From assembly GCF_037095755.1 (NCBI RefSeq), contig NZ_JBAWKJ010000003.1, positions 124,001-188,000 on the forward strand: a stretch of 64,000 bases of DNA. Direction: 5' to 3'. Under the pieces are notes generated by a model. The model ran no database searches and was not told the DNA's origin. It was given only the letters and a program-made list of their open reading frames with translations. Positions within the stretch are counted from its first letter, which is position 1. Every line of letters begins with the position of its first letter. The translations under genes were made by a program, and so were the position numbers. Below, piece after piece: positions 1 through 64,000 of the stretch. The DNA is from Sphingopyxis sp. CCNWLW2 (GTDB taxonomy: Bacteria > Pseudomonadota > Alphaproteobacteria > Sphingomonadales > Sphingomonadaceae).

Positions 1-1278
1 ACCCAGGAAATCGGTGACGACCCGGTCCATGTCATGATGCGTCAGATCATGGCGCTGTTCGACGAATATCAGTCGAAAGAGAATGCCAAGCATACGCTGC
101 GGGCGATGAAGGAAAACGCCCGGCAGGGATTCTGGAACGGCGCTCAGCCACCCATTGGCTATCGCCTCGTGCTGGCCGAGCAGCGCGGCTTGCGCGCAAA
201 GAAGAAGCTGGAAATCGATCCGCTCCACGCGGAGACCGTCCGGCTGATGTTTCGCCTCGCGAATGTGGGCGATGGCGACGGACCGCTCGGCGTCAAATCG
301 ATTGCCCACTATCTCAACTCGAGAGGAATGTTCACGCGCTCGGGCGGACGCTGGGGTGTGGGGACCGTCCATCAAATTCTGACCCGGCGCAGCTATATGG
401 GCGTGCACGAATTCAATCGCATCGCGAAAGGCGGCCGCGTGAATCCGGACGCGGAGGTGATCACGATGCCGGTGCCGCCGCTCGTAGACCCGGAACTCTA
501 CGACGCCGTGCAGGCGCGCCTTCAGTCGCGCCGTCCCGACAGGATGAATCCGGCATTGGCGGGGACCGCCACTCTTCTGACGGGCATACTTCGCTGCGCT
601 GCGTGCGGCGGCGCAATGACGGTGATGACCGGAAAGCGCGGACGCTACCGTTATTACTCTTGCGGCAATCGCCGCCGCCAGGGCCCGACTTCCTGTGCCG
701 GCCAGCCTGTCCGCCTTGATCATCTGGACGAGGTCATGTCGCGCTTTGTCGAGGATCGCTTGCTGGACGCGGTCGAGATGGAAGCGATTCTGGAAGCGCT
801 GCTCGATCGAAAGCGCACGCGGGTGGCGGAACGCCAGCATCATATCGGCGAATTGAACCGGCGCGCTGCGGAGGCGCAGCAGCGATTGAGCCGACTTTAC
901 GAGGCGATCGAGAACGGCGTCGCCGACCCAGCCGACGCCGATCTGGCCGGACGGATAGATTCGTTGAAAGCAGCGCGCGATCTGGCGAATGCAGAAGCGG
1001 CCAAGGCGGGAGATGTCCTCAAAGCGTCAGGCATCGGCGCGGTATCGCCGGAGACCCTCGCTGAATTCACAATGCGCGCCCGGAAACGTGTGCGTGCCGG
1101 CGGTCCGAAGCAGCGCCGGGACCTGCTGCACCGGTTCGTCCAGAGAATCGAAGTTCACGACCGACTGATAAGGGTCGGAGGAAAACGAGAGTCGCTGCTG
1201 AAAACGGTGGTTTCGCTAGGAAGTGAAGACGGCAGTGGGCAAGTGCCCTCTGCTGTACTGAAATGGCTCCCCGGGTAG
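1..1278 (+). CDS. Large serine recombinase (site-specific integrase), 5' end outside window
   Basis: DNA-cutting recombinase of the large serine recombinase family, which integrates and excises mobile elements. The frame is open from base 1, so the catalytic N-terminal resolvase domain with its active serine lies mostly off the window; the first in-window ATG (34) is only internal. What remains is the Recombinase domain (motif PPIGYRL near the start of the visible part, then a helical DNA-binding region), a zinc ribbon with CAACGG and YYSCGN cysteine pairs, and a long coiled-coil-like helical C-terminus. The stop TAG at 1276-1278 lies inside the 3' end of the tRNA-Asn gene on the opposite strand, as expected for an integrase at the edge of its own element. 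No other element gene is visible. Confidence 0.9.
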   Translation, partial: TQEIGDDPVHVMMRQIMALFDEYQSKENAKHTLRAMKENARQGFWNGAQPPIGYRLVLAEQRGLRAKKKLEIDPLHAETVRLMFRLANVGDGDGPLGVKSIAHYLNSRGMFTRSGGRWGVGTVHQILTRRSYMGVHEFNRIAKGGRVNPDAEVITMPVPPLVDPELYDAVQARLQSRRPDRMNPALAGTATLLTGILRCAACGGAMTVMTGKRGRYRYYSCGNRRRQGPTSCAGQPVRLDHLDEVMSRFVEDRLLDAVEMEAILEALLDRKRTRVAERQHHIGELNRRAAEAQQRLSRLYEAIENGVADPADADLAGRIDSLKAARDLANAEAAKAGDVLKASGIGAVSPETLAEFTMRARKRVRAGGPKQRRDLLHRFVQRIEVHDRLIRVGGKRESLLKTVVSLGSEDGSGQVPSAVLKWLPG

Positions 1279-1338
1279 GATTCGAACCTACGACCGATCG
1301 ATTAACAGTCGATTGCTCTACCGCTGAGCTACCGAGGA
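1264..1338 (-). tRNA. tRNA-Asn (GTT)
   Basis: Read on the minus strand, this 75-base stretch folds as a tRNA. The acceptor stem TCCTCGG pairs with CCGGGGA (one T-G pair), with discriminator G and an encoded CCA. The D-arm is TAGCTCAGCGGTAGAGC, the anticodon loop CTGTTAA has anticodon GTT (Asn), and the T-arm contains GGTTCGAATCC. The 3' end points left, towards the serine recombinase, whose last codons overlap it. This is the usual geometry of an element integrated into the 3' end of a tRNA gene. Confidence 0.97.
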
Positions 1339-1421
1339 ACACGCCGCCGAAGCGGACAAGGCGGCCCCTTTGCCGCCAACCGACAACTTTATCAAGGGGC
1401 TTTTATGGCCTTTTGTGACTC

Positions 1422-2192
1422 TCAGACGATAAATTGTTCCATCGCGATGCGTTCGTCGAGGCCCTGGTCGGGATCGAACAGCAAAGTCAGCGGCCGGCTG
1501 CGGTCGGTGGTGACCAGAACCGTCTTCACATCGCGGATCTCGCGCTGGTCGGCGACCGCGCTGACGGGGCGTTTTGCCGCCTCACGGACATTGAAGCGGA
1601 TGCTCGTCGATTCGGGAACCAGCGCGCCGCGCCAACGGCGGGGGCGGAAGGGGCTGATCGGCGTTAGCGCGAGCATTTCGGATTCGAGCGGCAGGATGGG
1701 GCCGTTGGCGCTGAGGTTATAGGCGGTCGATCCCGCCGGGGTCGACACGAGCACGCCGTCGCACGCCAGTTCCTCGAGCATCGTCTTTTCGTTGATCATC
1801 ACCTCGAGCTTTGCCGCCTGGCGCGTTTCGCGCAGCAGTGAAATCTCGTTGATCGCGGGCAGGATGTGCCGCTCGCCGCTGATCGTCGTGATGTCGCCCG
1901 ACAAAGGATGGATCAGGAACGGGCGCGCCGCGGCGAGCCGGTCGACGAGACCCTCGATCCGGAACTCGTTCATCAGGAACCCGATCGTGCCGCGATTCAT
2001 GCCGAAAACGGGCATGCTGCGGCGCTGATCGAGCAACTGGTGCAGCATGTGCAGCAGGAAACCGTCACCGCCGAGCGCGATCAGCAGGTCGGCCTCGTTC
2101 AAGTCGACAAAGTCATAGAGCGGGCGCAGTTCCGCCTCCGCCTCCATGGCCGCGGGCGCGTTCGATGCGACGAGCGCGATCTTGCGATGCAT
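1422..2192 (-). CDS. nadK: NAD kinase
   Basis: Phosphorylates NAD+ to NADP+ in the cytoplasm using ATP. At 256 aa it has the usual length for the short bacterial form. It shows the family glycine-rich motif GGDGFLL near residue 40, the INEISLLR segment with the conserved Asn-Glu, and the second signature, DGVLVSTPAGSTAYNLS, where the substrate-binding loop lies. The start ATG at 2192 gives a short N-terminus typical of alphaproteobacterial enzymes. It is followed by moaA upstream on the same strand, with 30 bases between them. The tRNA-Asn gene lies downstream. Confidence 0.96.
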   Translation of the reverse strand: MHRKIALVASNAPAAMEAEAELRPLYDFVDLNEADLLIALGGDGFLLHMLHQLLDQRRSMPVFGMNRGTIGFLMNEFRIEGLVDRLAAARPFLIHPLSGDITTISGERHILPAINEISLLRETRQAAKLEVMINEKTMLEELACDGVLVSTPAGSTAYNLSANGPILPLESEMLALTPISPFRPRRWRGALVPESTSIRFNVREAAKRPVSAVADQREIRDVKTVLVTTDRSRPLTLLFDPDQGLDERIAMEQFIV

Positions 2193-2222
2193 ATTGGTCC
2201 GGTTCCCCTAGCGGGCTGCCTG

Positions 2223-3239
2223 TCAGCCGCCCGTTGCACTCATATGACGCGCGACCGCCGGTTTGGACTTTCCATCGATATGAAAGTCATGCGCGCGGGG
2301 TTTGCCAGCCAAAGCGGCATCAATCAACCCATCGACGTCGCCGCCATCGCGCAGCGCGGCGCGCAGGTCGACATGATCGTCCTGGCCAAGGCACATATAG
2401 ACGCGGCCCTCCACGGTCAGGCGGATGCGGTTGCAGGTCGCGCAGAAATTGTCGCTGAGCGGGGTAATCAGCCCGAGGGTCACGGGGCTGTTTTCGACCG
2501 CGAAATAGCGCGCCGGGCCGCCGGTGCGTTTGTCGACCGGATAGATGGCGCGGGCTTCGCGAAGCGGTGCGATGAACTGGTGAAGCGGGATATAATGATC
2601 GCTGCGGTCGTCCGCGACCTCGCCGAGCGGCATCGTTTCGATGAGCGTCAGGTCACAGCCGTTTGCGGCGCAATAATCGAGCATCGCCCCGAGCTGATCT
2701 TCGTTAAGTCCGGCGAGCGCGACCATGTTGATCTTGACCGCCAGTCCGGCGGCGCGCGCCGCATCGATGCCGCGCAGCGCGACATCAAGGTCGCCGACGC
2801 GGGTGATGTGACGAAAGGCCCCGGGGTCGAGCGTGTCGAGGCTGACGTTGATGCGGCGCACCCCCGCCGCGGCGAGCATTGGCGCATGCTCGGCGAGGCG
2901 CATCGCGTTGGTGGTGAGCGTTAGTTCGTCGAGGCCGCGGCCGATCATCGCCCCCAATCGCATCGCGAGCGTATCGATCCCGCGCCGGACCAGCGGTTCG
3001 CCACCGGTCAGGCGGATGCGGCGGATCCCGCGCGCAACGAAGCGCTCGGCAAGTTCGCCCATTTCCTCTATGCTGAGCACCGCCGATTTGGGCAGGAAGG
3101 TCATATCCTCGGCCATGCAATAGCGGCAGCGCAGGTCGCAGCGATCGGTAACCGACAGGCGTAAATAGCTGATCCGACGGCCATGTCCGTCGATGAGCGG
3201 CGCCGCGGGCAGGGCGCTATGGGAAAATGTGGCAGCCAC
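2223..3239 (-). CDS. moaA: GTP 3',8-cyclase MoaA (molybdenum cofactor synthesis)
   Basis: Radical SAM enzyme that, with MoaC, converts GTP to cyclic pyranopterin monophosphate, the first step of molybdopterin synthesis. The N-terminal cluster motif is CDLRCRYC, followed by the GGEP motif (LTGGEPLVR). The C-terminal second 4Fe-4S site has the cysteines of NFCATCNRIRL and a later YMCLG. The protein ends in Gly-Gly, the functional C-terminal tail of MoaA. The frame is open back to 3275 through TTG codons; I prefer the GTG at 3239 because it removes an unusual leader, but no clear ribosome binding site decides this. It is divergent from the EAL protein gene. Confidence 0.95.
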   Translation of the reverse strand: MAATFSHSALPAAPLIDGHGRRISYLRLSVTDRCDLRCRYCMAEDMTFLPKSAVLSIEEMGELAERFVARGIRRIRLTGGEPLVRRGIDTLAMRLGAMIGRGLDELTLTTNAMRLAEHAPMLAAAGVRRINVSLDTLDPGAFRHITRVGDLDVALRGIDAARAAGLAVKINMVALAGLNEDQLGAMLDYCAANGCDLTLIETMPLGEVADDRSDHYIPLHQFIAPLREARAIYPVDKRTGGPARYFAVENSPVTLGLITPLSDNFCATCNRIRLTVEGRVYMCLGQDDHVDLRAALRDGGDVDGLIDAALAGKPRAHDFHIDGKSKPAVARHMSATGG

Positions 3240-3298
3240 GCGCGCATATTGATGCAAAAGGCAGGAACTTGGCAAGCAAAGCCTGCTAGGGGAATGCG

Positions 3299-4504
3299 AT
3301 GAATCGCCTGTCCGAGACCCTTTCCGCCTGCGCCCGCAAACTCGAAGCCCTGCACGCGCGCTATGATGCCGACGCCGGCGTCATCCTGGTCCAGGTCGAC
3401 CAGATGGCGCGCATCAACAACAGCGCGGGGACGGCAACGGGCGATTCGGTGCTCGAAGAGATCGGGCGGCGGCTCGAAAATTTCGCGAGCGACGAATTCG
3501 GGCAGGGATCGTGCGTCGACCGGCTCGACGGCCCGCGCTTCCTGATCGTCCCGTCGACACCGATGTCGCTCGGCGCCCTGCGCGCGCAGGAACGCGCGCT
3601 GCATGTCGCGCTGGCCGAACCGATCGTCGGCGATCCGAACGGCCGCCTCTCGATCCGCATCGCGGCGGCGCTAATCACACGTGATGATTCGGTCGCCGAG
3701 CAATTGCGTTCTGCGTGCGATCAGCTGGCGCGGCCGGCATCGGCGCGCGACGGGGTGATGGTCCATGCCGCGCTGTCGCAGAACGAGGTCGTGATCCACT
3801 ACCAGCCGCAATATGACGTCGCGACGGGGGAGATGACGGGGGTCGAGGCGCTGCTGCGCTGGCAGCATCCCGAACTCGGCCTGCTCGGCGCGGGACCGCT
3901 GGTGACCGCGGCGCGCGCGGCCCGGCTCGAATGCGAGCTCACCGAACATGCGCACCGCGTCGCGCTCGCCGAAATGGCGAGCTGGCCGAAGGCGCTGGCG
4001 AAGCTGCGCGTCTCGCTCAACATCACCGCCGCCGATCTGGGCGATCCCGAATTTGCTGGCCGATTCGCGGCGATGGCAAAGGCGGCGAAGGTCGATCCCG
4101 ACCGGCTGACGCTCGAGCTGACCGAACAGGCGATGCTGAGCGACCCCGCGAGCGCCGCAGACCAGCTGGCGCAGATCCGCGCGCTTGGCGTCGCGGTCGC
4201 GATCGACGATTTCGGCACCGGCTATTCCAGCCTGTCGCTGCTCGCGCGGCTGCCGATCGATTATCTGAAGATCGACAGCGGCTTTACCCGCACGATCGAC
4301 GGCAGCGACCGCGACCGCATCGTCGTGCGCGCGATCGTCGACCTCGCGCGCGCGCTGGGCCTGCTCGTGGTCGCCGAGGGGATCGAGAATGAGCGCCAGC
4401 TTGCCCGATTGACCGAGCTGGGGGTTGCGACCTGGCAGGGGTTTTTGAGGTCGGGGCCGGTGCCGGCGGATCAGTTGCTGGGATTGCTTACCGCTCAAAA
4501 ATAA
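3299..4504 (+). CDS. EAL-domain cyclic-di-GMP phosphodiesterase with degenerate GGDEF domain
   Basis: Predicted cytoplasmic enzyme degrading the second messenger c-di-GMP. No signal peptide, membrane segment or PAS/GAF input domain is seen in the 401 aa. Residues ~20-150 form a GGDEF-like fold in which the signature loop has become RLDGPRF, so it should not make c-di-GMP. Residues ~160-395 form a full EAL domain: EAL at 183-185, NIT at 241, LELTE near 272-276, DDFGTGYSS from 303, Lys324 and the EGIE glutamate at 360. All key metal and catalytic positions are kept, so it is probably an active phosphodiesterase. It starts 59 bases from the preferred moaA start, divergently. The trigger for its activity is not visible. 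Confidence 0.9.
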   Translation: MNRLSETLSACARKLEALHARYDADAGVILVQVDQMARINNSAGTATGDSVLEEIGRRLENFASDEFGQGSCVDRLDGPRFLIVPSTPMSLGALRAQERALHVALAEPIVGDPNGRLSIRIAAALITRDDSVAEQLRSACDQLARPASARDGVMVHAALSQNEVVIHYQPQYDVATGEMTGVEALLRWQHPELGLLGAGPLVTAARAARLECELTEHAHRVALAEMASWPKALAKLRVSLNITAADLGDPEFAGRFAAMAKAAKVDPDRLTLELTEQAMLSDPASAADQLAQIRALGVAVAIDDFGTGYSSLSLLARLPIDYLKIDSGFTRTIDGSDRDRIVVRAIVDLARALGLLVVAEGIENERQLARLTELGVATWQGFLRSGPVPADQLLGLLTAQK

Positions 4505-4506
4505 CT

Positions 4507-4591
4507 GTGCCCCAGACTTGATCCGAGGTCCATCGTGTGGGCGTGGTTCTTGCCGCAGCGGCGGGAGATGGGCCCCGGCTTTCGCCGGGGT
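4507..4591. repeat. Intergenic palindromic repeat with GC hairpin (family B)
   Basis: Short intergenic stretch between the EAL gene and mfd. It contains CCCCGGC (4573-4579), loop TTTC, GCCGGGG (4584-4590), and a left part reading CCAGACTTGATCCGAGGTCC. A related unit with 'acttgatccggggtcc' lies at 23256-23353, so this looks like a dispersed REP-type element. It may also act as a bidirectional terminator for the two convergent genes. Confidence 0.6.
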
Positions 4592-4602
4592 ACGGCATTT
4601 TC

Positions 4603-7600
4603 CTAGGCGACCTGCTTCGCCAGTTTCCCCAAACCCTTCGATAGCTGCAGCGCGCCGTTCAATCGTGCGCCGGTGCTCATCCAGTCGCCGCTGATCGACA
4701 ATTTGTTGTCGGGGCGAATGCGCGCACGGCCCTTCAGCCGTTCGACATAGGCTATGAGGCCGGGGACGTTGGCGAACTGGTCGCCGTGGAAGCTGACGAG
4801 CGCGCCCTTGGTCCCGACGTCGAGCTTGGCGATGCCTGCGAGCTTGGCGTTCGCCTTGATCTCCATCAGCTGTACGAGGTTGGCGGTTTCGGGCGGCAAT
4901 GGGCCGAAGCGGTCGATCATCTCGGCAGCGAACGCATCGAGCGCCGGGCGATCCTGCGCATCGTTGAGGCGGCGATAGAGCGCCATGCGCAGCGGCAGGT
5001 CGGGAACATAATCCTCGGGGATCAGGATCGGCGCGTCGACGGTGATCACCGGCGACAGCGCCTCGCGCGGCGGCAGCTTTCCGGCGCCCTCGGCCTTGGC
5101 GACCAGAATCGCCTCTTCGAGCATCGACTGGTACAGTTCGAAGCCGACCTCGCGGATATGCCCCGACTGCTCGTCGCCGACGAGATTGCCCGCGCCGCGA
5201 ATGTCGAGGTCATGGCTCGCGAGCTGAAAGCCCGCACCGAGCGTATCGAGATCGCCGAGCAGCTTGAGCCGTTTTTCGGCAGTGTCCGTGATCGCGCCGC
5301 CTTCGAGCGTGGTGAGATAGGCGTAAGCGCGCGTCTTCGACCGCCCGACGCGGCCGCGCAGCTGGTAAAGCTGCGCGAGGCCGAAGCGGTCGGCGCGGTG
5401 GACGATGAGGGTGTTCGCGCTCGGAATGTCGAGCCCGCTTTCGACGATCGTGGTCGAGACGAGCACGTCATATTTACGGTCGTAGAAGGCGCTCATCCGC
5501 TCCTCGACCTCGCCCGGCGCCATCTGGCCGTGCGCGACGACATATTTGATCTCGGGAACGCGCGTGCGCAGGAATGCCTCGATGTCGGGTAGGTCCTTGA
5601 TCCGCGGGGTGACGAAGAAGCTCTGCCCGCCGCGGTCATGCTCGCGCAGCAGCGCCTCGCGGATCACGACGGGATCCCATGGCGCGACATAGGTACGCAC
5701 CGCGAGGCGGTCGACCGGCGGCGTCTGAATAACACTGAGTTCGCGGAGGCCCGACATCGCCATCTGCAGCGTGCGCGGGATCGGCGTCGCGGTGAGGGTC
5801 AGCACATGGACGTCGGTCTTGAGCTGCTTCAGCCGCTCCTTGTGGACGACGCCAAAACGCTGTTCCTCGTCGACGATCACGAGGCCGAGATTCTTGAACT
5901 CGACCGATTTGGCGATCACCGCATGCGTGCCGACGACGATATCGATCTGTCCGCTCGACAGGCCATCGCGCGTCTTCTGCGCTTCACCCGCGGGGACGAG
6001 GCGCGACAGGCGGCCGATGTTGATCGGGAAGCCTTTGAAACGCTCGGCGAAGTTCGTGTAGTGCTGGCGCGCAAGCAGGGTGGTGGGTACGACCACCGCG
6101 ACCTGCACCCCCGCCATCGCCGCGACGAAGGCGGCGCGCAGCGCGACCTCGGTCTTGCCGAAGCCGACGTCACCGCAGACGAGCCGGTCCATCGGGCGCC
6201 CCGACGCCATGTCGGCGAGGACATCGCCGATCGCGCGGTCCTGATCGTCGGTTTCCTGATAGGGGAAGCGGTCGGCGAAGGCCGGATAGGCGGCATCTTG
6301 CGCGAGCAATTCGCCCGAACGCAGTGCGCGCTGCGCCGCGGTCGCGAGCAGTTCGCCCGCGATCTCGCGGATGCGCTCCTTCATCCGCGCCTTGCGACGC
6401 TGCCATGCTTCGCCGCCCAATTTGTCGAGGCCGACGCCCTCGCTCTCGCCGCCGTAGCGCGAGAGGACGTCGAGGTTTTCTACCGGGACATAGAGCTTGT
6501 CGCCGCCCGAATAAGTGAGCGCGACGCAATCGTGCGGGCTGCTCCCGACGGGGATCTGGGTCAGTCCCTCGTAGCGCCCGATGCCGTGGTCGAGGTGGAC
6601 GACGAGGTCGCCGACGCTGAGCGTCGCAAGTTCGGCGAGGAAGGCGTCGGCGCTCTTGCGGCGTTTCTGGCGGCGGACAAGGCGTTCGCCGAGGATGTCC
6701 TGTTCGGTGAGCAGGCTGATCGCGTCGGACGCGAAGCCATGGTCGAGCGGGAGGACGACCATCGCGGTCGCGCCGCCACTTTCCGCCGAGGCGGTGCCGA
6801 GCGCATCCTGCCAGCTGTCGGCGGGGGCGAGCGAGGTGACGCCATGGTCGCGCAGCAACCCCGACAGGCGCTCGCGCGCGCCGCCCGAATAGCTGGCGAT
6901 GATCGTGCGCCGCCCCTTACGGCGCTCGTCCGACAGATGGTCGGCGACCTTGTCGTAGACATTAAGGTCGGCGGTGCGTTCGGGGGTGAAGTCGCGCGCG
7001 GCGAAGGTTTCGAGATCGACGACCGTCGCGGCCGGGGGCACATCGAAGGGCGTGACGATATGGATCGGACGAGTAGAAGAGGCTCCGGCCCATTCCTCCT
7101 CGGTCAGATAGAGCGTCTCGGGCGCAAGCGGGCGATAGCTGCCGGGCGATTCGCGTTCGGCGGCGACGCGGTTGGCGTGATAATCGGCGATCGCGGCGAA
7201 GCGCGTCTCGGCGGTCGCCTCGGTGCGGTGGCCGCGCAGCACCGGGGTTGCCGGGTCGATATGGTCGAACAGCGTCGCGAGCCGTTCCTCGAACAGCGGC
7301 AGCCAATGGTCCATGCCCGCCTGCCGCCGCCCTTCGCTGACCGCCTGATAGAGCGGATCGCCGGTCGATTGCCCGCCGAACAGGTCGCGATAGCTGGAGC
7401 GGAAGCGCTTGATCGTCGCTTCGTCGAGCAAAGTTTCGGACGCCGGGAGAAGCTGCAATGCCTTCGCGGGGCCAAGGCTGCGCTGGTCGGCAGGGTCGAA
7501 GCGGCGGATGCTCTCGATCTCGTCGCCGAAGAAATCGACGCGGAGCCCCGTTTCTTCGCCCGCGGGGAACAGGTCGAGGATGCCGCCGCGCACCGCGAAC

Positions 7601-8097
7601 TCGCCCTGGTCGGCGACGGTATCGACGCGGCTGAAGCCGTTCGACACGAGCAGTTCGGCGAGCGCATCGCGGTCGATCCGCTGCCCCGCTGCGAGCGTCG
7701 TCGCGAGCTGGCGGATGCGGAACGGCGTCAGCGTGCGCTGCGTGATCGCGGCGACGGTGGTGAGGATCAGTTCGCCGCGCTTCGGCGGCTGTTGCAGCGC
7801 GGAGAGGGTCGCGAGACGGTCGGCGCTGACGCGCATCGACGGACCCGCGCGGTCGTAGGGCAGGCAATCCCATGCCGGGAAGCGGTGGACGATCAGGTCA
7901 GGTGCGAAAAACGGCGCCGCGTCGGCGATCGCCTGCATCGCGGTGTCGTCGGTTGCGACATAGACGAGGCGCTTGTCGCTCGCCCGCGCGAGGTCGGCGA
8001 GCAGCAACGGCAGGAAGCCATCGGCGGCGCGCGCCAGCGTCAGCGGCACCGACGCCGATCCGATCGCGGCAAAAATGTCGGCGGCGCTTCGGGTCAT
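4603..8097 (-). CDS. mfd: Transcription-repair coupling factor Mfd
   Basis: Large ATP-dependent translocase (1164 aa) that removes RNA polymerase stalled at DNA lesions and recruits UvrA. In order it shows a UvrB-like N-terminal module with the motif GGILDLFP, the RNA polymerase interaction domain (segment LVVHLDHGIGRYEG), then an SF2 helicase motor with Walker A GDVGFGKTE, the DEEQ box (IVDEEQRFGV), and the RecG-like TRG region (GAGNLVGDEQSGHI), and the C-terminal UvrA-contact domain. The open frame extends 52 codons further upstream, but the start at 8097 gives the proper N-terminus and overlaps the sdhE stop as ATGA, which implies translational coupling. Confidence 0.97.
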   Translation of the reverse strand: MTRSAADIFAAIGSASVPLTLARAADGFLPLLLADLARASDKRLVYVATDDTAMQAIADAAPFFAPDLIVHRFPAWDCLPYDRAGPSMRVSADRLATLSALQQPPKRGELILTTVAAITQRTLTPFRIRQLATTLAAGQRIDRDALAELLVSNGFSRVDTVADQGEFAVRGGILDLFPAGEETGLRVDFFGDEIESIRRFDPADQRSLGPAKALQLLPASETLLDEATIKRFRSSYRDLFGGQSTGDPLYQAVSEGRRQAGMDHWLPLFEERLATLFDHIDPATPVLRGHRTEATAETRFAAIADYHANRVAAERESPGSYRPLAPETLYLTEEEWAGASSTRPIHIVTPFDVPPAATVVDLETFAARDFTPERTADLNVYDKVADHLSDERRKGRRTIIASYSGGARERLSGLLRDHGVTSLAPADSWQDALGTASAESGGATAMVVLPLDHGFASDAISLLTEQDILGERLVRRQKRRKSADAFLAELATLSVGDLVVHLDHGIGRYEGLTQIPVGSSPHDCVALTYSGGDKLYVPVENLDVLSRYGGESEGVGLDKLGGEAWQRRKARMKERIREIAGELLATAAQRALRSGELLAQDAAYPAFADRFPYQETDDQDRAIGDVLADMASGRPMDRLVCGDVGFGKTEVALRAAFVAAMAGVQVAVVVPTTLLARQHYTNFAERFKGFPINIGRLSRLVPAGEAQKTRDGLSSGQIDIVVGTHAVIAKSVEFKNLGLVIVDEEQRFGVVHKERLKQLKTDVHVLTLTATPIPRTLQMAMSGLRELSVIQTPPVDRLAVRTYVAPWDPVVIREALLREHDRGGQSFFVTPRIKDLPDIEAFLRTRVPEIKYVVAHGQMAPGEVEERMSAFYDRKYDVLVSTTIVESGLDIPSANTLIVHRADRFGLAQLYQLRGRVGRSKTRAYAYLTTLEGGAITDTAEKRLKLLGDLDTLGAGFQLASHDLDIRGAGNLVGDEQSGHIREVGFELYQSMLEEAILVAKAEGAGKLPPREALSPVITVDAPILIPEDYVPDLPLRMALYRRLNDAQDRPALDAFAAEMIDRFGPLPPETANLVQLMEIKANAKLAGIAKLDVGTKGALVSFHGDQFANVPGLIAYVERLKGRARIRPDNKLSISGDWMSTGARLNGALQLSKGLGKLAKQVA

Positions 8098-8354
8098 GGC
8101 AGCGGGATATAATCCAGGCGGCGCATCGCGGCGATCATCTCCGGCCGGTCGAGATGCGCGGGCGGCTGACCGGTGCCGAGCGCCCACGCCATGATATCGA
8201 CATCGTCTTCCTCGACAACGGCTTCGTACCAGCTCAGCTCCTCGTCGCCCCATTCGCTCGCATAGCGGTCGAAGAAGCCGCCGATCATATAATCGGCCTC
8301 GCGCGTGCCGCGGTGCCAGGCACGGAATTTCAGGCGTTTGAGGCGGTCTTGCAT
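8094..8354 (-). CDS. sdhE: FAD assembly factor SdhE
   Basis: Small cytoplasmic protein (86 aa) that helps attach FAD covalently to the succinate dehydrogenase flavoprotein. It has the conserved family segment with the RGTRE motif followed by a negatively charged helix (W-G-D-E-E and EEDDVDIMAW). An earlier in-frame ATG at 8396 lies in a palindromic repeat and lacks a ribosome binding site. The start at 8354 has AAGG about six bases upstream and matches the family length. Its stop overlaps the mfd start. This sdhE-mfd pair, divergent from recG, is a common sphingomonad arrangement. Confidence 0.93.
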   Translation of the reverse strand: MQDRLKRLKFRAWHRGTREADYMIGGFFDRYASEWGDEELSWYEAVVEEDDVDIMAWALGTGQPPAHLDRPEMIAAMRRLDYIPLP

Positions 8355-8391
8355 GGCGGGCCTTGTTTTCTTCTCTCGAATTTCTTCAACG

Positions 8392-8488
8392 GTCATCCCG
8401 AAATCCGTTCGCATCGAGCGAAGTCGAGATGCCCATCGGTCCGGCGCAAACGCGGGGTGTCTCGACTTCGCTCGACACGAACGGAATG
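8392..8488. repeat. Palindromic intergenic repeat (family C, TCGAGCGAAGTCGAGA)
   Basis: Imperfect inverted repeat filling the gap between the divergent sdhE and recG genes. The left arm contains ATCGAGCGAAGTCGAGAT and the right arm TCTCGACTTCGCTCGACA, with about 30 bases between. It opens spurious reading frames into both flanking genes, which misleads start prediction for both. Confidence 0.75.
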
Positions 8489-8511
8489 TGGGGGCTAGAC
8501 ACGCCCTAGCC

Positions 8512-10578
8512 ATGCGACCCGAGATACTCAATCCGCTCTTTGCCGCGCTCACCGACCTGAAAGGCGTCGGGCCGCAGCTTGCCAAGCCGCTGACGCGGCT
8601 GGGGCTAGAGCGCGTCGTCGATGTGCTCTTCCATTTGCCGACGGGACTGATCTCGCGCTTTCCGGTCGACCGGCTCGATCAGGGGCAGGTCGGGCAGGCG
8701 ATCATCGTCGAGCTGACGGCGCAGGATTATCGCCCCGGCCGATCCCCGCGAGCGCCCTTCGGCGTCGAGGCGTTCGACAGCGCGGGCGACCATGTCCGGC
8801 TCGTCTATTTCGGGCGCGCGTCGGGGCTGGCGCGAAAACTTTTTCCCTTGGGCGAGACGCGGCGCGTGTCGGGTCGGCTCGATATGTACGGCGACATGCG
8901 CCAGATCGTGCACCCCGACCATGTCGCCGAGCCGGGCGACGAGGACGGCATCGCGGTGCACGAACCCGTCTATCCGCTGACCGAAGGCCTTACCAACGCG
9001 CGGTTGTCGCAGCTTGGCGCGGTGGCACTCGAACGGCGGCCAGAGCTTGCCGAATGGATCGATGCGCCCCTGCTCGCGAGCCGGAACTGGCCCGCGTGGA
9101 GCGACGCGGTGGCGCGCGCCCACGCCAGCCCGCGCGACGAAGCCGCGCGCGACCGGCTCGCCTACGACGAGATTTTCGCGAGCCAGGTCGCGCTGATGCT
9201 GATCCGGCAGGGCCTCCGCACCCGCAAGGGCAGGGCGATCCGTGGCGATGGCCGGCTCACCGACGCGCTGAAGCTGCCGTTCGGGTTGACGGGGGCGCAG
9301 GAGCGTGTTGGGCGCGAGATTGCGGGCGATATGGCAGAGGACACGCCGATGCTGCGCATGCTGCAGGGCGATGTCGGCTCGGGCAAGACGCTCGTCGCGC
9401 TGCGCGCGATGCTGGCGGCGGTCGAGGCGGGGACGCAGGCGGCGCTGCTCGCCCCGACCGAGATTCTGGCGCGTCAGCATTTTGCGACGTTGCAGCGGAT
9501 GCTTGGCGGGCTGCCGGTGAACCTCGCGATCCTCACCGGGCGCGACAAGGGCAAGGCGCGTGAATCGACGTTGATGGGCCTCGCCGACGGCAGCATCGAT
9601 ATCCTCGTCGGCACGCACGCGATCTTCCAGCAGGCGGTGACGTACAAGGATCTCGCGCTGGTCGTCGTCGATGAGCAGCATCGCTTCGGCGTCGCGCAGC
9701 GATTGATGCTCACCCAAAAGGCGTCGCGCCCGCCGCACCTGCTCGTGATGACCGCGACCCCGATCCCGCGCACGCTGCAACTCGCCAATCATGGCGAAAT
9801 GGACGTGTCGCAGATCGACGAAATGCCGCCCGGACGCACCCCGATCGATACGCGCGTCATCTCGCTCGATCGGCTCGACGATGTCGTGGACTCGCTCGAC
9901 CGGCACCTTGCGACGGGCGCTCAGGCCTATTGGGTATGCCCGCTCGTCGCTGAAAGCGAAGGAAGCGAGCTTGCCGCCGCCGAAGATCGCGCGGCGTTGC
10001 TCCGCGCGCGGCTGGGCGACCAACGGGTCGGACTGGTGCATGGGCGGATGAAGGGGCCCGAGAAGGATGACGTCATGGCGCGTTTCCAGGCGGGCGAGAT
10101 CGGGGTGCTCGTCGCGACGACGGTGATCGAGGTCGGGGTCGATGTGCCTGCCGCCAGCCTGATGATCGTCGAGCATGCCGAGAATTTTGGGCTCGCGCAG
10201 CTCCACCAGCTGCGCGGGCGGGTCGGGCGCGGCACCGCGAAATCGGTGTGCCTGTTGCTGCGCTCGCAGAATCTGTCCGAAACTGCGCGCGAGCGGCTCG
10301 CGTTGATGCGCGATACGAACGACGGTTTCGTGATCGCCGAAAAGGATCTCGAACTGCGCGGCGGGGGCGAATTGCTCGGGCTCAAACAGTCGGGGGATGC
10401 CGACTACCGGCTCGCGACCCCCGAACAGCTCGTCCGGCTGCTGCCAGTAGCGCACGATGATGCGCGGCTGTTCGTCGAGCGCGATGGCGGGATGGACGGC
10501 GCGCGGGCGGAGGCGGTGCGGCTCTGCCTCTATCTGTTCGAGCGTGATGCGGCGGTGCCGCTGCTCAGGAGCGGTTAG
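8512..10578 (+). CDS. recG: ATP-dependent DNA helicase RecG
   Basis: Branch-migrating helicase (688 aa) that remodels stalled replication forks and Holliday junctions. The N-terminus carries the GVGPQLAKPLTRLG helix-hairpin, followed by the OB-like wedge domain. The SF2 motor has Walker A GDVGSGKT, DEQHRFG as the Walker B box, TATPIPRTLQ as motif III, and the C-terminal QLRGRVGRG and LRGGGELLG motifs. The upstream open frame to 8305 reads through the palindromic repeat and is rejected; ATG at 8512 begins a normal RecG. Confidence 0.96.
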   Translation: MRPEILNPLFAALTDLKGVGPQLAKPLTRLGLERVVDVLFHLPTGLISRFPVDRLDQGQVGQAIIVELTAQDYRPGRSPRAPFGVEAFDSAGDHVRLVYFGRASGLARKLFPLGETRRVSGRLDMYGDMRQIVHPDHVAEPGDEDGIAVHEPVYPLTEGLTNARLSQLGAVALERRPELAEWIDAPLLASRNWPAWSDAVARAHASPRDEAARDRLAYDEIFASQVALMLIRQGLRTRKGRAIRGDGRLTDALKLPFGLTGAQERVGREIAGDMAEDTPMLRMLQGDVGSGKTLVALRAMLAAVEAGTQAALLAPTEILARQHFATLQRMLGGLPVNLAILTGRDKGKARESTLMGLADGSIDILVGTHAIFQQAVTYKDLALVVVDEQHRFGVAQRLMLTQKASRPPHLLVMTATPIPRTLQLANHGEMDVSQIDEMPPGRTPIDTRVISLDRLDDVVDSLDRHLATGAQAYWVCPLVAESEGSELAAAEDRAALLRARLGDQRVGLVHGRMKGPEKDDVMARFQAGEIGVLVATTVIEVGVDVPAASLMIVEHAENFGLAQLHQLRGRVGRGTAKSVCLLLRSQNLSETARERLALMRDTNDGFVIAEKDLELRGGGELLGLKQSGDADYRLATPEQLVRLLPVAHDDARLFVERDGGMDGARAEAVRLCLYLFERDAAVPLLRSG

Positions 10579-10583
10579 CGATT

Positions 10584-10682
10584 CCCCTCCCGCTTGCGGG
10601 AGGGGCTAGGGGAGGGCATGTTTTCTCCCACACAATTTGCGCAGACAGACCTCCCCCGACCCCTCCCGCAAGCGGGAGGGGA
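10584..10682. repeat. Inverted pair of GC-rich REP units (family A)
   Basis: Two copies of a hairpin unit built on CCCTCCCGCTTGCGGGAGGG, each with an AGGGGAGGG-type flank, sit head to head with about 30 bases between them. They lie between the convergent recG and PilZ genes. The same unit recurs at 21561-21686, 27393-27428 and 27779-27872, so it is a dispersed family. Confidence 0.85.
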
Positions 10683-10707
10683 GAAGAAGCCGATCTCTGC
10701 TAAATGC

Positions 10708-11076
10708 TTAGTTCACATCCCCGCGCGCGCCCATGGCGCGGATCATCGGCAGATAATCTTCGACCGAGATTGATTTTTCGAACTGCAAACCCGTCTTGCC
10801 GGCGAGCGACCAGACGACCTTCGCCGAGGTGCGGCCGATGATCGGCATGCGGAGCACGACAAGGTCGCCGATCTCCAGCCCGCGTTCGAAGCGCATGAGC
10901 ATACCGTCGGCGCTGATGTTGACGCAGGTGCACATTTCCTGCCGTCCGTCGGGCATGACGAAGGGCAGGCGGCAATAGACGTCGCTACGCGGAGCGATCC
11001 GCTGGTCGAGGCCGACATAATGGGCCTTGCTCGTGTCGATCTTGCGCATATTGGTGGACCTTGTTGATTTTGCCAT
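10708..11076 (-). CDS. PilZ-domain protein
   Basis: Single-domain 122 aa protein predicted to bind c-di-GMP. It has the two parts of the PilZ signature: an arginine-rich N-terminal motif (QRIAPR, matching RxxxR) and NISADGMLM, matching the D/NxSxxG motif. No transmembrane segment is seen. A second ATG nine codons downstream (11049) has an AAGG at suitable distance and is an equally possible start. It could be an effector for the phosphodiesterase encoded at 3299-4504, but the genes are not linked in an operon. Confidence 0.85.
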   Translation of the reverse strand: MAKSTRSTNMRKIDTSKAHYVGLDQRIAPRSDVYCRLPFVMPDGRQEMCTCVNISADGMLMRFERGLEIGDLVVLRMPIIGRTSAKVVWSLAGKTGLQFEKSISVEDYLPMIRAMGARGDVN

Positions 11077-11123
11077 GACGATCCATCCGATTGCTGAAGA
11101 AGTGGTAAACGTTTTTTTGTGCG

Positions 11124-12350
11124 TTACCGCGTCACAAGGCCATGTTTTTTTGACCCGAGGCTGAGCGGAACGGGATCTGTGCCGGGCTGGATCAGATGTT
11201 GCGGGTCGCGAATGACGACGCCGTCGACCTTCACCGCGCCCTCGTCGAGCTTGCGGCGCGCCTCCTTGTTCGACGTCGCGAAGCCCAGTTCGCGCAATGC
11301 ATCGACGACGCTGATCCCCTCGGCGGGCGCGACGGCCTGCGGAAGGTCGCCACCGACCTGCCCCTTTTCAAAGGTTTGCGTCGCGGTCTCGGCGGCCGCC
11401 TTTGAGGCGTCCGCGCCGCGGCACATCGCGGTCGCTTCGTTCGCGAGGATCTTCTTCGCCTCGTTGATCTCCGCGCCCTCAAGCGCTTCGAGCCGCGCGA
11501 TCTCTTCAAGCGGCAGGTCGGTGAACAGCTTCAGGAACTTGCCGACGTCGCGGTCGTCGGTGTTGCGCCAGAACTGCCAATAGTCAAAATGGGACAGTTG
11601 TTCGGGATTAAGCCACACCGCGCCGGCGGCGGTTTTGCCCATTTTTGTTCCCGCAGCGGTGGTCAGCAGCGGAGTCGTGAGGCCATAGAGGTCGGCGCCG
11701 TCCATGCGGCGGCCAAGCTCCATCCCGTTGACGATATTGCCCCACTGGTCCGACCCGCCCATCTGGAGCCGCACGCCGCGCTCCTTCGACAGATGGCGGA
11801 AATCATAGCCCTGCAGGATCATGTAATTGAATTCGAGGAAGGTCATCGGCTGTTCGCGCTCGAGCCGCAGCTTGACCGAATCGAAGGTCATCATGCGGTT
11901 GATTGTGAAGTGCGTTCCGACTTCCTGGAGCAGTTCGATATAACCGAGCTGGCCGAGCCAGTCCTGGTTGTCGACCATCACCGCGTCGGTCGGGCCGTCG
12001 CCGAAGGTCAGATATTGCTGGAAGATGCTGAAGATCGACGCGATATTCGCGGCGATCGTTTCGTCCGACAGCATCTTGCGGCTTTCGTCGCGGCCGGTCG
12101 GGTCGCCGATCCGCGTCGTTCCGCCACCCATCAGTACGACGGGCTTGTGCCCCGTCTGTTGCAGGCGGCGCAGCATCATAATCTGAACGAGGCTGCCGAC
12201 GTGCAGCGACGGCGCGGTTGCGTCGAAGCCGATATATCCGGGGACGACCTGTTTCGCGGCGAGCGCATCGAGCCCTTCCGCGTCGGTCGTCTGATGGATA
12301 TAGCCTCGCTCGTCGAGGAGGCGCAGCAGGTCGGATTTGTAACTGGTCAT
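11124..12350 (-). CDS. tyrS: Tyrosine--tRNA ligase
   Basis: Charges tRNA-Tyr with tyrosine in the cytoplasm. It is a class I synthetase of 408 aa with a HIGH-type motif HVGS (about residues 50-53), the tyrosine-binding region around GYDF, and a KMSKS-type loop reading KMGKT. The C-terminal S4 RNA-binding domain is present ([17 protein letters not shown] onward). ATG at 12350 is the natural start. It is divergent from the DOMON-like gene, only about 40 bases away. Confidence 0.97.
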
Positions 12351-12391
12351 AGCGGGCGGGCGCTTAGCATGGGGTTTGATATTTGGATAGC

Positions 12392-12940
12392 ATGCGCAGG
12401 GAATTGATCTGTCATCCCGGTACGCCGGGCAAGGCCGTGCGCGCCGTTGCGGTCGAAGTGTCGCTGTCGTTCGACGACGGTTTCGCGTTGCGCTTCATCG
12501 TCGATGGCGCGACCGCGGCGCTCGTGCTGCCCGACGGGCAAGGCGAGCTTGTGATCGCCGACAGTGCGACCGATGGCCTTTGGGAAAGTACTTGCTTTGA
12601 GGCGTTCCTGACCGAGGACGGCGAGCCCGATTACACCGAGTTCAATTACTCGCCCGATGGCCGCTGGGCCTGTTACCAGTTCGACGATTATCGATCGCTG
12701 CTGCGGACCGACGATCTCGCGCCGTGGGAAATGGCGGCGGAGAAGGGCGATCAGAGCTATGCGCTGCGCGTCGAGCCGGGCATCTTTCCCGACAATGGCG
12801 CCAAACTCGCGCTGTCGGCGGTGATCGAGGAACTGGACGGCACCAAAAGCTATTGGGCGCTCGCGCACCCACCGGGCAAGCCTGACTTCCATCATCCCGA
12901 TTGCTTTGCGCTCACGCTTGGGGCACCCGACGCGGCATGA
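12392..12940 (+). CDS. DOMON-like domain protein
   Basis: Protein of 182 aa without signal peptide, built as a single beta-rich domain. It resembles the DOMON-like proteins seen in sphingomonads (segments [29 protein letters not shown] and [15 protein letters not shown]). Family members of this fold bind haem or sugars, but no ligand can be assigned here. A TTG three codons upstream is the formal limit of the frame; ATG at 12392 is preferred. Its stop overlaps the next start (ATGA), so it is probably co-translated with the muramidase gene and may work with it. Confidence 0.75.
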
Positions 12941-14142
12941 CTGTTCACTTCGGCATCGACCGCCTGCTCGCCGACCCGGCGCTTCGCAAACCGCTCGAAG
13001 GAAAGCGCGTCGCGCTGCTCGCGCACCCCGCCTCGGTCACCGCCGACCTGACGCACAGCCTCGACGCGCTCGTCGCTTCGGGGCTCGACATAACCGCGGT
13101 GTTCGGGCCGCAGCATGGCGTGCGCGGCGACCTTCAGGACAATATGATGGAGTCGCCCGACTTCACCGATCTAACCTATGGCATGCCGGTGTTCAGCCTC
13201 TATGGCGAGGTGCGCCGCCCGTCGGGCCAGTCGATGCACACCTTCGACGTGATCCTGGTCGACCTGCAGGACCTCGGCTGCCGTATCTACACCTATGTGA
13301 CGACGTTGCTCTACATCCTCGAAGCCGCGGCGCAGCATGGCAAGGCCGTGTGGGTGCTCGACCGCCCGAACCCAGCGGGGCGCCCGGTCGAGGGCACGCG
13401 GCTTCTGCCCGGCTGGGAAAGCTTTGTCGGCGCGGGGCCGATGGTGATGCGTCATGGCCTCACGATGGGCGAGATCGGGCACTGGTTCATCCGTCACTTC
13501 AATCTCGACGTCGACTATCGCGTCATCGCGATGGACGGATGGGACCCGAAAGGCTCCGGCTTCGGCTGGCCGGAGGGCCGCGTGTGGATCAACCCCAGCC
13601 CCAACGCCGCGAACGTCAATATGGCGCGCGCTTATGCCGGCACCGTGATGGTCGAGGGTGCGACCTTGAGCGAGGGCAGAGGCACTACACGCCCGCTCGA
13701 ACTGTTCGGCGCGCCCGACATCGACGCCAAGGCGGTGATCGCCGAGATGCAGCGGCTGGCGCCCCAATGGCTCGGCGGGTGCAAGCTCCGCGACATCTGG
13801 TTCCAGCCTACCTTTCACAAGCATGTCGGCCAGCTCAACAGCGGCGTCCATATCCACGCCGACGGGCCGTGGTACGACGACGCGGCATTCCAGCCGTGGC
13901 GCGTGCAGGCGCTGGGGTTCAAGGCGATCCGCGGCCTCTATCCGGACTATCCGATCTGGCGCGGCAAGGATTTCAAATATGAATATACCGACGATGTGCT
14001 CGCGATCGACGTGATCAACGGCGGTCCGGGCCTGCGCGAGTGGGTCGACGATGCGGGCGCGACAGCGGATGATCTCGATGCGCTGGCGCTGCCCGATGAG
14101 GCGGCGTGGCGCGAGGAAATCGCCGATCTGCTAATCTACTGA
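12937..14142 (+). CDS. DUF1343 / NamZ-type exo-beta-N-acetylmuramidase
   Basis: 401 aa protein of the DUF1343 family, whose characterised member NamZ (glycoside hydrolase family GH171) releases N-acetylmuramic acid from peptidoglycan fragments. Conserved blocks include FGPQHGVRGDLQDNM, VDLQDLGCRIYTY, DRPNPAG and GATLSEGRGTTRPLE. No signal peptide is visible at the chosen start (12937), which overlaps the DOMON-like gene stop, so it would act in the cytoplasm unless exported another way. The M24 peptidase gene follows after 14 bases. A role in cell-wall recycling is inferred from the family. Confidence 0.88.
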   Translation: MTVHFGIDRLLADPALRKPLEGKRVALLAHPASVTADLTHSLDALVASGLDITAVFGPQHGVRGDLQDNMMESPDFTDLTYGMPVFSLYGEVRRPSGQSMHTFDVILVDLQDLGCRIYTYVTTLLYILEAAAQHGKAVWVLDRPNPAGRPVEGTRLLPGWESFVGAGPMVMRHGLTMGEIGHWFIRHFNLDVDYRVIAMDGWDPKGSGFGWPEGRVWINPSPNAANVNMARAYAGTVMVEGATLSEGRGTTRPLELFGAPDIDAKAVIAEMQRLAPQWLGGCKLRDIWFQPTFHKHVGQLNSGVHIHADGPWYDDAAFQPWRVQALGFKAIRGLYPDYPIWRGKDFKYEYTDDVLAIDVINGGPGLREWVDDAGATADDLDALALPDEAAWREEIADLLIY

Positions 14143-14156
14143 CGAAAGGGATGATG

Positions 14157-15401
14157 ATGCACCGAAGGCAATTCCTCGGCACCGCGGCAATTGGCGGGCT
14201 GGCAGCGGCTTTGCCCGCGCCGGTGTTCGCTGCCGATACCGCCGGCCTTCCCAATCTCGCCGCGAAGGCTGTCCCGATTGGCAAGGCAGAACGCATGGCG
14301 CGGATCGCCAAGGCGAAGGAACTGATGCGCGCGAACGATATCGGCGCCCTGCTGATCGAGCCGGGGTCGAGCCTCATCTATTTCACCGGGGTCGAATGGT
14401 GGCGCAGCGAGCGGCTGACCGCGGCGGTGCTGACGCGCGAAGGCGAGTTCGCGGTCGTTACGCCATTTTTCGAAGAACCATCGGTGCGCGAGAGTCTGGG
14501 CGTCGACGCCGACGTGCTGACGTGGAACGAGGATGAGAACCCGCTCGCGGCGGTCGCGGCGTGGCTCGGCAAGCGCGGGCTGACCAAGGGCAAGATCGGC
14601 GTCGAGGAAACAGTGCGCTATTTCGCGGTCGATGGCCTCGAAAAGGCAATGCCCGGCGCGCAGGTGGTCAACGGCGCGCCGGTCGTGCGCGGCTGCCGGA
14701 TGCACAAGTCACCGGCCGAAATCGCGCTGATGCAGATCGCCGCCGACATCACGCTCGCCGCCTACCGCCACACCGCGCCGCGGGTCGAGGCGGGAATGAC
14801 CCCCGCCGACATCGGGGCAATTATGAAGGCCGCGACCATCGCGCTCGGCGGCAAGAGCGAGTTCGAGCTGATCCTGCTCGGCGAGGCGAGCGCCTATCCG
14901 CACGGCAGCGGCAAGCCACAGGCGGTTAAGAGCGGCGAGGTCGTGCTCATGGACTGCGGTGCGACGGTGCATGGCTATCAATCCGATATTTCGCGCAGCT
15001 TTGTTTATGGCAAGGCGACGGCGCGCCAGCGGCAGGTGTGGGACCAGATGCGCAAGGGACAGGATGTCGCTTTCGCCGCGGCAAAGCTCGGCACGCCCGC
15101 GGGTCAGGTCGATGACGCGGTGCGCGCCTATTATGAGAGTCTCGGCTGGGGACCTGGCTACAAGCTTCCCGGCACGTCGCACCGCACCGGCCACGGCATC
15201 GGGCTCGATGGGCACGAGCCGGTCAACCTAGTGCGCGGCGAAACGACGAAGCTCGCGCCCGGCATGTGCTTCTCGAACGAACCCGGCATCTACATTCCCG
15301 GCGAGTTCGGCATAAGGCTGGAGGACTGTTTCTACATGACCGACAGCGGGCCGAAGTGGTTCAGCGAGCCGCCGCCGTCGATCGACAAGCCGTTCGGTTA
15401 A
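14157..15401 (+). CDS. Tat-exported M24 family metallopeptidase (Xaa-Pro peptidase type)
   Basis: Predicted periplasmic two-metal aminopeptidase (414 aa). The N-terminus MHRRQFLG followed by a hydrophobic, alanine-rich stretch ending in VFA looks like a twin-arginine signal. The pita-bread fold ligands are all present: MDCGATVHGYQSD (two Asp), TGHGIGL (His), FSNEPGIY (Glu) and IRLEDC (Glu). Three ATGs occur in tandem at 14151-14159; the third is chosen because GAAAGGG then lies at a good distance. Its last bases overlap the convergent DUF817 gene by four bases. Confidence 0.9.
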   Translation: MHRRQFLGTAAIGGLAAALPAPVFAADTAGLPNLAAKAVPIGKAERMARIAKAKELMRANDIGALLIEPGSSLIYFTGVEWWRSERLTAAVLTREGEFAVVTPFFEEPSVRESLGVDADVLTWNEDENPLAAVAAWLGKRGLTKGKIGVEETVRYFAVDGLEKAMPGAQVVNGAPVVRGCRMHKSPAEIALMQIAADITLAAYRHTAPRVEAGMTPADIGAIMKAATIALGGKSEFELILLGEASAYPHGSGKPQAVKSGEVVLMDCGATVHGYQSDISRSFVYGKATARQRQVWDQMRKGQDVAFAAAKLGTPAGQVDDAVRAYYESLGWGPGYKLPGTSHRTGHGIGLDGHEPVNLVRGETTKLAPGMCFSNEPGIYIPGEFGIRLEDCFYMTDSGPKWFSEPPPSIDKPFG

Positions 15402-16246
15402 TCGGGCGTCCTCGGCCGCTGGACCAAGCTGACGAGCACGAACGAGATGATCATCAACAAATACCAGCTGCCGAGCTTTTCGAGCCCGACCATGTGCCAG
15501 CCATCGTTCTGGCTCGGATAGGTCCAGGCGCGCGCGAAAGTGCCGATATTCTCGGCGAACCAGATGAACAGCGCGACGAGCCCCCAGCCGACGAGCAGCG
15601 GCATGCGGCGGTGGATGTGGAGCGGCCGGAACCACACCTGACAGCGCCAGAAGAGCAGCGCGGTCGCGGCAAAGAGGAACCAGCGGATATCGTACACCCA
15701 ATGGTGCGCGAAAAAATTGACGTAGATCGCGGCCGCGAGGGTGTAGCTTGCCCACGCAGGCGGATAGCCCGAATAGCGGAAGTCGAAGATGCGCCAGACG
15801 CGGGCGATATAGCTGCCGACCGCGGCGTACATGAAGCCCGAGAAGAGCGGCACCGCGCCGATGTGGAGCAGGCTCGCCTCGGGATATTGCCACGACCCCG
15901 CGGCGGTCTTGAACAGCTCCATCACCGTGCCGACGATGTGGAAGATCAGGATGACGAGCGCCTCTTTCGGCGTCTCGAGCCGGAAGGCGAGCATGCCGAG
16001 CTGGATCAGCACCGCACCGATGGTGATCGCGTCATAGCGGTGGAGCGGCGCATCGTCGGGCCAGAAGAGATGCGTGCCGAGCAAGAGCGCGAGCATTAGG
16101 CCGCCGAACAGGCATGCCCATCCCTGCTTGAAGCCGAAGACGAGAAATTCGAGAAACCAGCCGCGCGGCCCGGGTGTTACCGCCATCGCCTCCAGCCGCC
16201 CTCGGACGGCATGGAAGCGGCTGTGGCCGCGCTGCGTGTCAGACAT
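15398..16246 (-). CDS. DUF817 integral membrane protein
   Basis: 282 aa protein with about eight predicted membrane segments, rich in Trp and Phe, matching the DUF817 family (YoaT-like) of unknown function. Recognisable parts include FKQGWACLFGG, the loop with SWQYPE, and AWTYPSQNDGWHMV. Its start overlaps the stop of the upstream Amj gene by eight bases, so the two are translationally coupled and may share a membrane process. No catalytic motif is evident. Confidence 0.8.
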   Translation of the reverse strand: MSDTQRGHSRFHAVRGRLEAMAVTPGPRGWFLEFLVFGFKQGWACLFGGLMLALLLGTHLFWPDDAPLHRYDAITIGAVLIQLGMLAFRLETPKEALVILIFHIVGTVMELFKTAAGSWQYPEASLLHIGAVPLFSGFMYAAVGSYIARVWRIFDFRYSGYPPAWASYTLAAAIYVNFFAHHWVYDIRWFLFAATALLFWRCQVWFRPLHIHRRMPLLVGWGLVALFIWFAENIGTFARAWTYPSQNDGWHMVGLEKLGSWYLLMIISFVLVSLVQRPRTPD

Positions 16247-17045
16247 GCACGGCGACGTAAGCGATCAGCAGCGCGGCGGGCAGCAGCAGCGCCTGCGCCA
16301 GGACCGTGCCCGCTAGGCGGCTCAGCGAAATCAGCGTGATCGCGCGGCGGAAGTCGGCCTCGTCGACTTTGCCCTCGACCGCATCGTCGGTCATCACCGA
16401 CAATTGCGGGTCGATGAAGGCGAAGAGCAGGATCGTCGCGAAACCGTTGATCAGCGCCGAGAGCTGCGACGCGGTGACGCGAAATTCGGGGGCGAGATAG
16501 CCGGCGTAGAGCGACGCGACGACGCCGACCGCCAATAGGGATTGCGCGAGGCAGTTCGCGATGAGCACGCCCCAGCCGATCCCCTTTGGCATCCGCCAGC
16601 CCTTGAGGTGCGACAGGCTGGGCAAGGTCAGCGACCGGCCCAAGGTGCGCAGGCCGCTCGGGCTCGCGGCCTTGAGCGCGAGCTTCGTCGTCGATCGGTT
16701 GTTCTGATACCAGCCGATGGCGGCGGCGAACATGCGCTGGCCGGTCGGCACCAGCAGGATGCCGATCAAGGTCGCGACGCTCGCCGCGGCGAGCACGAGC
16801 TGCATGTCGATGAAGAGCTGGGCGCCGCTGCCGTCGTGGATGCGCGTCTCGATCCGCTTGGCGAGGAAGGGGCCGAGGAAGCTGTTCGAGGTGCGCGAAA
16901 AGAGCACGAGGATGTTGAACAGCGCGAACGACATCGCGATGCGCCGTGTGCGGACGCCGGCGATGCGCGCGGCATAGGCAAGCGCGCCGATCAGGTTGAT
17001 GAAGCCGGTGAGGAGCAGGATGGTGACGAGGGGGAGGTCGATCAT
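16239..17045 (-). CDS. Amj-family lipid II flippase
   Basis: 268 aa polytopic membrane protein of the Amj family. Amj of Bacillus subtilis is an alternative to MurJ for moving lipid II across the cytoplasmic membrane. The N-terminus matches the family well: an LLLTGFINLIGALAYAARIA helix, then FALFNILVLFSRTSNSF. The later segments are hydrophobic with a short soluble loop around residues 125-150. Whether it truly replaces MurJ here is unknown. It precedes and overlaps the DUF817 gene. Confidence 0.82.
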   Translation of the reverse strand: MIDLPLVTILLLTGFINLIGALAYAARIAGVRTRRIAMSFALFNILVLFSRTSNSFLGPFLAKRIETRIHDGSGAQLFIDMQLVLAAASVATLIGILLVPTGQRMFAAAIGWYQNNRSTTKLALKAASPSGLRTLGRSLTLPSLSHLKGWRMPKGIGWGVLIANCLAQSLLAVGVVASLYAGYLAPEFRVTASQLSALINGFATILLFAFIDPQLSVMTDDAVEGKVDEADFRRAITLISLSRLAGTVLAQALLLPAALLIAYVAVHV

Positions 17046-17086
17046 CTTCGGGGATTAGCCGGAGGGGCTGGTGATTTCGAGCGATT

Positions 17087-17779
17087 TCACTCGGAGTCGT
17101 CGATCGGCATTTCGGCCGGGACGAACTGGCCCGTGCCCGGGTCGCGCTCGAAGGCATTTCCGACCGGTTCGTCGATCAGGTGCAGCCAGCTATCGTCGCG
17201 GTTCAGCACCGCGCCGAGCGCAACATAGCTGAAAGGCGGACTGCTGCTCTCAATGTCGGACAACTCGGGCGGGTCACTCTCGATCCGCCAGCCGCTGTCG
17301 GGAAACTTATCACCCTCGCGCGGCGGTTCGGGTTCTTCGCGATACAGAAACTCGACCTTTCGCCGGCCGTCGAGGATCGCATTGTCGACGAAACAGCGGT
17401 CCCAATAGTCGCGGCTGCGGGGGGAGGGCGGCGGCGGTGTGACGCAATCATCGTCCCATATGATATCGATGATGTGGTCGCGACAGAAATTTATGCGGTC
17501 GCCGGCCTTGAGCTGCGGCATGTCGCTTGGTTCATTGTCGAGCGTCCCGGCCATATTCGCGCCATCGGCGTCGGTCACGATGACCCACATGCGCTCGGTT
17601 TCCCATTCACCGGCCGGAATCGACCGGAACAACAGCTTGACGAGGTCGCCAGGCGCGACCGCGAGCAGCTCATTCTCTGACGGAAGTTCGAAAGTATAGG
17701 GTGATCCCGCGGCAATCGGCCGCGGATCCTTGATTTGGTAACGGCCGAACCAGCGCTGATATTGCCGGCGAAGCGTCAT
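17087..17779 (-). CDS. DUF2314 / DUF2185 (Imm33-like) protein
   Basis: 230 aa cytoplasmic protein. The N-terminal half fits DUF2314 (GDLVKLLFRS, ERMWVIVTDADGANMAGTL, LKAGDRINFCRDHIIDI). The C-terminal half fits DUF2185, also called Imm33 (SGWRIESDPPELSD, SWLHLIDEPVGNAFERDPGTGQF). Imm33-type domains were named from predicted immunity proteins of polymorphic toxins, but many stand alone and have no proven role. The frame is open further upstream into the vWA gene; ATG at 17779 leaves an eight-base gap to that gene and is preferred. No toxin gene is seen nearby. Confidence 0.75.
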   Translation of the reverse strand: MTLRRQYQRWFGRYQIKDPRPIAAGSPYTFELPSENELLAVAPGDLVKLLFRSIPAGEWETERMWVIVTDADGANMAGTLDNEPSDMPQLKAGDRINFCRDHIIDIIWDDDCVTPPPPSPRSRDYWDRCFVDNAILDGRRKVEFLYREEPEPPREGDKFPDSGWRIESDPPELSDIESSSPPFSYVALGAVLNRDDSWLHLIDEPVGNAFERDPGTGQFVPAEMPIDDSE

Positions 17780-17787
17780 GCGCCGCG

Positions 17788-18966
17788 TCAATGCTTTCGC
17801 GTCAGCTCGCGCATCGCATCGTCCAGCCCGGCGAGGCTGAGCGGATACATGCGGTCGTTCATCAGCTGTTTGATCAGCTTCACCGACTGGGTGTAGCCCC
17901 AATGCGCCTCGGGCACCGGGTTGAGCCACACCGCGGCGGGATAGACATGCGTGATCCGCTGGAGCCAGACCGCGCCCGATTCCTCGTTGAAATGTTCGAC
18001 GCTGCCGCCCGGATGGGTGATTTCATAAGCGCTCATCGACGCATCGCCGACAAAGATCACTTTATAATCATGGCCATATTTGTGGAGGATGTCCCACATC
18101 TGGTGGCGTTCGGACCAGCGGCGCTTATTGTCCTTCCACACGCCTTCGTACGGGCAATTGTGGAAATAGAAGAATTCGAGATTCTTGAACTCGGTCGTCG
18201 CGGCGCTGAACAATTCTTCGCAGAGCTTGATGAACGGGTCCATCGATCCGCCGACGTCGAGGAAGAGCAGCAGCTTCACCGCGTTGCGCCGTTCGGGGCG
18301 CATCTTGATATCGAGCCAGCCCTGCCGCGCGGTGCCGTCGATCGTGCCCAGAATATCGAGCTCGTCGGCCGCGCCCTCGCGCGCGAATTTGCGCAGGCGG
18401 CGGAGCGCGATCTTGATGTTGCGGGTGCCGAGTTCCTTGGTGTTGTCGAGGTTCTGGAACTCGCGCTTTTCCCAGACCTTCAGCGCGCGCTTGTGCTTGC
18501 TCTCGCCGCCGATCCGAACACCTTCGGGATTATAGCCCGAATTGCCGAAGGGCGAGGTGCCGCCGGTGCCGATCCACTTGCTGCCGCCCTCGTGGCGTTT
18601 CTGCTGTTCCTCGAGCCGCTCTTTCAGCGTCTCCATGATCTTGTCCCAGTCGCCGAGCGACTCGATCGCCGCCATTTCTTCTGGCGTCAAAAATTTCTCG
18701 GCGACCGCCTTCAGCCAGTCGGCGGGGACGTCGACCGGGTTCTGACCATAGTCGGAGATGATGCCCTTGAAGACCTTGTTGAACACCTGGTCGAAACGGT
18801 CGAGCAGGCCCTCGTCCTTCACATAGATCGCGCGGCTGAGGTAATAGAATTGCTCGGGGCTGCGGTCGATCACTTCGCGGTCGAGCGCCTCCAGCAGCAT
18901 CAGATGCTCTTTCAGGCTGGCGGGAATACCCGCGGCGCGAAGCTCGTCGAGAAAGCCGAAAAACAT
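17788..18966 (-). CDS. vWA-domain protein, CoxE-like
   Basis: 392 aa cytoplasmic protein of the CoxE-like von Willebrand factor A family, typically working with a MoxR AAA+ ATPase as a chaperone or metal-insertion pair. The N-terminal half is helical and charged. The vWA domain begins near residue 230 with LLLFLDVGGSMDPF, in which the usual DxSxS metal motif reads DVGGS. The partner MoxR gene lies about 1.7 kb upstream on the same strand but is separated by an oppositely oriented chemoreceptor gene. The client of this pair is not evident. Confidence 0.88.
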   Translation of the reverse strand: MFFGFLDELRAAGIPASLKEHLMLLEALDREVIDRSPEQFYYLSRAIYVKDEGLLDRFDQVFNKVFKGIISDYGQNPVDVPADWLKAVAEKFLTPEEMAAIESLGDWDKIMETLKERLEEQQKRHEGGSKWIGTGGTSPFGNSGYNPEGVRIGGESKHKRALKVWEKREFQNLDNTKELGTRNIKIALRRLRKFAREGAADELDILGTIDGTARQGWLDIKMRPERRNAVKLLLFLDVGGSMDPFIKLCEELFSAATTEFKNLEFFYFHNCPYEGVWKDNKRRWSERHQMWDILHKYGHDYKVIFVGDASMSAYEITHPGGSVEHFNEESGAVWLQRITHVYPAAVWLNPVPEAHWGYTQSVKLIKQLMNDRMYPLSLAGLDDAMRELTRKH

Positions 18967-19093
18967 GGCGCAGGCGTATCGCGTTCGGGCGCGGCGCGCA
19001 ACTTACTTTACGTTCGCGTAAAGTGCCGCGGGTTGACCCCGCGTTAACCATTGTCGGGCATAGCATCGCGATCAATTTGATGTGGGTGGCGCA

Positions 19094-20491
19094 ATGAAAT
19101 TCGATCCGATCAATCCGGCGGCGCAGATACTCGACCAGTCGGTCGCGAGCGACTGCGGCGAACTCGCCGTTGGGTGCAGCGACGCCGCGGGCCGCATCGA
19201 GCGGGCGACCGACCAGATGGAACGCCAGATCGCCGAACTCGGCCGGCTTGAGGAATATGTCGTCAGCCTCGAGGCCGACCAGCGCCAGATCGCCGATTCG
19301 ACCGACGAGGCGAAGTTGCTCTCGGCGCGCGCATGCGAACAGCTCGACACCGGCGCTGAGCGCGTCAACGCCGCGGTCAGTGAATTCCGCTCGGTCATCG
19401 ACCTCATTGCGCGGCTCGGGACGCATGTTACCAATTTCGCCGCCGTGATGGAGCAGGTGCAGCAGGTCAGCCAGTCGATCGAACAGATTGCCAAAACGAC
19501 GAACATGCTGGCGCTCAATGCCGCGATCGAGGCCGAACGCGCCGGCGATGCCGGGCGCACCTTCGCCGTCGTCGCCGCCGAGGTGAAGAAGCTGGCACAA
19601 AACACGCGCGGCGCGACCGACGAGATCCGCCGCAGCATCGGCAGCCTCGCCGCCGAGGCGAGCGGGCTTGTGACCGAAATCCAGTCGGGGGTCGAACAAT
19701 CGAGCCGCGCCGAGGCGCAGTTCGAAACGATCACCGACGCGCTGCACGACGCGACGCACCTCGTCGCGCTGCTCGACGACCAGAGCGACCGCATCGCGCA
19801 ATCGAGCGCGATGGTGCATGCCAATGGCGCGAAGGTGCGCGACGCGCTCGACAGCGTCGTTACCTCGGTTCGCGACAATAGTTCGACCCTGGTGGGCACG
19901 CGCGATTCGATCCTGTCGATGGAGCATGTGTCGAACCGCATGTTCAACGCGGTGATCTCGGCGGGGGTCAGTCCGCAGGATTCGGCGATCGTCGCCTTGG
20001 CGGCGAAGGTGCGCGATGAATTCGTCGGGCTGGCCGAAGCCGCTGTTGCGCGCGGCGAGCTGTCGATGGAACAGCTCTTCGACACCGATTATGTCCGCGT
20101 CCCGAATTCCAACCCCGAACGTTTTCGCACGACGCTCAGCGACTGGGCCGACGCGCACTGGCGTCCGCTGTTCGATCGCATCGTGGCGCAGCATCCCGAG
20201 ATCAAGATGTCGTCGGCGGGCGACATGAACGGCTTTCTGCCGACGCATATCACCGAATGTTCGCGCGCGCCGACCGGCGACCTCGAGCATGACACCGCGC
20301 ATTGTCGCAATGGCCGCATCCTGTACGACGCGACCGACGCTGCGGCGAAGCGCAGCACTGCGCCCCTTTTTATGACGGTCTATCGGCAAGAAGGCGACGG
20401 CATCAATTATGTGACCGTGCGCAACGTCTATATGCCCGCGATCATCAACGGCCGCCGCTGGGGCGATGTCGAGGTCGCGTATCAGTTATAG
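19094..20491 (+). CDS. Soluble methyl-accepting chemotaxis protein with C-terminal sensor-like domain
   Basis: 465 aa protein lacking any membrane segment. The N-terminal part is coiled coil and includes the chemoreceptor signalling hairpin (TTNMLALNAAIEAERAGD, about residues 135-152, then VVAAEVKKLAQ). The C-terminal third (from ~285) is a globular domain ending in NGRRWGDVEVAY, which resembles the end of cache-type sensor domains, with the segment DYVRVPNSNPERF. So signalling precedes sensing, the reverse of classical receptors. A GTG at 19082 is an alternative start. No che genes are nearby. It may sense a cytoplasmic signal, including redox or metabolite state; the Cys in ECSRAP and AHCRNG are noteworthy. 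Confidence 0.85.
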   Translation: MKFDPINPAAQILDQSVASDCGELAVGCSDAAGRIERATDQMERQIAELGRLEEYVVSLEADQRQIADSTDEAKLLSARACEQLDTGAERVNAAVSEFRSVIDLIARLGTHVTNFAAVMEQVQQVSQSIEQIAKTTNMLALNAAIEAERAGDAGRTFAVVAAEVKKLAQNTRGATDEIRRSIGSLAAEASGLVTEIQSGVEQSSRAEAQFETITDALHDATHLVALLDDQSDRIAQSSAMVHANGAKVRDALDSVVTSVRDNSSTLVGTRDSILSMEHVSNRMFNAVISAGVSPQDSAIVALAAKVRDEFVGLAEAAVARGELSMEQLFDTDYVRVPNSNPERFRTTLSDWADAHWRPLFDRIVAQHPEIKMSSAGDMNGFLPTHITECSRAPTGDLEHDTAHCRNGRILYDATDAAAKRSTAPLFMTVYRQEGDGINYVTVRNVYMPAIINGRRWGDVEVAYQL

Positions 20492-20498
20492 AGATTGA

Positions 20499-20638
20499 TC
20501 CTCCCTGTCGCGAAGCGATGGGGAGGGGGACCGCGCCCATCGGGGGCGTGGTGGAGGGGTGGCGTGGCGACGTCGCGCTAATACCCCTCCGTCAGCGCTT
20601 CGCGCTGCCACCTCCCCATGCCTTCGGCACAGGGAGGA
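20499..20638. repeat. Long inverted repeat element (family D)
   Basis: Intergenic element between the convergent chemoreceptor and moxR genes. The outer arms TCCTCCCTGT (20499-20508) and ACAGGGAGGA (20629-20638) are perfect complements. Inside are further GGGGAGG and CCTCCCC blocks and a short palindromic core, so the RNA would form one long hairpin. It could be a mobile REP/MITE-like unit or serve as a shared terminator. Confidence 0.75.
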
Positions 20639-20647
20639 CATTGAGGC

Positions 20648-21493
20648 CTAACTTCCCTGACGGCGCGCCATGAACGCCAGCTTTTCGAACAGCATCACGT
20701 CCTGTTCATTCTTGAGCAACGCGCCGTGGAGCGGCGGGATCGCCTTGCCGACGTCGCGGTTCTGCAGGACTTCGAGCGGCATGTCTTCATTCAGAAGCAG
20801 CTTGAGCCAGTCGATCAGCTCGCTCGTCGACGGCTTTTTCTTGAGGCCCGGCACGTCGCGAACCTCGTAGAAGATGTCCATCGCGCGGCTGACGAGCGTC
20901 TTCTGGATGCCCGGGAAATGGACCTCGACGATTTCGGCCATCGTATCGCGGTCGGGGAATTTGATATAGTGGAAGAAACAGCGGCGCAGGAAGGCGTCGG
21001 GCAGTTCCTTTTCATTGTTCGAAGTGATGACGACGATCGGGCGTTCCTTCGCGGTCACCGCCTCGTCGGTCTCATAGACATGGAACGCCATGCGATCGAG
21101 TTCCTGGAGCAGGTCGTTCGGGAATTCGATGTCGGCCTTGTCGATTTCGTCGATCAGTAGCACGGGCAGCTTGGGCGAGGTGAACGCCTCCCACAATTTG
21201 CCCTTGCGGATATAGTTGCGGATGTCGTGGACGCGCTCTTCGCCGAGCTGGCCGTCGCGCAGGCGCGCGACCGCATCATATTCGTACAGGCCCTGTTGGG
21301 CTTTCGTGGTCGATTTGATGTTCCACGTGATCAGCGGCGCGTCGAACGCTTTCGCGATTTCCTCGGCGAGCACGGTCTTGCCGGTGCCGGGTTCGCCCTT
21401 CACGAGCAGCGGACGGCGCAGCAAGGTCGCGGCGTTGACCGCGACCTTCAGGTCGTCGGTGGCGATATAGGCGCTGGTGCCTTCGAAACGCAT
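20648..21493 (-). CDS. MoxR-family AAA+ ATPase
   Basis: 281 aa ATPase of the MoxR class, which assists folding or cofactor insertion together with vWA proteins. Walker A is GEPGTGKT (about residue 35), Walker B is VLLIDEIDKAD, sensor 1 includes VITSNNEKELPDAFLRR, and the last residues form a helical lid. ATG at 21493 is the start. The expected partner is the CoxE-like vWA protein at 17788-18966, with a chemoreceptor gene on the other strand between them. Confidence 0.93.
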   Translation of the reverse strand: MRFEGTSAYIATDDLKVAVNAATLLRRPLLVKGEPGTGKTVLAEEIAKAFDAPLITWNIKSTTKAQQGLYEYDAVARLRDGQLGEERVHDIRNYIRKGKLWEAFTSPKLPVLLIDEIDKADIEFPNDLLQELDRMAFHVYETDEAVTAKERPIVVITSNNEKELPDAFLRRCFFHYIKFPDRDTMAEIVEVHFPGIQKTLVSRAMDIFYEVRDVPGLKKKPSTSELIDWLKLLLNEDMPLEVLQNRDVGKAIPPLHGALLKNEQDVMLFEKLAFMARRQGS

Positions 21494-21560
21494 CGGCTCT
21501 TTCCCTTAACGTGAACGTCAAGCTGGCATAGCGGGGGGAGGGAGAGGGTGCAAGCGAGTC

Positions 21561-21686
21561 TCCCTTCCCGCTTGCGGGAGGGGCTGGGCCGAGCGAAGCG
21601 AGCAGCTGAGGTGGATCGGTCCACCCCGCTGCGACTAGCGGACAAGTCCGCAAGTCTCGCTACCTCTCCCGCAGGCGGGAGGGGAG
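21561..21686. repeat. Inverted pair of GC-rich REP units (family A)
   Basis: Two hairpin units related to CCCTCCCGCTTGCGGGAGGG (left arm near 21563-21585, right arm near 21663-21686) flank a unique middle with an imperfect GGTGGATCGGTCCACC palindrome. It lies upstream of moxR and after the stop of the next minus-strand gene. Confidence 0.8.
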
Positions 21687-21692
21687 GAAATG

Positions 21693-22364
21693 TCAGGGAT
21701 GCAGGCGGCTCGCGGCGCGCGCGGCCATCAGGTCCCACAGGCCACTGTGCTGGGTGATCAGCTGCTGGGCGCCGAATACCATCGCGCGTTCAACTGCAGA
21801 CGTTCCGGCGACGGTTGCGGCGAGCCGGGCGGTTTCGCGGAGGTCGGGGAGGGTGCAGGTCGGGGGACTGAGGTCGAGCCGAAGCGCGCTGATGTCGAGC
21901 AATACGCGGATCGTCCGCCAATCGAGCGTCAGCGCGATCGCGGCGCCGAGCGCGCACCCGTGGCGGTCCGATTCGGCGAGCATGTCGATCGCCTTGCGCT
22001 GCGCGGCGACCGCGGCTTCGCATTGCGCCTGGCCTTGCGTGCTCGGCACCGGGCCGACCGCCGAGGCGATCTTGGTCAGGAAGGCACGTTCCTGGACGAA
22101 GGCATCGGCCGCCTGGGCCATCCACTGGCGCGACGCGGGGTCGACCGCCTTGCGCGCGGCATTGTCGATCACGCCCGGATAACGGCCGTGCAGCAGGCAA
22201 AGAAAATGCACCGCGTCGGCGAGGTTGCGCATCGCCTCGGACCCGCTCGACAGGGCGCCCGAGCGGACGTGCGGATGCGCGCCGGTGCCGTCGCTGGCGA
22301 CCAGCGCATCGAGCAATTCGGCGACGCCGCGCGTCTGTGCTTTGGGCTGGGGCGACTGGCTCAA
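21693..22364 (-). CDS. Uncharacterised alpha-helical protein
   Basis: 223 aa protein that I cannot assign to a characterised family. It has no signal peptide or membrane helix. Most of it is predicted helical with scattered conserved-looking Cys and His (HFLCLLHGRYPG, ESDRHGCALGAA, SPPTCTLPDLRE). The start codon is TTG at 22364, supported by GAGGA seven bases upstream. A conserved sphingomonad hypothetical protein is likely, since the coding frame is long and keeps an ordinary amino-acid make-up, but no function can be given. Confidence 0.6.
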   Translation of the reverse strand: MSQSPQPKAQTRGVAELLDALVASDGTGAHPHVRSGALSSGSEAMRNLADAVHFLCLLHGRYPGVIDNAARKAVDPASRQWMAQAADAFVQERAFLTKIASAVGPVPSTQGQAQCEAAVAAQRKAIDMLAESDRHGCALGAAIALTLDWRTIRVLLDISALRLDLSPPTCTLPDLRETARLAATVAGTSAVERAMVFGAQQLITQHSGLWDLMAARAASRLHP

Positions 22365-22509
22365 GGCTTGATCCTCGCTGTGGCGGGGCGCCGGAGCCCA
22401 AGCCAGTGGAATTACAGCGATCGGTCATAGATCAACGTCGTAAACGACGCGTTTATAAGCGGCGCTTTGATTTGCCGCGGGGCTGTTCCAGTCAGGGACA
22501 ACAGGAGCA

Positions 22510-22555
22510 AGGAAACCAAAGAGACCGGCAAGCCCCGGGGAGAAGCTTGCCGGTC
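22510..22555 (-). terminator. Rho-independent terminator-like hairpin
   Basis: On the minus strand GACCGGCAAGC pairs perfectly with GCTTGCCGGTC (22523-22555), and the 3' side runs into a T-rich tail (TCTCTTTGGTTTCC). It sits downstream of the PspC-domain gene and probably ends that transcript before the next gene. Confidence 0.6.
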
Positions 22556-22595
22556 CCATCGATATGGCGCCGGGGGGACGCCATTGGAGCGGGGT

Positions 22596-22625
22596 GGCCG
22601 GACTCAAGGGAGAGAGTGTCCGGCC
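22596..22625 (-). terminator. Stem-loop just after the pspC-like gene
   Basis: Inverted repeat GGCCGGAC / GTCCGGCC with a 14-base loop, eight bases after the end of the PspC-domain gene. There is no T-run, so it may be a transcript-stabilising hairpin or a weak terminator in series with the one at 22510-22555. Confidence 0.4.
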
Positions 22626-22633
22626 GGCCCTGC

Positions 22634-22924
22634 TCAAGCTGCGAGTGCGAGTTCCTCGGTCTTTTTAGCCTGCGGCGCGGCGACGTCGATCGCGTTCGGC
22701 GCGGGCTGGGCCGCCGCCTTGGCGGGGAAGATCAGGCGCGAGGCGAGCACGACCAGGCCAAGGGCGAAATAGCCGATGAAGGTCTGGACCGGGAAGAAGA
22801 AGAGCGGCGCGACGAAGGCGAGGCGCAACCACAACGGGTTGAAGCCAAAATCCTGGCCAACGGCCTCGCAGATACCGAAGAAGGTATCGCGGCGGCGGAA
22901 GAGGTTGGTGGTTTCGTTTTCCAT
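22634..22924 (-). CDS. PspC-domain membrane protein
   Basis: 96 aa protein with a PspC domain, the small membrane-associated domain of phage-shock regulators. The family core is visible as FFGICEAVGQDFGFNPLWLRLAFV followed by a hydrophobic helix (GYFALGLVVLASRLIF); the tail is Ala/Glu-rich. It stands alone, without pspA, pspB or pspF nearby, so its link to envelope-stress signalling is inferred from the domain only. Confidence 0.82.
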   Translation of the reverse strand: MENETTNLFRRRDTFFGICEAVGQDFGFNPLWLRLAFVAPLFFFPVQTFIGYFALGLVVLASRLIFPAKAAAQPAPNAIDVAAPQAKKTEELALAA

Positions 22925-23065
22925 CTTTTTTGTCTTTCCCTTTGGCTGCAGGCACTGCCCCGCGCCGATGCCGAATGCATCGCAAAGGTCGTGCCAATTT
23001 TCGCGAGCCCCAGATTTCCGAGCTTTTTTGTATCAGCCGCGTTGGGCGGCCTGCTCTGGATCGTG

Positions 23066-23092
23066 AATCAATCCCACCTTGTGGGAATGATT
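23066..23092. promoter_or_regulatory. Near-perfect palindrome, possible operator
   Basis: AATCAATCCCAC, a three-base spacer CTT, then GTGGGAATGATT: arms match at 11 of 12 positions. It lies about 140 bases upstream of the pspC-like start, is A/T richer than the local repeats, and lacks a T-tail. It could be an operator or a transcript hairpin. Confidence 0.35.
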
Positions 23093-23255
23093 GCCATTTG
23101 ATGGGTGGCGCCTGAACCCTTCATGAAGCGCTCTGCATCGCGTGACGAGCGCTATCTGGTGGACAAATATGAAGATTTAAAGATCGCGGGACAAAAAAAT
23201 TGTGCATCGCAACATTCGGGCGTGGCTGGTCTCAACCTGAAGGGACTTATCAATC

Positions 23256-23353
23256 ATCGTCACCCCGGACTTGATCCGGGGTCCAGCTTGAAGTCGAAGC
23301 CAGTCGGTGGCTCAAAAAGCGGGCTCCCGGATCAAGTCCGGGATGACGAAGGA
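23256..23353. repeat. Palindromic intergenic repeat (family B)
   Basis: Arms CATCGTCACCCCGGACTTGA and GGATCAAGTCCGGGATGACG form an imperfect inverted repeat, each arm also holding a smaller GATCCGGG-type palindrome. It resembles the unit at 4507-4591. It creates HPGLDPGS- and VRDDE-type peptides in shadow reading frames. Confidence 0.8.
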
Positions 23354-23390
23354 TGTGAAGCAACGACGGCTTCCAATCTCGCAAAGGCAT

Positions 23391-23423
23391 AGAAAAGGGG
23401 CGGCCCGTCACCGGACCGCCCCT
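23391..23423 (-). terminator. Rho-independent terminator of rpoD
   Basis: On the minus strand AGGGGCGGTCC, loop GGTGAC, GGGCCGCCCCT forms an 11-pair stem (one T-G) followed by TTTTC, 21 bases after the rpoD stop codon. Confidence 0.88.
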
Positions 23424-23444
23424 GAAATTTCTCTGTCTTCGGCC

Positions 23445-25469
23445 TTACTGGTCGAGGAAGCTGCGCATCTTGCGGCTGCGGCTCGGGTGCTTCAGCTTGC
23501 GGAGCGCCTTCGCCTCGATCTGGCGGATGCGTTCGCGCGTCACGCTGAACTGCTGGCCGACTTCCTCCAGCGTGTGGTCGGTGTTCATCCCGATGCCGAA
23601 GCGCATGCGCAGAACACGCTCCTCACGCGGGGTCAGCGACGCGAGGACGCGCGTGACCGTTTCCTTGAGGTTCGACTGCACCGCGGCATCGACCGGGATG
23701 ACGGCATTCTTGTCCTCGATGAAATCGCCGAGATGGCTGTCTTCCTCGTCGCCGATCGGCGTTTCGAGGCTGATCGGCTCCTTGGCGATCTTCATCACCT
23801 TGCGGACCTTTTCGAGCGGCATCGACAGACGCTCGGCCATTTCCTCGGGGGTCGGCTCGCGGCCGCTTTCGTGGAGGAACTGGCGGCTGCAACGGACCAG
23901 CTTGTTGATCGTCTCGATCATGTGGACCGGGATGCGGATCGTGCGCGCCTGATCGGCGATCGAGCGGGTGATCGCCTGACGGATCCACCAGGTCGCATAG
24001 GTGCTGAACTTGTAGCCGCGGCGATACTCGAACTTGTCCACCGCCTTCATCAGGCCGATATTGCCTTCCTGGATCAGGTCGAGGAATTGCAGGCCGCGGT
24101 TCGTGTATTTCTTGGCGATCGAGATCACGAGGCGCAGGTTCGCCTCGACCATTTCCTTCTTGGCGATGCGCGCTTCGCGCTCGCCCTTCTGGACCATGTT
24201 CACGACGCGGCGGAATTCGGTCAGGCTCATGCCTGCCGCCTGCGCGATTTCGCTGATTTCGATGCGGATGCGGTCGACCGCGCCGGCTTCATTCTCGGCG
24301 AAGGCGGCCCATTTCTTGTCGAGCCCGCTGACGCTCTCGATCCAATTCTCTTCGAGCTCGCGCCCGACATAATTGTCGAGGAACGACTTGCGCGGCACCT
24401 TGTGGCGCTCGGCCAGGCGCAGCATCTGGCCGCCGAGCGCGGTCAGCCGGCGGTTATAGCTGTAGAGCTGGTCGACCAGATATTCGATCTTGGTGCCGTG
24501 GAACTGCACGCTCTCGACCTGCGCGGTGAGTTCCTCGCGCAGCTTGTGGTATTTCTTTTCCGACGCCGACGGAAATTCCTCGCCGCCCGAGAGCGCTTCG
24601 AGGCGCGCTTCCTGCAGCTTCGAGAAGGCCTTGAAGCTCTTGGTGATGTTCGCGAACTTTTCGAGCGCGTCGGGCTTCAGCAGCTCTTCCATCGCCGCGA
24701 GGCTGAGGGTGTTGTCTTCCTCATCCTCCTCGAAGCTTTCGCGCTTGCCCGACGAGCCTTCGCCGTCCTCGTCGTCGCCGTCAGCCGAGGGTTCTTCCTC
24801 GACTTCGTCCTCGTCCTTGAACGAAACGCCGGCGGTCTTTTCGCTGATCTCGCCGTCGTCCTCGGCGCCCTCTTCGTCCATATTCTCGGGCGCGGGGTCC
24901 TTCGAGAGCATCGCTTCGAGGTCGACGATCTCGCGCAGCTGCATGTCGCCATTGTTGAGCGCGGTCGACCAGTCGATGATCGCGTTGAAGGTCAGCGGGC
25001 TTTCGCACAGCCCAAGGATCATCGTGTCGCGGCCCGCCTCGATGCGCTTCGCGATCGCGATTTCGCCTTCGCGGCTGAGCAGCTCGACCGCGCCCATTTC
25101 GCGCAGGTACATGCGAACGGGATCGTCGGTGCGATCGACCGTTTCCTTCTTCTTTTCGATCGCGGGGTTCGAAACCGAACCGGTGCCGGCGCTGACATCG
25201 ACTTCGTCGTCGGGCTCCTGGTCGGCCTCTTCCTGCACATCCTCATCGCTTTCTACGATGTTGATGCCCATGTCGGAAATCGCCGACATGATATCCTCGA
25301 TCTGCTCGGACGACATCTCGTCCTGCGGCAGCGCCGCGTTCAGCTCGTCATAGGTCAGGTAACCGCGCTTCTTGCCGCGTGCGATCAGCTTTTTGACGTC
25401 GGCCTCGTTGAGGTCGATCAGCGGGCTGTCGGTGTCGGTATCGGTGTCGGCGGTGCTTTTGGTGGCCAT
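23445..25469 (-). CDS. rpoD: RNA polymerase primary sigma factor RpoD
   Basis: Housekeeping sigma-70 (674 aa), which directs RNA polymerase to most promoters. Region 1.1 lies at the N-terminus, followed by a long acidic insert (~residues 60-100 and 200-250) common in this family. Region 2 contains [20 protein letters not shown] and the -10 recognition helix with [11 protein letters not shown]. Region 3 follows, and region 4 ends with [17 protein letters not shown], the -35 binding helix-turn-helix. It starts 29 bases after dnaG, so the two probably share the macromolecular-synthesis operon, and a strong terminator follows. Confidence 0.98.
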
Positions 25470-25498
25470 TCGTGGTTCCTGCCTAAGGGCGTAATCGT

Positions 25499-27388
25499 TC
25501 AGCTCTGGTTGCTGTCTTCGGACAGCGCAGCCAGGCGGCGGGTCAATTCTTTATCCATGGCGGACAGCTTCTGCTGCCGCGCGAATCCTTCGTCGTCCAT
25601 CGTGCGCTGGAAATCCGCGGTGGCTTCGGCAAGCCGCTCCCGGATTTCGGGCTGGGTCACCAGCACACCGATATATTCATCAAGGTCGCGAAGCGCCGTT
25701 TCCCGCGCCGCTGCGGCCTCTTCCTTGCTTTCCAGCCTGCGATTGAACGAGAAGTGCATTCCGTCGGCTCTGAGCAATGTCATCGCCCTATTATACACTT
25801 TCATTGGCTCCAATATGGCAAGCAACCCCTCGCAATCAAGCCCTTCCTGACGCATCGCGCTGTCAAGCATTACGCCGAGCAGTTCGGCGTCGCTTGAATC
25901 GCTCACCGGCAGCCGCGTCAGCGCCTCCTCGTTGCGCCGGAGCGCCTCGGGGTAACGCAGCAATCCGCCGATCAGCGCCGCGACATAAGGCGCCGAAATC
26001 CCGGCCTGCCCGATGGAACGCGTCTCGTCGGCCGGAGGTTGCAATCGCGGGTCGGGGCCGAAGCGGCGATTGCCGCCTCCACGCGGCGGGTTCGGCGTCC
26101 AAGGCTGGCGCTGAGGGCGCTCGGGCTGTTTGCGCGCGAACAGCATATCGAGCCGCTCGCGAAACGCCTCGCGATAATGGTGGCGGACGTCGGCATCCTC
26201 GATCGCATCGGCATGCGCGAGCAGACGCGTCTTGAGCGCGGCGCGCTCCTCAGGGGTCGCAAGCGGCCCCGCTGCGACCTCATGCGCCCAGAGTCGCTCG
26301 ACGAGCGGCTGCGTCTCGTCGAGGATCGCGTTGAAGCCCTCGGAGCCGCGTGCGCGAACAATGTCGTCGGGGTCCTGCCCCGCGGGCAGCGTGGCAAAGG
26401 CAAGGCTGAAACCCGGACGAAGCAGGGGGAGCGCGCGCATTGCGGCACGCATCGCCGCTTTCTGCCCCGCTGCATCGCCGTCGAAGCAGAGCACCGGCAC
26501 CGGCACCATCCGCCAGATCAGCCCGAGCTGCGCCTCGGTCAGCGCGGTGCCGAGCGGCGCTACGGCGTCGGCGATCCCCGCCTCGGCGAGCGCAATCACG
26601 TCCATATAACCTTCGACGACGATGATGCGGTTCGTCTGCCGCGACGCCGGCGACGCCTTGTCGAGATTATAGAGGACGCGGCCCTTGTCGAAGAGCGGCG
26701 TGTCGGGCGAGTTCAGATATTTAGGCTCGCCGTCGCCAAGAATGCGCCCGCCGAACGCGATCACCCGCCCGCGCGCATCGCGGATCGGGATCATCAGGCG
26801 GCCGCGGAAACGGTCGTAGGGCTCTTTCTCTTCGACCGCGATCAGCATCCCCGATTCGACGAGCATCGCGGTCGGGAATTTCTTGAGCGCCTCCTTAAGC
26901 GCGCTGCGGCTGTCGGGCGCGAGGCCGAAGCCGAATGCCTTGCGCGTCGCCTCCGAAATGCCGCGCTTCGCGAGATACTCGCGCGCCGGGGCGCCGTTGC
27001 TGCTGCCAAGTTGCTGCGTGAACCAGTCGGCGGCGCCTTGGACGACGTCGCGCAGGCTCGCCGCCTCCTCGGCCTTTTTCGCGGCGCGCGGGTCGGCGGC
27101 GGGAACTTCCATCCCGGCTTCGGCGGCGAGTTCCTTGACCGCGTCCATGAACGACAGTCCGCGCTGGTCGGTCATCCAGCGGATCGCATCGCCATGCGCC
27201 GAGCAGCCGAAACAGTGGTAGAAGCCCTTTTCGTCGTTGATCGTGAAGCTGGGCGTCTTCTCGTTATGGAAGGGGCAGCAGGCTTTATATTCGCGCCCCG
27301 CACGCGTGACCTTCACCGTCCGCCCAATGAGCGTCGACAGCGTGATCCGCGAGCGCAGTTCGTCCAGCCATTGCGGGGTGAGGGTCAA
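25499..27388 (-). CDS. dnaG: DNA primase DnaG
   Basis: Makes RNA primers for replication (629 aa). The N-terminal CHC2 zinc finger has [12 protein letters not shown] and YHCFGC. The catalytic core carries the TOPRIM motifs ([11 protein letters not shown], then CFDGDAAG), and a helicase-binding C-terminal domain follows. The apparent start is TTG at 27388, whose first bases overlap the stop of the DUF559 gene (TTGA). The purine run GGGAGGGGG just upstream comes from a family A repeat copy, so the repeat seems to provide the ribosome binding site. No ATG upstream in frame is better placed. Confidence 0.95.
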
Positions 27389-27774
27389 GAGTCCCCCTCC
27401 CGCTTGCGGGAGGGGTTAGGGGAGGGGATGTCCGCAAGCGCTCGTTCGATTTCGCCCACGACGCCCTCGATCCGTTCCAACACATCATTGTTCCAGAAAC
27501 GGATCACCTGATAACCCTGTGATTGTAAATAGGCCGTCCGCGCCTCGTCTTTTTCTACATCAACTGCATGCTGCCCACCATCGACTTCGATAACGAGTTT
27601 GGCGGTGCGCGAGACGAAATCGCAGATGAAAGGGTCGATGGGGAATTGGCGGTTAAAGCGAATGCCGGAGACTTTGCGAGCGCTCAGTTGCGCCCAGAGC
27701 TTTCGTTCGGCATCGGTCGCGTTCAGCCTTAGCTCGCGGGAGCGCATTGTCGGTCGTTTATAGCCCTTGTCCAA
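27385..27774 (-). CDS. DUF559 (Vsr-like endonuclease-fold) protein
   Basis: 129 aa protein of the DUF559 family, related to the very-short-patch-repair endonuclease fold. Recognisable parts are LRLNATDAERKLW at the N-terminus, RFNRQFPIDPFICDF, the putative catalytic IEVDGGQH and YQVIRFWNNDV. Its role is not established. The last ~14 residues ([12 protein letters not shown]) are encoded by a family A repeat, which seems to have landed between this gene and dnaG. It lies between yqeY and dnaG, which are neighbours in many relatives. Confidence 0.8.
   Translation of the reverse strand: MDKGYKRPTMRSRELRLNATDAERKLWAQLSARKVSGIRFNRQFPIDPFICDFVSRTAKLVIEVDGGQHAVDVEKDEARTAYLQSQGYQVIRFWNNDVLERIEGVVGEIERALADIPSPNPSRKREGDS
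27393..27428. repeat. Single family A REP unit inside the DUF559 3' end
   Basis: One hairpin unit (CCCCTCCCGCTTGCGGGAGG, then GTTAGGGGAGGGG) lies within the DUF559 reading frame and directly upstream of the dnaG start. The other copies occur as inverted pairs, so this may be half of one. Confidence 0.8.
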
Positions 27775-27778
27775 ACAG

Positions 27779-27872
27779 GCCCTCCCCCGACCCCTCCCGC
27801 AAGCGGGAGGGGAGAATATACGCTCGCGGCCACCTTGTCCCCCTCCCGCTTGCGGGAGGGGTTAGGGGAGGG
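27779..27872. repeat. Inverted pair of GC-rich REP units (family A)
   Basis: Two head-to-head hairpin units (CCCTCCCGCAAGCGGGAGGG and its inverse), with flanks CCTCCCCCGA and TTAGGGGAGGG, fill the gap between yqeY and the DUF559 gene, separated by about 25 unique bases. Confidence 0.85.
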
Positions 27873-27878
27873 CATGTC

Positions 27879-28331
27879 TCAGGAGAGCGCCGCCTTCACC
27901 CAACCCGACGCCTTGCTCATATCAAGCTGCGAACCCAGCCGGTCCTTTACCGCCGCCATCACCTTGCCCATATCCTTCAGGCTTTCGGCACCCAGCTCGA
28001 CCACGATCGCCTTGATCGCGGCGGCAGCATCGTCGTCGTTCAGCTGCGCGGGCAGGAAATCCTCGATCACGACAACCTCGGCCGCCTCGATGTCGGCAAG
28101 CTCCTGACGCCCACCCTGTTCGTACATGGTGATCGATTCGCGGCGCTGCTTGACCATTTTCTGGAGCACGTCGGTAACGAGCACATCGTCGTCGGCCGGC
28201 GCGGTGCCGGTGCGCAGCTCGATGTCCTTGTCCTTGATCTTGGCCAGCATCAGCCGGATGGTGCCGAGCCGCGCCTTGTCGCCGGCCTTCATCGCCGCGA
28301 CCTGCGCAGCCTTGATGTCGTCACGAATCAT
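27879..28331 (-). CDS. GatB/YqeY domain protein
   Basis: 150 aa protein consisting only of the GatB/YqeY domain, the tRNA-binding module at the C-terminus of amidotransferase GatB. The family core is clear: MIRDDIKAAQVAAMKAGDK at the start, RLGTIRLMLAKIKD, VLQKMVKQRRES and the end LDMSKASGWVKAAL. The free-standing form is often found next to dnaG in alphaproteobacteria; its role is not well known. The start at 28331 is preferred over an ATG seven codons upstream. It is divergent from carA. Confidence 0.9.
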   Translation of the reverse strand: MIRDDIKAAQVAAMKAGDKARLGTIRLMLAKIKDKDIELRTGTAPADDDVLVTDVLQKMVKQRRESITMYEQGGRQELADIEAAEVVVIEDFLPAQLNDDDAAAAIKAIVVELGAESLKDMGKVMAAVKDRLGSQLDMSKASGWVKAALS

Positions 28332-28462
28332 GCGTGTCCCCATGCGCTGCAAATTTCGGAAAGGCCCTCTCTAGCGAGAAGTTTCCTAATCCGATAGCTT
28401 GTGAATCACTTTTTTGCCTCCTACTTGGTCGGCCGTTTAGCCCCCCGTCCGGAGCATGTTGA

Positions 28463-29635
28463 ATGGCACCTGCCAACCCCTCTGCCGCGCCCAAAAGCCA
28501 GCCATCTGGCGCGACTGGCGTCCTTGTCCTCGCCGATGGCACGATCCTGTGGGGCGTGGGTTACGGCGCGAGCGGCGCCGCTGTGGGCGAGATTTGTTTC
28601 AATACGTCGATGACGGGCTATCAGGAAATCCTGACCGACCCCAGCTATGCGGGTCAGATCGTCACTTTCACCTTCCCGCATATCGGCAATGTCGGCGCGA
28701 ACCCCGAGGATATGGAGCGCGGCGTGCACGGCGCGCTCGGCTGCATCACGCGCGAGCTGCCGACGCAGCCCAGCAACTTCCGCAGCGTGCAGACGCTCCC
28801 CGAGTGGATGATCGAACAGGGCGTCATCGGACTTGCCGGGATCGACACGCGCGCATTGACGCGCCGCATCCGCGACGCGGGTGCGCCGAACGGCGTGATC
28901 GCGCACAGCCCCGACGGCAAGTTCGACATCGACGAGCTGCTCGCCATGGCGCGCGGCTGGGCGGGGCTCGAGGGCATGGACCTTGCGAAGGCGGTCAGCC
29001 GCACCGACACCGGCGACTGGACCGGCGGCGCGTGGACGCTGGGGCATGGCTATGCGACCGAAGAAGGCGGCGAGCGGCCGCATGTCGTCGCGATCGATTA
29101 TGGCGCGAAGGACAATATCTTCCGCAACCTGGTAAAGGCCGGCGCGCGCGTCACCGTGGTGCCCGCGACCGCGAGCCTCGACGAGGTGCTGGGGCATAAT
29201 CCCGCGGGCGTGTTCCTCTCGAACGGCCCCGGCGACCCCGCGGCGACGGGCGACTATGCGGTGCCGGTGATCCAGGGGCTGCTCGAACGCGACGTGCCGA
29301 TCTTCGGCATCTGTCTCGGCCACCAGATGCTGGGCATCGCGGCGGGCGCAAAGACCGTGAAGATGCATCAGGGCCACCGCGGCGCGAACCATCCGGTGCA
29401 GCGCGCGGAAGACGGCGTGGTCGAGATCACCAGCATGAACCACGGCTTCGCGGTTGACGCCGCGACGCTGCCCGTCGGCGTGGTCGAAACGCACAAGAGC
29501 CTGTTCGACGGATCGAACTGCGGCATCGCGATCACGGGGAAGAACGCGTTCAGCGTGCAATATCACCCCGAGGCAAGCCCGGGGCCGCAGGACAGCTTCT
29601 ATCTGTTTGAGAAGTTTGTCGGGGGGCTGAAGTGA
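28463..29635 (+). CDS. carA: Carbamoyl-phosphate synthase small subunit
   Basis: Glutamine amidotransferase subunit (390 aa) supplying ammonia for carbamoyl phosphate, used in arginine and pyrimidine synthesis. The N-terminal CPS small-chain domain contains EICFNTSMTGYQEILTDPSY. The C-terminal class I GATase domain has the nucleophile elbow GICLGHQML and the catalytic His/Glu in YHPEASPGPQD. GGAG lies eight bases before ATG 28463. Its stop overlaps a GTG that begins the next, unrelated gene (GTGA), so that gene is coupled to carA. Confidence 0.97.
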   Translation: MAPANPSAAPKSQPSGATGVLVLADGTILWGVGYGASGAAVGEICFNTSMTGYQEILTDPSYAGQIVTFTFPHIGNVGANPEDMERGVHGALGCITRELPTQPSNFRSVQTLPEWMIEQGVIGLAGIDTRALTRRIRDAGAPNGVIAHSPDGKFDIDELLAMARGWAGLEGMDLAKAVSRTDTGDWTGGAWTLGHGYATEEGGERPHVVAIDYGAKDNIFRNLVKAGARVTVVPATASLDEVLGHNPAGVFLSNGPGDPAATGDYAVPVIQGLLERDVPIFGICLGHQMLGIAAGAKTVKMHQGHRGANHPVQRAEDGVVEITSMNHGFAVDAATLPVGVVETHKSLFDGSNCGIAITGKNAFSVQYHPEASPGPQDSFYLFEKFVGGLK

Positions 29636-30372
29636 CGCTTCCGCCAATCGAGCCTTATGTTGAGTCCTTCTTTTGGCAGACGTCTTCATGGAAGAAGGAC
29701 ATCCCTGCGGGATATGTCCGCCGAACCGCAATCGTTGAGTGGATTTCGGAACGAATAACCGTGTCGGTGGAACGCTTCGGACCTGAAGTGTGTCGGCCAT
29801 ACCTTGGGTTAGCTTCGGATATTTTCGATCGGATGATTGAAAGCGGCAATGTGGCCATTCAGCATCATCCGGTTGCTGGCGAATATTATTGCGTCGATTC
29901 TGAAAAACTCACGAAATTTCGTGCTCAAACTTTACAAAATGATGAAACCACCAAACAGTATCAAACTGTTGGTGCGCATCTTTTTGACGATATTTTTGGT
30001 GCCTACTCACGTGAGAGCGATCTAAGCGCGATTGAAAATGTAGAATCTAGTCTAAAGATTCCTGCGTCCGATCGCGTTGTGCATTTGAATGACAACGAAC
30101 GCAAAGCAATCGACGAGACAGCCCAACAACTTGCCAGCTCTCTTAAGAAAGAGAACTCCGTCGATGGTGATGTCGATCTGAGGGATCGGTTCGTTGCCCA
30201 ACTTGCCGCGGCGAGAGAACTCGTTCGTGCTGACTCAGTACGAGCTTACCTCATGTACGAAACCCTTGTTCGGATGCTGGGGATGCTAATCCAAAAATAC
30301 CAAGGGCACGTGATCGGCGCTGCCGCTCAGAAGCTTTTAGATTTAGTCATTCAGCACATCTTTGGAAAATAA
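29632..30372 (+). CDS. Orphan low-GC protein lodged between carA and carB
   Basis: 246 aa protein of no family I can name. It starts at GTG overlapping the carA stop (GTGA) and its TAA is followed at once by the carB ATG, so it fits the operon without loss of any base of either gene. The base composition is clearly lower in G+C than its neighbours (for example 19 of 60 bases at 29881-29940 against 37 of 60 at 30421-30480 in carB), which suggests acquisition by transfer. The N-terminal half may hold a winged-helix-like part; the C-terminal ~100 residues (from VVHLNDNERKAIDE) are helical and end with an amphipathic, possibly membrane-associated helix. Function unknown; a defence or stress role is only a guess. 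Confidence 0.75.
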   Translation: MTLPPIEPYVESFFWQTSSWKKDIPAGYVRRTAIVEWISERITVSVERFGPEVCRPYLGLASDIFDRMIESGNVAIQHHPVAGEYYCVDSEKLTKFRAQTLQNDETTKQYQTVGAHLFDDIFGAYSRESDLSAIENVESSLKIPASDRVVHLNDNERKAIDETAQQLASSLKKENSVDGDVDLRDRFVAQLAAARELVRADSVRAYLMYETLVRMLGMLIQKYQGHVIGAAAQKLLDLVIQHIFGK

Positions 30373-33300
30373 ATGCCCAAAAGAACCGACATCCAATCCA
30401 TCCTCGTCATCGGCGCCGGCCCGATCGTTATCGGTCAGGCGTGCGAGTTCGACTATTCGGGGACGCAGGCGATCAAGGCGCTGAAGGAGGAGGGCTATCG
30501 CATCGTCCTCGTCAACTCCAACCCCGCGACGATCATGACCGATCCCGACCTCGCCGACGCGACCTATGTGGAGCCGATCACGCCCGAGATCGTCGCGAAG
30601 ATCATCGCGAAGGAGCGCCCCGACGCGGTGCTGCCGACGATGGGCGGGCAGACCGCGCTCAACACCGCGCTGGCTTTGTTCAACGACGGGACGCTGGAGA
30701 AATATGGCGTCGAGATGATCGGCGCCGATGCCGAGGCGATCGACAAGGCCGAGGACCGGATCAAGTTCCGCGACGCGATGGACAAGATCGGGCTGGAAAG
30801 CGCGCGCTCGGGCATTGCGCACACGCTCGACGAGGCGTTCGCGGTGCTCGAACGCACCGGCCTGCCGTCGATCATCCGCCCCAGCTTTACCATGGGCGGC
30901 ACCGGCGGTGGCATCGCGTATAACCGCGAGGAATTCGAGCATATTGTCCGCGGCGGCCTGATCGCCTCGCCCACCACCGAAGTCCTGATCGAGGAATCGC
31001 TCCTCGGCTGGAAGGAGTTCGAGATGGAGGTGGTGCGCGACCGCAAGGACAATTGCATCATCATCTGCTCGATCGAAAATGTCGATCCGATGGGCGTCCA
31101 CACGGGCGATTCCATCACCGTCGCGCCGGCGCTGACGCTGACCGACAAGGAATATCAGATCATGCGCAACGCGAGCATCGCGGTGCTGCGCGAGATCGGC
31201 GTCGAGACGGGCGGGTCGAACGTCCAGTTCGCGGTGAACCCCAAGGACGGCCGCCTGATCGTGATCGAGATGAACCCGCGCGTGTCGCGTTCGTCGGCGC
31301 TCGCGTCGAAAGCGACGGGCTTTCCGATCGCCAAGGTCGCGGCAAAGCTCGCGGTCGGCTACACGCTCGATGAGATCATGAACGACATCACCGGGGTCAC
31401 CCCCGCGTCGTTCGAACCGACGATCGACTATGTCGTCACCAAGATACCCCGGTTTGCCTTCGAAAAGTTCAAGGGCGCCGAGGCGACGCTGTCGACCGCG
31501 ATGAAATCGGTTGGCGAAGTGATGGCGATCGGCCGTACGATCCACGAAAGCCTGCAAAAGGCGCTGCGCGGCCTCGAGACCGGCCTGAGCGGCTTCAACT
31601 TCGTCGACCGCCTCAAGGGCGCGACGCACGACCAGCTGCGCAGCGAACTTGCGAAGCGCACCCCCGACCGGCTGCTCAACGCCGCGCAGGCGATCCGCGA
31701 GGGGCTGCCGCTCGCCGAGATCAACCGCGTCGCGGGTTACGACATGTGGTTCCTCGAACGCATCGCCGAGATCGTCGCGGCTGAGGTCGAGGTGTGCAAA
31801 AACGGCCTGCCGCGCGATGCCGAAGCGCTGCGCAAATTGAAAGCGATGGGCTTTTCCGACAAGCGTCTGGCCTATCTGGCGCTCCAGTCAGCGAACCTCC
31901 ACCCCGGCACGCGCCGTGCGACCGCGCGCGGCAGCGGGCTGATCCACGATGCGGTGAAGGCGATGACCGGCGGCGTCACCGAGGCCGAAGTGCGCGCGCT
32001 GCGCCACAAGCTTGGCGTGCGTCCGGTGTTCAAGATGATCGACACCTGCGCAGCCGAATTCGCTGCAAAGACCCCCTATCTCTATTCGACCTATGAAGCC
32101 CCGACCTTCGGCGAGCCCGAGAATGAGGCGAACCCGTCGGATCGCCAGAAGGTCGTCATCCTCGGAGGCGGCCCGAACCGGATCGGGCAGGGGATCGAGT
32201 TCGATTATTGCTGCTGCCACGCCTGCTTCGCGCTCGAAGAGGCAGGCTATGAAACGATCATGATCAACTGCAACCCGGAGACGGTTTCGACCGATTATGA
32301 CACGTCGGACCGCCTCTATTTCGAACCGCTGACCGCCGAGGACGTGCTCGAAATATTGCACGTCGAAATGTCGAAGGGCGAACTCGTCGGCGTGATCGTC
32401 CAGTTCGGCGGGCAGACGCCGCTGAAGCTCGCGCAGGCATTGTCCGACGCGGGCATCCCGATCCTCGGCACCTCGCCCGACGCGATCGACCTCGCTGAAG
32501 ACCGCGAGCGCTTTGCGGCGCTCGTCAACAAGCTTGGCCTCAAGCAGCCCGAAAACGGCATCGCGCGCAGCCGCGAGGAAGCCGTCGCAGTCGCGGCGCG
32601 CATCGGTTACCCGGTGCTCACGCGCCCGAGCTACGTGCTCGGCGGCCGCGCGATGGAGATCGTCGACGACCAGGCGCAGCTCGAAAATTATATCGAGACC
32701 GCGGTGCAGGTGTCGGGCGATTCCCCGGTGCTGATCGACCGCTATCTGCGCGACGCGATCGAGGTCGATGTCGATGCGCTGTGCGACGGGACCGATGTCG
32801 TCGTCGCGGGCGTGCTCCAGCACATCGAGGAAGCCGGCGTCCATTCGGGCGACAGCGCCTGCTCGATCCCGCCGTACAGCCTGTCCGACAAGATCGTCGC
32901 CGAGATCGAACGCCAGACCGAAGCGCTCGCACGCGCGCTCGAAGTTCGCGGCCTCATGAACATCCAGTTCGCGGTCAAGGGCGACGAGGTCTTCCTGATC
33001 GAGGTCAACCCGCGCGCCAGCCGCACCGTACCCTTCGTCGCCAAGGCGGTGGGCTCGCCGATCGCCAAGATCGCGGCGCGGGTGATGGCGGGCGAAAAGC
33101 TCGCCGACCTGCCGAAGATCAACCGCGACATCGCGCATGTCGCGGTGAAGGAAGCGGTCTTCCCCTTCGCGCGCTTCCCCGGCACCGATCCGGTGCTGTC
33201 GCCCGAAATGAAGTCCACCGGCGAAGTCATGGGAATCGACAGCAATTTCAACCTTGCTTTCGCCAAGGCGCAGCTCGGCGCGGGCGACCGCCTGCCGACC

Positions 33301-33693
33301 GAGGGGCGCGTCTTCGTGTCGGTCAAGGACAGCGACAAGCCGCGCATCATCGGCGCGGTGCGCCAGCTGACCGACTGGGGCTGGAAGGTGATCGCGACCG
33401 GCGGCACCGCCGACTATCTGATCGAGCAGGGCATTGAGGTCGAGCGCGTCAACAAGGTTGCCGAAGGCCGCCCGCATATCGTCGACCGGATCAAGGACGG
33501 CGACGTGCAGCTGATCTTCAACACCACCGAAGGGTGGCAGTCGCTTCAGGACTCGCAATCGATCCGCGCGTCGGCGCTCGCGGCCGATATCGCCTACTAC
33601 ACGACGGCTGCGGCGAGCGATGCATCGACGCAGGCGATCGGCGCGCTCCGCTCGCACTCTCTTGAAGTAAAGCCGCTTCAGGACTATTATTGA
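30373..33693 (+). CDS. carB: Carbamoyl-phosphate synthase large subunit
   Basis: Large synthetase (1106 aa, close to the family length) that makes carbamoyl phosphate from bicarbonate, ammonia and two ATP. Two homologous ATP-grasp halves are seen: the first from [19 protein letters not shown] with [19 protein letters not shown], the second from [19 protein letters not shown] with [20 protein letters not shown]-terminal MGS-like allosteric domain ([21 protein letters not shown]) ends the protein. ATG immediately follows the stop of the orphan gene, so translation is likely by re-initiation or coupling. Confidence 0.98.
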
Positions 33694-33788
33694 ACCACCG
33701 CTCCACCCCCCGACATTGACGGAACAGCGGCGCAGCCGCCCGGCGAAACTTCGCTGGCGCTGGATTATTGACGAAGGACAACAGGATA

Positions 33789-34265
33789 ATGGCAAGCGTT
33801 GAAAAGGTGCCGATGCTGGCAGAAGGCTATGAGAAGCTGAGCACGCAGCTCACCGCACTCAAGGCCGAGCGACCGTTGATCGTCGATGCGATCGAGGAAG
33901 CGCGCGCGCATGGCGACCTTTCGGAAAATGCCGAATATCACGCCGCGAAGGAGCGTCAGGGCCAAGTCGAAGCGACGATCGGCGACCTCGAAGATCGTCT
34001 GTCGCGCGCACAGGTCATCGACCCGACGACGCTGTCGGGCGACCGTATCGTGTTCGGTGCGACCGTCACCCTCGCCGACGAGGACGACAAGCCGGTGAAG
34101 TATCAGATCGTCGGTCAGGCCGAGGCGGACGCCAAGGACGGCAAGATCAGCTATAATTCGCCGCTCGGCCGCGCGTTGATCGGCCGCCGCGTCGAGGACG
34201 AGATCGAAGTCACCGTGCCCGCGGGCGACAAATATTATCTGGTGAAGAAGATCGAATTCATCTGA
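33789..34265 (+). CDS. greA: Transcription elongation factor GreA
   Basis: Stimulates transcript cleavage in backtracked RNA polymerase. Exactly 158 aa, the standard length. The N-terminal coiled coil has the acidic tip in [15 protein letters not shown]; the C-terminal FKBP-like domain includes [13 protein letters not shown] and ends in VKKIEFI. The start is ATG 33789; a TTG seven codons upstream is the limit of the frame. It follows carB by about 95 bases. Confidence 0.97.
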
Positions 34266-34278
34266 TGGATTTTTGACG

Positions 34279-34914
34279 ATGAAGCCGCACGACGCGCCGC
34301 TGGTCACGGGCTATGCGCTCGTCTGCGTCATCGTCTTCGTCCTTCTGTCGATCACCGGATTTCAGGTCGACGCGATCGTGCGCGCGGGGTTTATCCCTGC
34401 GCGTTTCGGCAGCGAGCTGATCCTGCCGCCCGGGACGATGGTGCCCTTCATACTGACCCCGCTGACATCGGCCCTGCTGCACGGCGGGGTGCTGCACATC
34501 GTCTTCAACGTCATCGTACTACTTTTCATCGGGCGCCAGCTTGAGGCGCCGCTCGGGGCGAAGGCGATGGCGGTGGTGCTGCTCGCCGGCGCTTATGGCG
34601 GTGCGCTCGCGCAATTTCTTTCCGACCCGCAATCGGCGGTGCCGATGATCGGCGCCAGCGGTGCGATCTCGGCGCTGATCGCGGTGTATGCCCTGATCTT
34701 CAGCCGCTCGCAGGCGACCGCGATCGGACCGATCCCGGGGCATTGGGTGCGCGCGCTATGGCTCGCCGCGGCGTGGATCGGGCTTCAGCTGCTGCTTGGT
34801 TTCGCCGGCGGCGGCGGTTTTGGTGCGGTGGCGATCTGGGCGCATGTCGGCGGGTTCCTTGCCGGCCTGCTGCTGGCACGCCCGTTGCTGCGTTGGCGAT
34901 TCGGCGCGCGCTAA
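34279..34914 (+). CDS. Rhomboid-family intramembrane serine protease
   Basis: 211 aa membrane protein with about six hydrophobic segments. Rhomboid features are present: HGGVLHIVFNVIVLLFIGRQLE in the second segment, the catalytic serine in GASGAISAL, and the catalytic histidine in WAHVGGFLAGLL. It should cleave single-pass membrane proteins within the bilayer; the substrate is unknown. ATG 34279 is chosen over TTG 34273. Its stop overlaps the convergent NUDIX gene by four bases. Confidence 0.9.
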   Translation: MKPHDAPLVTGYALVCVIVFVLLSITGFQVDAIVRAGFIPARFGSELILPPGTMVPFILTPLTSALLHGGVLHIVFNVIVLLFIGRQLEAPLGAKAMAVVLLAGAYGGALAQFLSDPQSAVPMIGASGAISALIAVYALIFSRSQATAIGPIPGHWVRALWLAAAWIGLQLLLGFAGGGGFGAVAIWAHVGGFLAGLLLARPLLRWRFGAR

Positions 34915-35456
34915 AGTCGGAGCAATCCGCCCGCCAGCAGCATCGCGACACGCACATCGATCCCGCAGCCTTCGGCGCGCTTTGCCGCGACGAAATCGGC
35001 GACGCTGTCCAGCGGCACGCGGTGGACGAGGATGTCCTCGCCATCGACCCCGCCGCCTTCGCCGACCCTGGTCAGCCCGGTCGCGATCAGCAGCGTGAAG
35101 CTTTCGCTGACCATGCCAGGCGAACTGTAGAATTCGCCGACGGTGCGCCAGTTGGCGGCGCGATAGCCCGTTTCCTCCTCAAGCTCGCGCTGCGCCGCGA
35201 TCTCCGATGCCTCGCCCGCGGTGTCGTCGCCGACCAGCCCAGCGGGCAGTTCGAGGCAGTTGATCTTGAGCGGTACCCGATATTGTTCGACCAATATGAC
35301 GTGGCGACCATCATCGCCCTCGTCGATCGCGAGGATCACCGCGGCGTGAATGCCGCGGGCGCGCGAGACATATTCCCAATTTCCCTGCTGCTTGACGGAA
35401 ATGAAGCGGCCTTCCCATCGCGTCTCGATGGGGGCGTCGGGGGAGGGGCGGGTCAT
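34911..35456 (-). CDS. NUDIX hydrolase, ADP-ribose pyrophosphatase type
   Basis: 181 aa hydrolase of nucleoside-diphosphate-linked substrates. The complete Nudix box is present: G, five residues, E, seven residues, RELEEETGY. An ELPAGLV motif before it and the following SSPGMVSE segment resemble ADP-ribose pyrophosphatases. The frame is open to 35522 through a palindromic repeat; ATG 35456 is chosen because AAGGA lies a few bases upstream. The substrate is inferred, not proven. Confidence 0.88.
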   Translation of the reverse strand: MTRPSPDAPIETRWEGRFISVKQQGNWEYVSRARGIHAAVILAIDEGDDGRHVILVEQYRVPLKINCLELPAGLVGDDTAGEASEIAAQRELEEETGYRAANWRTVGEFYSSPGMVSESFTLLIATGLTRVGEGGGVDGEDILVHRVPLDSVADFVAAKRAEGCGIDVRVAMLLAGGLLRL

Positions 35457-35469
35457 ATCTGTCCTTATC

Positions 35470-35561
35470 GTCATTGTGACTCCGGCGAAGGCCGGCGGAA
35501 GCAATCCAGAGAGGCCTTGCACCGCTCTGGATTGCCACGGGCCTCCGGCCCTCGCAATGAC
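35470..35561. repeat. Palindromic intergenic repeat (family E)
   Basis: Inverted repeat with outer arms GTCATTG / CAATGAC and an inner pair GCAATCCAGAG / CTCTGGATTGC, between the NUDIX and TPM genes. Inner arms match perfectly over 11 bases. Confidence 0.75.
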
Positions 35562-35568
35562 GACAGGC

Positions 35569-36255
35569 CTAAAGTTCGATCAGGCGGTCGGGAAGTTCGT
35601 TGGGATTTTCATCGCCCTTGGGGAAATGTTCGGCGAGGACGATGCCCATCTGGCGCACCGCCTCGGCCATGCCTTCGCCGGGCTTGCCGACGCGCACGCG
35701 CTCGATCAGGCCGGCCATCGCATTGCCCCAGATTTCGGGCGTGACCTTTGCGGCGATCGCTTCGTCGGCGACGATGTCGGCGCGATGCTCTTTCAGGCTG
35801 AGGTAGAGGAGGACGCCGGTGCGGCCGAGCGTCTTGGCCTCGGTCCCGACCTTGAACAGGTCGATCGCGCGCGCGCGGACACGCTGCGCCTTGATCGCGC
35901 GCGGGGTCAGCGCCATCCGTAGCGGCCGCCACAGCAGAATCAGCCACATGCCGATCCATTTGAGCACGCCGACGGCAATTACCGTTCCAAGCCATTGATT
36001 GGCGGTGAGATCGTGCCCCCAGCCGCCTGTGAGCCGGTCGTACAGGCCGCGGTAAAAGTCGGGGAACAGCGCGATCACCGACATCGCAATAAAGGCGATG
36101 ACGCTCGCCCAGACGAGCGCGACATCGTCATAATCGTTCGATTTCGCCGCGACGACGGTGACGATCTCGCCGCTGGTGTGCGCCTCGGCCGCGGCGACCG
36201 CCGCGGTCACGATGTCGTGATCGGCTTCGCTCACATGGCTGACTTTATGTGGCAT
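35569..36255 (-). CDS. TPM-domain membrane protein (first of pair)
   Basis: 228 aa protein with a TPM domain at the N-terminus and C-terminus of the chain (SEIVTVVAAK-like start: AEAHTSGEIVTVVA; later RTGVLLYLSLKEH and AIAAKVTPEIWG) and two membrane segments in the middle (about residues 45-65 and 90-112). It has no classical signal peptide. It ends the minus-strand set with the Gly-rich TPM protein and LemA; these three are commonly found together but their joint role is not settled. Confidence 0.82.
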   Translation of the reverse strand: MPHKVSHVSEADHDIVTAAVAAAEAHTSGEIVTVVAAKSNDYDDVALVWASVIAFIAMSVIALFPDFYRGLYDRLTGGWGHDLTANQWLGTVIAVGVLKWIGMWLILLWRPLRMALTPRAIKAQRVRARAIDLFKVGTEAKTLGRTGVLLYLSLKEHRADIVADEAIAAKVTPEIWGNAMAGLIERVRVGKPGEGMAEAVRQMGIVLAEHFPKGDENPNELPDRLIEL

Positions 36256-36267
36256 ATCCTGCGTCCC

Positions 36268-37107
36268 CTACCAGCCGCCGGAGGCGCCGCCGCCCCCGAA
36301 GGAGCCGCCGCCGCCCGAGAAGCCGCCAAAGCCGCCGCCACCGCCGCCCCATGAGGAACCGCCGCCACCGCCCCAGCCACCGCCGCCCCAATGGTCGTCG
36401 TCGCCGCCGCCCCAGATGATGATCGGCGCATCCCAGGGCCGGCCCTTGCCCCGTTTCTTCCCCCGCCGCCCGAGGCGCGAGAGCATCGGCAGGACGAAAA
36501 AGATCAGGATGATGAAGCCGACGAAGAAAAGCCCGCCGAAATTGCCGTCGTTGGCGCGGTCGCGCTCGGCGGCGTCTGCCGCTTTCGCCCGCGCCGCGGC
36601 TTCTTCGGGCGGCAGCTGGATCTGCTGCGCGATCGCATTGACGCCGTCCTGGATGCCACCCGGCATGTCGCCTGCCTTGAACTTGGGCGTCACGACGTCG
36701 CGGATGATCCGCCCCGACAGCGCGTCGGTCAGCACCGGTTCGAGCCCGAGGCCGACCGCGATATTCATCCGCCGTTCGTTCGGCGCGATCAGGAAAACGA
36801 CGCCGTCGTCCTTCGCCTCGTCGCCGATCCCCCAGGCTCGGCCCAGCTTGTAGCCATATTCCGAAACATCATTGCCTTCGAGGTCGCTGACCGTCGCGAC
36901 GACGAGCTGGTGCCCGGTCGTCTTCTCGAGGTCGAGGAGCTGCGCGTTTAGCGCCGCTTCCTCGGCCGCGGGGATGATGTCAGCCTGATCGACGACCGGA
37001 TTGCCCGCGAGCTTGGGAAAGGTCTGCGCAGCGGCGGGTCCCGCCAGTACCAGCAGCCCGGTCAGGGCCGCTGTTACCAGTGGACGCAAAAGGGCGGTCA
37101 GGGCCAC
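36268..37107 (-). CDS. TPM-domain protein with glycine-rich C-terminus (second of pair)
   Basis: 279 aa exported protein: signal sequence ending in AGPAAAQ, then a TPM domain (NPVVDQADIIPAAEE, TGHQLVVATVSDLEG, NERRMNIAVGLGLEPVLTD), one membrane segment near residue 200, and a tail made mostly of Gly, Ser, Trp and Phe. The start is GTG 37107, two bases after the lemA stop. Such YgcG-type proteins accompany LemA widely; the Gly-rich tail is low complexity and its function is unknown. Confidence 0.87.
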   Translation of the reverse strand: MALTALLRPLVTAALTGLLVLAGPAAAQTFPKLAGNPVVDQADIIPAAEEAALNAQLLDLEKTTGHQLVVATVSDLEGNDVSEYGYKLGRAWGIGDEAKDDGVVFLIAPNERRMNIAVGLGLEPVLTDALSGRIIRDVVTPKFKAGDMPGGIQDGVNAIAQQIQLPPEEAAARAKAADAAERDRANDGNFGGLFFVGFIILIFFVLPMLSRLGRRGKKRGKGRPWDAPIIIWGGGDDDHWGGGGWGGGGGSSWGGGGGGFGGFSGGGGSFGGGGASGGW

Positions 37108-37108
37108 T

Positions 37109-37705
37109 TTATTTGCCGAAATCGACCTTCGGCGCCTGGTTGGCGTTGGGGGTGATCGCCTTGTACGGGGTCATCGGCTGCGCGCCATGGACGATCTTGG
37201 CGCCGATGATGTCGGGGAAGGTGCGGATCGTCGTGTTATAATCCTGCACCGCGCCATTATAATCCTGGACCGAGACGTTGATCCGGTTTTCGGTGCCTTC
37301 GAGCTGGGTCATCAGGTCGGCGAAGCGCGCCTGGCTCTTGAGGTCGGGATAGGCTTCGACCGTGGCAAGAAGGCGGCCGAGCGCGCCCGAAACCTGTCCC
37401 TGCGCCTGCTGGAACGCCTGCACCTTGGCGGGATCTTCGAGGTCGTCGGTGCTGAGCTTGACCTGCGTCGCCGAGGCGCGCGCCTGGATCACGCCTTCGA
37501 GCGTCGACTGCTCGATCTGCGAAGCGCCCTTGGCGGTTTCGACGAGGTTGGGGATCAGGTCGGCGCGGCGCTGGTACGCGGCTTCGACATTCGCCCATTT
37601 GGCTTTGGCGGCTTCTTCCTTGGTGGGAACGCTGTTGATGCCGCAGGCGGACAGCGACATCGCGGCGACGGGCACAATCAACCAACGGGCGGAACGCAAA
37701 GTCAT
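37109..37705 (-). CDS. LemA family lipoprotein
   Basis: 198 aa helical protein of the LemA family. The start at 37705 gives a short hydrophobic signal with a lipobox LSAC, so it is probably a lipoprotein facing the periplasm. The core shows VEAAYQRRADLIPNLVETA and the helical repeats AYPDLKSQARFADLMTQLEGTENRI. It is first of three genes with the two TPM proteins. The upstream open frame to 37780 lacks family sequence. Confidence 0.9.
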   Translation of the reverse strand: MTLRSARWLIVPVAAMSLSACGINSVPTKEEAAKAKWANVEAAYQRRADLIPNLVETAKGASQIEQSTLEGVIQARASATQVKLSTDDLEDPAKVQAFQQAQGQVSGALGRLLATVEAYPDLKSQARFADLMTQLEGTENRINVSVQDYNGAVQDYNTTIRTFPDIIGAKIVHGAQPMTPYKAITPNANQAPKVDFGK

Positions 37706-37847
37706 GGTCGGACACTCCCTCCGCGCGGCAGGGCGCCGCGCCAACTGGTTTAATATAGTAAGACGCTTCGCACCCCGCAATCATTGACGCGGATAATCGT
37801 GTCATGCACTCTGGGTGGGCAGGCGCAGCGACCAAAGGGGTTGGTAT

Positions 37848-38261
37848 ATGATCAAGGATTTCAAGGCATTCCTGAACCAGGGTAATGTGATGGGGCTGGC
37901 CGTCGGTGTGATCATCGGCGCGGCGTTCGGGACGATCGTCAAGTCGCTGACCGACGATGTGCTGATGCCCTTCATCGGCTTCGTCACCGGCGGCGGGGTC
38001 GATTTCACCAACCAGTATCTGGTGCTGTCGGGCGGCGACAAGGTGGCCGCGGGCATGACGCTGGCGGCGGCGAAGGCGACCGGCGCGAATGTGATGGCCC
38101 TCGGCAGTTTCGTCACCGCGGTGATCAATTTCATCCTGCTCGCCTTCGTCGTGTTCCTGCTGGTGCGGCAGGCGAGCAAATTCATCAAGCCGGCCGAAGC
38201 AGGCCCGACCGAGATTGATATCCTTACCGAAATCCGCGACGAGCTGAGAAAGAAGGTGTGA
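37848..38261 (+). CDS. mscL: Large-conductance mechanosensitive channel
   Basis: Pentameric inner-membrane channel (137 aa) that opens on osmotic downshock to release solutes. The N-terminal MIKDFKAFLNQGNVMGLAVG helix and first membrane segment, the periplasmic loop, the second segment and the charged C-terminal helix (LLTEIRDELRKK-like: ILTEIRDELRKKV) are all normal. ATG 37848 is preferred over the longer frame. The ssrA gene follows. Confidence 0.96.
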   Translation: MIKDFKAFLNQGNVMGLAVGVIIGAAFGTIVKSLTDDVLMPFIGFVTGGGVDFTNQYLVLSGGDKVAAGMTLAAAKATGANVMALGSFVTAVINFILLAFVVFLLVRQASKFIKPAEAGPTEIDILTEIRDELRKKV

Positions 38262-38290
38262 CCTATCCACGATGAATTGCACGCGCGCCC

Positions 38291-38319
38291 TTTCCATCGG
38301 CGTGCGGACACCCTATATC
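38291..38319 (+). promoter_or_regulatory. Possible sigma-70 promoter of ssrA
   Basis: TTTCCA (38291-38296) and TATATC (38314-38319), each matching four of six consensus bases, are separated by 17 bases, placing a start near 38326, just before the acceptor piece of the tmRNA. Confidence 0.35.
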
Positions 38320-38329
38320 ACTCGTGCCG

Positions 38330-38690
38330 GTTTCGGCCGGCTATGGTGATAAATGGTGTCGTGGAATAGACACAGCGGACCCGGGGGCAGTACCCGGCGG
38401 CTCCACCACAAACCCGCGTTTCTTTGATGGGCGCGCGGGTTTCTGACGGGGCCGAACCAGGATCGACGTGTGTTCAAAGACGATATTTTTGCCCGGGCTG
38501 AGTAACCCGTTCAAGGCTCAAAACCAATAGGTGCTAACGATAACGAAGCACTCGCTCTGGCTGCCTAACCGATAAGCCTCACGGCCTAAGGTTAGACAAA
38601 TAGAACGCGGTTCGGACCGAACCGGGCAACAGAATCGGATACCAGCGGCTGGGGACGAGCCGGGCAACAGAATCGTCCCACCTTATTTCC
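38330..38690 (+). ncRNA. ssrA: Circularly permuted two-piece tmRNA
   Basis: Rescues stalled ribosomes and tags the released peptide for degradation. The 3' tRNA-like half comes first and ends at CGGCTCCACCA (CCA 38406-38408); after a short loop the coding piece begins with GGGGCCG (38448), which pairs with CGGCTCC over seven positions. The tag frame GCTAACGATAAC... at 38533-38568 encodes ANDNEALALAA then stop, giving an AANDNEALALAA tag with the first alanine carried by the RNA. This permuted layout is the alphaproteobacterial form. The outer ends are approximate. Confidence 0.92.
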
Positions 38691-38695
38691 CTAAA

Positions 38696-39106
38696 TCAAT
38701 GCGCACTTTCGCAGTGGCGATGATCGCCGAGTGCCTCGATCACGCGGCAATCGGCGGCGACTCCGCCGCGGCAGCGCCCGACGATACGCGTGAGCTCGTC
38801 GCGAAGAAGCGCCAGCTGCGCGATCTTTTCCTCGACCTGTTCCAGATGCCGCGTCGCGATGCGGTCGGCCTCGCTGCAGTCGCGTGTCGGATCGTCCGAC
38901 AGGTCGAGCAGCGAGCGGATTTCCTCGATCGTGAAGCCCAAGTCGCGCGAATGGCGCACAAAACTCAGCCGCGACCGGTGCGTATCGCCATAGCTGCGGT
39001 AATTCGCGGCGGTGCGATCGGGCGCGGGAAGCAGCCCGATGCGCTCATAATAGCGGATGGTTTCGATATTGGTCCCGGTCGCCCGCGACAGTTCGCCGAT
39101 TTTCAT
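38696..39106 (-). CDS. MerR-family metal-responsive regulator (CadR/ZntR/PbrR type)
   Basis: 136 aa regulator. The N-terminal winged helix starts MKIGELSRATGTNIETIRYYE, typical of metal-sensing MerR proteins, followed by a dimerisation helix. Cysteines possibly binding metal are at DCSE in the helix and in the C-terminal loop (CRGGVAADC, then HRHCE). It is divergent from a cation transporter gene, with a matching operator between them, so it most likely activates that exporter in response to a divalent metal such as cadmium, lead or zinc; the exact metal cannot be read from the sequence. Confidence 0.93.
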   Translation of the reverse strand: MKIGELSRATGTNIETIRYYERIGLLPAPDRTAANYRSYGDTHRSRLSFVRHSRDLGFTIEEIRSLLDLSDDPTRDCSEADRIATRHLEQVEEKIAQLALLRDELTRIVGRCRGGVAADCRVIEALGDHRHCESAH

Positions 39107-39109
39107 CGC

Positions 39110-39140
39110 TTGACCCTGTAGTTGCTACAGGGTGCATATA
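39110..39140 (+). promoter_or_regulatory. MerR-type promoter and operator for the cation transporter
   Basis: TTGACC (39110-39115) and CATATA (39135-39140) are separated by 19 bases, the long spacing typical of MerR-controlled promoters. Between and overlapping them lies a perfect inverted repeat ACCCTGTAG / CTACAGGGT (39113-39133) with a three-base centre. Confidence 0.85.
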
Positions 39141-39176
39141 GGGTGCCGACTCGAAGATAACAGGAGAATTTCGGCG

Positions 39177-39800
39177 ATGGCCGATCAATGCTGTGCCGGA
39201 AAAAGCGGCAAGACCGCGCTCAATGACCCCATTTGGCGGCGCATCCTGTGGATCGCGCTCATCATCAACGCCGCGATGTTCGGGGTCGAGATTGTCGCGG
39301 GTGTCGCGGCGGATTCGCGCGCGCTTCAGGCCGACGCGCTCGATTTCCTCGGCGACAGCGCCAATTATGCGATCAGCCTCGGCGTCGCGGGCATGGCGCT
39401 CGCGTGGCGCGCGCGCGCCGCCTTGCTGAAGGCAGGGACGATGCTCGTCTTTGGCCTGTGGGTATTCGGATCTGCGGTCTGGGGCTTCATCACCGGATCG
39501 GCGCCGCACGCCGAGACGATGGGGCTGATCGGCGCGCTCGCGCTTTCGGCGAACGTGGTCGTCGCGCTGATGCTCTATCGTTATCGCACCGGCGACGCGA
39601 ATATGCGCTCGGTGTGGATCTGCTCGCGCAACGACGCGATCGGCAACATTGCGGTGATGGGCGCCGCGCTCGGCGTCTTCGGTACGGGGCGCAGCTGGCC
39701 CGACCTCGCCGTCGCGGCGATCATGGCGGCGCTCGCGATCTGGGGCAGCATCGAGGTGTTCCGGCAGGCGCGCGGCGAACTCGCCGCCACGCCCGCCTAG
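39177..39800 (+). CDS. Cation diffusion facilitator family exporter
   Basis: 207 aa inner-membrane protein with about six segments, predicted to export divalent metal in exchange for protons. Conserved acidic residues occur in ADSRALQADALDFLGDSANY and SRNDAIGNIAVMGAA. The very N-terminus carries a Cys pair (ADQCCAG). ATG 39177 is preceded by AGGAGA; the longer frame lacks support. The cytoplasmic C-terminal domain of larger family members is missing, so this is a short form. It is controlled by the divergent MerR-type regulator. Confidence 0.88.
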   Translation: MADQCCAGKSGKTALNDPIWRRILWIALIINAAMFGVEIVAGVAADSRALQADALDFLGDSANYAISLGVAGMALAWRARAALLKAGTMLVFGLWVFGSAVWGFITGSAPHAETMGLIGALALSANVVVALMLYRYRTGDANMRSVWICSRNDAIGNIAVMGAALGVFGTGRSWPDLAVAAIMAALAIWGSIEVFRQARGELAATPA

Positions 39801-39806
39801 AACACC

Positions 39807-40868
39807 TTACGCCAGACTGTTGCCAAGGCCGATCACGACGGTCGAGGCCATCAGCACCGCGATCCCGAGCCAGACGAGCGCGCGCGTGCGCTGGCCTGCG
39901 GGCGCCCATTCCTTGAGCGCGAAGCCCCAGAGCGTCGAGAAGAGGATGATGCTCGCCATGTGCAGCGTCCAGCTCGAAAAGCCGAAGCGCCCCATCTGGC
40001 TTTCGCCCATCGTGTAGAAGAAGAACTGGAAATACCACAAAGTGCCGCCGAGCGCGGCGAGGCCATAGTTGAGCGCCAGCGGCGGCTTTTCGGTCGCGCC
40101 GGGCGCGGGCTCGCCGGCGAACTGGCGGACGCTGCGGTTGCGCGCGATGAGGATGCCGCACCAGATCAGGTTGGTCGTGAGCCCGCCAAGTAGCACGACG
40201 CAGAGCACGGGCAGACCCTGCCACAGCGGGTCGGTCCCGGCGGCCAGCGTCAGCGCGCGGATCGGCGCGCCGGCGTCGAGGCCCCAGGCGAAGCAGCCCG
40301 ACATGATGCCCGAGAAGACCGCGATTGCGAGCCCCTTGCGCAGGTTGAACTCGGATTTTTCGGCCTCGGCGATCGTCGCGCCCATCTCGCGTTCCTTGCG
40401 GCGTCCGGCCTGCGCGACGATGACGATCCCGACAAGCGTGATTGCGATGCCTAGGAAGACCGTCTGCCCGCTGCTCGTCGCGAAAAGCTCGCCCAATGTG
40501 CCGCGAAAGATCGGCGGCCCCATAGTGCCGATCACCGTCGTCAGCCCGAGCGCCACCGCCATGCCGAGCGACAGCCCGAGGTAGCGCATGGTGAGCCCGA
40601 AGGTCAGCCCGCCAAGCCCCCACATCGCGCCCCAGAACCAGCACCAGAACCAGATATCGCCGGGCGTGCGGCTCAGCACGCCGATCAGGTCATGTGTCTG
40701 GATCGACGCGAAGAGCCACGGCGCGATGAGCCACGAGAAGATGCCGCCGGTGATCCAGAAAATCTCCCACGACCAGGCGCGGATGCGCTTGTACGGCACA
40801 TAGAAGCTCGCCGACGACAGCCCGCCCAGCCAGTGAAAGAACACGCCAAGCAGCGGGTTCGCATCCAT
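39807..40868 (-). CDS. rhaT: L-rhamnose/proton symporter RhaT
   Basis: 353 aa inner-membrane transporter of L-rhamnose, with about ten hydrophobic segments. The N-terminus (MDANPLLGVFFHWLGGLSSA) and SFYVPYKRIRAWSWE match RhaT, and a long charged cytoplasmic loop lies near residues 150-175. It is the last gene of the minus-strand rhamnose arm, 22 bases after the lactate-dehydrogenase-like gene, and its stop lies close to the metal exporter gene. Confidence 0.93.
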   Translation of the reverse strand: MDANPLLGVFFHWLGGLSSASFYVPYKRIRAWSWEIFWITGGIFSWLIAPWLFASIQTHDLIGVLSRTPGDIWFWCWFWGAMWGLGGLTFGLTMRYLGLSLGMAVALGLTTVIGTMGPPIFRGTLGELFATSSGQTVFLGIAITLVGIVIVAQAGRRKEREMGATIAEAEKSEFNLRKGLAIAVFSGIMSGCFAWGLDAGAPIRALTLAAGTDPLWQGLPVLCVVLLGGLTTNLIWCGILIARNRSVRQFAGEPAPGATEKPPLALNYGLAALGGTLWYFQFFFYTMGESQMGRFGFSSWTLHMASIILFSTLWGFALKEWAPAGQRTRALVWLGIAVLMASTVVIGLGNSLA

Positions 40869-40890
40869 CCTCTTTCTCCCCTCGTCCTCG

Positions 40891-42033
40891 TCAGGCGGCT
40901 AGTGTCTCCGGCCCGATCCTGTCCACCCCGGTTGCGCCGGTGAGCGCCATTGCGACGCGCATTTCGGCTTCGATCAAATCGAGCACATGGCGCACACCGC
41001 GCTCGCCGTCTGCGGCCAGCGCAAACGCCCAGGCGCGGCCGAGCAGCACGCCCTTCGCTCCGAGCGCGAGCATGCGCACGACGTCGAGCCCCGATCGCAC
41101 CCCGCCGTCGGCCAGCACCGTCAGCCGGTCGCCGACCGCATCGGCGATCGCGGGCAGCGCACGCGCGACCGACGGCACCCCGTCGAGTTGGCGCCCGCCA
41201 TGGTTCGACACGATGATTCCATCAACTCCGGCCTCTGCAGCGCGGCGCGCGTCATCGGCGTCGAGAATGCCCTTGACGACGATCGGCCCTTTCCAGTGCG
41301 CGCGCACGAAATCGAGGTCGGCCCAGGTGACGCCCGGATCGAAATTATCCTTCATCCAGCCGAGGAAATCCTCGAGCCCCGATTTCGGCCCGAGAAGCGG
41401 CGCGACATTGCCGAGCTGGTGCGGCCGGCCGTTGAGCCCCACGTCCCATGCCCAGCCGGGGCGGGCCATGGCCTGACCCACACGCCGCGCCTGTCCGCGC
41501 CAGTTCGCGGCGCCCGAAAGCCCCGAACGGACATCGCGATAGCGCGCGCCGGGCAGCGGCATGTCGACGGTGAATACCAGCGCCGGGCAGTGCGCTGCGC
41601 TCGCCTCGTCAAGCAGCGACCGCATGAAACCGCGGTCGCGCACCATATAGAGCTGGAACCAGAAGGGCGCCGGCGAGCCGCGCGCGACCTCGGCGAGCGA
41701 GCAGGCCGACACCGTCGATAGCGTGAACGGCACGCCCTTCGCCGCCGCGGCACGCACCGCCTGCACCTCGCCGCGCCGCGCCGCCATCCCGGCAAGCCCG
41801 ATCGGGCCGAGCGCGACGGGCATCGCGAGATGCTGGCCGAACAATGTTGTTGACAGGTCGATCGCCGACACGTCGTTCAGCACCCGCTGGCGCAGCGAGA
41901 TATCCTGCAGATCCTCGATGTTGGCACGCAGCGTGCGCTCGGCATAGGAGCCGCCGTCGAAATATTCGAAGAGGAAGTGCGGCAGACGCCGCCGCGCGGC
42001 TTCGCGATAATCGCCGATCGATGCAGGTTTCAC
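40891..42033 (-). CDS. lldD: FMN-dependent alpha-hydroxy-acid dehydrogenase, probably L-lactate dehydrogenase
   Basis: 380 aa flavoenzyme of the glycolate oxidase/L-lactate dehydrogenase family. The substrate and FMN residues are seen in [29 protein letters not shown] and [10 protein letters not shown] (catalytic His and Arg), with [13 protein letters not shown] at the phosphate site. It starts at GTG 42033, overlapping the kinase stop (GTGA). In this locus it would oxidise the L-lactate that arises from L-lactaldehyde, finishing the conversion of rhamnose to pyruvate. The symbol rests partly on context. Confidence 0.85.
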
Positions 42034-43448
42034 GCGGCTTCTTCCACCCGTTCGGCTTCGCGCCGCCAACGATCGCGATACGGCGCGAGGTCGACGTCGA
42101 GCGGCGCCACCAGTTCGAGCGGTTCGGCCGGCGGCAAGGCGGCATCGATCAGGCGCAGCGCGCCATAGGATACGTCATTATGTGTCTTGCCGACATAGAC
42201 GCGCAGGTCGGGCCGCAGCGCTGCCAGCGCGCGCACGAAAACCTGACCCTCGGCAAAGCGCCCTTCGATCAGCAGCCGTTCCTGCGTGCCGATCAGGTCC
42301 AGCGAGGCGTCGGTGACCAGCGCGGCATAGAGCGATACCGCGGCGCGGCGTGTGGCATGATCGTCGGGCCTTTTGACCCAACGCCCGCGCCCGTGCGGAA
42401 AGGGACCGAAGCCCGGCGCGAAGGTCGGCAGCACCATCGCGCCGCTCGCCAGCACATCGGGAAGCGCCGCGAGCAGCGCGGGCTGGTCGGCCGCAATATC
42501 GATCTGCCGTGTGTCGAGGCCGATCAGCGTCTCGATCTCGCGCCCGCCCATGAAGCGCGCCGACGGGATGGGCTTGCCGAACGCATCGACATTGATCAGG
42601 CAGTCGCGCGCCTCGTCGAGGCCGCTCGTATCGATCGACGCCGCGTCCTTGGGTGATCGCATCGCGACGAACCAGGTGCCTGTCGACAGCACCGTCGATT
42701 CCCTGTCGGCAATCTCGGCAAAGCCGCGCGCCGCGAGCAGCGCCGCGTTCGAATCGTGCAGCCCGCAATGAACCTCGGTATCGGCGGGCAGGCCGGTGCG
42801 CTGGACCCATGCGGGCGTCAGCGTGCCGAGCACTTCGCCGGCTCCGCGCAGCGGCGCGAGCCGTGCGGCCCATCCGCGCCGTTCGGCAAGCGCCGAAGCC
42901 GTGCCAGTCAGCGGGTTCCAGAGGTCGGTGTGACAGCCGAGGCTGGTCACCTCCGACGCCGCGACTCCGCTTAGCAGCCAGCTCCAATATTGCGCCCATG
43001 GGAGTATTTGTGTGTGGCGCGCGAGATCGGGATCGAGCGCCTCGAGCCGGAAGATCTGCGCGCCGAGGTTCAGGCCATCGGGAAGATAAGGCGAGCCGGT
43101 CTCCGAAAAGGCGTCGCGCTCGGCTTCGTAGCACGCGCGCAGGCTCTCGGGCATCGCATCTTCATAGTCGAGCGGCGGGCAGGCAAGGCGGTCGCCGCGG
43201 ATGATCGCCGCCGCGGCGCCGTGCCCGACGGGGATGATCGCGCCGACATCGGCCAACTTGGCAAAGTCGCGCAGCACCTCGGCGACCCACGCTTCGATAC
43301 CCGCCGCGTCGAGCGCGACATAGGCGCCCGTTTCGATGCGCGCATTGGCGCGGACGCGGCGTTCGATCATCGCGCCGTCGGCGGACCAAAGGCTCAGCTT
43401 TGCCAAGGTTTTACCGCTATCGAGGACTATGGTTGCGCGACCCTTCAT
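42030..43448 (-). CDS. FGGY-family carbohydrate kinase, probable L-rhamnulokinase
   Basis: 472 aa sugar kinase of the FGGY/ASKHA fold. It has the N-terminal phosphate-binding strand (TIVLDSGKT), the [13 protein letters not shown] and [13 protein letters not shown] (catalytic Asp) region, and the adenosine-binding STGTWFVAM. The usual DxGTT motif reads DSGKT. In the rhamnose locus it is the natural candidate to phosphorylate L-rhamnulose, replacing a typical RhaB. ATG 43448 has AAGGGAGAGGG just upstream; the open frame to 43598 crosses the regulatory region and is rejected. First gene of the minus-strand arm. Confidence 0.85.
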
Positions 43449-43474
43449 CCCTCTCCCTTTGCTTCGTTGCGACC

Positions 43475-43527
43475 GAATTTGATCGAACTTTATCGAAACT
43501 GATTGCAGAGCGCCAGCGATTTCGATA
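43475..43527. promoter_or_regulatory. Candidate operators in the divergent rhamnose regulatory region
   Basis: Between the kinase and aldolase genes lie an inverted repeat TATCGAAA (43491-43498) / TTTCGATA (43520-43527) and the word GAATTTGATCG (43475-43485), which recurs upstream of the TonB receptor at 47896-47906. These are the best candidates for binding by the DeoR-type repressor encoded at 47050. Confidence 0.45.
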
Positions 43528-43563
43528 CATGTCCCCGCATAGTCGAAACAACGAGTTTCCTTC

Positions 43564-45678
43564 ATGCCCGATCTTATGGACGTCACACCCCGATCCAACG
43601 CCGCCGCGCTGCTGTTCGCTATCCCGGCGAATCGCTGGTCGGACGAAGAGGCGGCGGGGAAGTCGCCCGAAGATCTGCTCCTCTATCGCTCGAACCGCCT
43701 CGGCTCGGACCTCACCGTGACCAATTTCGGCGGCGGCAACACCTCGGCCAAGCTCGAAGCGCGCGATCCGCTCACCGGTGAAAGTGTGCAGATTTTGTGG
43801 GTCAAGGGGTCGGGCGGCGATATCGGTTCGATGAAGCTCGACGGATTTTCGACGCTCTACCAGGACAAGCTGCTCGGCCTCGAAAAACTCTATCGTGGGC
43901 TGGAGCATGAGGATGAGATGGTCGGCTATCTGCCGCACTGCACCTTCGCGCTCAACCCGCGCGCGGCGTCGATCGATACGCCGCTCCATAGCTATCTGCC
44001 CTTCGCGCATGTCGACCATGTCCATCCCGACGCGATCATTGCGCTCGCCGCATCGAGCGAAGGCGAAACCGCGACCAAGGCGATCTGGGGCGGCGCGGTC
44101 GGCTGGCTGCCCTGGCAGCGCCCGGGCTTCGATCTCGGGCTGAAACTGCGCGATTATGTTGCCGCGCATCCGGGACTGCGCGGCGTGATGCTCGCGGGGC
44201 ATGGCATCATCTGCTGGGGTGACAGCGCCAAGGCCTGCTATGACAACACCATCGCGCTGATCACCGACGCCGCGAATTATCTGAACGCAAAACTGGCCGG
44301 GGGGCCAGCGTTTGGCGGCGAAGTCGCATCGCCGCGCTCCGCCGCCGACCGCGCATCCGCCGCAGCGAAGTTGATGCCATTGCTGCGCGGGCTGATGGGC
44401 GGGCGGCGTGTCGGCCATTTCGCCGACGATGCCGAAACGCTCGAATTCACAGGCAGCCGCGACTTCGCGAAGCTGGCCGCGATCGGTACCTCGTGCCCCG
44501 ACCATTTCCTGCGCACCAAGATTGCGCCGCTCGTACTCGACCCCGCGCGGATCGACGACAGCGCCTATCTCGCCGAACGGATCGATGCGTATCGCGCCGA
44601 CTATGCCGCCTATTATCAGCGGTGCGCGCGGCCCAATTCACCCGCGATGCGCGATCCCAATCCCGTCGTCGTACTCGTTCCGGGCATCGGCCGCATGACC
44701 TTTGCCGGCGACAAGACGACCGCGCGGCTTGCAGGTGAATTCTACGCGAACGCGATCAACGTGATGCGCGGCGCCGAGGCGATCGGCGCCTATGTCGGGC
44801 TCGACGAACAGGAAGCGTTCGACATCGAATATTGGCTGCTCGAGGAAGCGAAGCTCCAGCGCATGCCGAAGCCGAAGCCGCTCGCGGGGCGCATCGCGCT
44901 CGTCACCGGCGGCGCAGGCGGGATCGGTGCCGCGACCGCCGAGCGCCTTGCCGCCGACGATGCCTGCGTGCTGCTCGTCGACCGCGACGCCGATGCGCTG
45001 ACCAAGGCCGCGCACGAACTTGAAGGCCGCTTCGGCCGCGACCGCATCCGTTCGGCAGTGTGCGACGTCACCGACGAGGCGCAGGTTGCCGCCGCATTCG
45101 CGACATGCGCGCGCGAATTTGGCGGGCTCGATATTCTCGTCGCCAATGCCGGCATCGCCTCGTCGGCACCGATCGAGGAGACGACGCTTGAGCTGTGGCA
45201 GCGCAATTACGACGTGCTCGCGCAGGGCTATTTCCTCACCGCGCGCGCGGCCTTCCCGCTGATGAAGGCGCAAGGCAGCGGTTCGATCGTCTTCATCGGC
45301 TCGAAGAATGGCATCGCTGCGGCGACCAATGCGTCGGCCTACGCGTCGGCGAAGGCGGCGGCGTTGCACCTTGCACGCTGCCTTGCGCTCGAAGGCGCGC
45401 CCTTCGGCATCCGCGTCAACACGGTCAATCCCGACGCGGTGATCAAGGGATCGCGCATCTGGGACGGCGACTGGCGCCGCGAACGTGCGGGCGCGCACGG
45501 GATCGATTCGGGCAGCGAGCTCGAGGAACATTATCGCAACCGTTCGATGCTCAAGCGCGACGTATTGCCCGAGGATGTCGCCGAAGCGGTCTATTTCCTC
45601 AGCTGCGATATGTCGGCAAAGTCGACCGGCAACATGATCAACGTCGACGCGGGCAACGCGCAAGCATTCACACGCTAA
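43564..45678 (+). CDS. Bifunctional rhamnulose-1-phosphate aldolase / L-lactaldehyde dehydrogenase
   Basis: 704 aa fusion. The N-terminal two thirds is a class II aldolase (TVTNFGGGNTSAKLE, VKGSGGDIG, HSYLPFAHVDHVHPDA with metal histidines, and GHGIICWG). From about residue 438 follows a short-chain dehydrogenase domain with ALVTGGAGGIGAAT, the NAG motif VANAGIAS and a catalytic YASAK. This matches RhaEW-type enzymes: cleaving rhamnulose-1-phosphate to DHAP and L-lactaldehyde and oxidising the aldehyde to L-lactate. It is the first gene of the plus-strand arm, 15 bases before the isomerase gene. Confidence 0.92.
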   Translation: MPDLMDVTPRSNAAALLFAIPANRWSDEEAAGKSPEDLLLYRSNRLGSDLTVTNFGGGNTSAKLEARDPLTGESVQILWVKGSGGDIGSMKLDGFSTLYQDKLLGLEKLYRGLEHEDEMVGYLPHCTFALNPRAASIDTPLHSYLPFAHVDHVHPDAIIALAASSEGETATKAIWGGAVGWLPWQRPGFDLGLKLRDYVAAHPGLRGVMLAGHGIICWGDSAKACYDNTIALITDAANYLNAKLAGGPAFGGEVASPRSAADRASAAAKLMPLLRGLMGGRRVGHFADDAETLEFTGSRDFAKLAAIGTSCPDHFLRTKIAPLVLDPARIDDSAYLAERIDAYRADYAAYYQRCARPNSPAMRDPNPVVVLVPGIGRMTFAGDKTTARLAGEFYANAINVMRGAEAIGAYVGLDEQEAFDIEYWLLEEAKLQRMPKPKPLAGRIALVTGGAGGIGAATAERLAADDACVLLVDRDADALTKAAHELEGRFGRDRIRSAVCDVTDEAQVAAAFATCAREFGGLDILVANAGIASSAPIEETTLELWQRNYDVLAQGYFLTARAAFPLMKAQGSGSIVFIGSKNGIAAATNASAYASAKAAALHLARCLALEGAPFGIRVNTVNPDAVIKGSRIWDGDWRRERAGAHGIDSGSELEEHYRNRSMLKRDVLPEDVAEAVYFLSCDMSAKSTGNMINVDAGNAQAFTR

Positions 45679-45693
45679 GGTACGGAGAGTTTT

Positions 45694-46989
45694 ATGGCTG
45701 GCGATCTGCCGCTCGCACAGGATGATATCGAGCGGCTGAACGCCGGTCTGACCGACGCGCTCGACGATGATTATGGCAGCCTCGGCCGCCAACTCGGCCG
45801 GCGCGGGATCGACATCGATGGCGTTAAGGCGAAGGTCGCGGGCTTTTCGGTCGCGGTGCCGAGCTGGGGTGCAGGCCGCGGCGGCACGCGTTTCGCTAAA
45901 TTCCCGATCGCCGGCGAGCCCACCAATATCCATGAAAAGCTCGAGGATTGCGCGGTCATCCAGCAGCTGGGCCGCGCGACCCCGCGCGTCAGCCCGCATT
46001 TCCCGTGGGACAAGGTCAGCGACTATCGCGGCCTTCGCGAGGAAGCCGCCGCGCTCGGCCTCGGCTTCGACGCGGTGAACAGCAACACTTTCCAGGACCA
46101 GCCGGGGCAGGCGGTGAGCTATGCTACCGGCTCGCTCTCCTCGACGCGTGCCGAGGTGCGCGAGCAGGCGGTCGCGCACAACATCGAGTGTATCGAGATC
46201 GGCAAGCAGCTCGGCGTCACCGACCTCACCGTGTGGGTCGGCGACGGCACCAATTTTCCAGGGCAGCAGGATCTTGGCCGCAGCCTCGATCGCTATCTCG
46301 ACGCAGCGGCTGAGGTTTATGCAGCGCTCCCCGCCGACTGGCGGATGCTGATCGAGCACAAGATGTTCGAGCCGGCCTTTTATTCGACCGTGATTTCGGA
46401 CTGGGGCAGCTCGATCCTCGTCGCGCAGGAACTCGGCGACAAGGCGAAATGCCTCGTCGACCTTGGGCATCATGCGCCGAATGTGAACATCGAACAAATC
46501 GTCGCGCGGCTGCACCGCTTCGGAAAGCTCGGCGGTTTCCACTTCAATGACAGCAAATATGGCGACGACGATCTCGACTCGGGCTCGATCAACCCGCACC
46601 AGCTGTTCCTCGTCTTCAACGAATTGGTCGAGGCCGAGATGAACCCGCGCGGCGATTTCCGCCCCGCACACATGATCGACCAGTCGCACAATGTGACCGA
46701 CCCGATCGAGTCCATGCTCTCGTCGGCCGAAGCGATTGTCGCGGCCTATGCCAAGGCGTTGCTCGTCGACCGCGAGGCGCTGCTTGCCGCGCAAGAGGCA
46801 AATGACACGATGATGGCGTTCCAGGCGCTGCGCACCGCGTACCGCACCGATGTCACGCCGATCCTCGCGGCGGCGCGCGCCGAAGCGGGCGGGGCGATCG
46901 ACACGATCGCCGCCTATCGCGCGAGTGGCTGGCGCGATCGTAAGGCGCAGGAACGGCGCGCCGCGGGAGCGGCCGCGGGGATCGTCTAA
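45694..46989 (+). CDS. rhaI: L-rhamnose isomerase (RhaI type)
   Basis: 431 aa TIM-barrel isomerase turning L-rhamnose into L-rhamnulose, of the catabolic RhaI type rather than E. coli RhaA. Metal-binding positions are seen in LIEHKMFEP, VDLGHHAPN and FHFNDSKYGDDDLD; the glycine-rich VWVGDGTNFPGQQD is also conserved. GGAGAG lies ahead of ATG 45694. It sits between the aldolase fusion and the regulator gene. Confidence 0.94.
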   Translation: MAGDLPLAQDDIERLNAGLTDALDDDYGSLGRQLGRRGIDIDGVKAKVAGFSVAVPSWGAGRGGTRFAKFPIAGEPTNIHEKLEDCAVIQQLGRATPRVSPHFPWDKVSDYRGLREEAAALGLGFDAVNSNTFQDQPGQAVSYATGSLSSTRAEVREQAVAHNIECIEIGKQLGVTDLTVWVGDGTNFPGQQDLGRSLDRYLDAAAEVYAALPADWRMLIEHKMFEPAFYSTVISDWGSSILVAQELGDKAKCLVDLGHHAPNVNIEQIVARLHRFGKLGGFHFNDSKYGDDDLDSGSINPHQLFLVFNELVEAEMNPRGDFRPAHMIDQSHNVTDPIESMLSSAEAIVAAYAKALLVDREALLAAQEANDTMMAFQALRTAYRTDVTPILAAARAEAGGAIDTIAAYRASGWRDRKAQERRAAGAAAGIV

Positions 46990-47049
46990 TCATTCGATTG
47001 CAACTCGGCGCAGCTCCCGTCAAATAGACGCAATCAGACAGGGACCCAT

Positions 47050-47835
47050 ATGCACGCAGCCGAACGCGAAAAAATGATCCTCGACAGCCTGGGCGAAAGC
47101 GGCTTCGTCTCGTTCCGTGACCTCGAAAGCCGCGTCGCCGCGTCGCCCGCCACCATTCGCCGCGATCTCGACCGGCTCGAAGAAGCCGGCGTCATCACGC
47201 GCGTGCGCGGCGGGGCGAAGCGCGTCGGCGGGGGAGATGGTGCGCCGGCTGCATCCGAAGACGGCCTGTCGGGCATTCCCTTTCACGAGAATATCGGCCG
47301 CAATCGCGCCGCGAAGGAAGCGATCGGACGGGCGGCGGCGGGGCTCTGCATCCCCGGCGAGGGCGTGATGATCGACGGCGGCTCGACGACGCTGCAAATG
47401 TGCCCGCACCTCGATGGCCTCGCGCTGCAGGTTCTGACCAACTCGCTCCATATCGTCAGTGCGCTGCTGCCGCAGCCGACGACGCGCATATTGGTGCCGT
47501 CGGGGCAGGTGTTTCGCGAACAGAATATCGTCCTCTCGGCGGCGGGCGACGACGGCATGCCGCGTTTCCATGCGCCGAAACTGTTCATGGGCGCGGCGTC
47601 GATGGGCCCCGCCGGGCTGATGCAGGCCGACGTCATCCTTGTCGCCGCCGAACGCCGCCTGATCGAGCGCGCCGACGAGATCATCGTGCTGGTCGACAGT
47701 TCCAAATTCTCGGGCCCCTCGGGCAATGTCGTGTGCTCGCTCGACGAGATCGACGTCGTCGTCACCGACGCCGGAATCGAACCGCACCATGTCGCGATGA
47801 TGGAAGCCGCCGGTATCCGCGTCATCATCGCCTGA
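47050..47835 (+). CDS. DeoR/GlpR-family transcriptional regulator
   Basis: 261 aa repressor. The N-terminal winged helix reads AEREKMILDSLGESGFVSFRDLE with the recognition part SPATIRRDLDRLEE, typical of DeoR regulators. The C-terminal sugar-phosphate sensor domain (MIDGGSTTLQM, NSLHIV, FMGAASMGPAG, VLVDSSKF) is complete. It most likely senses rhamnulose-1-phosphate or a related intermediate and controls both rhamnose arms and the glycoside operon; this is inferred from position and family. Confidence 0.93.
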   Translation: MHAAEREKMILDSLGESGFVSFRDLESRVAASPATIRRDLDRLEEAGVITRVRGGAKRVGGGDGAPAASEDGLSGIPFHENIGRNRAAKEAIGRAAAGLCIPGEGVMIDGGSTTLQMCPHLDGLALQVLTNSLHIVSALLPQPTTRILVPSGQVFREQNIVLSAAGDDGMPRFHAPKLFMGAASMGPAGLMQADVILVAAERRLIERADEIIVLVDSSKFSGPSGNVVCSLDEIDVVVTDAGIEPHHVAMMEAAGIRVIIA

Positions 47836-47895
47836 ATTTCCCAAAGCCTTCGAACCAAAACCGCGGCCCGCCGTGCCGTTCGGGTTTGAATGATT

Positions 47896-47906
47896 GAATT
47901 TGATCG
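47896..47906. promoter_or_regulatory. Shared regulatory word upstream of the TonB receptor
   Basis: GAATTTGATCG also occurs at 43475-43485 in the divergent rhamnose region. It lies in the 210-base leader of the receptor gene, which otherwise holds no gene; a TTGA-rich segment surrounds it. Low-confidence candidate for a DeoR-type operator half. Confidence 0.35.
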
Positions 47907-48045
47907 TTGACGTGATTGATAAAGACAAATAATGAGCATTGATGCAGAAACGCTCATCGAAGCGTGGCATCGGAGGAACAAGATGGCCGGACAGGCGCCT
48001 CCGTCAAAAGGGACAACTCGCGAGGGCGAGTGCAGGGAGGATGCG

Positions 48046-50691
48046 ATGAAGGCGATGACGACTGCAGGGTTGGGTATGGTTGCGCGGCGGAACGCGTGGC
48101 GGCGGGGCATTTCGGCAATGGCATGCGCGGGCGCGCTGCTCGGCGCGGCGAGCGCCCATGCCCAGGATGCCGATTCCGAAGCCCCGACCGATGCGGATAT
48201 TGTCGTCACCGGCACCCTGCTGCGCGGCGTTGCGCCGGTCGGCACCAATGTCGTCGCGGTCAGCGAGGCCGATGTCGTTGCCTCGGGCGCGGCCTCGGCG
48301 AACGATCTGCTCGCCTCGATCCCGCAGGTCGGCAATTTCGGAACGATCCCGGCGGGTCTCGGCAATTTCGGCAATCCGATCGTGCGTCCCAATATCCGCA
48401 ATCTCGGCGCAAGTGGCGGCTCGACGACGCTCGTGCTCGTCGACGGCCACCGCATGGTCGGCGCGGGCATTCTGCAGACGAGCTTCGATCCCTCGGTCAT
48501 TCCGCCCGATGTGATCAAGCGGGTCGACGTCATCCCCGACGGCGGTTCGTCGATCTATGGTTCGGACGCGATCGGCGGCGTGATCAACTTCATCACGCGC
48601 GACCGCTATGACGGCATCGGCGTCAACGCGCGCTATGGCTTTGCCAAAAATTACCAGACGATCGACGCCAGCGTCATTGCGGGCAAGGATTGGGGCTCGG
48701 GCTCGGCCTATATTTCCTATTCCTACGCGTGGCACGACGATCTGATCGGGCTCGACCGCGACTATGCGACCGCGAACCAGACCGGCCGCGGCGGCGGCGA
48801 TTTCCGCAGCACCGCCTGCGCGCTCGCCAACATCACCGTCGGCACGACGACCTATGCGCTCCCCGGCCGTGCGCCGGGGGTCAATCGCTGCGACCAGACC
48901 GATTATGCGGCCATCTATCCGCGCGAGGAACGCCACAGCGTCTTCGCCGGGCTGACGCAGGATCTCAGCGATTCGGTCGCATTCAAGCTGTCGGCCTATT
49001 GGTCGAAGCGCGACACGCTGCACCGCAGCGCGCAGAGCAGCATGAGCGGGACGATCACCGCCGCGAACCCCTTCTTCCGCCCGATCGGGACCGAGCTTGC
49101 GCACAGCGTCGCCTTTGCATTCGACGATGTCTTCGGACCGAGCAACGACAGCCCGTCCAGCTTTACCTCCTATGGCATCACGCCCAGCTTCGATTTCGAG
49201 CTCGGCGGCGGCTGGCAGCTGCGCACAATGGCCAACTTCGGACGCAGCGAGAATGAATCGACCGAGCGGTCGTTCAATTCGACCGCGGCGACGATCGCGC
49301 TGGCCGGCAGGACGACGGCAACCGCGCTCAACCCCTATAATCTCTCGGCGACGTCGCCCGCGGTGCTCGCGGCGATCGACGATTTCGTCAACTATGGCGA
49401 AGCGACGCAGGAGCTCGCCGAAGGGCGCGTCGTGCTCGACGGCCCGCTGTTCGCGATGTCCGGCGGCGACGTGCGCCTCGCGGTCGGCGGCGAATATCAT
49501 TACGAGAATATCCGCTCGTTCACCGGCAGCGGTCCCGAGGCTGCGGTCACCGGATCGAACGTCTATGCCGCGCGCAATGTGAAGTCGCTGTTCGGCGAAT
49601 TGCTGATCCCGATCTTCGGCGCCGATAACCGCACCCCGGGCTTCTACAGCCTCGAGCTGTCGGGTTCGGTCCGCTACGACGATTACAGCGACGTCGGCAG
49701 CACGACCAATCCCAAGATCGGCGTGACCTGGCGCCCGTTCGAGGCGCTGACGATCCGCGGCAATTACGGCACGTCGTTCCACGCGCCGAGCCTCGCCGAC
49801 CTCGGCAATTCGGTCGACGCGCGCGTTCAGGTGCTGCCGTTCAGCCCGTTCCGTGCGCCGAACAGCTCGCCCTTCGACGCGCTGCGTCCGACGATCGCGA
49901 TCGCCGGCGGCAACGCCAATTTGAAGCCCGAGACCGCCGACACCTGGTCGCTCGGCTTCGACCTCAAGCCCGCGGCGATCGAGGGCTTCGTCGCCAGCGC
50001 GACCTATTTCAACGTGAAGTTCAAGGATGCGATCGCGGTCCCGCCGTTCACGTCGCCTTTGCTGTTCACGACCCCGGCATATGCGGATTTCTTCATCCTC
50101 AATCCGACGCTCGCGCAGGCGCAGGCGGCGGCTGGCAATCTCCGCGTCGACGGCGTTCCGAACCTCGCGACGCTTTTCGCGATCAGCTCGCCCTATGTGC
50201 TGTTCCTCGCGCAGCGCGCGAACCTCGGCGCGGTGAATGTCGACGGGATCGACTTCAATCTCGCCTATAATCGCCCGACGGGCTTCGGCTCGATCCATGC
50301 GAATTTCACCGGCAGCTACCTGCTAAACCGCGAGACTCAGGTGGTACAGGGCGGTCCGGTCAACGACGACCTCAAGAACGGCACCGGGCGTTTCCTCTTC
50401 ACCGCGGGGCTCGGGGCGACGGTGGGCGATTTCACCGCGCGCGCGACGCTCAACCATCGTAGCGGCTATCCGATCATTGGGCTGCCGCCGCAGGAGCGTG
50501 TGTCGGCGTTCGACACCGTCGATCTCTTCTTCAGCTATGATCTCGGCGACATGCTCGCGAATACGCTGCTGACGCTGAACGTCGACAATGTCTTTGACGA
50601 GGACCCGCCGTTCCTGAACAGTGCATCGGGCTATACCAATGGCAGCACGCTCGGCCGGCTGGTATCCTTCGGTATTCGCACCAAATTCTGA
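48046..50691 (+). CDS. TonB-dependent outer-membrane receptor
   Basis: 881 aa energised outer-membrane channel, probably for a rhamnose-containing oligosaccharide or glycoside. The signal peptide ends at SAHAQ. The plug domain follows (DIVVTGTLLRG, STTLVLVDGHRMVG, DVIPDGGSSIYGSDAIGGV), then a beta barrel with many aromatic strands and a final Phe (GIRTKF). GGGAGG sits five bases before ATG 48046; the open frame begins earlier at 47932 but lacks these features. The specific ligand is inferred from the neighbouring rhamnosidase. Confidence 0.93.
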   Translation: MKAMTTAGLGMVARRNAWRRGISAMACAGALLGAASAHAQDADSEAPTDADIVVTGTLLRGVAPVGTNVVAVSEADVVASGAASANDLLASIPQVGNFGTIPAGLGNFGNPIVRPNIRNLGASGGSTTLVLVDGHRMVGAGILQTSFDPSVIPPDVIKRVDVIPDGGSSIYGSDAIGGVINFITRDRYDGIGVNARYGFAKNYQTIDASVIAGKDWGSGSAYISYSYAWHDDLIGLDRDYATANQTGRGGGDFRSTACALANITVGTTTYALPGRAPGVNRCDQTDYAAIYPREERHSVFAGLTQDLSDSVAFKLSAYWSKRDTLHRSAQSSMSGTITAANPFFRPIGTELAHSVAFAFDDVFGPSNDSPSSFTSYGITPSFDFELGGGWQLRTMANFGRSENESTERSFNSTAATIALAGRTTATALNPYNLSATSPAVLAAIDDFVNYGEATQELAEGRVVLDGPLFAMSGGDVRLAVGGEYHYENIRSFTGSGPEAAVTGSNVYAARNVKSLFGELLIPIFGADNRTPGFYSLELSGSVRYDDYSDVGSTTNPKIGVTWRPFEALTIRGNYGTSFHAPSLADLGNSVDARVQVLPFSPFRAPNSSPFDALRPTIAIAGGNANLKPETADTWSLGFDLKPAAIEGFVASATYFNVKFKDAIAVPPFTSPLLFTTPAYADFFILNPTLAQAQAAAGNLRVDGVPNLATLFAISSPYVLFLAQRANLGAVNVDGIDFNLAYNRPTGFGSIHANFTGSYLLNRETQVVQGGPVNDDLKNGTGRFLFTAGLGATVGDFTARATLNHRSGYPIIGLPPQERVSAFDTVDLFFSYDLGDMLANTLLTLNVDNVFDEDPPFLNSASGYTNGSTLGRLVSFGIRTKF

Positions 50692-50704
50692 CGGGGAGGT
50701 TGGG

Positions 50705-53700
50705 TTGCCGCTGATCGGAAGCTTGCGAGGCCTGTTTTGGGGTGCGCTCGCGGCCATTGGCATGGCGACCTCGCCTGCGTGGGCGGCCGAGCCGGCCCCG
50801 GCGGTGCTGCGGACCGAATATGCCGCAGCGCCGCTGGGCCTCGACACCGCCGCGCCGCGTCTCGCGTGGCGGTCGCCGGTGGCGCGGCAGAGCGCGTACC
50901 GCATCCGCGTCGCGACGTCGGAAGCCGGCCTCGATCGCGCGCCTCTGTGGGACAGCGGCAAAGTCGCCTCGGTGGACAATGTCCAGATCGCCTATGCCGG
51001 GCCCGCGCTCGCATCGCGCCAACGCTATTGGTGGCAGGTGCAGGTGTGGGACGCCGATGGGAAGGTCACCGGATGGAGCGCGCCCGCCTGGTGGGAGATG
51101 GGACTGCTCCGCGCATCCGACTGGCAAGCCCGATGGATTTCGGGACCCGCGCGGCGCGACCATGACTGGGGCGACTTGACGCTCGATGCCGAGCTGACGC
51201 TGACGGGCAAGAGCGTCGATATATTGTTCCGCGCGCTTCCCAACGGAAAGACCTATGGCGACGCCTATGTCTGGACGCTCGCCGACGACAAGAACGGGCC
51301 CGAACTGATCCAGACCGTCCGCCGCTATCCGGGCGGCACCAGTTCGGCGATCAAGATGGAGCGGTTGGCGCAGGTCAAATTGCCCGCGCCGATCAAGGGG
51401 CGCCGCATCGCGCTGTCGATCCGCGCCGAGGGTGGCCGCATCGTCACGCGCATCGACGGGGCGGTCGTCGCGACGGTCGACAATGAGGCACACAAGCACG
51501 GCACGATCGGCTTTGCAGGTAAGGAAGCCAGTGCCGCTATAATTCATTCGGTCCGCGTATCGGGCACGCAAAGCCCCGCGGTCGCGTTCGATTTTGCGGG
51601 CGGCGACAATCCGTTCACCGGCGGCAGCGTTGCGAAGGATGGGCTCGTCGTCGCCGGCGGCGTGCCGGGCGTCGACCTGATGCTCCCGATCGAAGCACCC
51701 GCGCCGCTGGTTCGCCGTGCTTTTCGTCTCACCAAGCCGGTCGCGAGCGCACGGCTCTATTATGCGGGCGCGGGTATGCCGCGTCTGTCGGTCAACGGCA
51801 CCGTCGTCGGCTCGTCGCTCGGCGTAGGGTTCACCGCCTATGACAAGCGCGTTCTCGGTTATGCCCTCGACGTCACCAGCCTGCTGCGTCGCGGCGAGAA
51901 TGTGATCGGCGCCGAACTCGGGCGCGGCTGGTACGGGCTGACCGATCCGAACGAATGGTATTTCCACGCGGCGCCCTGGCACGCCGAACCTGCGCTCAAG
52001 GCACAGCTTGAGATTACCTACACCGATGGAATACGCGAAACCGTCGTGACCGATGGCAATTGGCGCACCTTTTCGGGCCCGACGCTCAATGACTCGGTCC
52101 ATCGCGGCGAACGTTTCGACGCGCGGCTGGTGCCGGCGGGCTGGGATCGTGCGAGTTTCCGCGACCGCAAATGGCAGGCGGCGCCGGTTGTTGCAGGGCC
52201 GGCGGGGCAGCTTGTCGCCGCCACCTCCGAAGCGATCGAACCGGTCGAGGCAATTTCGCCCGTCGCGATGAAAGAAGTCGCCCCCGGCGTCCATGTCTAT
52301 GACTTCGGCCGCATCGTCGCGGGCTGGCCGGTGCTCAAGGTCAGCGGCCCGCGCGGGCTCACCGTCTCGATGGTCGCGAGCGAACGCGTCGCCGACGACG
52401 GCAGGGTCGTCCCCGCTGCGGGGCTGATCGATGCGCAGCTCCAGACCGACCGCTACACGCTCGCGGGCAAGGGCGCCGAGCAATGGGAACCGCGCTTCGG
52501 CTATCGCGGCTTTCGCTATGTGCAGGTTGAGGGTTTTCCGGGCACGCCGCCCGAAGGCGCGCTCACCGCCCGCATCGTCCATTCGGCGGTCGCGCGTACG
52601 GGCAGCTTTGCCAGCGCTAGTCCGCTGCTGAACCAGATCGATTTTGCTGCGATCGCGTCGATCCTCAACAATCTCCACGGCTTCCAGACCGATACGCCGA
52701 CCTATGAAAAAAATGGCTGGTCCGGCGATGCGCAGGCGTCGGCGGGCGCCGCGGTGCGCAGCCTCGACATCGCGCGCGTCTGGACCAAATGGCTCGCCGA
52801 CTTCCGCGATGCGCAGTCGGACAAAGGTGAAGTGCCCGAGATTGCTCCGACGACGCCCTTCTACGGCTATGAGAACACCCCCGGCTGGAACGTGATCTGG
52901 GGGCCGACGACGCCGTGGGACGCGGCGGCGATGATCCTGCCGTGGGAATTATACACGACCTATGGCGATACGCGCGTGCTCGCGGACAATCAGGACATGC
53001 AGCGCCGGCTGGTCGATTACACCGCGACCTTTATAAAGGCGCCCGATTACCAGCGGTCGGCGGGACTCTCCGAATGGGCGTCGGCGGGCGGGATGGATTA
53101 CAGCAATGCGCGCGGCGGCGGGGTCGATGCGGTGACGACCGCCTATTTCTTCCATCAGGCCGACCTGCTGGCCAAATCGTCGGCGATCATCGGCAAGGCC
53201 GACGATGCGACGCGCTATGCCAGGCTCGCCGAGGATATCCGCGCCGCCTATAACGCGCGCTACTGGAACGGCGCCATGGGCTGGTATCGCACCATCGACA
53301 GCAAGGGAGCGGTCGGCCGGCCGACGCAGGTGCAGAATATCTTGCCGCTCGCGTTCGGCATGGTGCCGACGGGACGCGAGAAGAACGTCGCGGCGGCCAT
53401 CGCAAATGACGTCAAGGAACAGGGGCTGCTCACCGGCGTCTATGGTGCGCGTTACCTGCTCGAAATCCTGAGCGACTATGGCTACGCCGACCTCGCGTAT
53501 CGCGTCGCGACGCGCACCGACGAGCCAAGCTGGGGCTGGTGGATCAAGAACGGCCACTCGACGATGTTCGAAACGTGGAGCCTGAACAGCCGTTCGCGCG
53601 ATCATCACTATTTCGCGTCGATTTCCGACTGGATGCGCCAGCGGCTGGCCGGGCTGCGCCCGGGCGCGCCGGGGTACAAGGTCGTGCTCGTCAAGCCCGC

Positions 53701-53959
53701 GATCCCCGACGGGCTTGCGGGCGCAGAGGCCGCTATGGAGACGGTCCACGGCCGCGCCTTCTCGGGCTGGAAGGTCGAAGCGGGCAGGCTGTCGCTCACC
53801 GCCGACGTGCCGGCGAACACGACGGGCGAAATCTGGGTGCCGAAGCGCTTCGGGGCGATTGTCGCCCCTGCGGGTGCCGAAGCCGTGCGTCAGGCGGCCG
53901 GCTATTCGATCTATCGTACCGGCCCCGGCCGTTTCATCTTCACCACCGGAGGCAAATAA
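50705..53959 (+). CDS. Alpha-L-rhamnosidase, GH78
   Basis: 1084 aa exported enzyme removing terminal alpha-L-rhamnose. The start is TTG 50705, behind GGGGAGG, and gives a signal peptide ending at SPAWAA. The N-terminal fibronectin-like and beta domains start with LRTEYAAAPLGLD; the alpha-toroid catalytic domain carries DTPTYEKNGWSGDAQ, with the likely general-acid Glu, and ENTPGWNVIWGPTTPWDAA. Its stop TAA shares its last base with the ATG of the esterase gene (TAATG). It lies 13 bases after the receptor gene. Confidence 0.93.
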   Translation: MPLIGSLRGLFWGALAAIGMATSPAWAAEPAPAVLRTEYAAAPLGLDTAAPRLAWRSPVARQSAYRIRVATSEAGLDRAPLWDSGKVASVDNVQIAYAGPALASRQRYWWQVQVWDADGKVTGWSAPAWWEMGLLRASDWQARWISGPARRDHDWGDLTLDAELTLTGKSVDILFRALPNGKTYGDAYVWTLADDKNGPELIQTVRRYPGGTSSAIKMERLAQVKLPAPIKGRRIALSIRAEGGRIVTRIDGAVVATVDNEAHKHGTIGFAGKEASAAIIHSVRVSGTQSPAVAFDFAGGDNPFTGGSVAKDGLVVAGGVPGVDLMLPIEAPAPLVRRAFRLTKPVASARLYYAGAGMPRLSVNGTVVGSSLGVGFTAYDKRVLGYALDVTSLLRRGENVIGAELGRGWYGLTDPNEWYFHAAPWHAEPALKAQLEITYTDGIRETVVTDGNWRTFSGPTLNDSVHRGERFDARLVPAGWDRASFRDRKWQAAPVVAGPAGQLVAATSEAIEPVEAISPVAMKEVAPGVHVYDFGRIVAGWPVLKVSGPRGLTVSMVASERVADDGRVVPAAGLIDAQLQTDRYTLAGKGAEQWEPRFGYRGFRYVQVEGFPGTPPEGALTARIVHSAVARTGSFASASPLLNQIDFAAIASILNNLHGFQTDTPTYEKNGWSGDAQASAGAAVRSLDIARVWTKWLADFRDAQSDKGEVPEIAPTTPFYGYENTPGWNVIWGPTTPWDAAAMILPWELYTTYGDTRVLADNQDMQRRLVDYTATFIKAPDYQRSAGLSEWASAGGMDYSNARGGGVDAVTTAYFFHQADLLAKSSAIIGKADDATRYARLAEDIRAAYNARYWNGAMGWYRTIDSKGAVGRPTQVQNILPLAFGMVPTGREKNVAAAIANDVKEQGLLTGVYGARYLLEILSDYGYADLAYRVATRTDEPSWGWWIKNGHSTMFETWSLNSRSRDHHYFASISDWMRQRLAGLRPGAPGYKVVLVKPAIPDGLAGAEAAMETVHGRAFSGWKVEAGRLSLTADVPANTTGEIWVPKRFGAIVAPAGAEAVRQAAGYSIYRTGPGRFIFTTGGK

Positions 53960-55422
53960 TGATCCGCGGCGTATTGGTTTCGGCTGCACTTTTGGCGTCG
54001 CCGGTCGCGGCGCAGCAGGTGGCGATCGACAGCGGCACCGTTGCCGGCGCGACCACCGAAGGCGTCGCGGCGTTCAAGGGAATCCCCTATGCCGCGCCGC
54101 CCGTCGGCGCCCTGCGTTGGGGTGCACCCGCGCCCGCCCAGCCTCGGAGCGCACTGCGCGACGCGACCGCTTACGGCCCCGATTGCATGCAGAACCCGCT
54201 GCCGGGCATCCAGCCCGGATCGCGGTCGATGAGCGAGGATTGCCTGACGCTCAACGTCTGGACGCCGAAGCCCGCCAAGGGCGCGAAGCTGCCGGTGATG
54301 GTCTGGATCCACGGCGGCGGTTTCGTCGGCGGGTCGGGCACGCTGCCCGAAACCGACGGCGGTCTGCTCGCGAAGCGCGACGTCGTGGTCGTCAGCTTCA
54401 ATTACCGCCTCGGCCGCTTCGGTTTCTTCGCGCATCCCGCGCTGGGGCAGGATGGCAACTGGGGGCTGATGGATCAGATCGCGGCGCTCAAATGGGTGCA
54501 GCGCAACATCGCGGCGTTCGGAGGTGATCCGGCCAAGGTCACGATTTTCGGCGAGAGCGCCGGCGGGGAATCGGTATCGCGTCTGATGGCGTCGCCCGCC
54601 GCGAAGGGCCTGTTCGCGCGCGCGATCGTCGCCTCGGGCGGTGGCCGCGACGACTGGCCGACGCTGGCTGAGGCGCAGGCGAAGGGGCAGGCGTTCGGCG
54701 TGCGTGCGGGAGCGGCCGACGCGGCGACATTGCGCGCGCTGCCCGCCGAGAAGGTTCTCGGTAGCCTCGCGCTGATGAGCAAGGAAGAGGATCGCTATTC
54801 GGGGCCGATGACCGACGGGACGATCGTCCCCGCCGGCGCCGAGACGATCTTCGCCGAGGGCAGGCAGGCGCGCATTCCCTATATCATTGGCAGCAACGAC
54901 GACGAACTCGGCTTCATCCCCGCGCCGTTCCGCGCGATGGTCAACGGCCCGGTCGAAAAGGGACTGGGTGCTGCCGCTGCCATCGTGAAAGCGGCCTATG
55001 CGAGCGAGGACGAGGCGAACCGGCGGCTCGGCGGCGACGCGATCTTCGCCGAACCCGCGCTCGCCTTCGGCCTGTTGCAGGCGCGCGCGGGGGCGCCGAC
55101 CTTCCTCTATCGTTTCGGCTATGTGGCCGAGGGCCAGCGCAAGCCCGACGTCGGCGCGGTCCATGCGTCGGATGTCGCGTTCCAGTTCGGCAACCTGCCC
55201 GCCGATGCCACCGCCGCCGACCGTGCCGCCGCCAAGCAACTCGGCGATTACTGGACCAATTTCGCGAAGACCGGCGATCCGAACGGCGGCGGGCTGCCCG
55301 TCTGGTCTCGGCTCGACCCCGCGGCGCCGCAGCTGCTGTCGATGGGACTCGAGACAACCGCAATGGCGCCCGCAACCACACCCGCGCTCACCGCCATCGC
55401 CGCCGCACGGGACGGAAAATAA
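53959..55422 (+). CDS. Exported type-B carboxylesterase
   Basis: 487 aa periplasmic esterase of the carboxylesterase/lipase family. A signal sequence (LVSAALLASPVAAQ) is followed by FKGIPYAAPPVGALRW, the oxyanion segment WIHGGGFVGGSG, and the nucleophile elbow FGESAGG. The acidic and histidine members of the triad fit SNDDELGF and AVHASD. Starts at TAATG with the rhamnosidase gene and ends the same way with the next. The acyl group it removes is unknown. Confidence 0.9.
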   Translation: MIRGVLVSAALLASPVAAQQVAIDSGTVAGATTEGVAAFKGIPYAAPPVGALRWGAPAPAQPRSALRDATAYGPDCMQNPLPGIQPGSRSMSEDCLTLNVWTPKPAKGAKLPVMVWIHGGGFVGGSGTLPETDGGLLAKRDVVVVSFNYRLGRFGFFAHPALGQDGNWGLMDQIAALKWVQRNIAAFGGDPAKVTIFGESAGGESVSRLMASPAAKGLFARAIVASGGGRDDWPTLAEAQAKGQAFGVRAGAADAATLRALPAEKVLGSLALMSKEEDRYSGPMTDGTIVPAGAETIFAEGRQARIPYIIGSNDDELGFIPAPFRAMVNGPVEKGLGAAAAIVKAAYASEDEANRRLGGDAIFAEPALAFGLLQARAGAPTFLYRFGYVAEGQRKPDVGAVHASDVAFQFGNLPADATAADRAAAKQLGDYWTNFAKTGDPNGGGLPVWSRLDPAAPQLLSMGLETTAMAPATTPALTAIAAARDGK

Positions 55423-56285
55423 TGAAAGCCATGACCATGCGTCTCTCCGCCGTCCTTGCCGGTGCGCTCGCCATCGTTGCAATCCCCGCTTGCGCGTGGG
55501 AGGTGATCCGCCTGTCGTCGGCCCCGGTGCCCGCGACCTCGAAGGAGGTGCGCGAAACAGGGCCGTTCGGGACGATCGTGCGCAACGTCTCCGATGCGAC
55601 GCTCACACCCTATGTCGCCGAAAAGCCCAACGGCACCGCGGTCATCGTCGCGCCCGGCGGCGGCTTTCACATGCTGTCGATCGACAATGAGGGCGAAGCG
55701 GTCGCCAAATGGCTGAACAGCCAGGGCGTTACCGCCTTCGTGCTCAAATATCGCCTGCTCGAAACCGGCGCCGATTTTCCGCTCCAGATGATGCGCTATC
55801 TCGCCAATATTCCTTCGCTGCGCACCGCAGTCGAACCGCTGCGCCCGCTCGCGACCGCCGACGGCGAAAATGCGGTGAAGTGGGTCCGCAAGAACGCCGC
55901 CCGCTATGGCATCAAGCCGAACCGCGTCGGGCTGATGGGTTTTTCGGCGGGGGGCGCGGTGACGGTGTGGACGCTCGCGGCGAACAAGCCCGCGAGCCGC
56001 CCCGACTTCGCGATCGCCATCTATCCCGGCCTGCTGCCCGACGCGATTGCGGTGCCGAAGAAGGCGCCGCCGCTGTTCGTCGCGGCGGCGAAGGACGACA
56101 AGCTGGCATATGCCGACAGCGTCCGCCTTGCCGCGGCGTGGAAGGATGCCGGCGCGAGCAGCACGATCGTCACCTACGAGAGCGGAGGCCATGGTTTCGG
56201 CATGAAGAAGAGCGGCAAACCGAGCGATGCATGGACCGATGCGATGAGCGACTGGATGCGCGGGCAGGGACTCGTCGGCAAATGA
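55422..56285 (+). CDS. Exported alpha/beta hydrolase, acetyl-esterase type
   Basis: 287 aa enzyme with a signal sequence (MTMRLSAVLAGALAIVAIPACA) and an alpha/beta hydrolase domain: APGGGFHML oxyanion motif, GFSAGG nucleophile, AKDDKL acid and GGHGFG histidine. The pattern is that of small carbohydrate esterases removing acetyl groups. Its start and stop overlap both neighbours (TAATG, ATGA). Substrate not proven. Confidence 0.85.
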   Translation: MKAMTMRLSAVLAGALAIVAIPACAWEVIRLSSAPVPATSKEVRETGPFGTIVRNVSDATLTPYVAEKPNGTAVIVAPGGGFHMLSIDNEGEAVAKWLNSQGVTAFVLKYRLLETGADFPLQMMRYLANIPSLRTAVEPLRPLATADGENAVKWVRKNAARYGIKPNRVGLMGFSAGGAVTVWTLAANKPASRPDFAIAIYPGLLPDAIAVPKKAPPLFVAAAKDDKLAYADSVRLAAAWKDAGASSTIVTYESGGHGFGMKKSGKPSDAWTDAMSDWMRGQGLVGK

Positions 56286-57880
56286 GGGCCGCGTCGCTCC
56301 TCTTCCTCGCCGGCGGATCGCTGCTCGCGGCCTGCACCGCGAACGAACCCGCACCGGCGCCGACGCCCGCTGTGCAAAAGATCGGCAGCTGCGAAGGGCT
56401 GACCGGTTTGGCGCTGAAGGACGGCAAGGTCGACGCCGCGAGTTCGCTCGCGGGCGGCGCGATGGTCAATCTCGAGGCCGGCAAGCCCGGCCTACCGGCG
56501 CCCGCCGCTTTCTGCCGCGTGCAGGCGACGCTGTCTCCGGTGCCCGGATCGTCGATCAAGGTCGAGGTGTGGCTGCCCGAACGTCAGGGCTGGAACGGCA
56601 AGCTGCTCGGCGCAGGCAACGGCGGCTTCGGTGCGAACATGCTGCTGCCGTCGCTCCTGATGCGCGGCGCGGTGCAGAAGGGCTATGCCGCGGTTGGCAC
56701 CGACATGGGGCATGTCAGCGAGGCCGATGTCGACGCGAGCTGGGCGCTGAACGCGCCCGAGAAAATCCGCGACTATGGCTGGCGTGCCAACCATGTCGGC
56801 GCCGAGACGGCGAAACAGGTGATCGCTGCCTTTTATGAAAATCCGCTGTCGGCGAGCTATTTCCACGGCTGTTCGGATGGCGGGCGGCAGGCGCTGACGC
56901 TCGCGCAGCGCTACCCCGCCGATTATGATGCGATCATCGCGGGCGCCCCCGCAATGCCGTGGACGCGCATGGCGAGCGCCTTCGCGAACAATGCCGTCGC
57001 GGCGAGCAAGCCCGGCGGCGACCTGTCGATAGCGAAATTGAAGCTGCTCCAGACGGCATCGCTCGGGCAGTGCGATGGGCTCGATGGCGTGAAGGACGGC
57101 GTGATCGACGATCCGCGCTCCTGCCATTTCGATCCCGCCAAGCTCGCGTGCAAGGGCGGCGAGGGCACTGATTGCCTGACACCTGGCGAAGTCGCGACCG
57201 CGAAGCTGTTCTACGAAGGACCAAAAACCGCTGACGGCAAGAGCTTCTACCCCGGCTTCGCGCCCGGCGCCGAGGCCGAGGCGGGCACCTGGTCGCAATG
57301 GCTGACCGGCAAGACGTCGCAGCATGTGAAGTTCGGCACCGCCTTCTTCCGCTATTTCGTGCACGCCAATCCCGACTGGAAAATGTCCGACTTCAACCTC
57401 GAGCGCGACTATGCGCTGGCAAAGGCACGCGTCGGCGGCGATCTCGACGCCGACCGCACCGACCTTGGCGCTTTCTACAAGCGCGGCGGCAAGCTGATCC
57501 TCTATCACGGCTGGAACGACGCCGGGATCCCGGCGCAGAATACCGTCGATTATTACGAGCGTCTGGTCGCCGCCAACCCGCGCGCCGCGGCGACCTCGGT
57601 GCGCCTGTTCATGGTGCCCGGCATGTCGCACTGTCTTGCGGGACCGGGGCCGAACAATTTCGATCCGCTCGCTGCGCTCGACGGCTGGCGGCAGGGCGGA
57701 CCCGCGCCCGAGCGGATCATCGCGACCAAATATGACAACGATCTGTTCGCCTATATCGGCCTCCCCGCAAAGGCCGGGCGGACGCGGCCGCTCTGTGCAT
57801 TCCCCAAGGTCGCGAAATGGGACAGTAAGGGTTCGACCGACGATGCGGCGAGCTTTACCTGCGAGGCACCCGGAAAATGA
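56282..57880 (+). CDS. Tannase/feruloyl esterase family lipoprotein
   Basis: 532 aa enzyme of the tannase/feruloyl esterase family, hydrolysing esters of phenolic acids. A lipobox LLAAC near residue 18 suggests a lipoprotein. The family's disulphide-linked serine ([13 protein letters not shown]), the acidic residue in [11 protein letters not shown] and the histidine in VPGMSHC are all seen. Start overlaps the previous stop (ATGA) and its stop overlaps the next start. It supports a phenolic-acid ester as part of the operon's substrate. Confidence 0.9.
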
Positions 57881-59550
57881 CGAGCCATGTTCACGGAGCA
57901 ACCGAACCGCCGCTGATCGAACACACGATCGGTGACGCGCTCGCGCTCGCCGCGGAGCGCTGGGGCGGCCGCGACGCGCTCGTTTCGGTCGCGCAGGGGA
58001 TCCGCTGGAATTTCGCAGAACTGCTCGAACGGTTCGACGCCTTCGCCGCCGGGCTGCTCGCGCTCGGGCTGAACCCCGGCGACCGCATCGGCATCTGGGC
58101 GCCCAACTGCGTCGAATGGACGCTGACGCAGTTCGCCGCGGCGCGCGCGGGGCTGATCCTCGTCACGATCAACCCTGCCTATCGCCTGTCCGAGGTCGAA
58201 TATACGATCAACAAGGTCGGCTTGTCGGCGCTCGTTGCGGCGACCAGCTTCAAGACGAGCGACTATCCCGCGATGATCGAGGAACTCGCGCCCGAGGCTG
58301 CTGCGAGCACGCCCGGCGAGCTTCGCGCGGCGCGCCTGCCGACGCTGCGCTCGCTGATCCTGATAGGTGCGGACGCGCGTGCGGGTTGGCTGCGCTTCGA
58401 CGACGTGACGGGGCAGGGAAGTGATACCGACCGCCAGCGCCTCGCCGCGATCGGGCCGACGCTCGATCCCCACGATGCGATCAACATCCAGTTCACCAGC
58501 GGCACCACCGGCTTGCCGAAGGGCGCGACGCTCAGCCACCGCAACATCCTCAACAACGGCTATTTCGTCGGGCACACGCAGGGGCTGGGGGAGGCCGACC
58601 GCATCTGCATCCCGGTGCCGCTCTATCACTGCTTCGGCATGGTGATGGGCAATCTGGCCAGCATCACCCACGGCGCGGCGATGGTCTATCCGTCGGAGGG
58701 CTTCGACCCCGAAGCGGTGCTGCGCGCGGTCGAGGCCGAACGCTGCACGTCGCTCTATGGCGTGCCGACGATGTTTATCGCCGTGCTCGCGCATCCGCGC
58801 TTCGACGAGTTCGACGTCTCGTCGCTCCGCACCGGCTGCATGGCGGGCGCGATTTGTCCCGAACCGCTGATGCGGCGGGTGGTCGAGCGGCTCAATATGC
58901 GCGACGTGACGATCGCCTACGGGATGACCGAGACGAGCCCGGTGAGCTTCCAGACCGCGCCCGACGATCCGTTCGAGCGCCGCGTCGGCTCGATCGGCCG
59001 GGTGCAGCCGCATCTCGAATGCAAGATCGTCGATGTGGACGGCAACATCGTGCCCTCGGGCGAGCCCGGCGAGCTTTGCACGCGCGGCTATTCAGTGATG
59101 ATCGGCTATTGGGACGAGCCCGAACGCACCGCGGATTCGATCGACGCCGACGGCTGGATGCACTCGGGCGATCTCGCGACGATCGATGCCGAAGGTTACG
59201 GCAATATCGTCGGCCGCCTCAAGGACATGGTGATCCGCGGCGGCGAGAATATCTACCCGCGCGAGGTCGAAGATTACCTCTATCGCCACCCCGCGATCGA
59301 GGATGTCGCGGTGGTCGGCATTCCCGACGAGCGCATGGGCGAGGAGCTGTGCGCGTGGGTGCGTTTGAAGCCCGGCGCGGACGTCAGCCCGGACGATATA
59401 CGCGAGTTCTGCCGCGGCCAGATCGCCCACTATAAAGTCCCGCGCTACGTGCGTATCGTCGGCGAATTCCCCACCACGGTGACGGGAAAAGTCCAGAAAT
59501 ATCTGATCAGAGAGGCGATGGTCGCCGATCTCGGAAAGGAAGAAGAATAA
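57877..59550 (+). CDS. Acyl-CoA synthetase (AMP-binding, ACSF2-like)
   Basis: 557 aa cytoplasmic ligase activating a carboxylic acid to its CoA ester. Motifs: [12 protein letters not shown] (phosphate-binding), [21 protein letters not shown] and [18 protein letters not shown], with the catalytic Lys in GKVQK near the end. It resembles medium-chain or ACSF2-type synthetases rather than acetyl-CoA synthetase. Lying among exported esterases, it probably activates the acid they release, aliphatic or aromatic; which one cannot be read from sequence. Overlaps both neighbours. Confidence 0.88.
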
Positions 59551-59873
59551 TGAAAATTGCCATGTTTGTTGCGGCGCTGATGGCCGCCGCCCCCGCCTTT
59601 GCCCAGGGCACCGCCGCTCCCGCCGCGCCAGCACCGGCGCCGGCCGCGCCCGCCAGCGATGCGAAATTCAACCTCGACACCCCGCTGCAGGACATCGCCG
59701 CCGACGAAAAGGGCAAGGCGGTGATCGAGAAGCATTTCCCCGGCATGATCGCATTGCCCGAATATGAGATGTTCAAGGCGATCAGCCTGACGCAGCTCCA
59801 GCCCTATTCGAACGGCAAGATCACCGACGAGATGCTCGCCGCGACCGCCAAGGATCTGGCGGAGATCAAGTAA
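59550..59873 (+). CDS. Small exported protein of unknown function
   Basis: 107 aa protein: signal sequence ending at AFAQ, an Ala/Pro linker to ~residue 37, then a compact helical domain (DTPLQDIAADEKGKAVIEKH, then LTQLQPYSNGKITDEMLA). No enzyme motif or cysteine is visible. Both ends overlap neighbours (TAATG), so it is made in step with the acyl-CoA synthetase and the beta-glucosidase. It could be a small accessory subunit of the exported glycosidase; I do not recognise a named family. Confidence 0.8.
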   Translation: MKIAMFVAALMAAAPAFAQGTAAPAAPAPAPAAPASDAKFNLDTPLQDIAADEKGKAVIEKHFPGMIALPEYEMFKAISLTQLQPYSNGKITDEMLAATAKDLAEIK

Positions 59874-62401
59874 TGATGCGCCGGACAGCCTATCTGGCGG
59901 CAACTCTGCTGTCTTCCACGGTGGCGCTGTCCGGCGCACAGGCGCAGGATATGATCTACAAGGACAAATCGGCGCCGATCGAGGCGCGCGTCGACGACCT
60001 GATGGGGCGGCTGACGATCGACGAAAAGATCCTGCTGCTCGCGGGCGAAAGCTCGATGACGCTGAACCCGATTCCACGGCTCGGCATCCCCTCGCTCCGC
60101 ATGACCGACGGGCCGACCGGCGTGCGCTCGCCCGACGGCAAGCCCGCGACGGTGTTCCCCGTCGGTGTCGCAATGGCGGCGACGTGGAACCCCGACCTCA
60201 CGGCCAAGGTCGGCGCGGCGATCGGCAAGGAAACGCTCGCACATGGCGCCGACGTCCTCCTCGCGCCGACGGTCAATATCGTGCGCACCCCGCGCTGGGG
60301 CCGCAATTTCGAAACCTATTCCGAAGACCCGTATCTCGCGGGCCAGATCGGGCTCGGCTATGTGAAGGGCGCGCAGGGCGCGGGCATCGGCGTCTCGCTC
60401 AAGCATTTCGCCGCGAACAATCAGGAAACGAACCGCTTCATCGTCGACTCGGTGGTCGATCCGCGCACGCTGCGCGAAATCTATCTGCCGGCGTTCGAGA
60501 CGGTGATCAAAGGGGGTGATCCCTGGTCGGTGATGGCGGCGTACAACAAGATCAACGGCACCCATGCGGCCGAGAACCGCTGGCTGCTGACCGACCTGCT
60601 CAAGAGTGAATGGGGCTATAAGGGCTTTGTCGTGTCGGACTGGGGCGCGGTCCATTCGACCGCGACGACCGTCAATGCGGGCATGGACCTCGAAATGCCG
60701 GGGCCGCCGAACCATTTCGGTCCCAAGCTCAGAAAGGCGGTCGAGGAGGGCAAGGTCACGGCCGCGCAGCTCGACGACAATGCGCGCCGTATGGTGCGCC
60801 TGATCGTGCGCAGCGGAGCGATCGAACGCGGTGTCGTCCGCCCGGTCGCCGGGCAGACGCCGCGCAATGCCGCGCTCGCGCAGAGCGCGGCCGAGGAAGC
60901 GATCGTCCTGCTCAAGAACAGCGGCGTCCTGCCGCTGCCGCCGTCGATCAAATCGCTCGCGGTGATCGGCCCCAACGCCGACGTCGTGCGCATCCAGGGC
61001 GGCGGCAGCTCGGCGGTGGTGCCGTTCGAGACGAGCACGCCGCTCGCCGCGCTCAAGGCGGCGTTGCCGGGCGTCCGGATCGACTATGCGCGCGGCGTCG
61101 ACAATGAAGAGACGCCGCCGGGTGCCAGCGCCAAGCTGTTCAGCCCCGGAACCGACCGCAGCGTCACCGGCCTTGCGGCGACCTACTATGCCAACGCCGA
61201 TATGAGCGGCGAGCCGGTGAAACGCGAAACCGCGACGAGCTTTTTGAAGCGGATCAGCGGCAATATCGCCGGGCCGCAGGTTACCGGCTATGCAGCGTTC
61301 CGCTGGGAAGGGCTGTTCTGGCCCGACAAGAGCGGCACGTATGAATTCAGCACCCGCGGCACCGGCAACGCGACGATCATACTCGACGGCAACACCGTGC
61401 TGTCGAAAGCAAGTGCGTCGAAGCCCGACATCCGCGACGTGCTCGGTTTTCCGATCCCGCGGCGGACGGTATCGGTCCAGCTCGAGGCGGGGCGCAGCTA
61501 CCCAATCCGGCTCGATTATGTGAACGGTCAGACCCCCTATGAATATCTGAGCTTCGGTATTCGCGAGCCGCTTCCGTCGTTCGACGAAGCGGTCGCCGCG
61601 GCGCGCGGCGCCGATGCCGTGCTGCTGTTCGTCGGCTCGTCGTCGACCACCGAGGGCGAGGGCTATGACCGCACCTCGCTCGACCTGCCGGGCGGCCAGA
61701 ACAAGCTCGTCGAGGCGATCCTCGCCGCCAATCCGAAGACCGCGGTCGTCGTCAACGCTGGGGCGGCGATGACGATGCCCTGGTCCGACAAGGCGCCCGC
61801 GATCGTCGACATGTGGCTGCCGGGCGAGGGCGGCGCCGCCGCGCTCGCCAATGTCCTGACCGGTAAGGTCAACCCGTCGGGCAAGCTGCCCGTGACCTTC
61901 CCGGCGCGGACCGAAGACGATGCGATCAACCTCAAGGGCGCCAAGACGCCCTATTCGGAAGGGCTGCTCGTCGGTTATCGCGGCTATGTCGCAAAGGGCG
62001 TGAAGCCGCTCTTCGCCTTCGGACACGGGCTCAGCTACACAAGCTTTGCCTATTCGGCGCTGTCGGCGCCCACGCGCGTCAAAGGCGGCGAAGCGGTTTC
62101 GGCGAAACTTACCCTCCGCAACACCGGCAAGCGCGCGGGCAAGGAAGTGGTGCAAATCTATGTCGCGCCGCTCGCACCCGCGGCGGGTGATCCGCCGATC
62201 GCGCTGCGCGGCTTTGCCAAAGTCGACATCGCGCCCGGCGCGCGCCGCTCGGTCAGCGTGACACTTGACCCCCGCGCCTTTTCGCAGTTCGACGCCGAAC
62301 GCGGCCAGTGGCGCGTCGTCCCCGGCCGCTACCGGATCATGGCCGGGTCGTCGTCAGCCGATATTCGCCAGCAGCGCGAGATCGACGTGACGGCCGAGTG
62401 A
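59873..62401 (+). CDS. Beta-glucosidase, GH3 with PA14 domain
   Basis: 842 aa exported glycosidase. A signal sequence ends at GAQAQ. The N-terminal TIM barrel carries the nucleophile Asp in VVSDWGAVHS; KHFAANNQETNR is also typical. A PA14 domain (TYYANADMSGEPV to STRGTGNATIILDGN) interrupts the second domain, as in plant-type and some bacterial GH3 enzymes, and a fibronectin III-like domain ends the protein (RNTGKRAGKEVVQIY). Last gene of the operon, which would remove the glucose left after rhamnose is cleaved. It overlaps the small protein gene. Confidence 0.93.
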   Translation: MMRRTAYLAATLLSSTVALSGAQAQDMIYKDKSAPIEARVDDLMGRLTIDEKILLLAGESSMTLNPIPRLGIPSLRMTDGPTGVRSPDGKPATVFPVGVAMAATWNPDLTAKVGAAIGKETLAHGADVLLAPTVNIVRTPRWGRNFETYSEDPYLAGQIGLGYVKGAQGAGIGVSLKHFAANNQETNRFIVDSVVDPRTLREIYLPAFETVIKGGDPWSVMAAYNKINGTHAAENRWLLTDLLKSEWGYKGFVVSDWGAVHSTATTVNAGMDLEMPGPPNHFGPKLRKAVEEGKVTAAQLDDNARRMVRLIVRSGAIERGVVRPVAGQTPRNAALAQSAAEEAIVLLKNSGVLPLPPSIKSLAVIGPNADVVRIQGGGSSAVVPFETSTPLAALKAALPGVRIDYARGVDNEETPPGASAKLFSPGTDRSVTGLAATYYANADMSGEPVKRETATSFLKRISGNIAGPQVTGYAAFRWEGLFWPDKSGTYEFSTRGTGNATIILDGNTVLSKASASKPDIRDVLGFPIPRRTVSVQLEAGRSYPIRLDYVNGQTPYEYLSFGIREPLPSFDEAVAAARGADAVLLFVGSSSTTEGEGYDRTSLDLPGGQNKLVEAILAANPKTAVVVNAGAAMTMPWSDKAPAIVDMWLPGEGGAAALANVLTGKVNPSGKLPVTFPARTEDDAINLKGAKTPYSEGLLVGYRGYVAKGVKPLFAFGHGLSYTSFAYSALSAPTRVKGGEAVSAKLTLRNTGKRAGKEVVQIYVAPLAPAAGDPPIALRGFAKVDIAPGARRSVSVTLDPRAFSQFDAERGQWRVVPGRYRIMAGSSSADIRQQREIDVTAE

Positions 62402-62440
62402 AATGGGACCGCGATCGGGGGTATGCGATAGCTGCCCTGA

Positions 62441-64000
62441 TCAATCCTCGACGTATAGATACTGGGTCTGCTGGCCGTCGTTGATGTTGAGCGTGCGCTT
62501 GCCATCCTTGGTGCCGACCAGCGCATCGACTCCGATATTGCCGGGGCCGACCGAGACGATCGACATGCTGCCGTCGGCGTTCTTGCGCGTGGCGATCGGC
62601 CCCTCGACGAAGCCGGCCTTGATCCATTTCTGGCCGTTCTTCTCGCTGATGCTGATCTGACCGACCGAGGGATCGCTATAGTGTCCGGCGAGGCCCGCGA
62701 GCACCGCGGGATCGCCCGGATAGGTCAGCCGCTCGCGCTTCGCACTGGCCTGCGCCTTGATCCGCGTCGCGGCGGCGGTGATGTCGCGCGCTGCCTCGGG
62801 CTGGCCGTCGTAGAGTATTTCGAGCAGGCGGCGGAGTGTCGGCGCAAGCATCGACGCACCCGGATCGCTGTTGACCAGGATCACGAGGCCGACGCCGGAC
62901 TCGGGCAGCGCAAACCATGTGCTGTGATAACCCATCAGCGTGCCGCCATGCGTGACGACCTGCACCCCCGAGGCGTCGCGCTGGAACAACCCCATGCCGT
63001 ACCAGCTGTCGGGTCCCACCTGCACACCCTTCTCGCGCCGCGCGAGCAGGTTGGTTTCGCTCACCACGCGCTTGCCGTCGAGCATGCCTTTGCCGAGTTC
63101 GAGCTGGACGTAGCGGACCATATCGGCGGTGGTGGAAAAGGCCGCGCCCGCCGGACGATAGGGATAGGGCGCCCAGTTGAAGTCGTTCGACATCAGCGTC
63201 ACCTTGCCGTCGATGTCGAGGCCGTGCGGTGCCGCCCAATTGCCCGCCATGCCCTCGGCATAATCGAAGCTGCTGTCCTTCATGCCGAGCGGCTGGAAGA
63301 CCTTTTCTTCCATCGCGCGGTCATAGGCGGCGCCGAATTCCATCTTCGGATAGAGGATATGCCCGCCGACATAGCCCGCCGCTGAGGCGAGCTGGTTGTT
63401 ATACTGGAACAGGTCGCCGAACTTGCTGGTCGGCATGGTGGCGGCAAGCTGCGCAAAGGTGTCCGCGGCCGGCTGGCCCTTGTCGGCGAGGATGAAGCTG
63501 AAGTCCTTGCGCGGCAGGCCGGTGCAGGCGCAGATCAGATGCTTGACGAGCACCGACTTGGTGACCTCGTCGTTGCCGAGGCGGAATTCGGGATAGAGAT
63601 CGACGACCTTCTCGTCCCAGCGCAGCTTGCCCTCGTCGGCGAGCGTCGAGAGGAGCAGCGTGGTCATCCCCTTGGTGTTCGACGCGATCATGAATTTGGT
63701 GTGTTCGTCGACCTTTTCGGGCGAGCCGAGCGCACGGACGCCGAAGCCGCCCTGCCAAAGCACCTTGCCATCATCGATCAGCGCAAAGCCGACGCCGGGG
63801 ACTTCGAGTTCCTGCCGGCTCTGCTCGACGAAATCGGTGAGCAGCTTGACGCGCTCGGGCGTGAGTTCGTGCGCGGTCTTGCCCGCGAAGCTTTCCTTCT
63901 GGAAACCGGCGGGGCGCAGTCCCTGCGCGACCACCGACATCGCGGCCGAGCGCTTCGCGGCGGTGCCCGCCGAGCCGTCGACGATCAGCACGGTCCACGC
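62441..64000 (-). CDS. Serine hydrolase of the beta-lactamase/esterase family, 5' end outside window
   Basis: At least 519 residues are visible and the frame stays open to the last base of the window, so the real start lies to the right. The penicillin-binding-protein-type motifs are present: SxxK as SNTK, YxN as YNN (FQYNNQ), and HGG (VVTHGGTLMG). The C-terminal part after ~residue 420 is a separate beta domain (GLAGHYSDPSVGQISI). Such enzymes are often esterases or peptidases rather than true beta-lactamases. It converges with the GH3 gene. Confidence 0.88.
   Translation of the reverse strand, partial: AWTVLIVDGSAGTAAKRSAAMSVVAQGLRPAGFQKESFAGKTAHELTPERVKLLTDFVEQSRQELEVPGVGFALIDDGKVLWQGGFGVRALGSPEKVDEHTKFMIASNTKGMTTLLLSTLADEGKLRWDEKVVDLYPEFRLGNDEVTKSVLVKHLICACTGLPRKDFSFILADKGQPAADTFAQLAATMPTSKFGDLFQYNNQLASAAGYVGGHILYPKMEFGAAYDRAMEEKVFQPLGMKDSSFDYAEGMAGNWAAPHGLDIDGKVTLMSNDFNWAPYPYRPAGAAFSTTADMVRYVQLELGKGMLDGKRVVSETNLLARREKGVQVGPDSWYGMGLFQRDASGVQVVTHGGTLMGYHSTWFALPESGVGLVILVNSDPGASMLAPTLRRLLEILYDGQPEAARDITAAATRIKAQASAKRERLTYPGDPAVLAGLAGHYSDPSVGQISISEKNGQKWIKAGFVEGPIATRKNADGSMSIVSVGPGNIGVDALVGTKDGKRTLNINDGQQTQYLYVED

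Follow-up and report, generated by a model that had tools for sequence, protein, structure and literature searches.

We have analysed a 64,000-nucleotide stretch of DNA (the window; positions 124001-188000 of contig C3) from the 4.62-Mb genome (G000) of a Sphingopyxis, a bacterium of soil and water, and found that a TonB-dependent receptor gene, two glycosidase genes, three ester hydrolase genes, an acyl-CoA synthetase gene and a gene for a small exported protein make up a real, conserved and co-inherited catabolic unit. We think it probable that this locus is an operon for the TonB-coupled utilization of an esterified rhamnoglucoside, of which both the acid and the sugars would be catabolised. 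Gene content, conservation, co-inheritance, a common promoter motif and selection on the genes were directly established. A single function is supported because the genes are inherited as a block in 14 of 60 Sphingopyxis genomes, the same esterase types recur in rearranged loci, selection is purifying and the promoter motif is common to the operon and the rhamnose genes. On these grounds we retain the proposal of the first-pass annotation that the genes serve one substrate, an acylated rhamnoglucoside whose acid is activated with CoA, but not the phenolic examples that it gave.

An eight-gene unit beside the rhamnose genes

Seven open reading frames with overlaps at all six junctions had been described between 50705 and 62401, and the ORF list and the sequence bear out every frame, junction and position, with TAATG overlaps at the start codons 53959, 55422, 59550 and 59873 and ATGA overlaps at 56282 and 57877. 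The extent of seven genes, however, was too short, in that the true first gene is a TonB-dependent receptor (48046..50691, plus strand; PF00593, PF07715) ending 13 nt 5' of the rhamnosidase start, a TTG at 50705 preceded by GGGGAGG; the unit therefore comprises eight genes. The receptor domains were scanned on a longer ORF from 47932, and the start was set by the conserved AGGGAGG-ATGCG-ATG. In the ten intact Sphingopyxis loci, 59 of 60 junctions are overlapped, as read by eye, the lone exception being a 5-nt gap between the COesterase and alpha/beta hydrolase genes of L016. Several junctions overlap in the Sphingomonas loci as well, with gaps of 1 nt (L023) and 2 nt (L025) between the tannase and ligase genes, and some junctions in L035 and L029 were unreadable, the genes there being in pieces. 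Short overlaps are ordinary within bacterial operons, and we make no claim that a run of six is beyond the typical. With both the overlaps and the gene order conserved, the set from the receptor to the GH3 gene is a predicted single operon.

Pfam upheld the inventory of GH78, GH3, three ester hydrolases and a CoA ligase in the first-pass annotation, returning GH78 domains, GH3, COesterase, alpha/beta hydrolase, Tannase and AMP-binding for genes that all lie on the plus strand. The GH78 alpha-L-rhamnosidase (50705..53959; PF17389, PF08531, PF25788, PF05592 and PF17390), which has a signal peptide, clears the curated cut-offs of PF17389 (251.2 bits), PF05592 (89.3 bits) and PF08531 (144.7 bits), and alignment with its best solved relative, 3w5m, places Glu at both positions matching Glu636 and Glu895 (positions counted by eye), which we take to be the catalytic glutamates of GH78. 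It is followed by an exported carboxylesterase of the COesterase family (53959..55422; PF00135, E 1.3e-113), whose best solved relative is the fumonisin B1 esterase 8s6d, and by an exported alpha/beta hydrolase (55422..56285; PF07859) that resembles carbohydrate acetyl-esterases of the AxeA1/PaeX kind at scores far under the cut-offs for that type (NF042968, 121.4 of 700 bits; NF041902, 101.5 of 550 bits). The tannase/feruloyl-esterase-family lipoprotein (56282..57880; PF07519, 361.5 bits, E 1e-107) shows GCSDGG, the Asp of WNDAG and SHC when it is aligned with MHETase; the GCSxGG nucleophile, the Asp and the HC motif presumably hold the catalytic roles in PF07519, and we regard the protein as a putative ester hydrolase that may act on galloyl or feruloyl esters. 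The cytoplasmic acyl-CoA synthetase (57877..59550) clears NF009233, 'fatty acid CoA ligase', narrowly (841.3 bits, cut-off 832), and an exported GH3 enzyme with a PA14 insert, a probable beta-glucosidase (59873..62401; PF00933, PF01915, PF07691; best solved relative 7pjj), closes the unit. The N-termini, which were judged by eye without a signal predictor, are Sec-export-like in GH78, GH3, two esterases and the small protein, whereas the tannase carries a lipoprotein-type cysteine after LLAA and the ligase has no signal.

The sixth of the overlapped genes (59550..59873), left undescribed in the first-pass annotation, encodes a small exported protein of 107 aa that matched no Pfam or NCBIfam family. 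A profile of this protein found relatives at 21 places in 18 of 147 genomes of the order, and neighbourhoods were compared by tblastn at 18 of these places, the two in the window's own genome and that in G086 not being among them. A full copy of the module occurred at one (L102), and tblastn found no rhamnosidase at the remaining 17; at eight of the 17, with Pfam run on one or two genes each, the neighbours included Clp ATPase, the ATP synthase A chain and PriA at two loci each, and UvrC, DNA ligase and a short S4-domain protein. Two further relatives (L093 and L095) sit in GH106 loci. With no rhamnosidase by tblastn at 17 of the 18 places, the protein was rejected as a marker for rhamnosidase loci.

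Upstream of the unit lie the parts of a phosphorylative rhamnose pathway. The minus strand encodes the L-rhamnose-proton symporter RhaT (39807..40868; PF06379, E 1.9e-74), an FMN-dependent dehydrogenase (40891..42069; PF01070, E 3.7e-127) for which the rhamnose context suggests L-lactate oxidation, and an FGGY-type carbohydrate kinase, the probable rhamnulokinase RhaB (PF21546, E 5.5e-67), whose true start, judged by eye, falls inside the ORF 42030..43598. On the plus strand follow RhaD, a bifunctional rhamnulose-1-phosphate aldolase/short-chain dehydrogenase (43564..45678; TIGR02632, 951.6 bits, cut-off 567.75), the L-rhamnose isomerase RhaI (45694..46989; TIGR02629, 664.8 bits, cut-off 646.75) and a DeoR-family regulator (47050..47835; PF08220, PF00455) that, from its position, is probably the rhamnose repressor RhaR.

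We surmise that the TonB-dependent receptor would import the glycoside across the outer membrane and that, in the periplasm, the COesterase, the alpha/beta hydrolase and the tannase-family lipoprotein would strip its acyl groups, with GH78 taking off alpha-L-rhamnose and GH3 beta-glucose. Rhamnose would be taken up by RhaT and converted by RhaI, RhaB and RhaD to DHAP and lactate, and the freed acid would be activated with CoA in the cytoplasm by the operon acyl-CoA synthetase and passed to beta-oxidation; RhaR would likely derepress rhaD and the operon when rhamnose is present. Compartments, step order and the match of regulator to operator are what we infer in this scheme.

A motif common to two promoter regions

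The 11-bp motif GAATTTGATCG occurs as an exact match on the plus strand in both the rhaB/rhaD gap (43475..43485) and the conserved gap between the DeoR regulator and receptor genes (47896..47906). Both stretches are well conserved, and each site lies within repeats spaced, by eye, about 10-11 bp. There are five exact copies in the genome, compared with about 0.6 expected from base composition (63.5% G+C assumed), two of which are these promoter sites, 4.4 kb apart; the other three fall in predicted coding sequence (an SRP54 gene, a stretch that is catalase-like by eye and a 511-aa ORF), and the reversed control pattern had no match genome-wide. When one mismatch was allowed, the window held six matches vs. 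1.9 expected and 4 of 100 shuffles reached six, so that the exact sites alone are striking. As the motif was picked after viewing both promoters, we give no formal probability. Seven of 11 Sphingopyxis loci have both sites exact (L015, L016, L017, L018, L020, L024 and L031) and four have one (L019, L022, L030 and L035), the cut L021 being left out of the 11.

Because the exact motif is found in both promoter regions and has only five copies genome-wide, the operon may belong to the rhamnose regulon, via a candidate RhaR operator. In the passages on rhamnose in Rodionov et al. (2013, PMC3870299), sites for DeoR-type RhaR are predicted to consist of a pair of direct repeats that are imperfect and have a periodicity of 10-11 bp; our repeats resemble these by eye, and a DeoR regulator likewise stands beside the rha genes. 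Unlike the arrangement described here, the available text of that study contains no word starting with 'esterase' or 'TonB', and its relevant passages contain no Sphingopyxis regulon.

Inheritance within and beyond Sphingopyxis

Among 60 Sphingopyxis genomes, the window's own included, GH78 is present in 14, each of which also carries a tannase ortholog (at least 73% identity). A ligase ortholog (at least 85% identity) was found in 13 of these, and in the fourteenth (G083) 40% of the ligase is present, at the end of a contig. G080 (L035, L140) has five of its eight genes in pieces; its assembly is scored as 87% complete, so that decay and sequencing error are indistinguishable there. Co-inheritance is to be expected of the linked genes of any island. 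The operon genes are also under purifying selection: compared with six Sphingopyxis loci, dN/dS of the window genes was 0.04-0.18 for the eight operon genes and 0.03-0.10 for RhaD and RhaI, the exceptions being the receptors of L020 and L022 (0.30 and 0.34), whose identity is just 63-64%, compared with mostly 81-92% for the neighbouring genes of their operons. Against two Sphingomonas loci, dN/dS was 0.22-0.42.

Our wider survey covered 77 loci with related GH78 genes, the first 24 being proteobacterial and the other 53 mostly from Bacteroidota. Relatives of the COesterase and the alpha/beta hydrolase lie near GH78 in 23 of the 24 proteobacterial loci, the exception (L021) being cut by the contig, and a tannase relative was found in 22 of the 23, the exception being L036, which is cut on that side by the contig end; the other 53 loci yielded one weak alpha/beta-hydrolase match and one partial COesterase match. 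The first-pass annotation had proposed looking for the same gene order in other sphingomonads, and the eight-gene order is indeed kept in four Sphingomonas loci (L023, L025, L027 and L029, the last with several genes in pieces) and in all four genomes of genus g23 with GH78, two of which have RhaT adjoining the operon. In a sample of 396 genomes of the order, with at most two candidates scored in the genomes listed, GH78 matched in seven, three of them Sphingopyxis. The Niveispirillum locus keeps the order minus the ligase, a relative of which lies elsewhere beside a second ligase. We also looked to plasmids, and the context was of no help as a clue to the operon, since the GH78 relatives in 29 plasmid records were all under 60% identity; those among the matches listed (12 of 29) came from actinobacteria, haloarchaea, Bacteroidota and one Gemmatirosa.

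The same parts recur in other arrangements. Five Brevundimonas loci, together with Solimonas and Stenotrophobium, have GH78, COesterase and alpha/beta hydrolase genes in other orders and strands, with a tannase in all seven except the cut L036. The five Brevundimonas loci have a receptor related to the focal one (51-52%); in Solimonas and Stenotrophobium, a TonB receptor identified by Pfam lies between the tannase and the alpha/beta hydrolase, with no tblastn match to the focal receptor among the matches listed. TetR regulators are present in all seven rearranged loci, and every one of these except the cut L036 also has an MFS carrier. Genes of a non-phosphorylative rhamnose type (amidohydrolase, short-chain dehydrogenase, MR/MLE dehydratase and FAA hydrolase) lie close by in both Solimonas and Stenotrophobium. 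Upstream regions were examined for two Brevundimonas loci: that of L122 contains an FAA hydrolase, a dehydrogenase, an amidohydrolase and a carrier and that of L123 contained no such rhamnose genes; L036 has a lactonase relative and a carrier, and L033 a carrier. The Solimonas tannase has a CoA ligase beside it, as does the tannase of three Brevundimonas loci out of the four with that side visible, the fourth genome (G204) having no ligase of the operon type. A second, different ligase lies 3' of GH78 in all five Brevundimonas loci, and the Stenotrophobium ligase comes after the carrier of the rhamnose-type gene group.

Two parallel loci were found in the window's own genome. Locus B (L093, contig C1, 2292-2306 kb) has a COesterase, two GH3 genes, a relative of the small protein, a TetR regulator, alpha/beta hydrolases and GH106, with no tannase match by tblastn in that stretch; locus C (L132 and L133, contig C3, about 808-825 kb) has a tannase, GH5, COesterase, alpha/beta hydrolase, GH3, MFS carrier, GH106, TetR regulator and a receptor with 57% identity to the focal one. 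Neither stretch gave a ligase match. Because both loci use GH106, the clustering of a rhamnosidase with esterases recurs in one genome with another rhamnosidase family. These arrangements bear on the possibility that the rhamnosidase and glucosidase act on one glycoside and that the esterases and ligase, merely co-transcribed, deal with unrelated esters. Several of these genomes do have tannase-family and ligase paralogs elsewhere, and ligase paralogs in unrelated clusters, as such a loose collection would allow; yet the combination of a rhamnosidase with these esterase types occurs in differing gene orders in two classes, and GH106-based versions appear twice more in the window's genome, leaving us to regard a loose collection as improbable.

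GH5 genes related to solved steryl-glucosidases were found in or adjoining the loci in all six rearranged-locus genomes searched, and a partial one in L036. This finding suggests that the related loci act on compounds whose aglycone is lipophilic, though GH5 substrates vary. It also counts against degradation of an esterified polysaccharide such as a sphingan-like rhamnose polymer, which we hold to be very improbable, even though sphingans contain rhamnose and glucose and the alpha/beta hydrolase is weakly like acetyl-xylan and pectin acetyl-esterases. Among the operon genes, Pfam gave no lyase, endo-glycosidase or unsaturated-uronide hydrolase, and acetate would have no need of a ligase of the operon type.

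The presumed acid and related systems

For the esterified rhamnoglucoside that we favour, the identity of the acid turns on the ligase. The first-pass annotation had named ferulate and coumarate, and the substrate would then be an acylated phenolic glycoside, i.e., a flavonoid rhamnoglucoside or a caffeoyl phenylethanoid glycoside, with the ligase making hydroxycinnamoyl-CoA. Such a substrate would suit the tannase/feruloyl-esterase family member, the pairing of GH78 and GH3, which is right for rhamnosyl-glucose, and the presence of a feruloyl-CoA synthetase among the best solved ligase relatives; a Novosphingobium GH106 has also been reported to be active on flavonoid glycosides (cited in PMC10653915). 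However, the best family of the ligase is NF009233, no family match of the enzyme points to phenolics, and the profile search of G000 did not find the hydroxycinnamoyl-CoA hydratase/lyase of the CoA-dependent, non-beta-oxidative hydroxycinnamate pathway, the best NF006588 score being 136.7 bits, under the cut-off of 276, a result that covers the hydratase/lyase route and not the beta-oxidative one. NF006588 was under its cut-off in 16 of 18 genomes tested and over it in two, and was seen in one of the 60 Sphingopyxis genomes at an E limit stricter than the family cut-off. As the ligase is by family of the fatty-acid type and the genome has no recognisable hydratase/lyase, phenolic acids are disfavoured, which weakens the earlier ferulate and coumarate examples and makes a phenolic glycoside unlikely in our view. 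A glycolipid, saponin or similar glycoside that carries an aliphatic or terpenoid acid is a better fit than one with ferulate or coumarate, and we lean modestly to an aliphatic, branched or terpenoid acid rather than a hydroxycinnamic one.

In the ligase tree, the operon enzymes from Sphingopyxis, Sphingomonas and G097 group in a single clade (16 rows, 100/100), and those of Brevundimonas, Solimonas and Stenotrophobium fall outside it, in an open group with paralogs. This split may reflect separate recruitment or poor resolution, and we do not claim a single inherited ligase. Since the ligase is absent in the Niveispirillum copy, in G204 and in loci B and C, activation by an operon ligase is not obligatory. 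Two paralog neighbourhoods were read by eye, five of the genes being also scanned with Pfam. That of L092 contains an aldehyde dehydrogenase, a TonB receptor and a second adjoining ligase, and that of L096 an alpha/beta hydrolase, a short-chain dehydrogenase and a flavin-dependent oxidoreductase that matches a monooxygenase weakly. These were too varied, and the paralogs were rejected as a pointer to the acid.

Polysaccharide utilization loci of Bacteroidota, marked by a SusC/SusD pair, likewise have genes for exported glycosidases and esterases clustered with that of a TonB-dependent receptor. The present locus differs from them in having no endo-acting enzyme and in having a cytoplasmic CoA ligase, and no SusD-like match was found among the genes scanned. 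Fumonisin degradation clusters pair the esterase FumD with a FumI-type aminotransferase, and Pfam found no such aminotransferase among the operon genes, which, in contrast to the FumD system, include a rhamnosidase and a glucosidase. FumD (8s6d), as the best solved relative, shares the COesterase family with the operon enzyme; according to published abstracts, it hydrolyses fumonisin B1 and a FumD-type enzyme has been named from Sphingopyxis. The nearest published gene sets, as far as the available text of the study describes them, are the steroidal-saponin glycosidase groups of another sphingomonad, Sphingobium sp. RC1, in which exported GH3, GH78 and GH106 enzymes are encoded close together, the GH78 and GH106 having putative rhamnosidase activities on steroidal saponins (PMC10653915). 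The likeness is one of description, and the main text of that paper has no word starting with 'esterase' or 'TonB', so that no esterase set is apparently described.

The general kind, TonB-coupled glycoside utilization, is already known; for the combination seen here our searches of the open-licence literature gave no description. We tentatively propose, with confidence a little short of even, that rhamnosidase-plus-esterase loci are an undescribed TonB-coupled class that uses ester-capped rhamnoglycosides whose aglycone or acid is lipophilic (rhamno-glucolipids, acylated saponins or resin-glycoside-like compounds). Such loci would have been assembled repeatedly from parts that can replace one another (GH78 or GH106; GH3 or a signal-less GH5 plus an MFS carrier; DeoR or TetR), and ligases would have been recruited on more than one occasion, allowing the acid to be burned as well as the sugar. 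If this is true, a rhamnosidase, COesterase, tannase-family esterase, alpha/beta hydrolase and TonB receptor, often with a CoA ligase, would be a genomic signature predicting soil and water consumers of acylated rhamnosides, and the loci would supply sets of matched enzymes with which to remove acyl groups and sugars from glycosides of plants or microbes. The catabolism of the sugar and of the acid of one natural product would then be linked in a single rhamnose-controlled unit.

Additional loci in the same genome

In addition to the operon, the Sphingopyxis sp. CCNWLW2 genome harbors a second rhamnosidase-esterase locus (L093, contig C1:2292000-2306000), comprising GH106 and COesterase genes, two GH3 genes, alpha/beta hydrolase genes, a TetR gene and a gene related to that of the small exported protein, as well as a third (L132 and L133, contig C3:808600-825300) with GH106, GH5, tannase, COesterase, GH3, MFS, TonB receptor and TetR genes. 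Four more tannase-family genes, 44-49% identical to the operon's tannase, are found at C1:2245996-2266412, two of which carry an internal stop within the match.

Small exported protein and downstream hydrolase

Of 147 genomes searched within the order, 18 encode a member of the small exported protein family (window 59550-59873; alignment A1), which is without a Pfam model; in the 8 places read, these relatives adjoin unrelated housekeeping genes. Convergent with the operon lies a beta-lactamase-fold hydrolase gene (window 62441-63991; PF00144). Several Sphingopyxis loci, namely L016, L017, L018, L024 and L031, retain this gene next to the operon at ~97% identity.

Variation among related operons

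In all five Brevundimonas loci (L032, L033, L034, L036 and L038), the GH78 gene is directly followed by a second AMP-binding ligase, which belongs to another subfamily. In two Sphingopyxis loci, L020 and L022, the TonB receptor displayed 63-64% identity vs. mostly 81-92% for its operon neighbors; this low relative identity suggests that the receptor was swapped within the operon.
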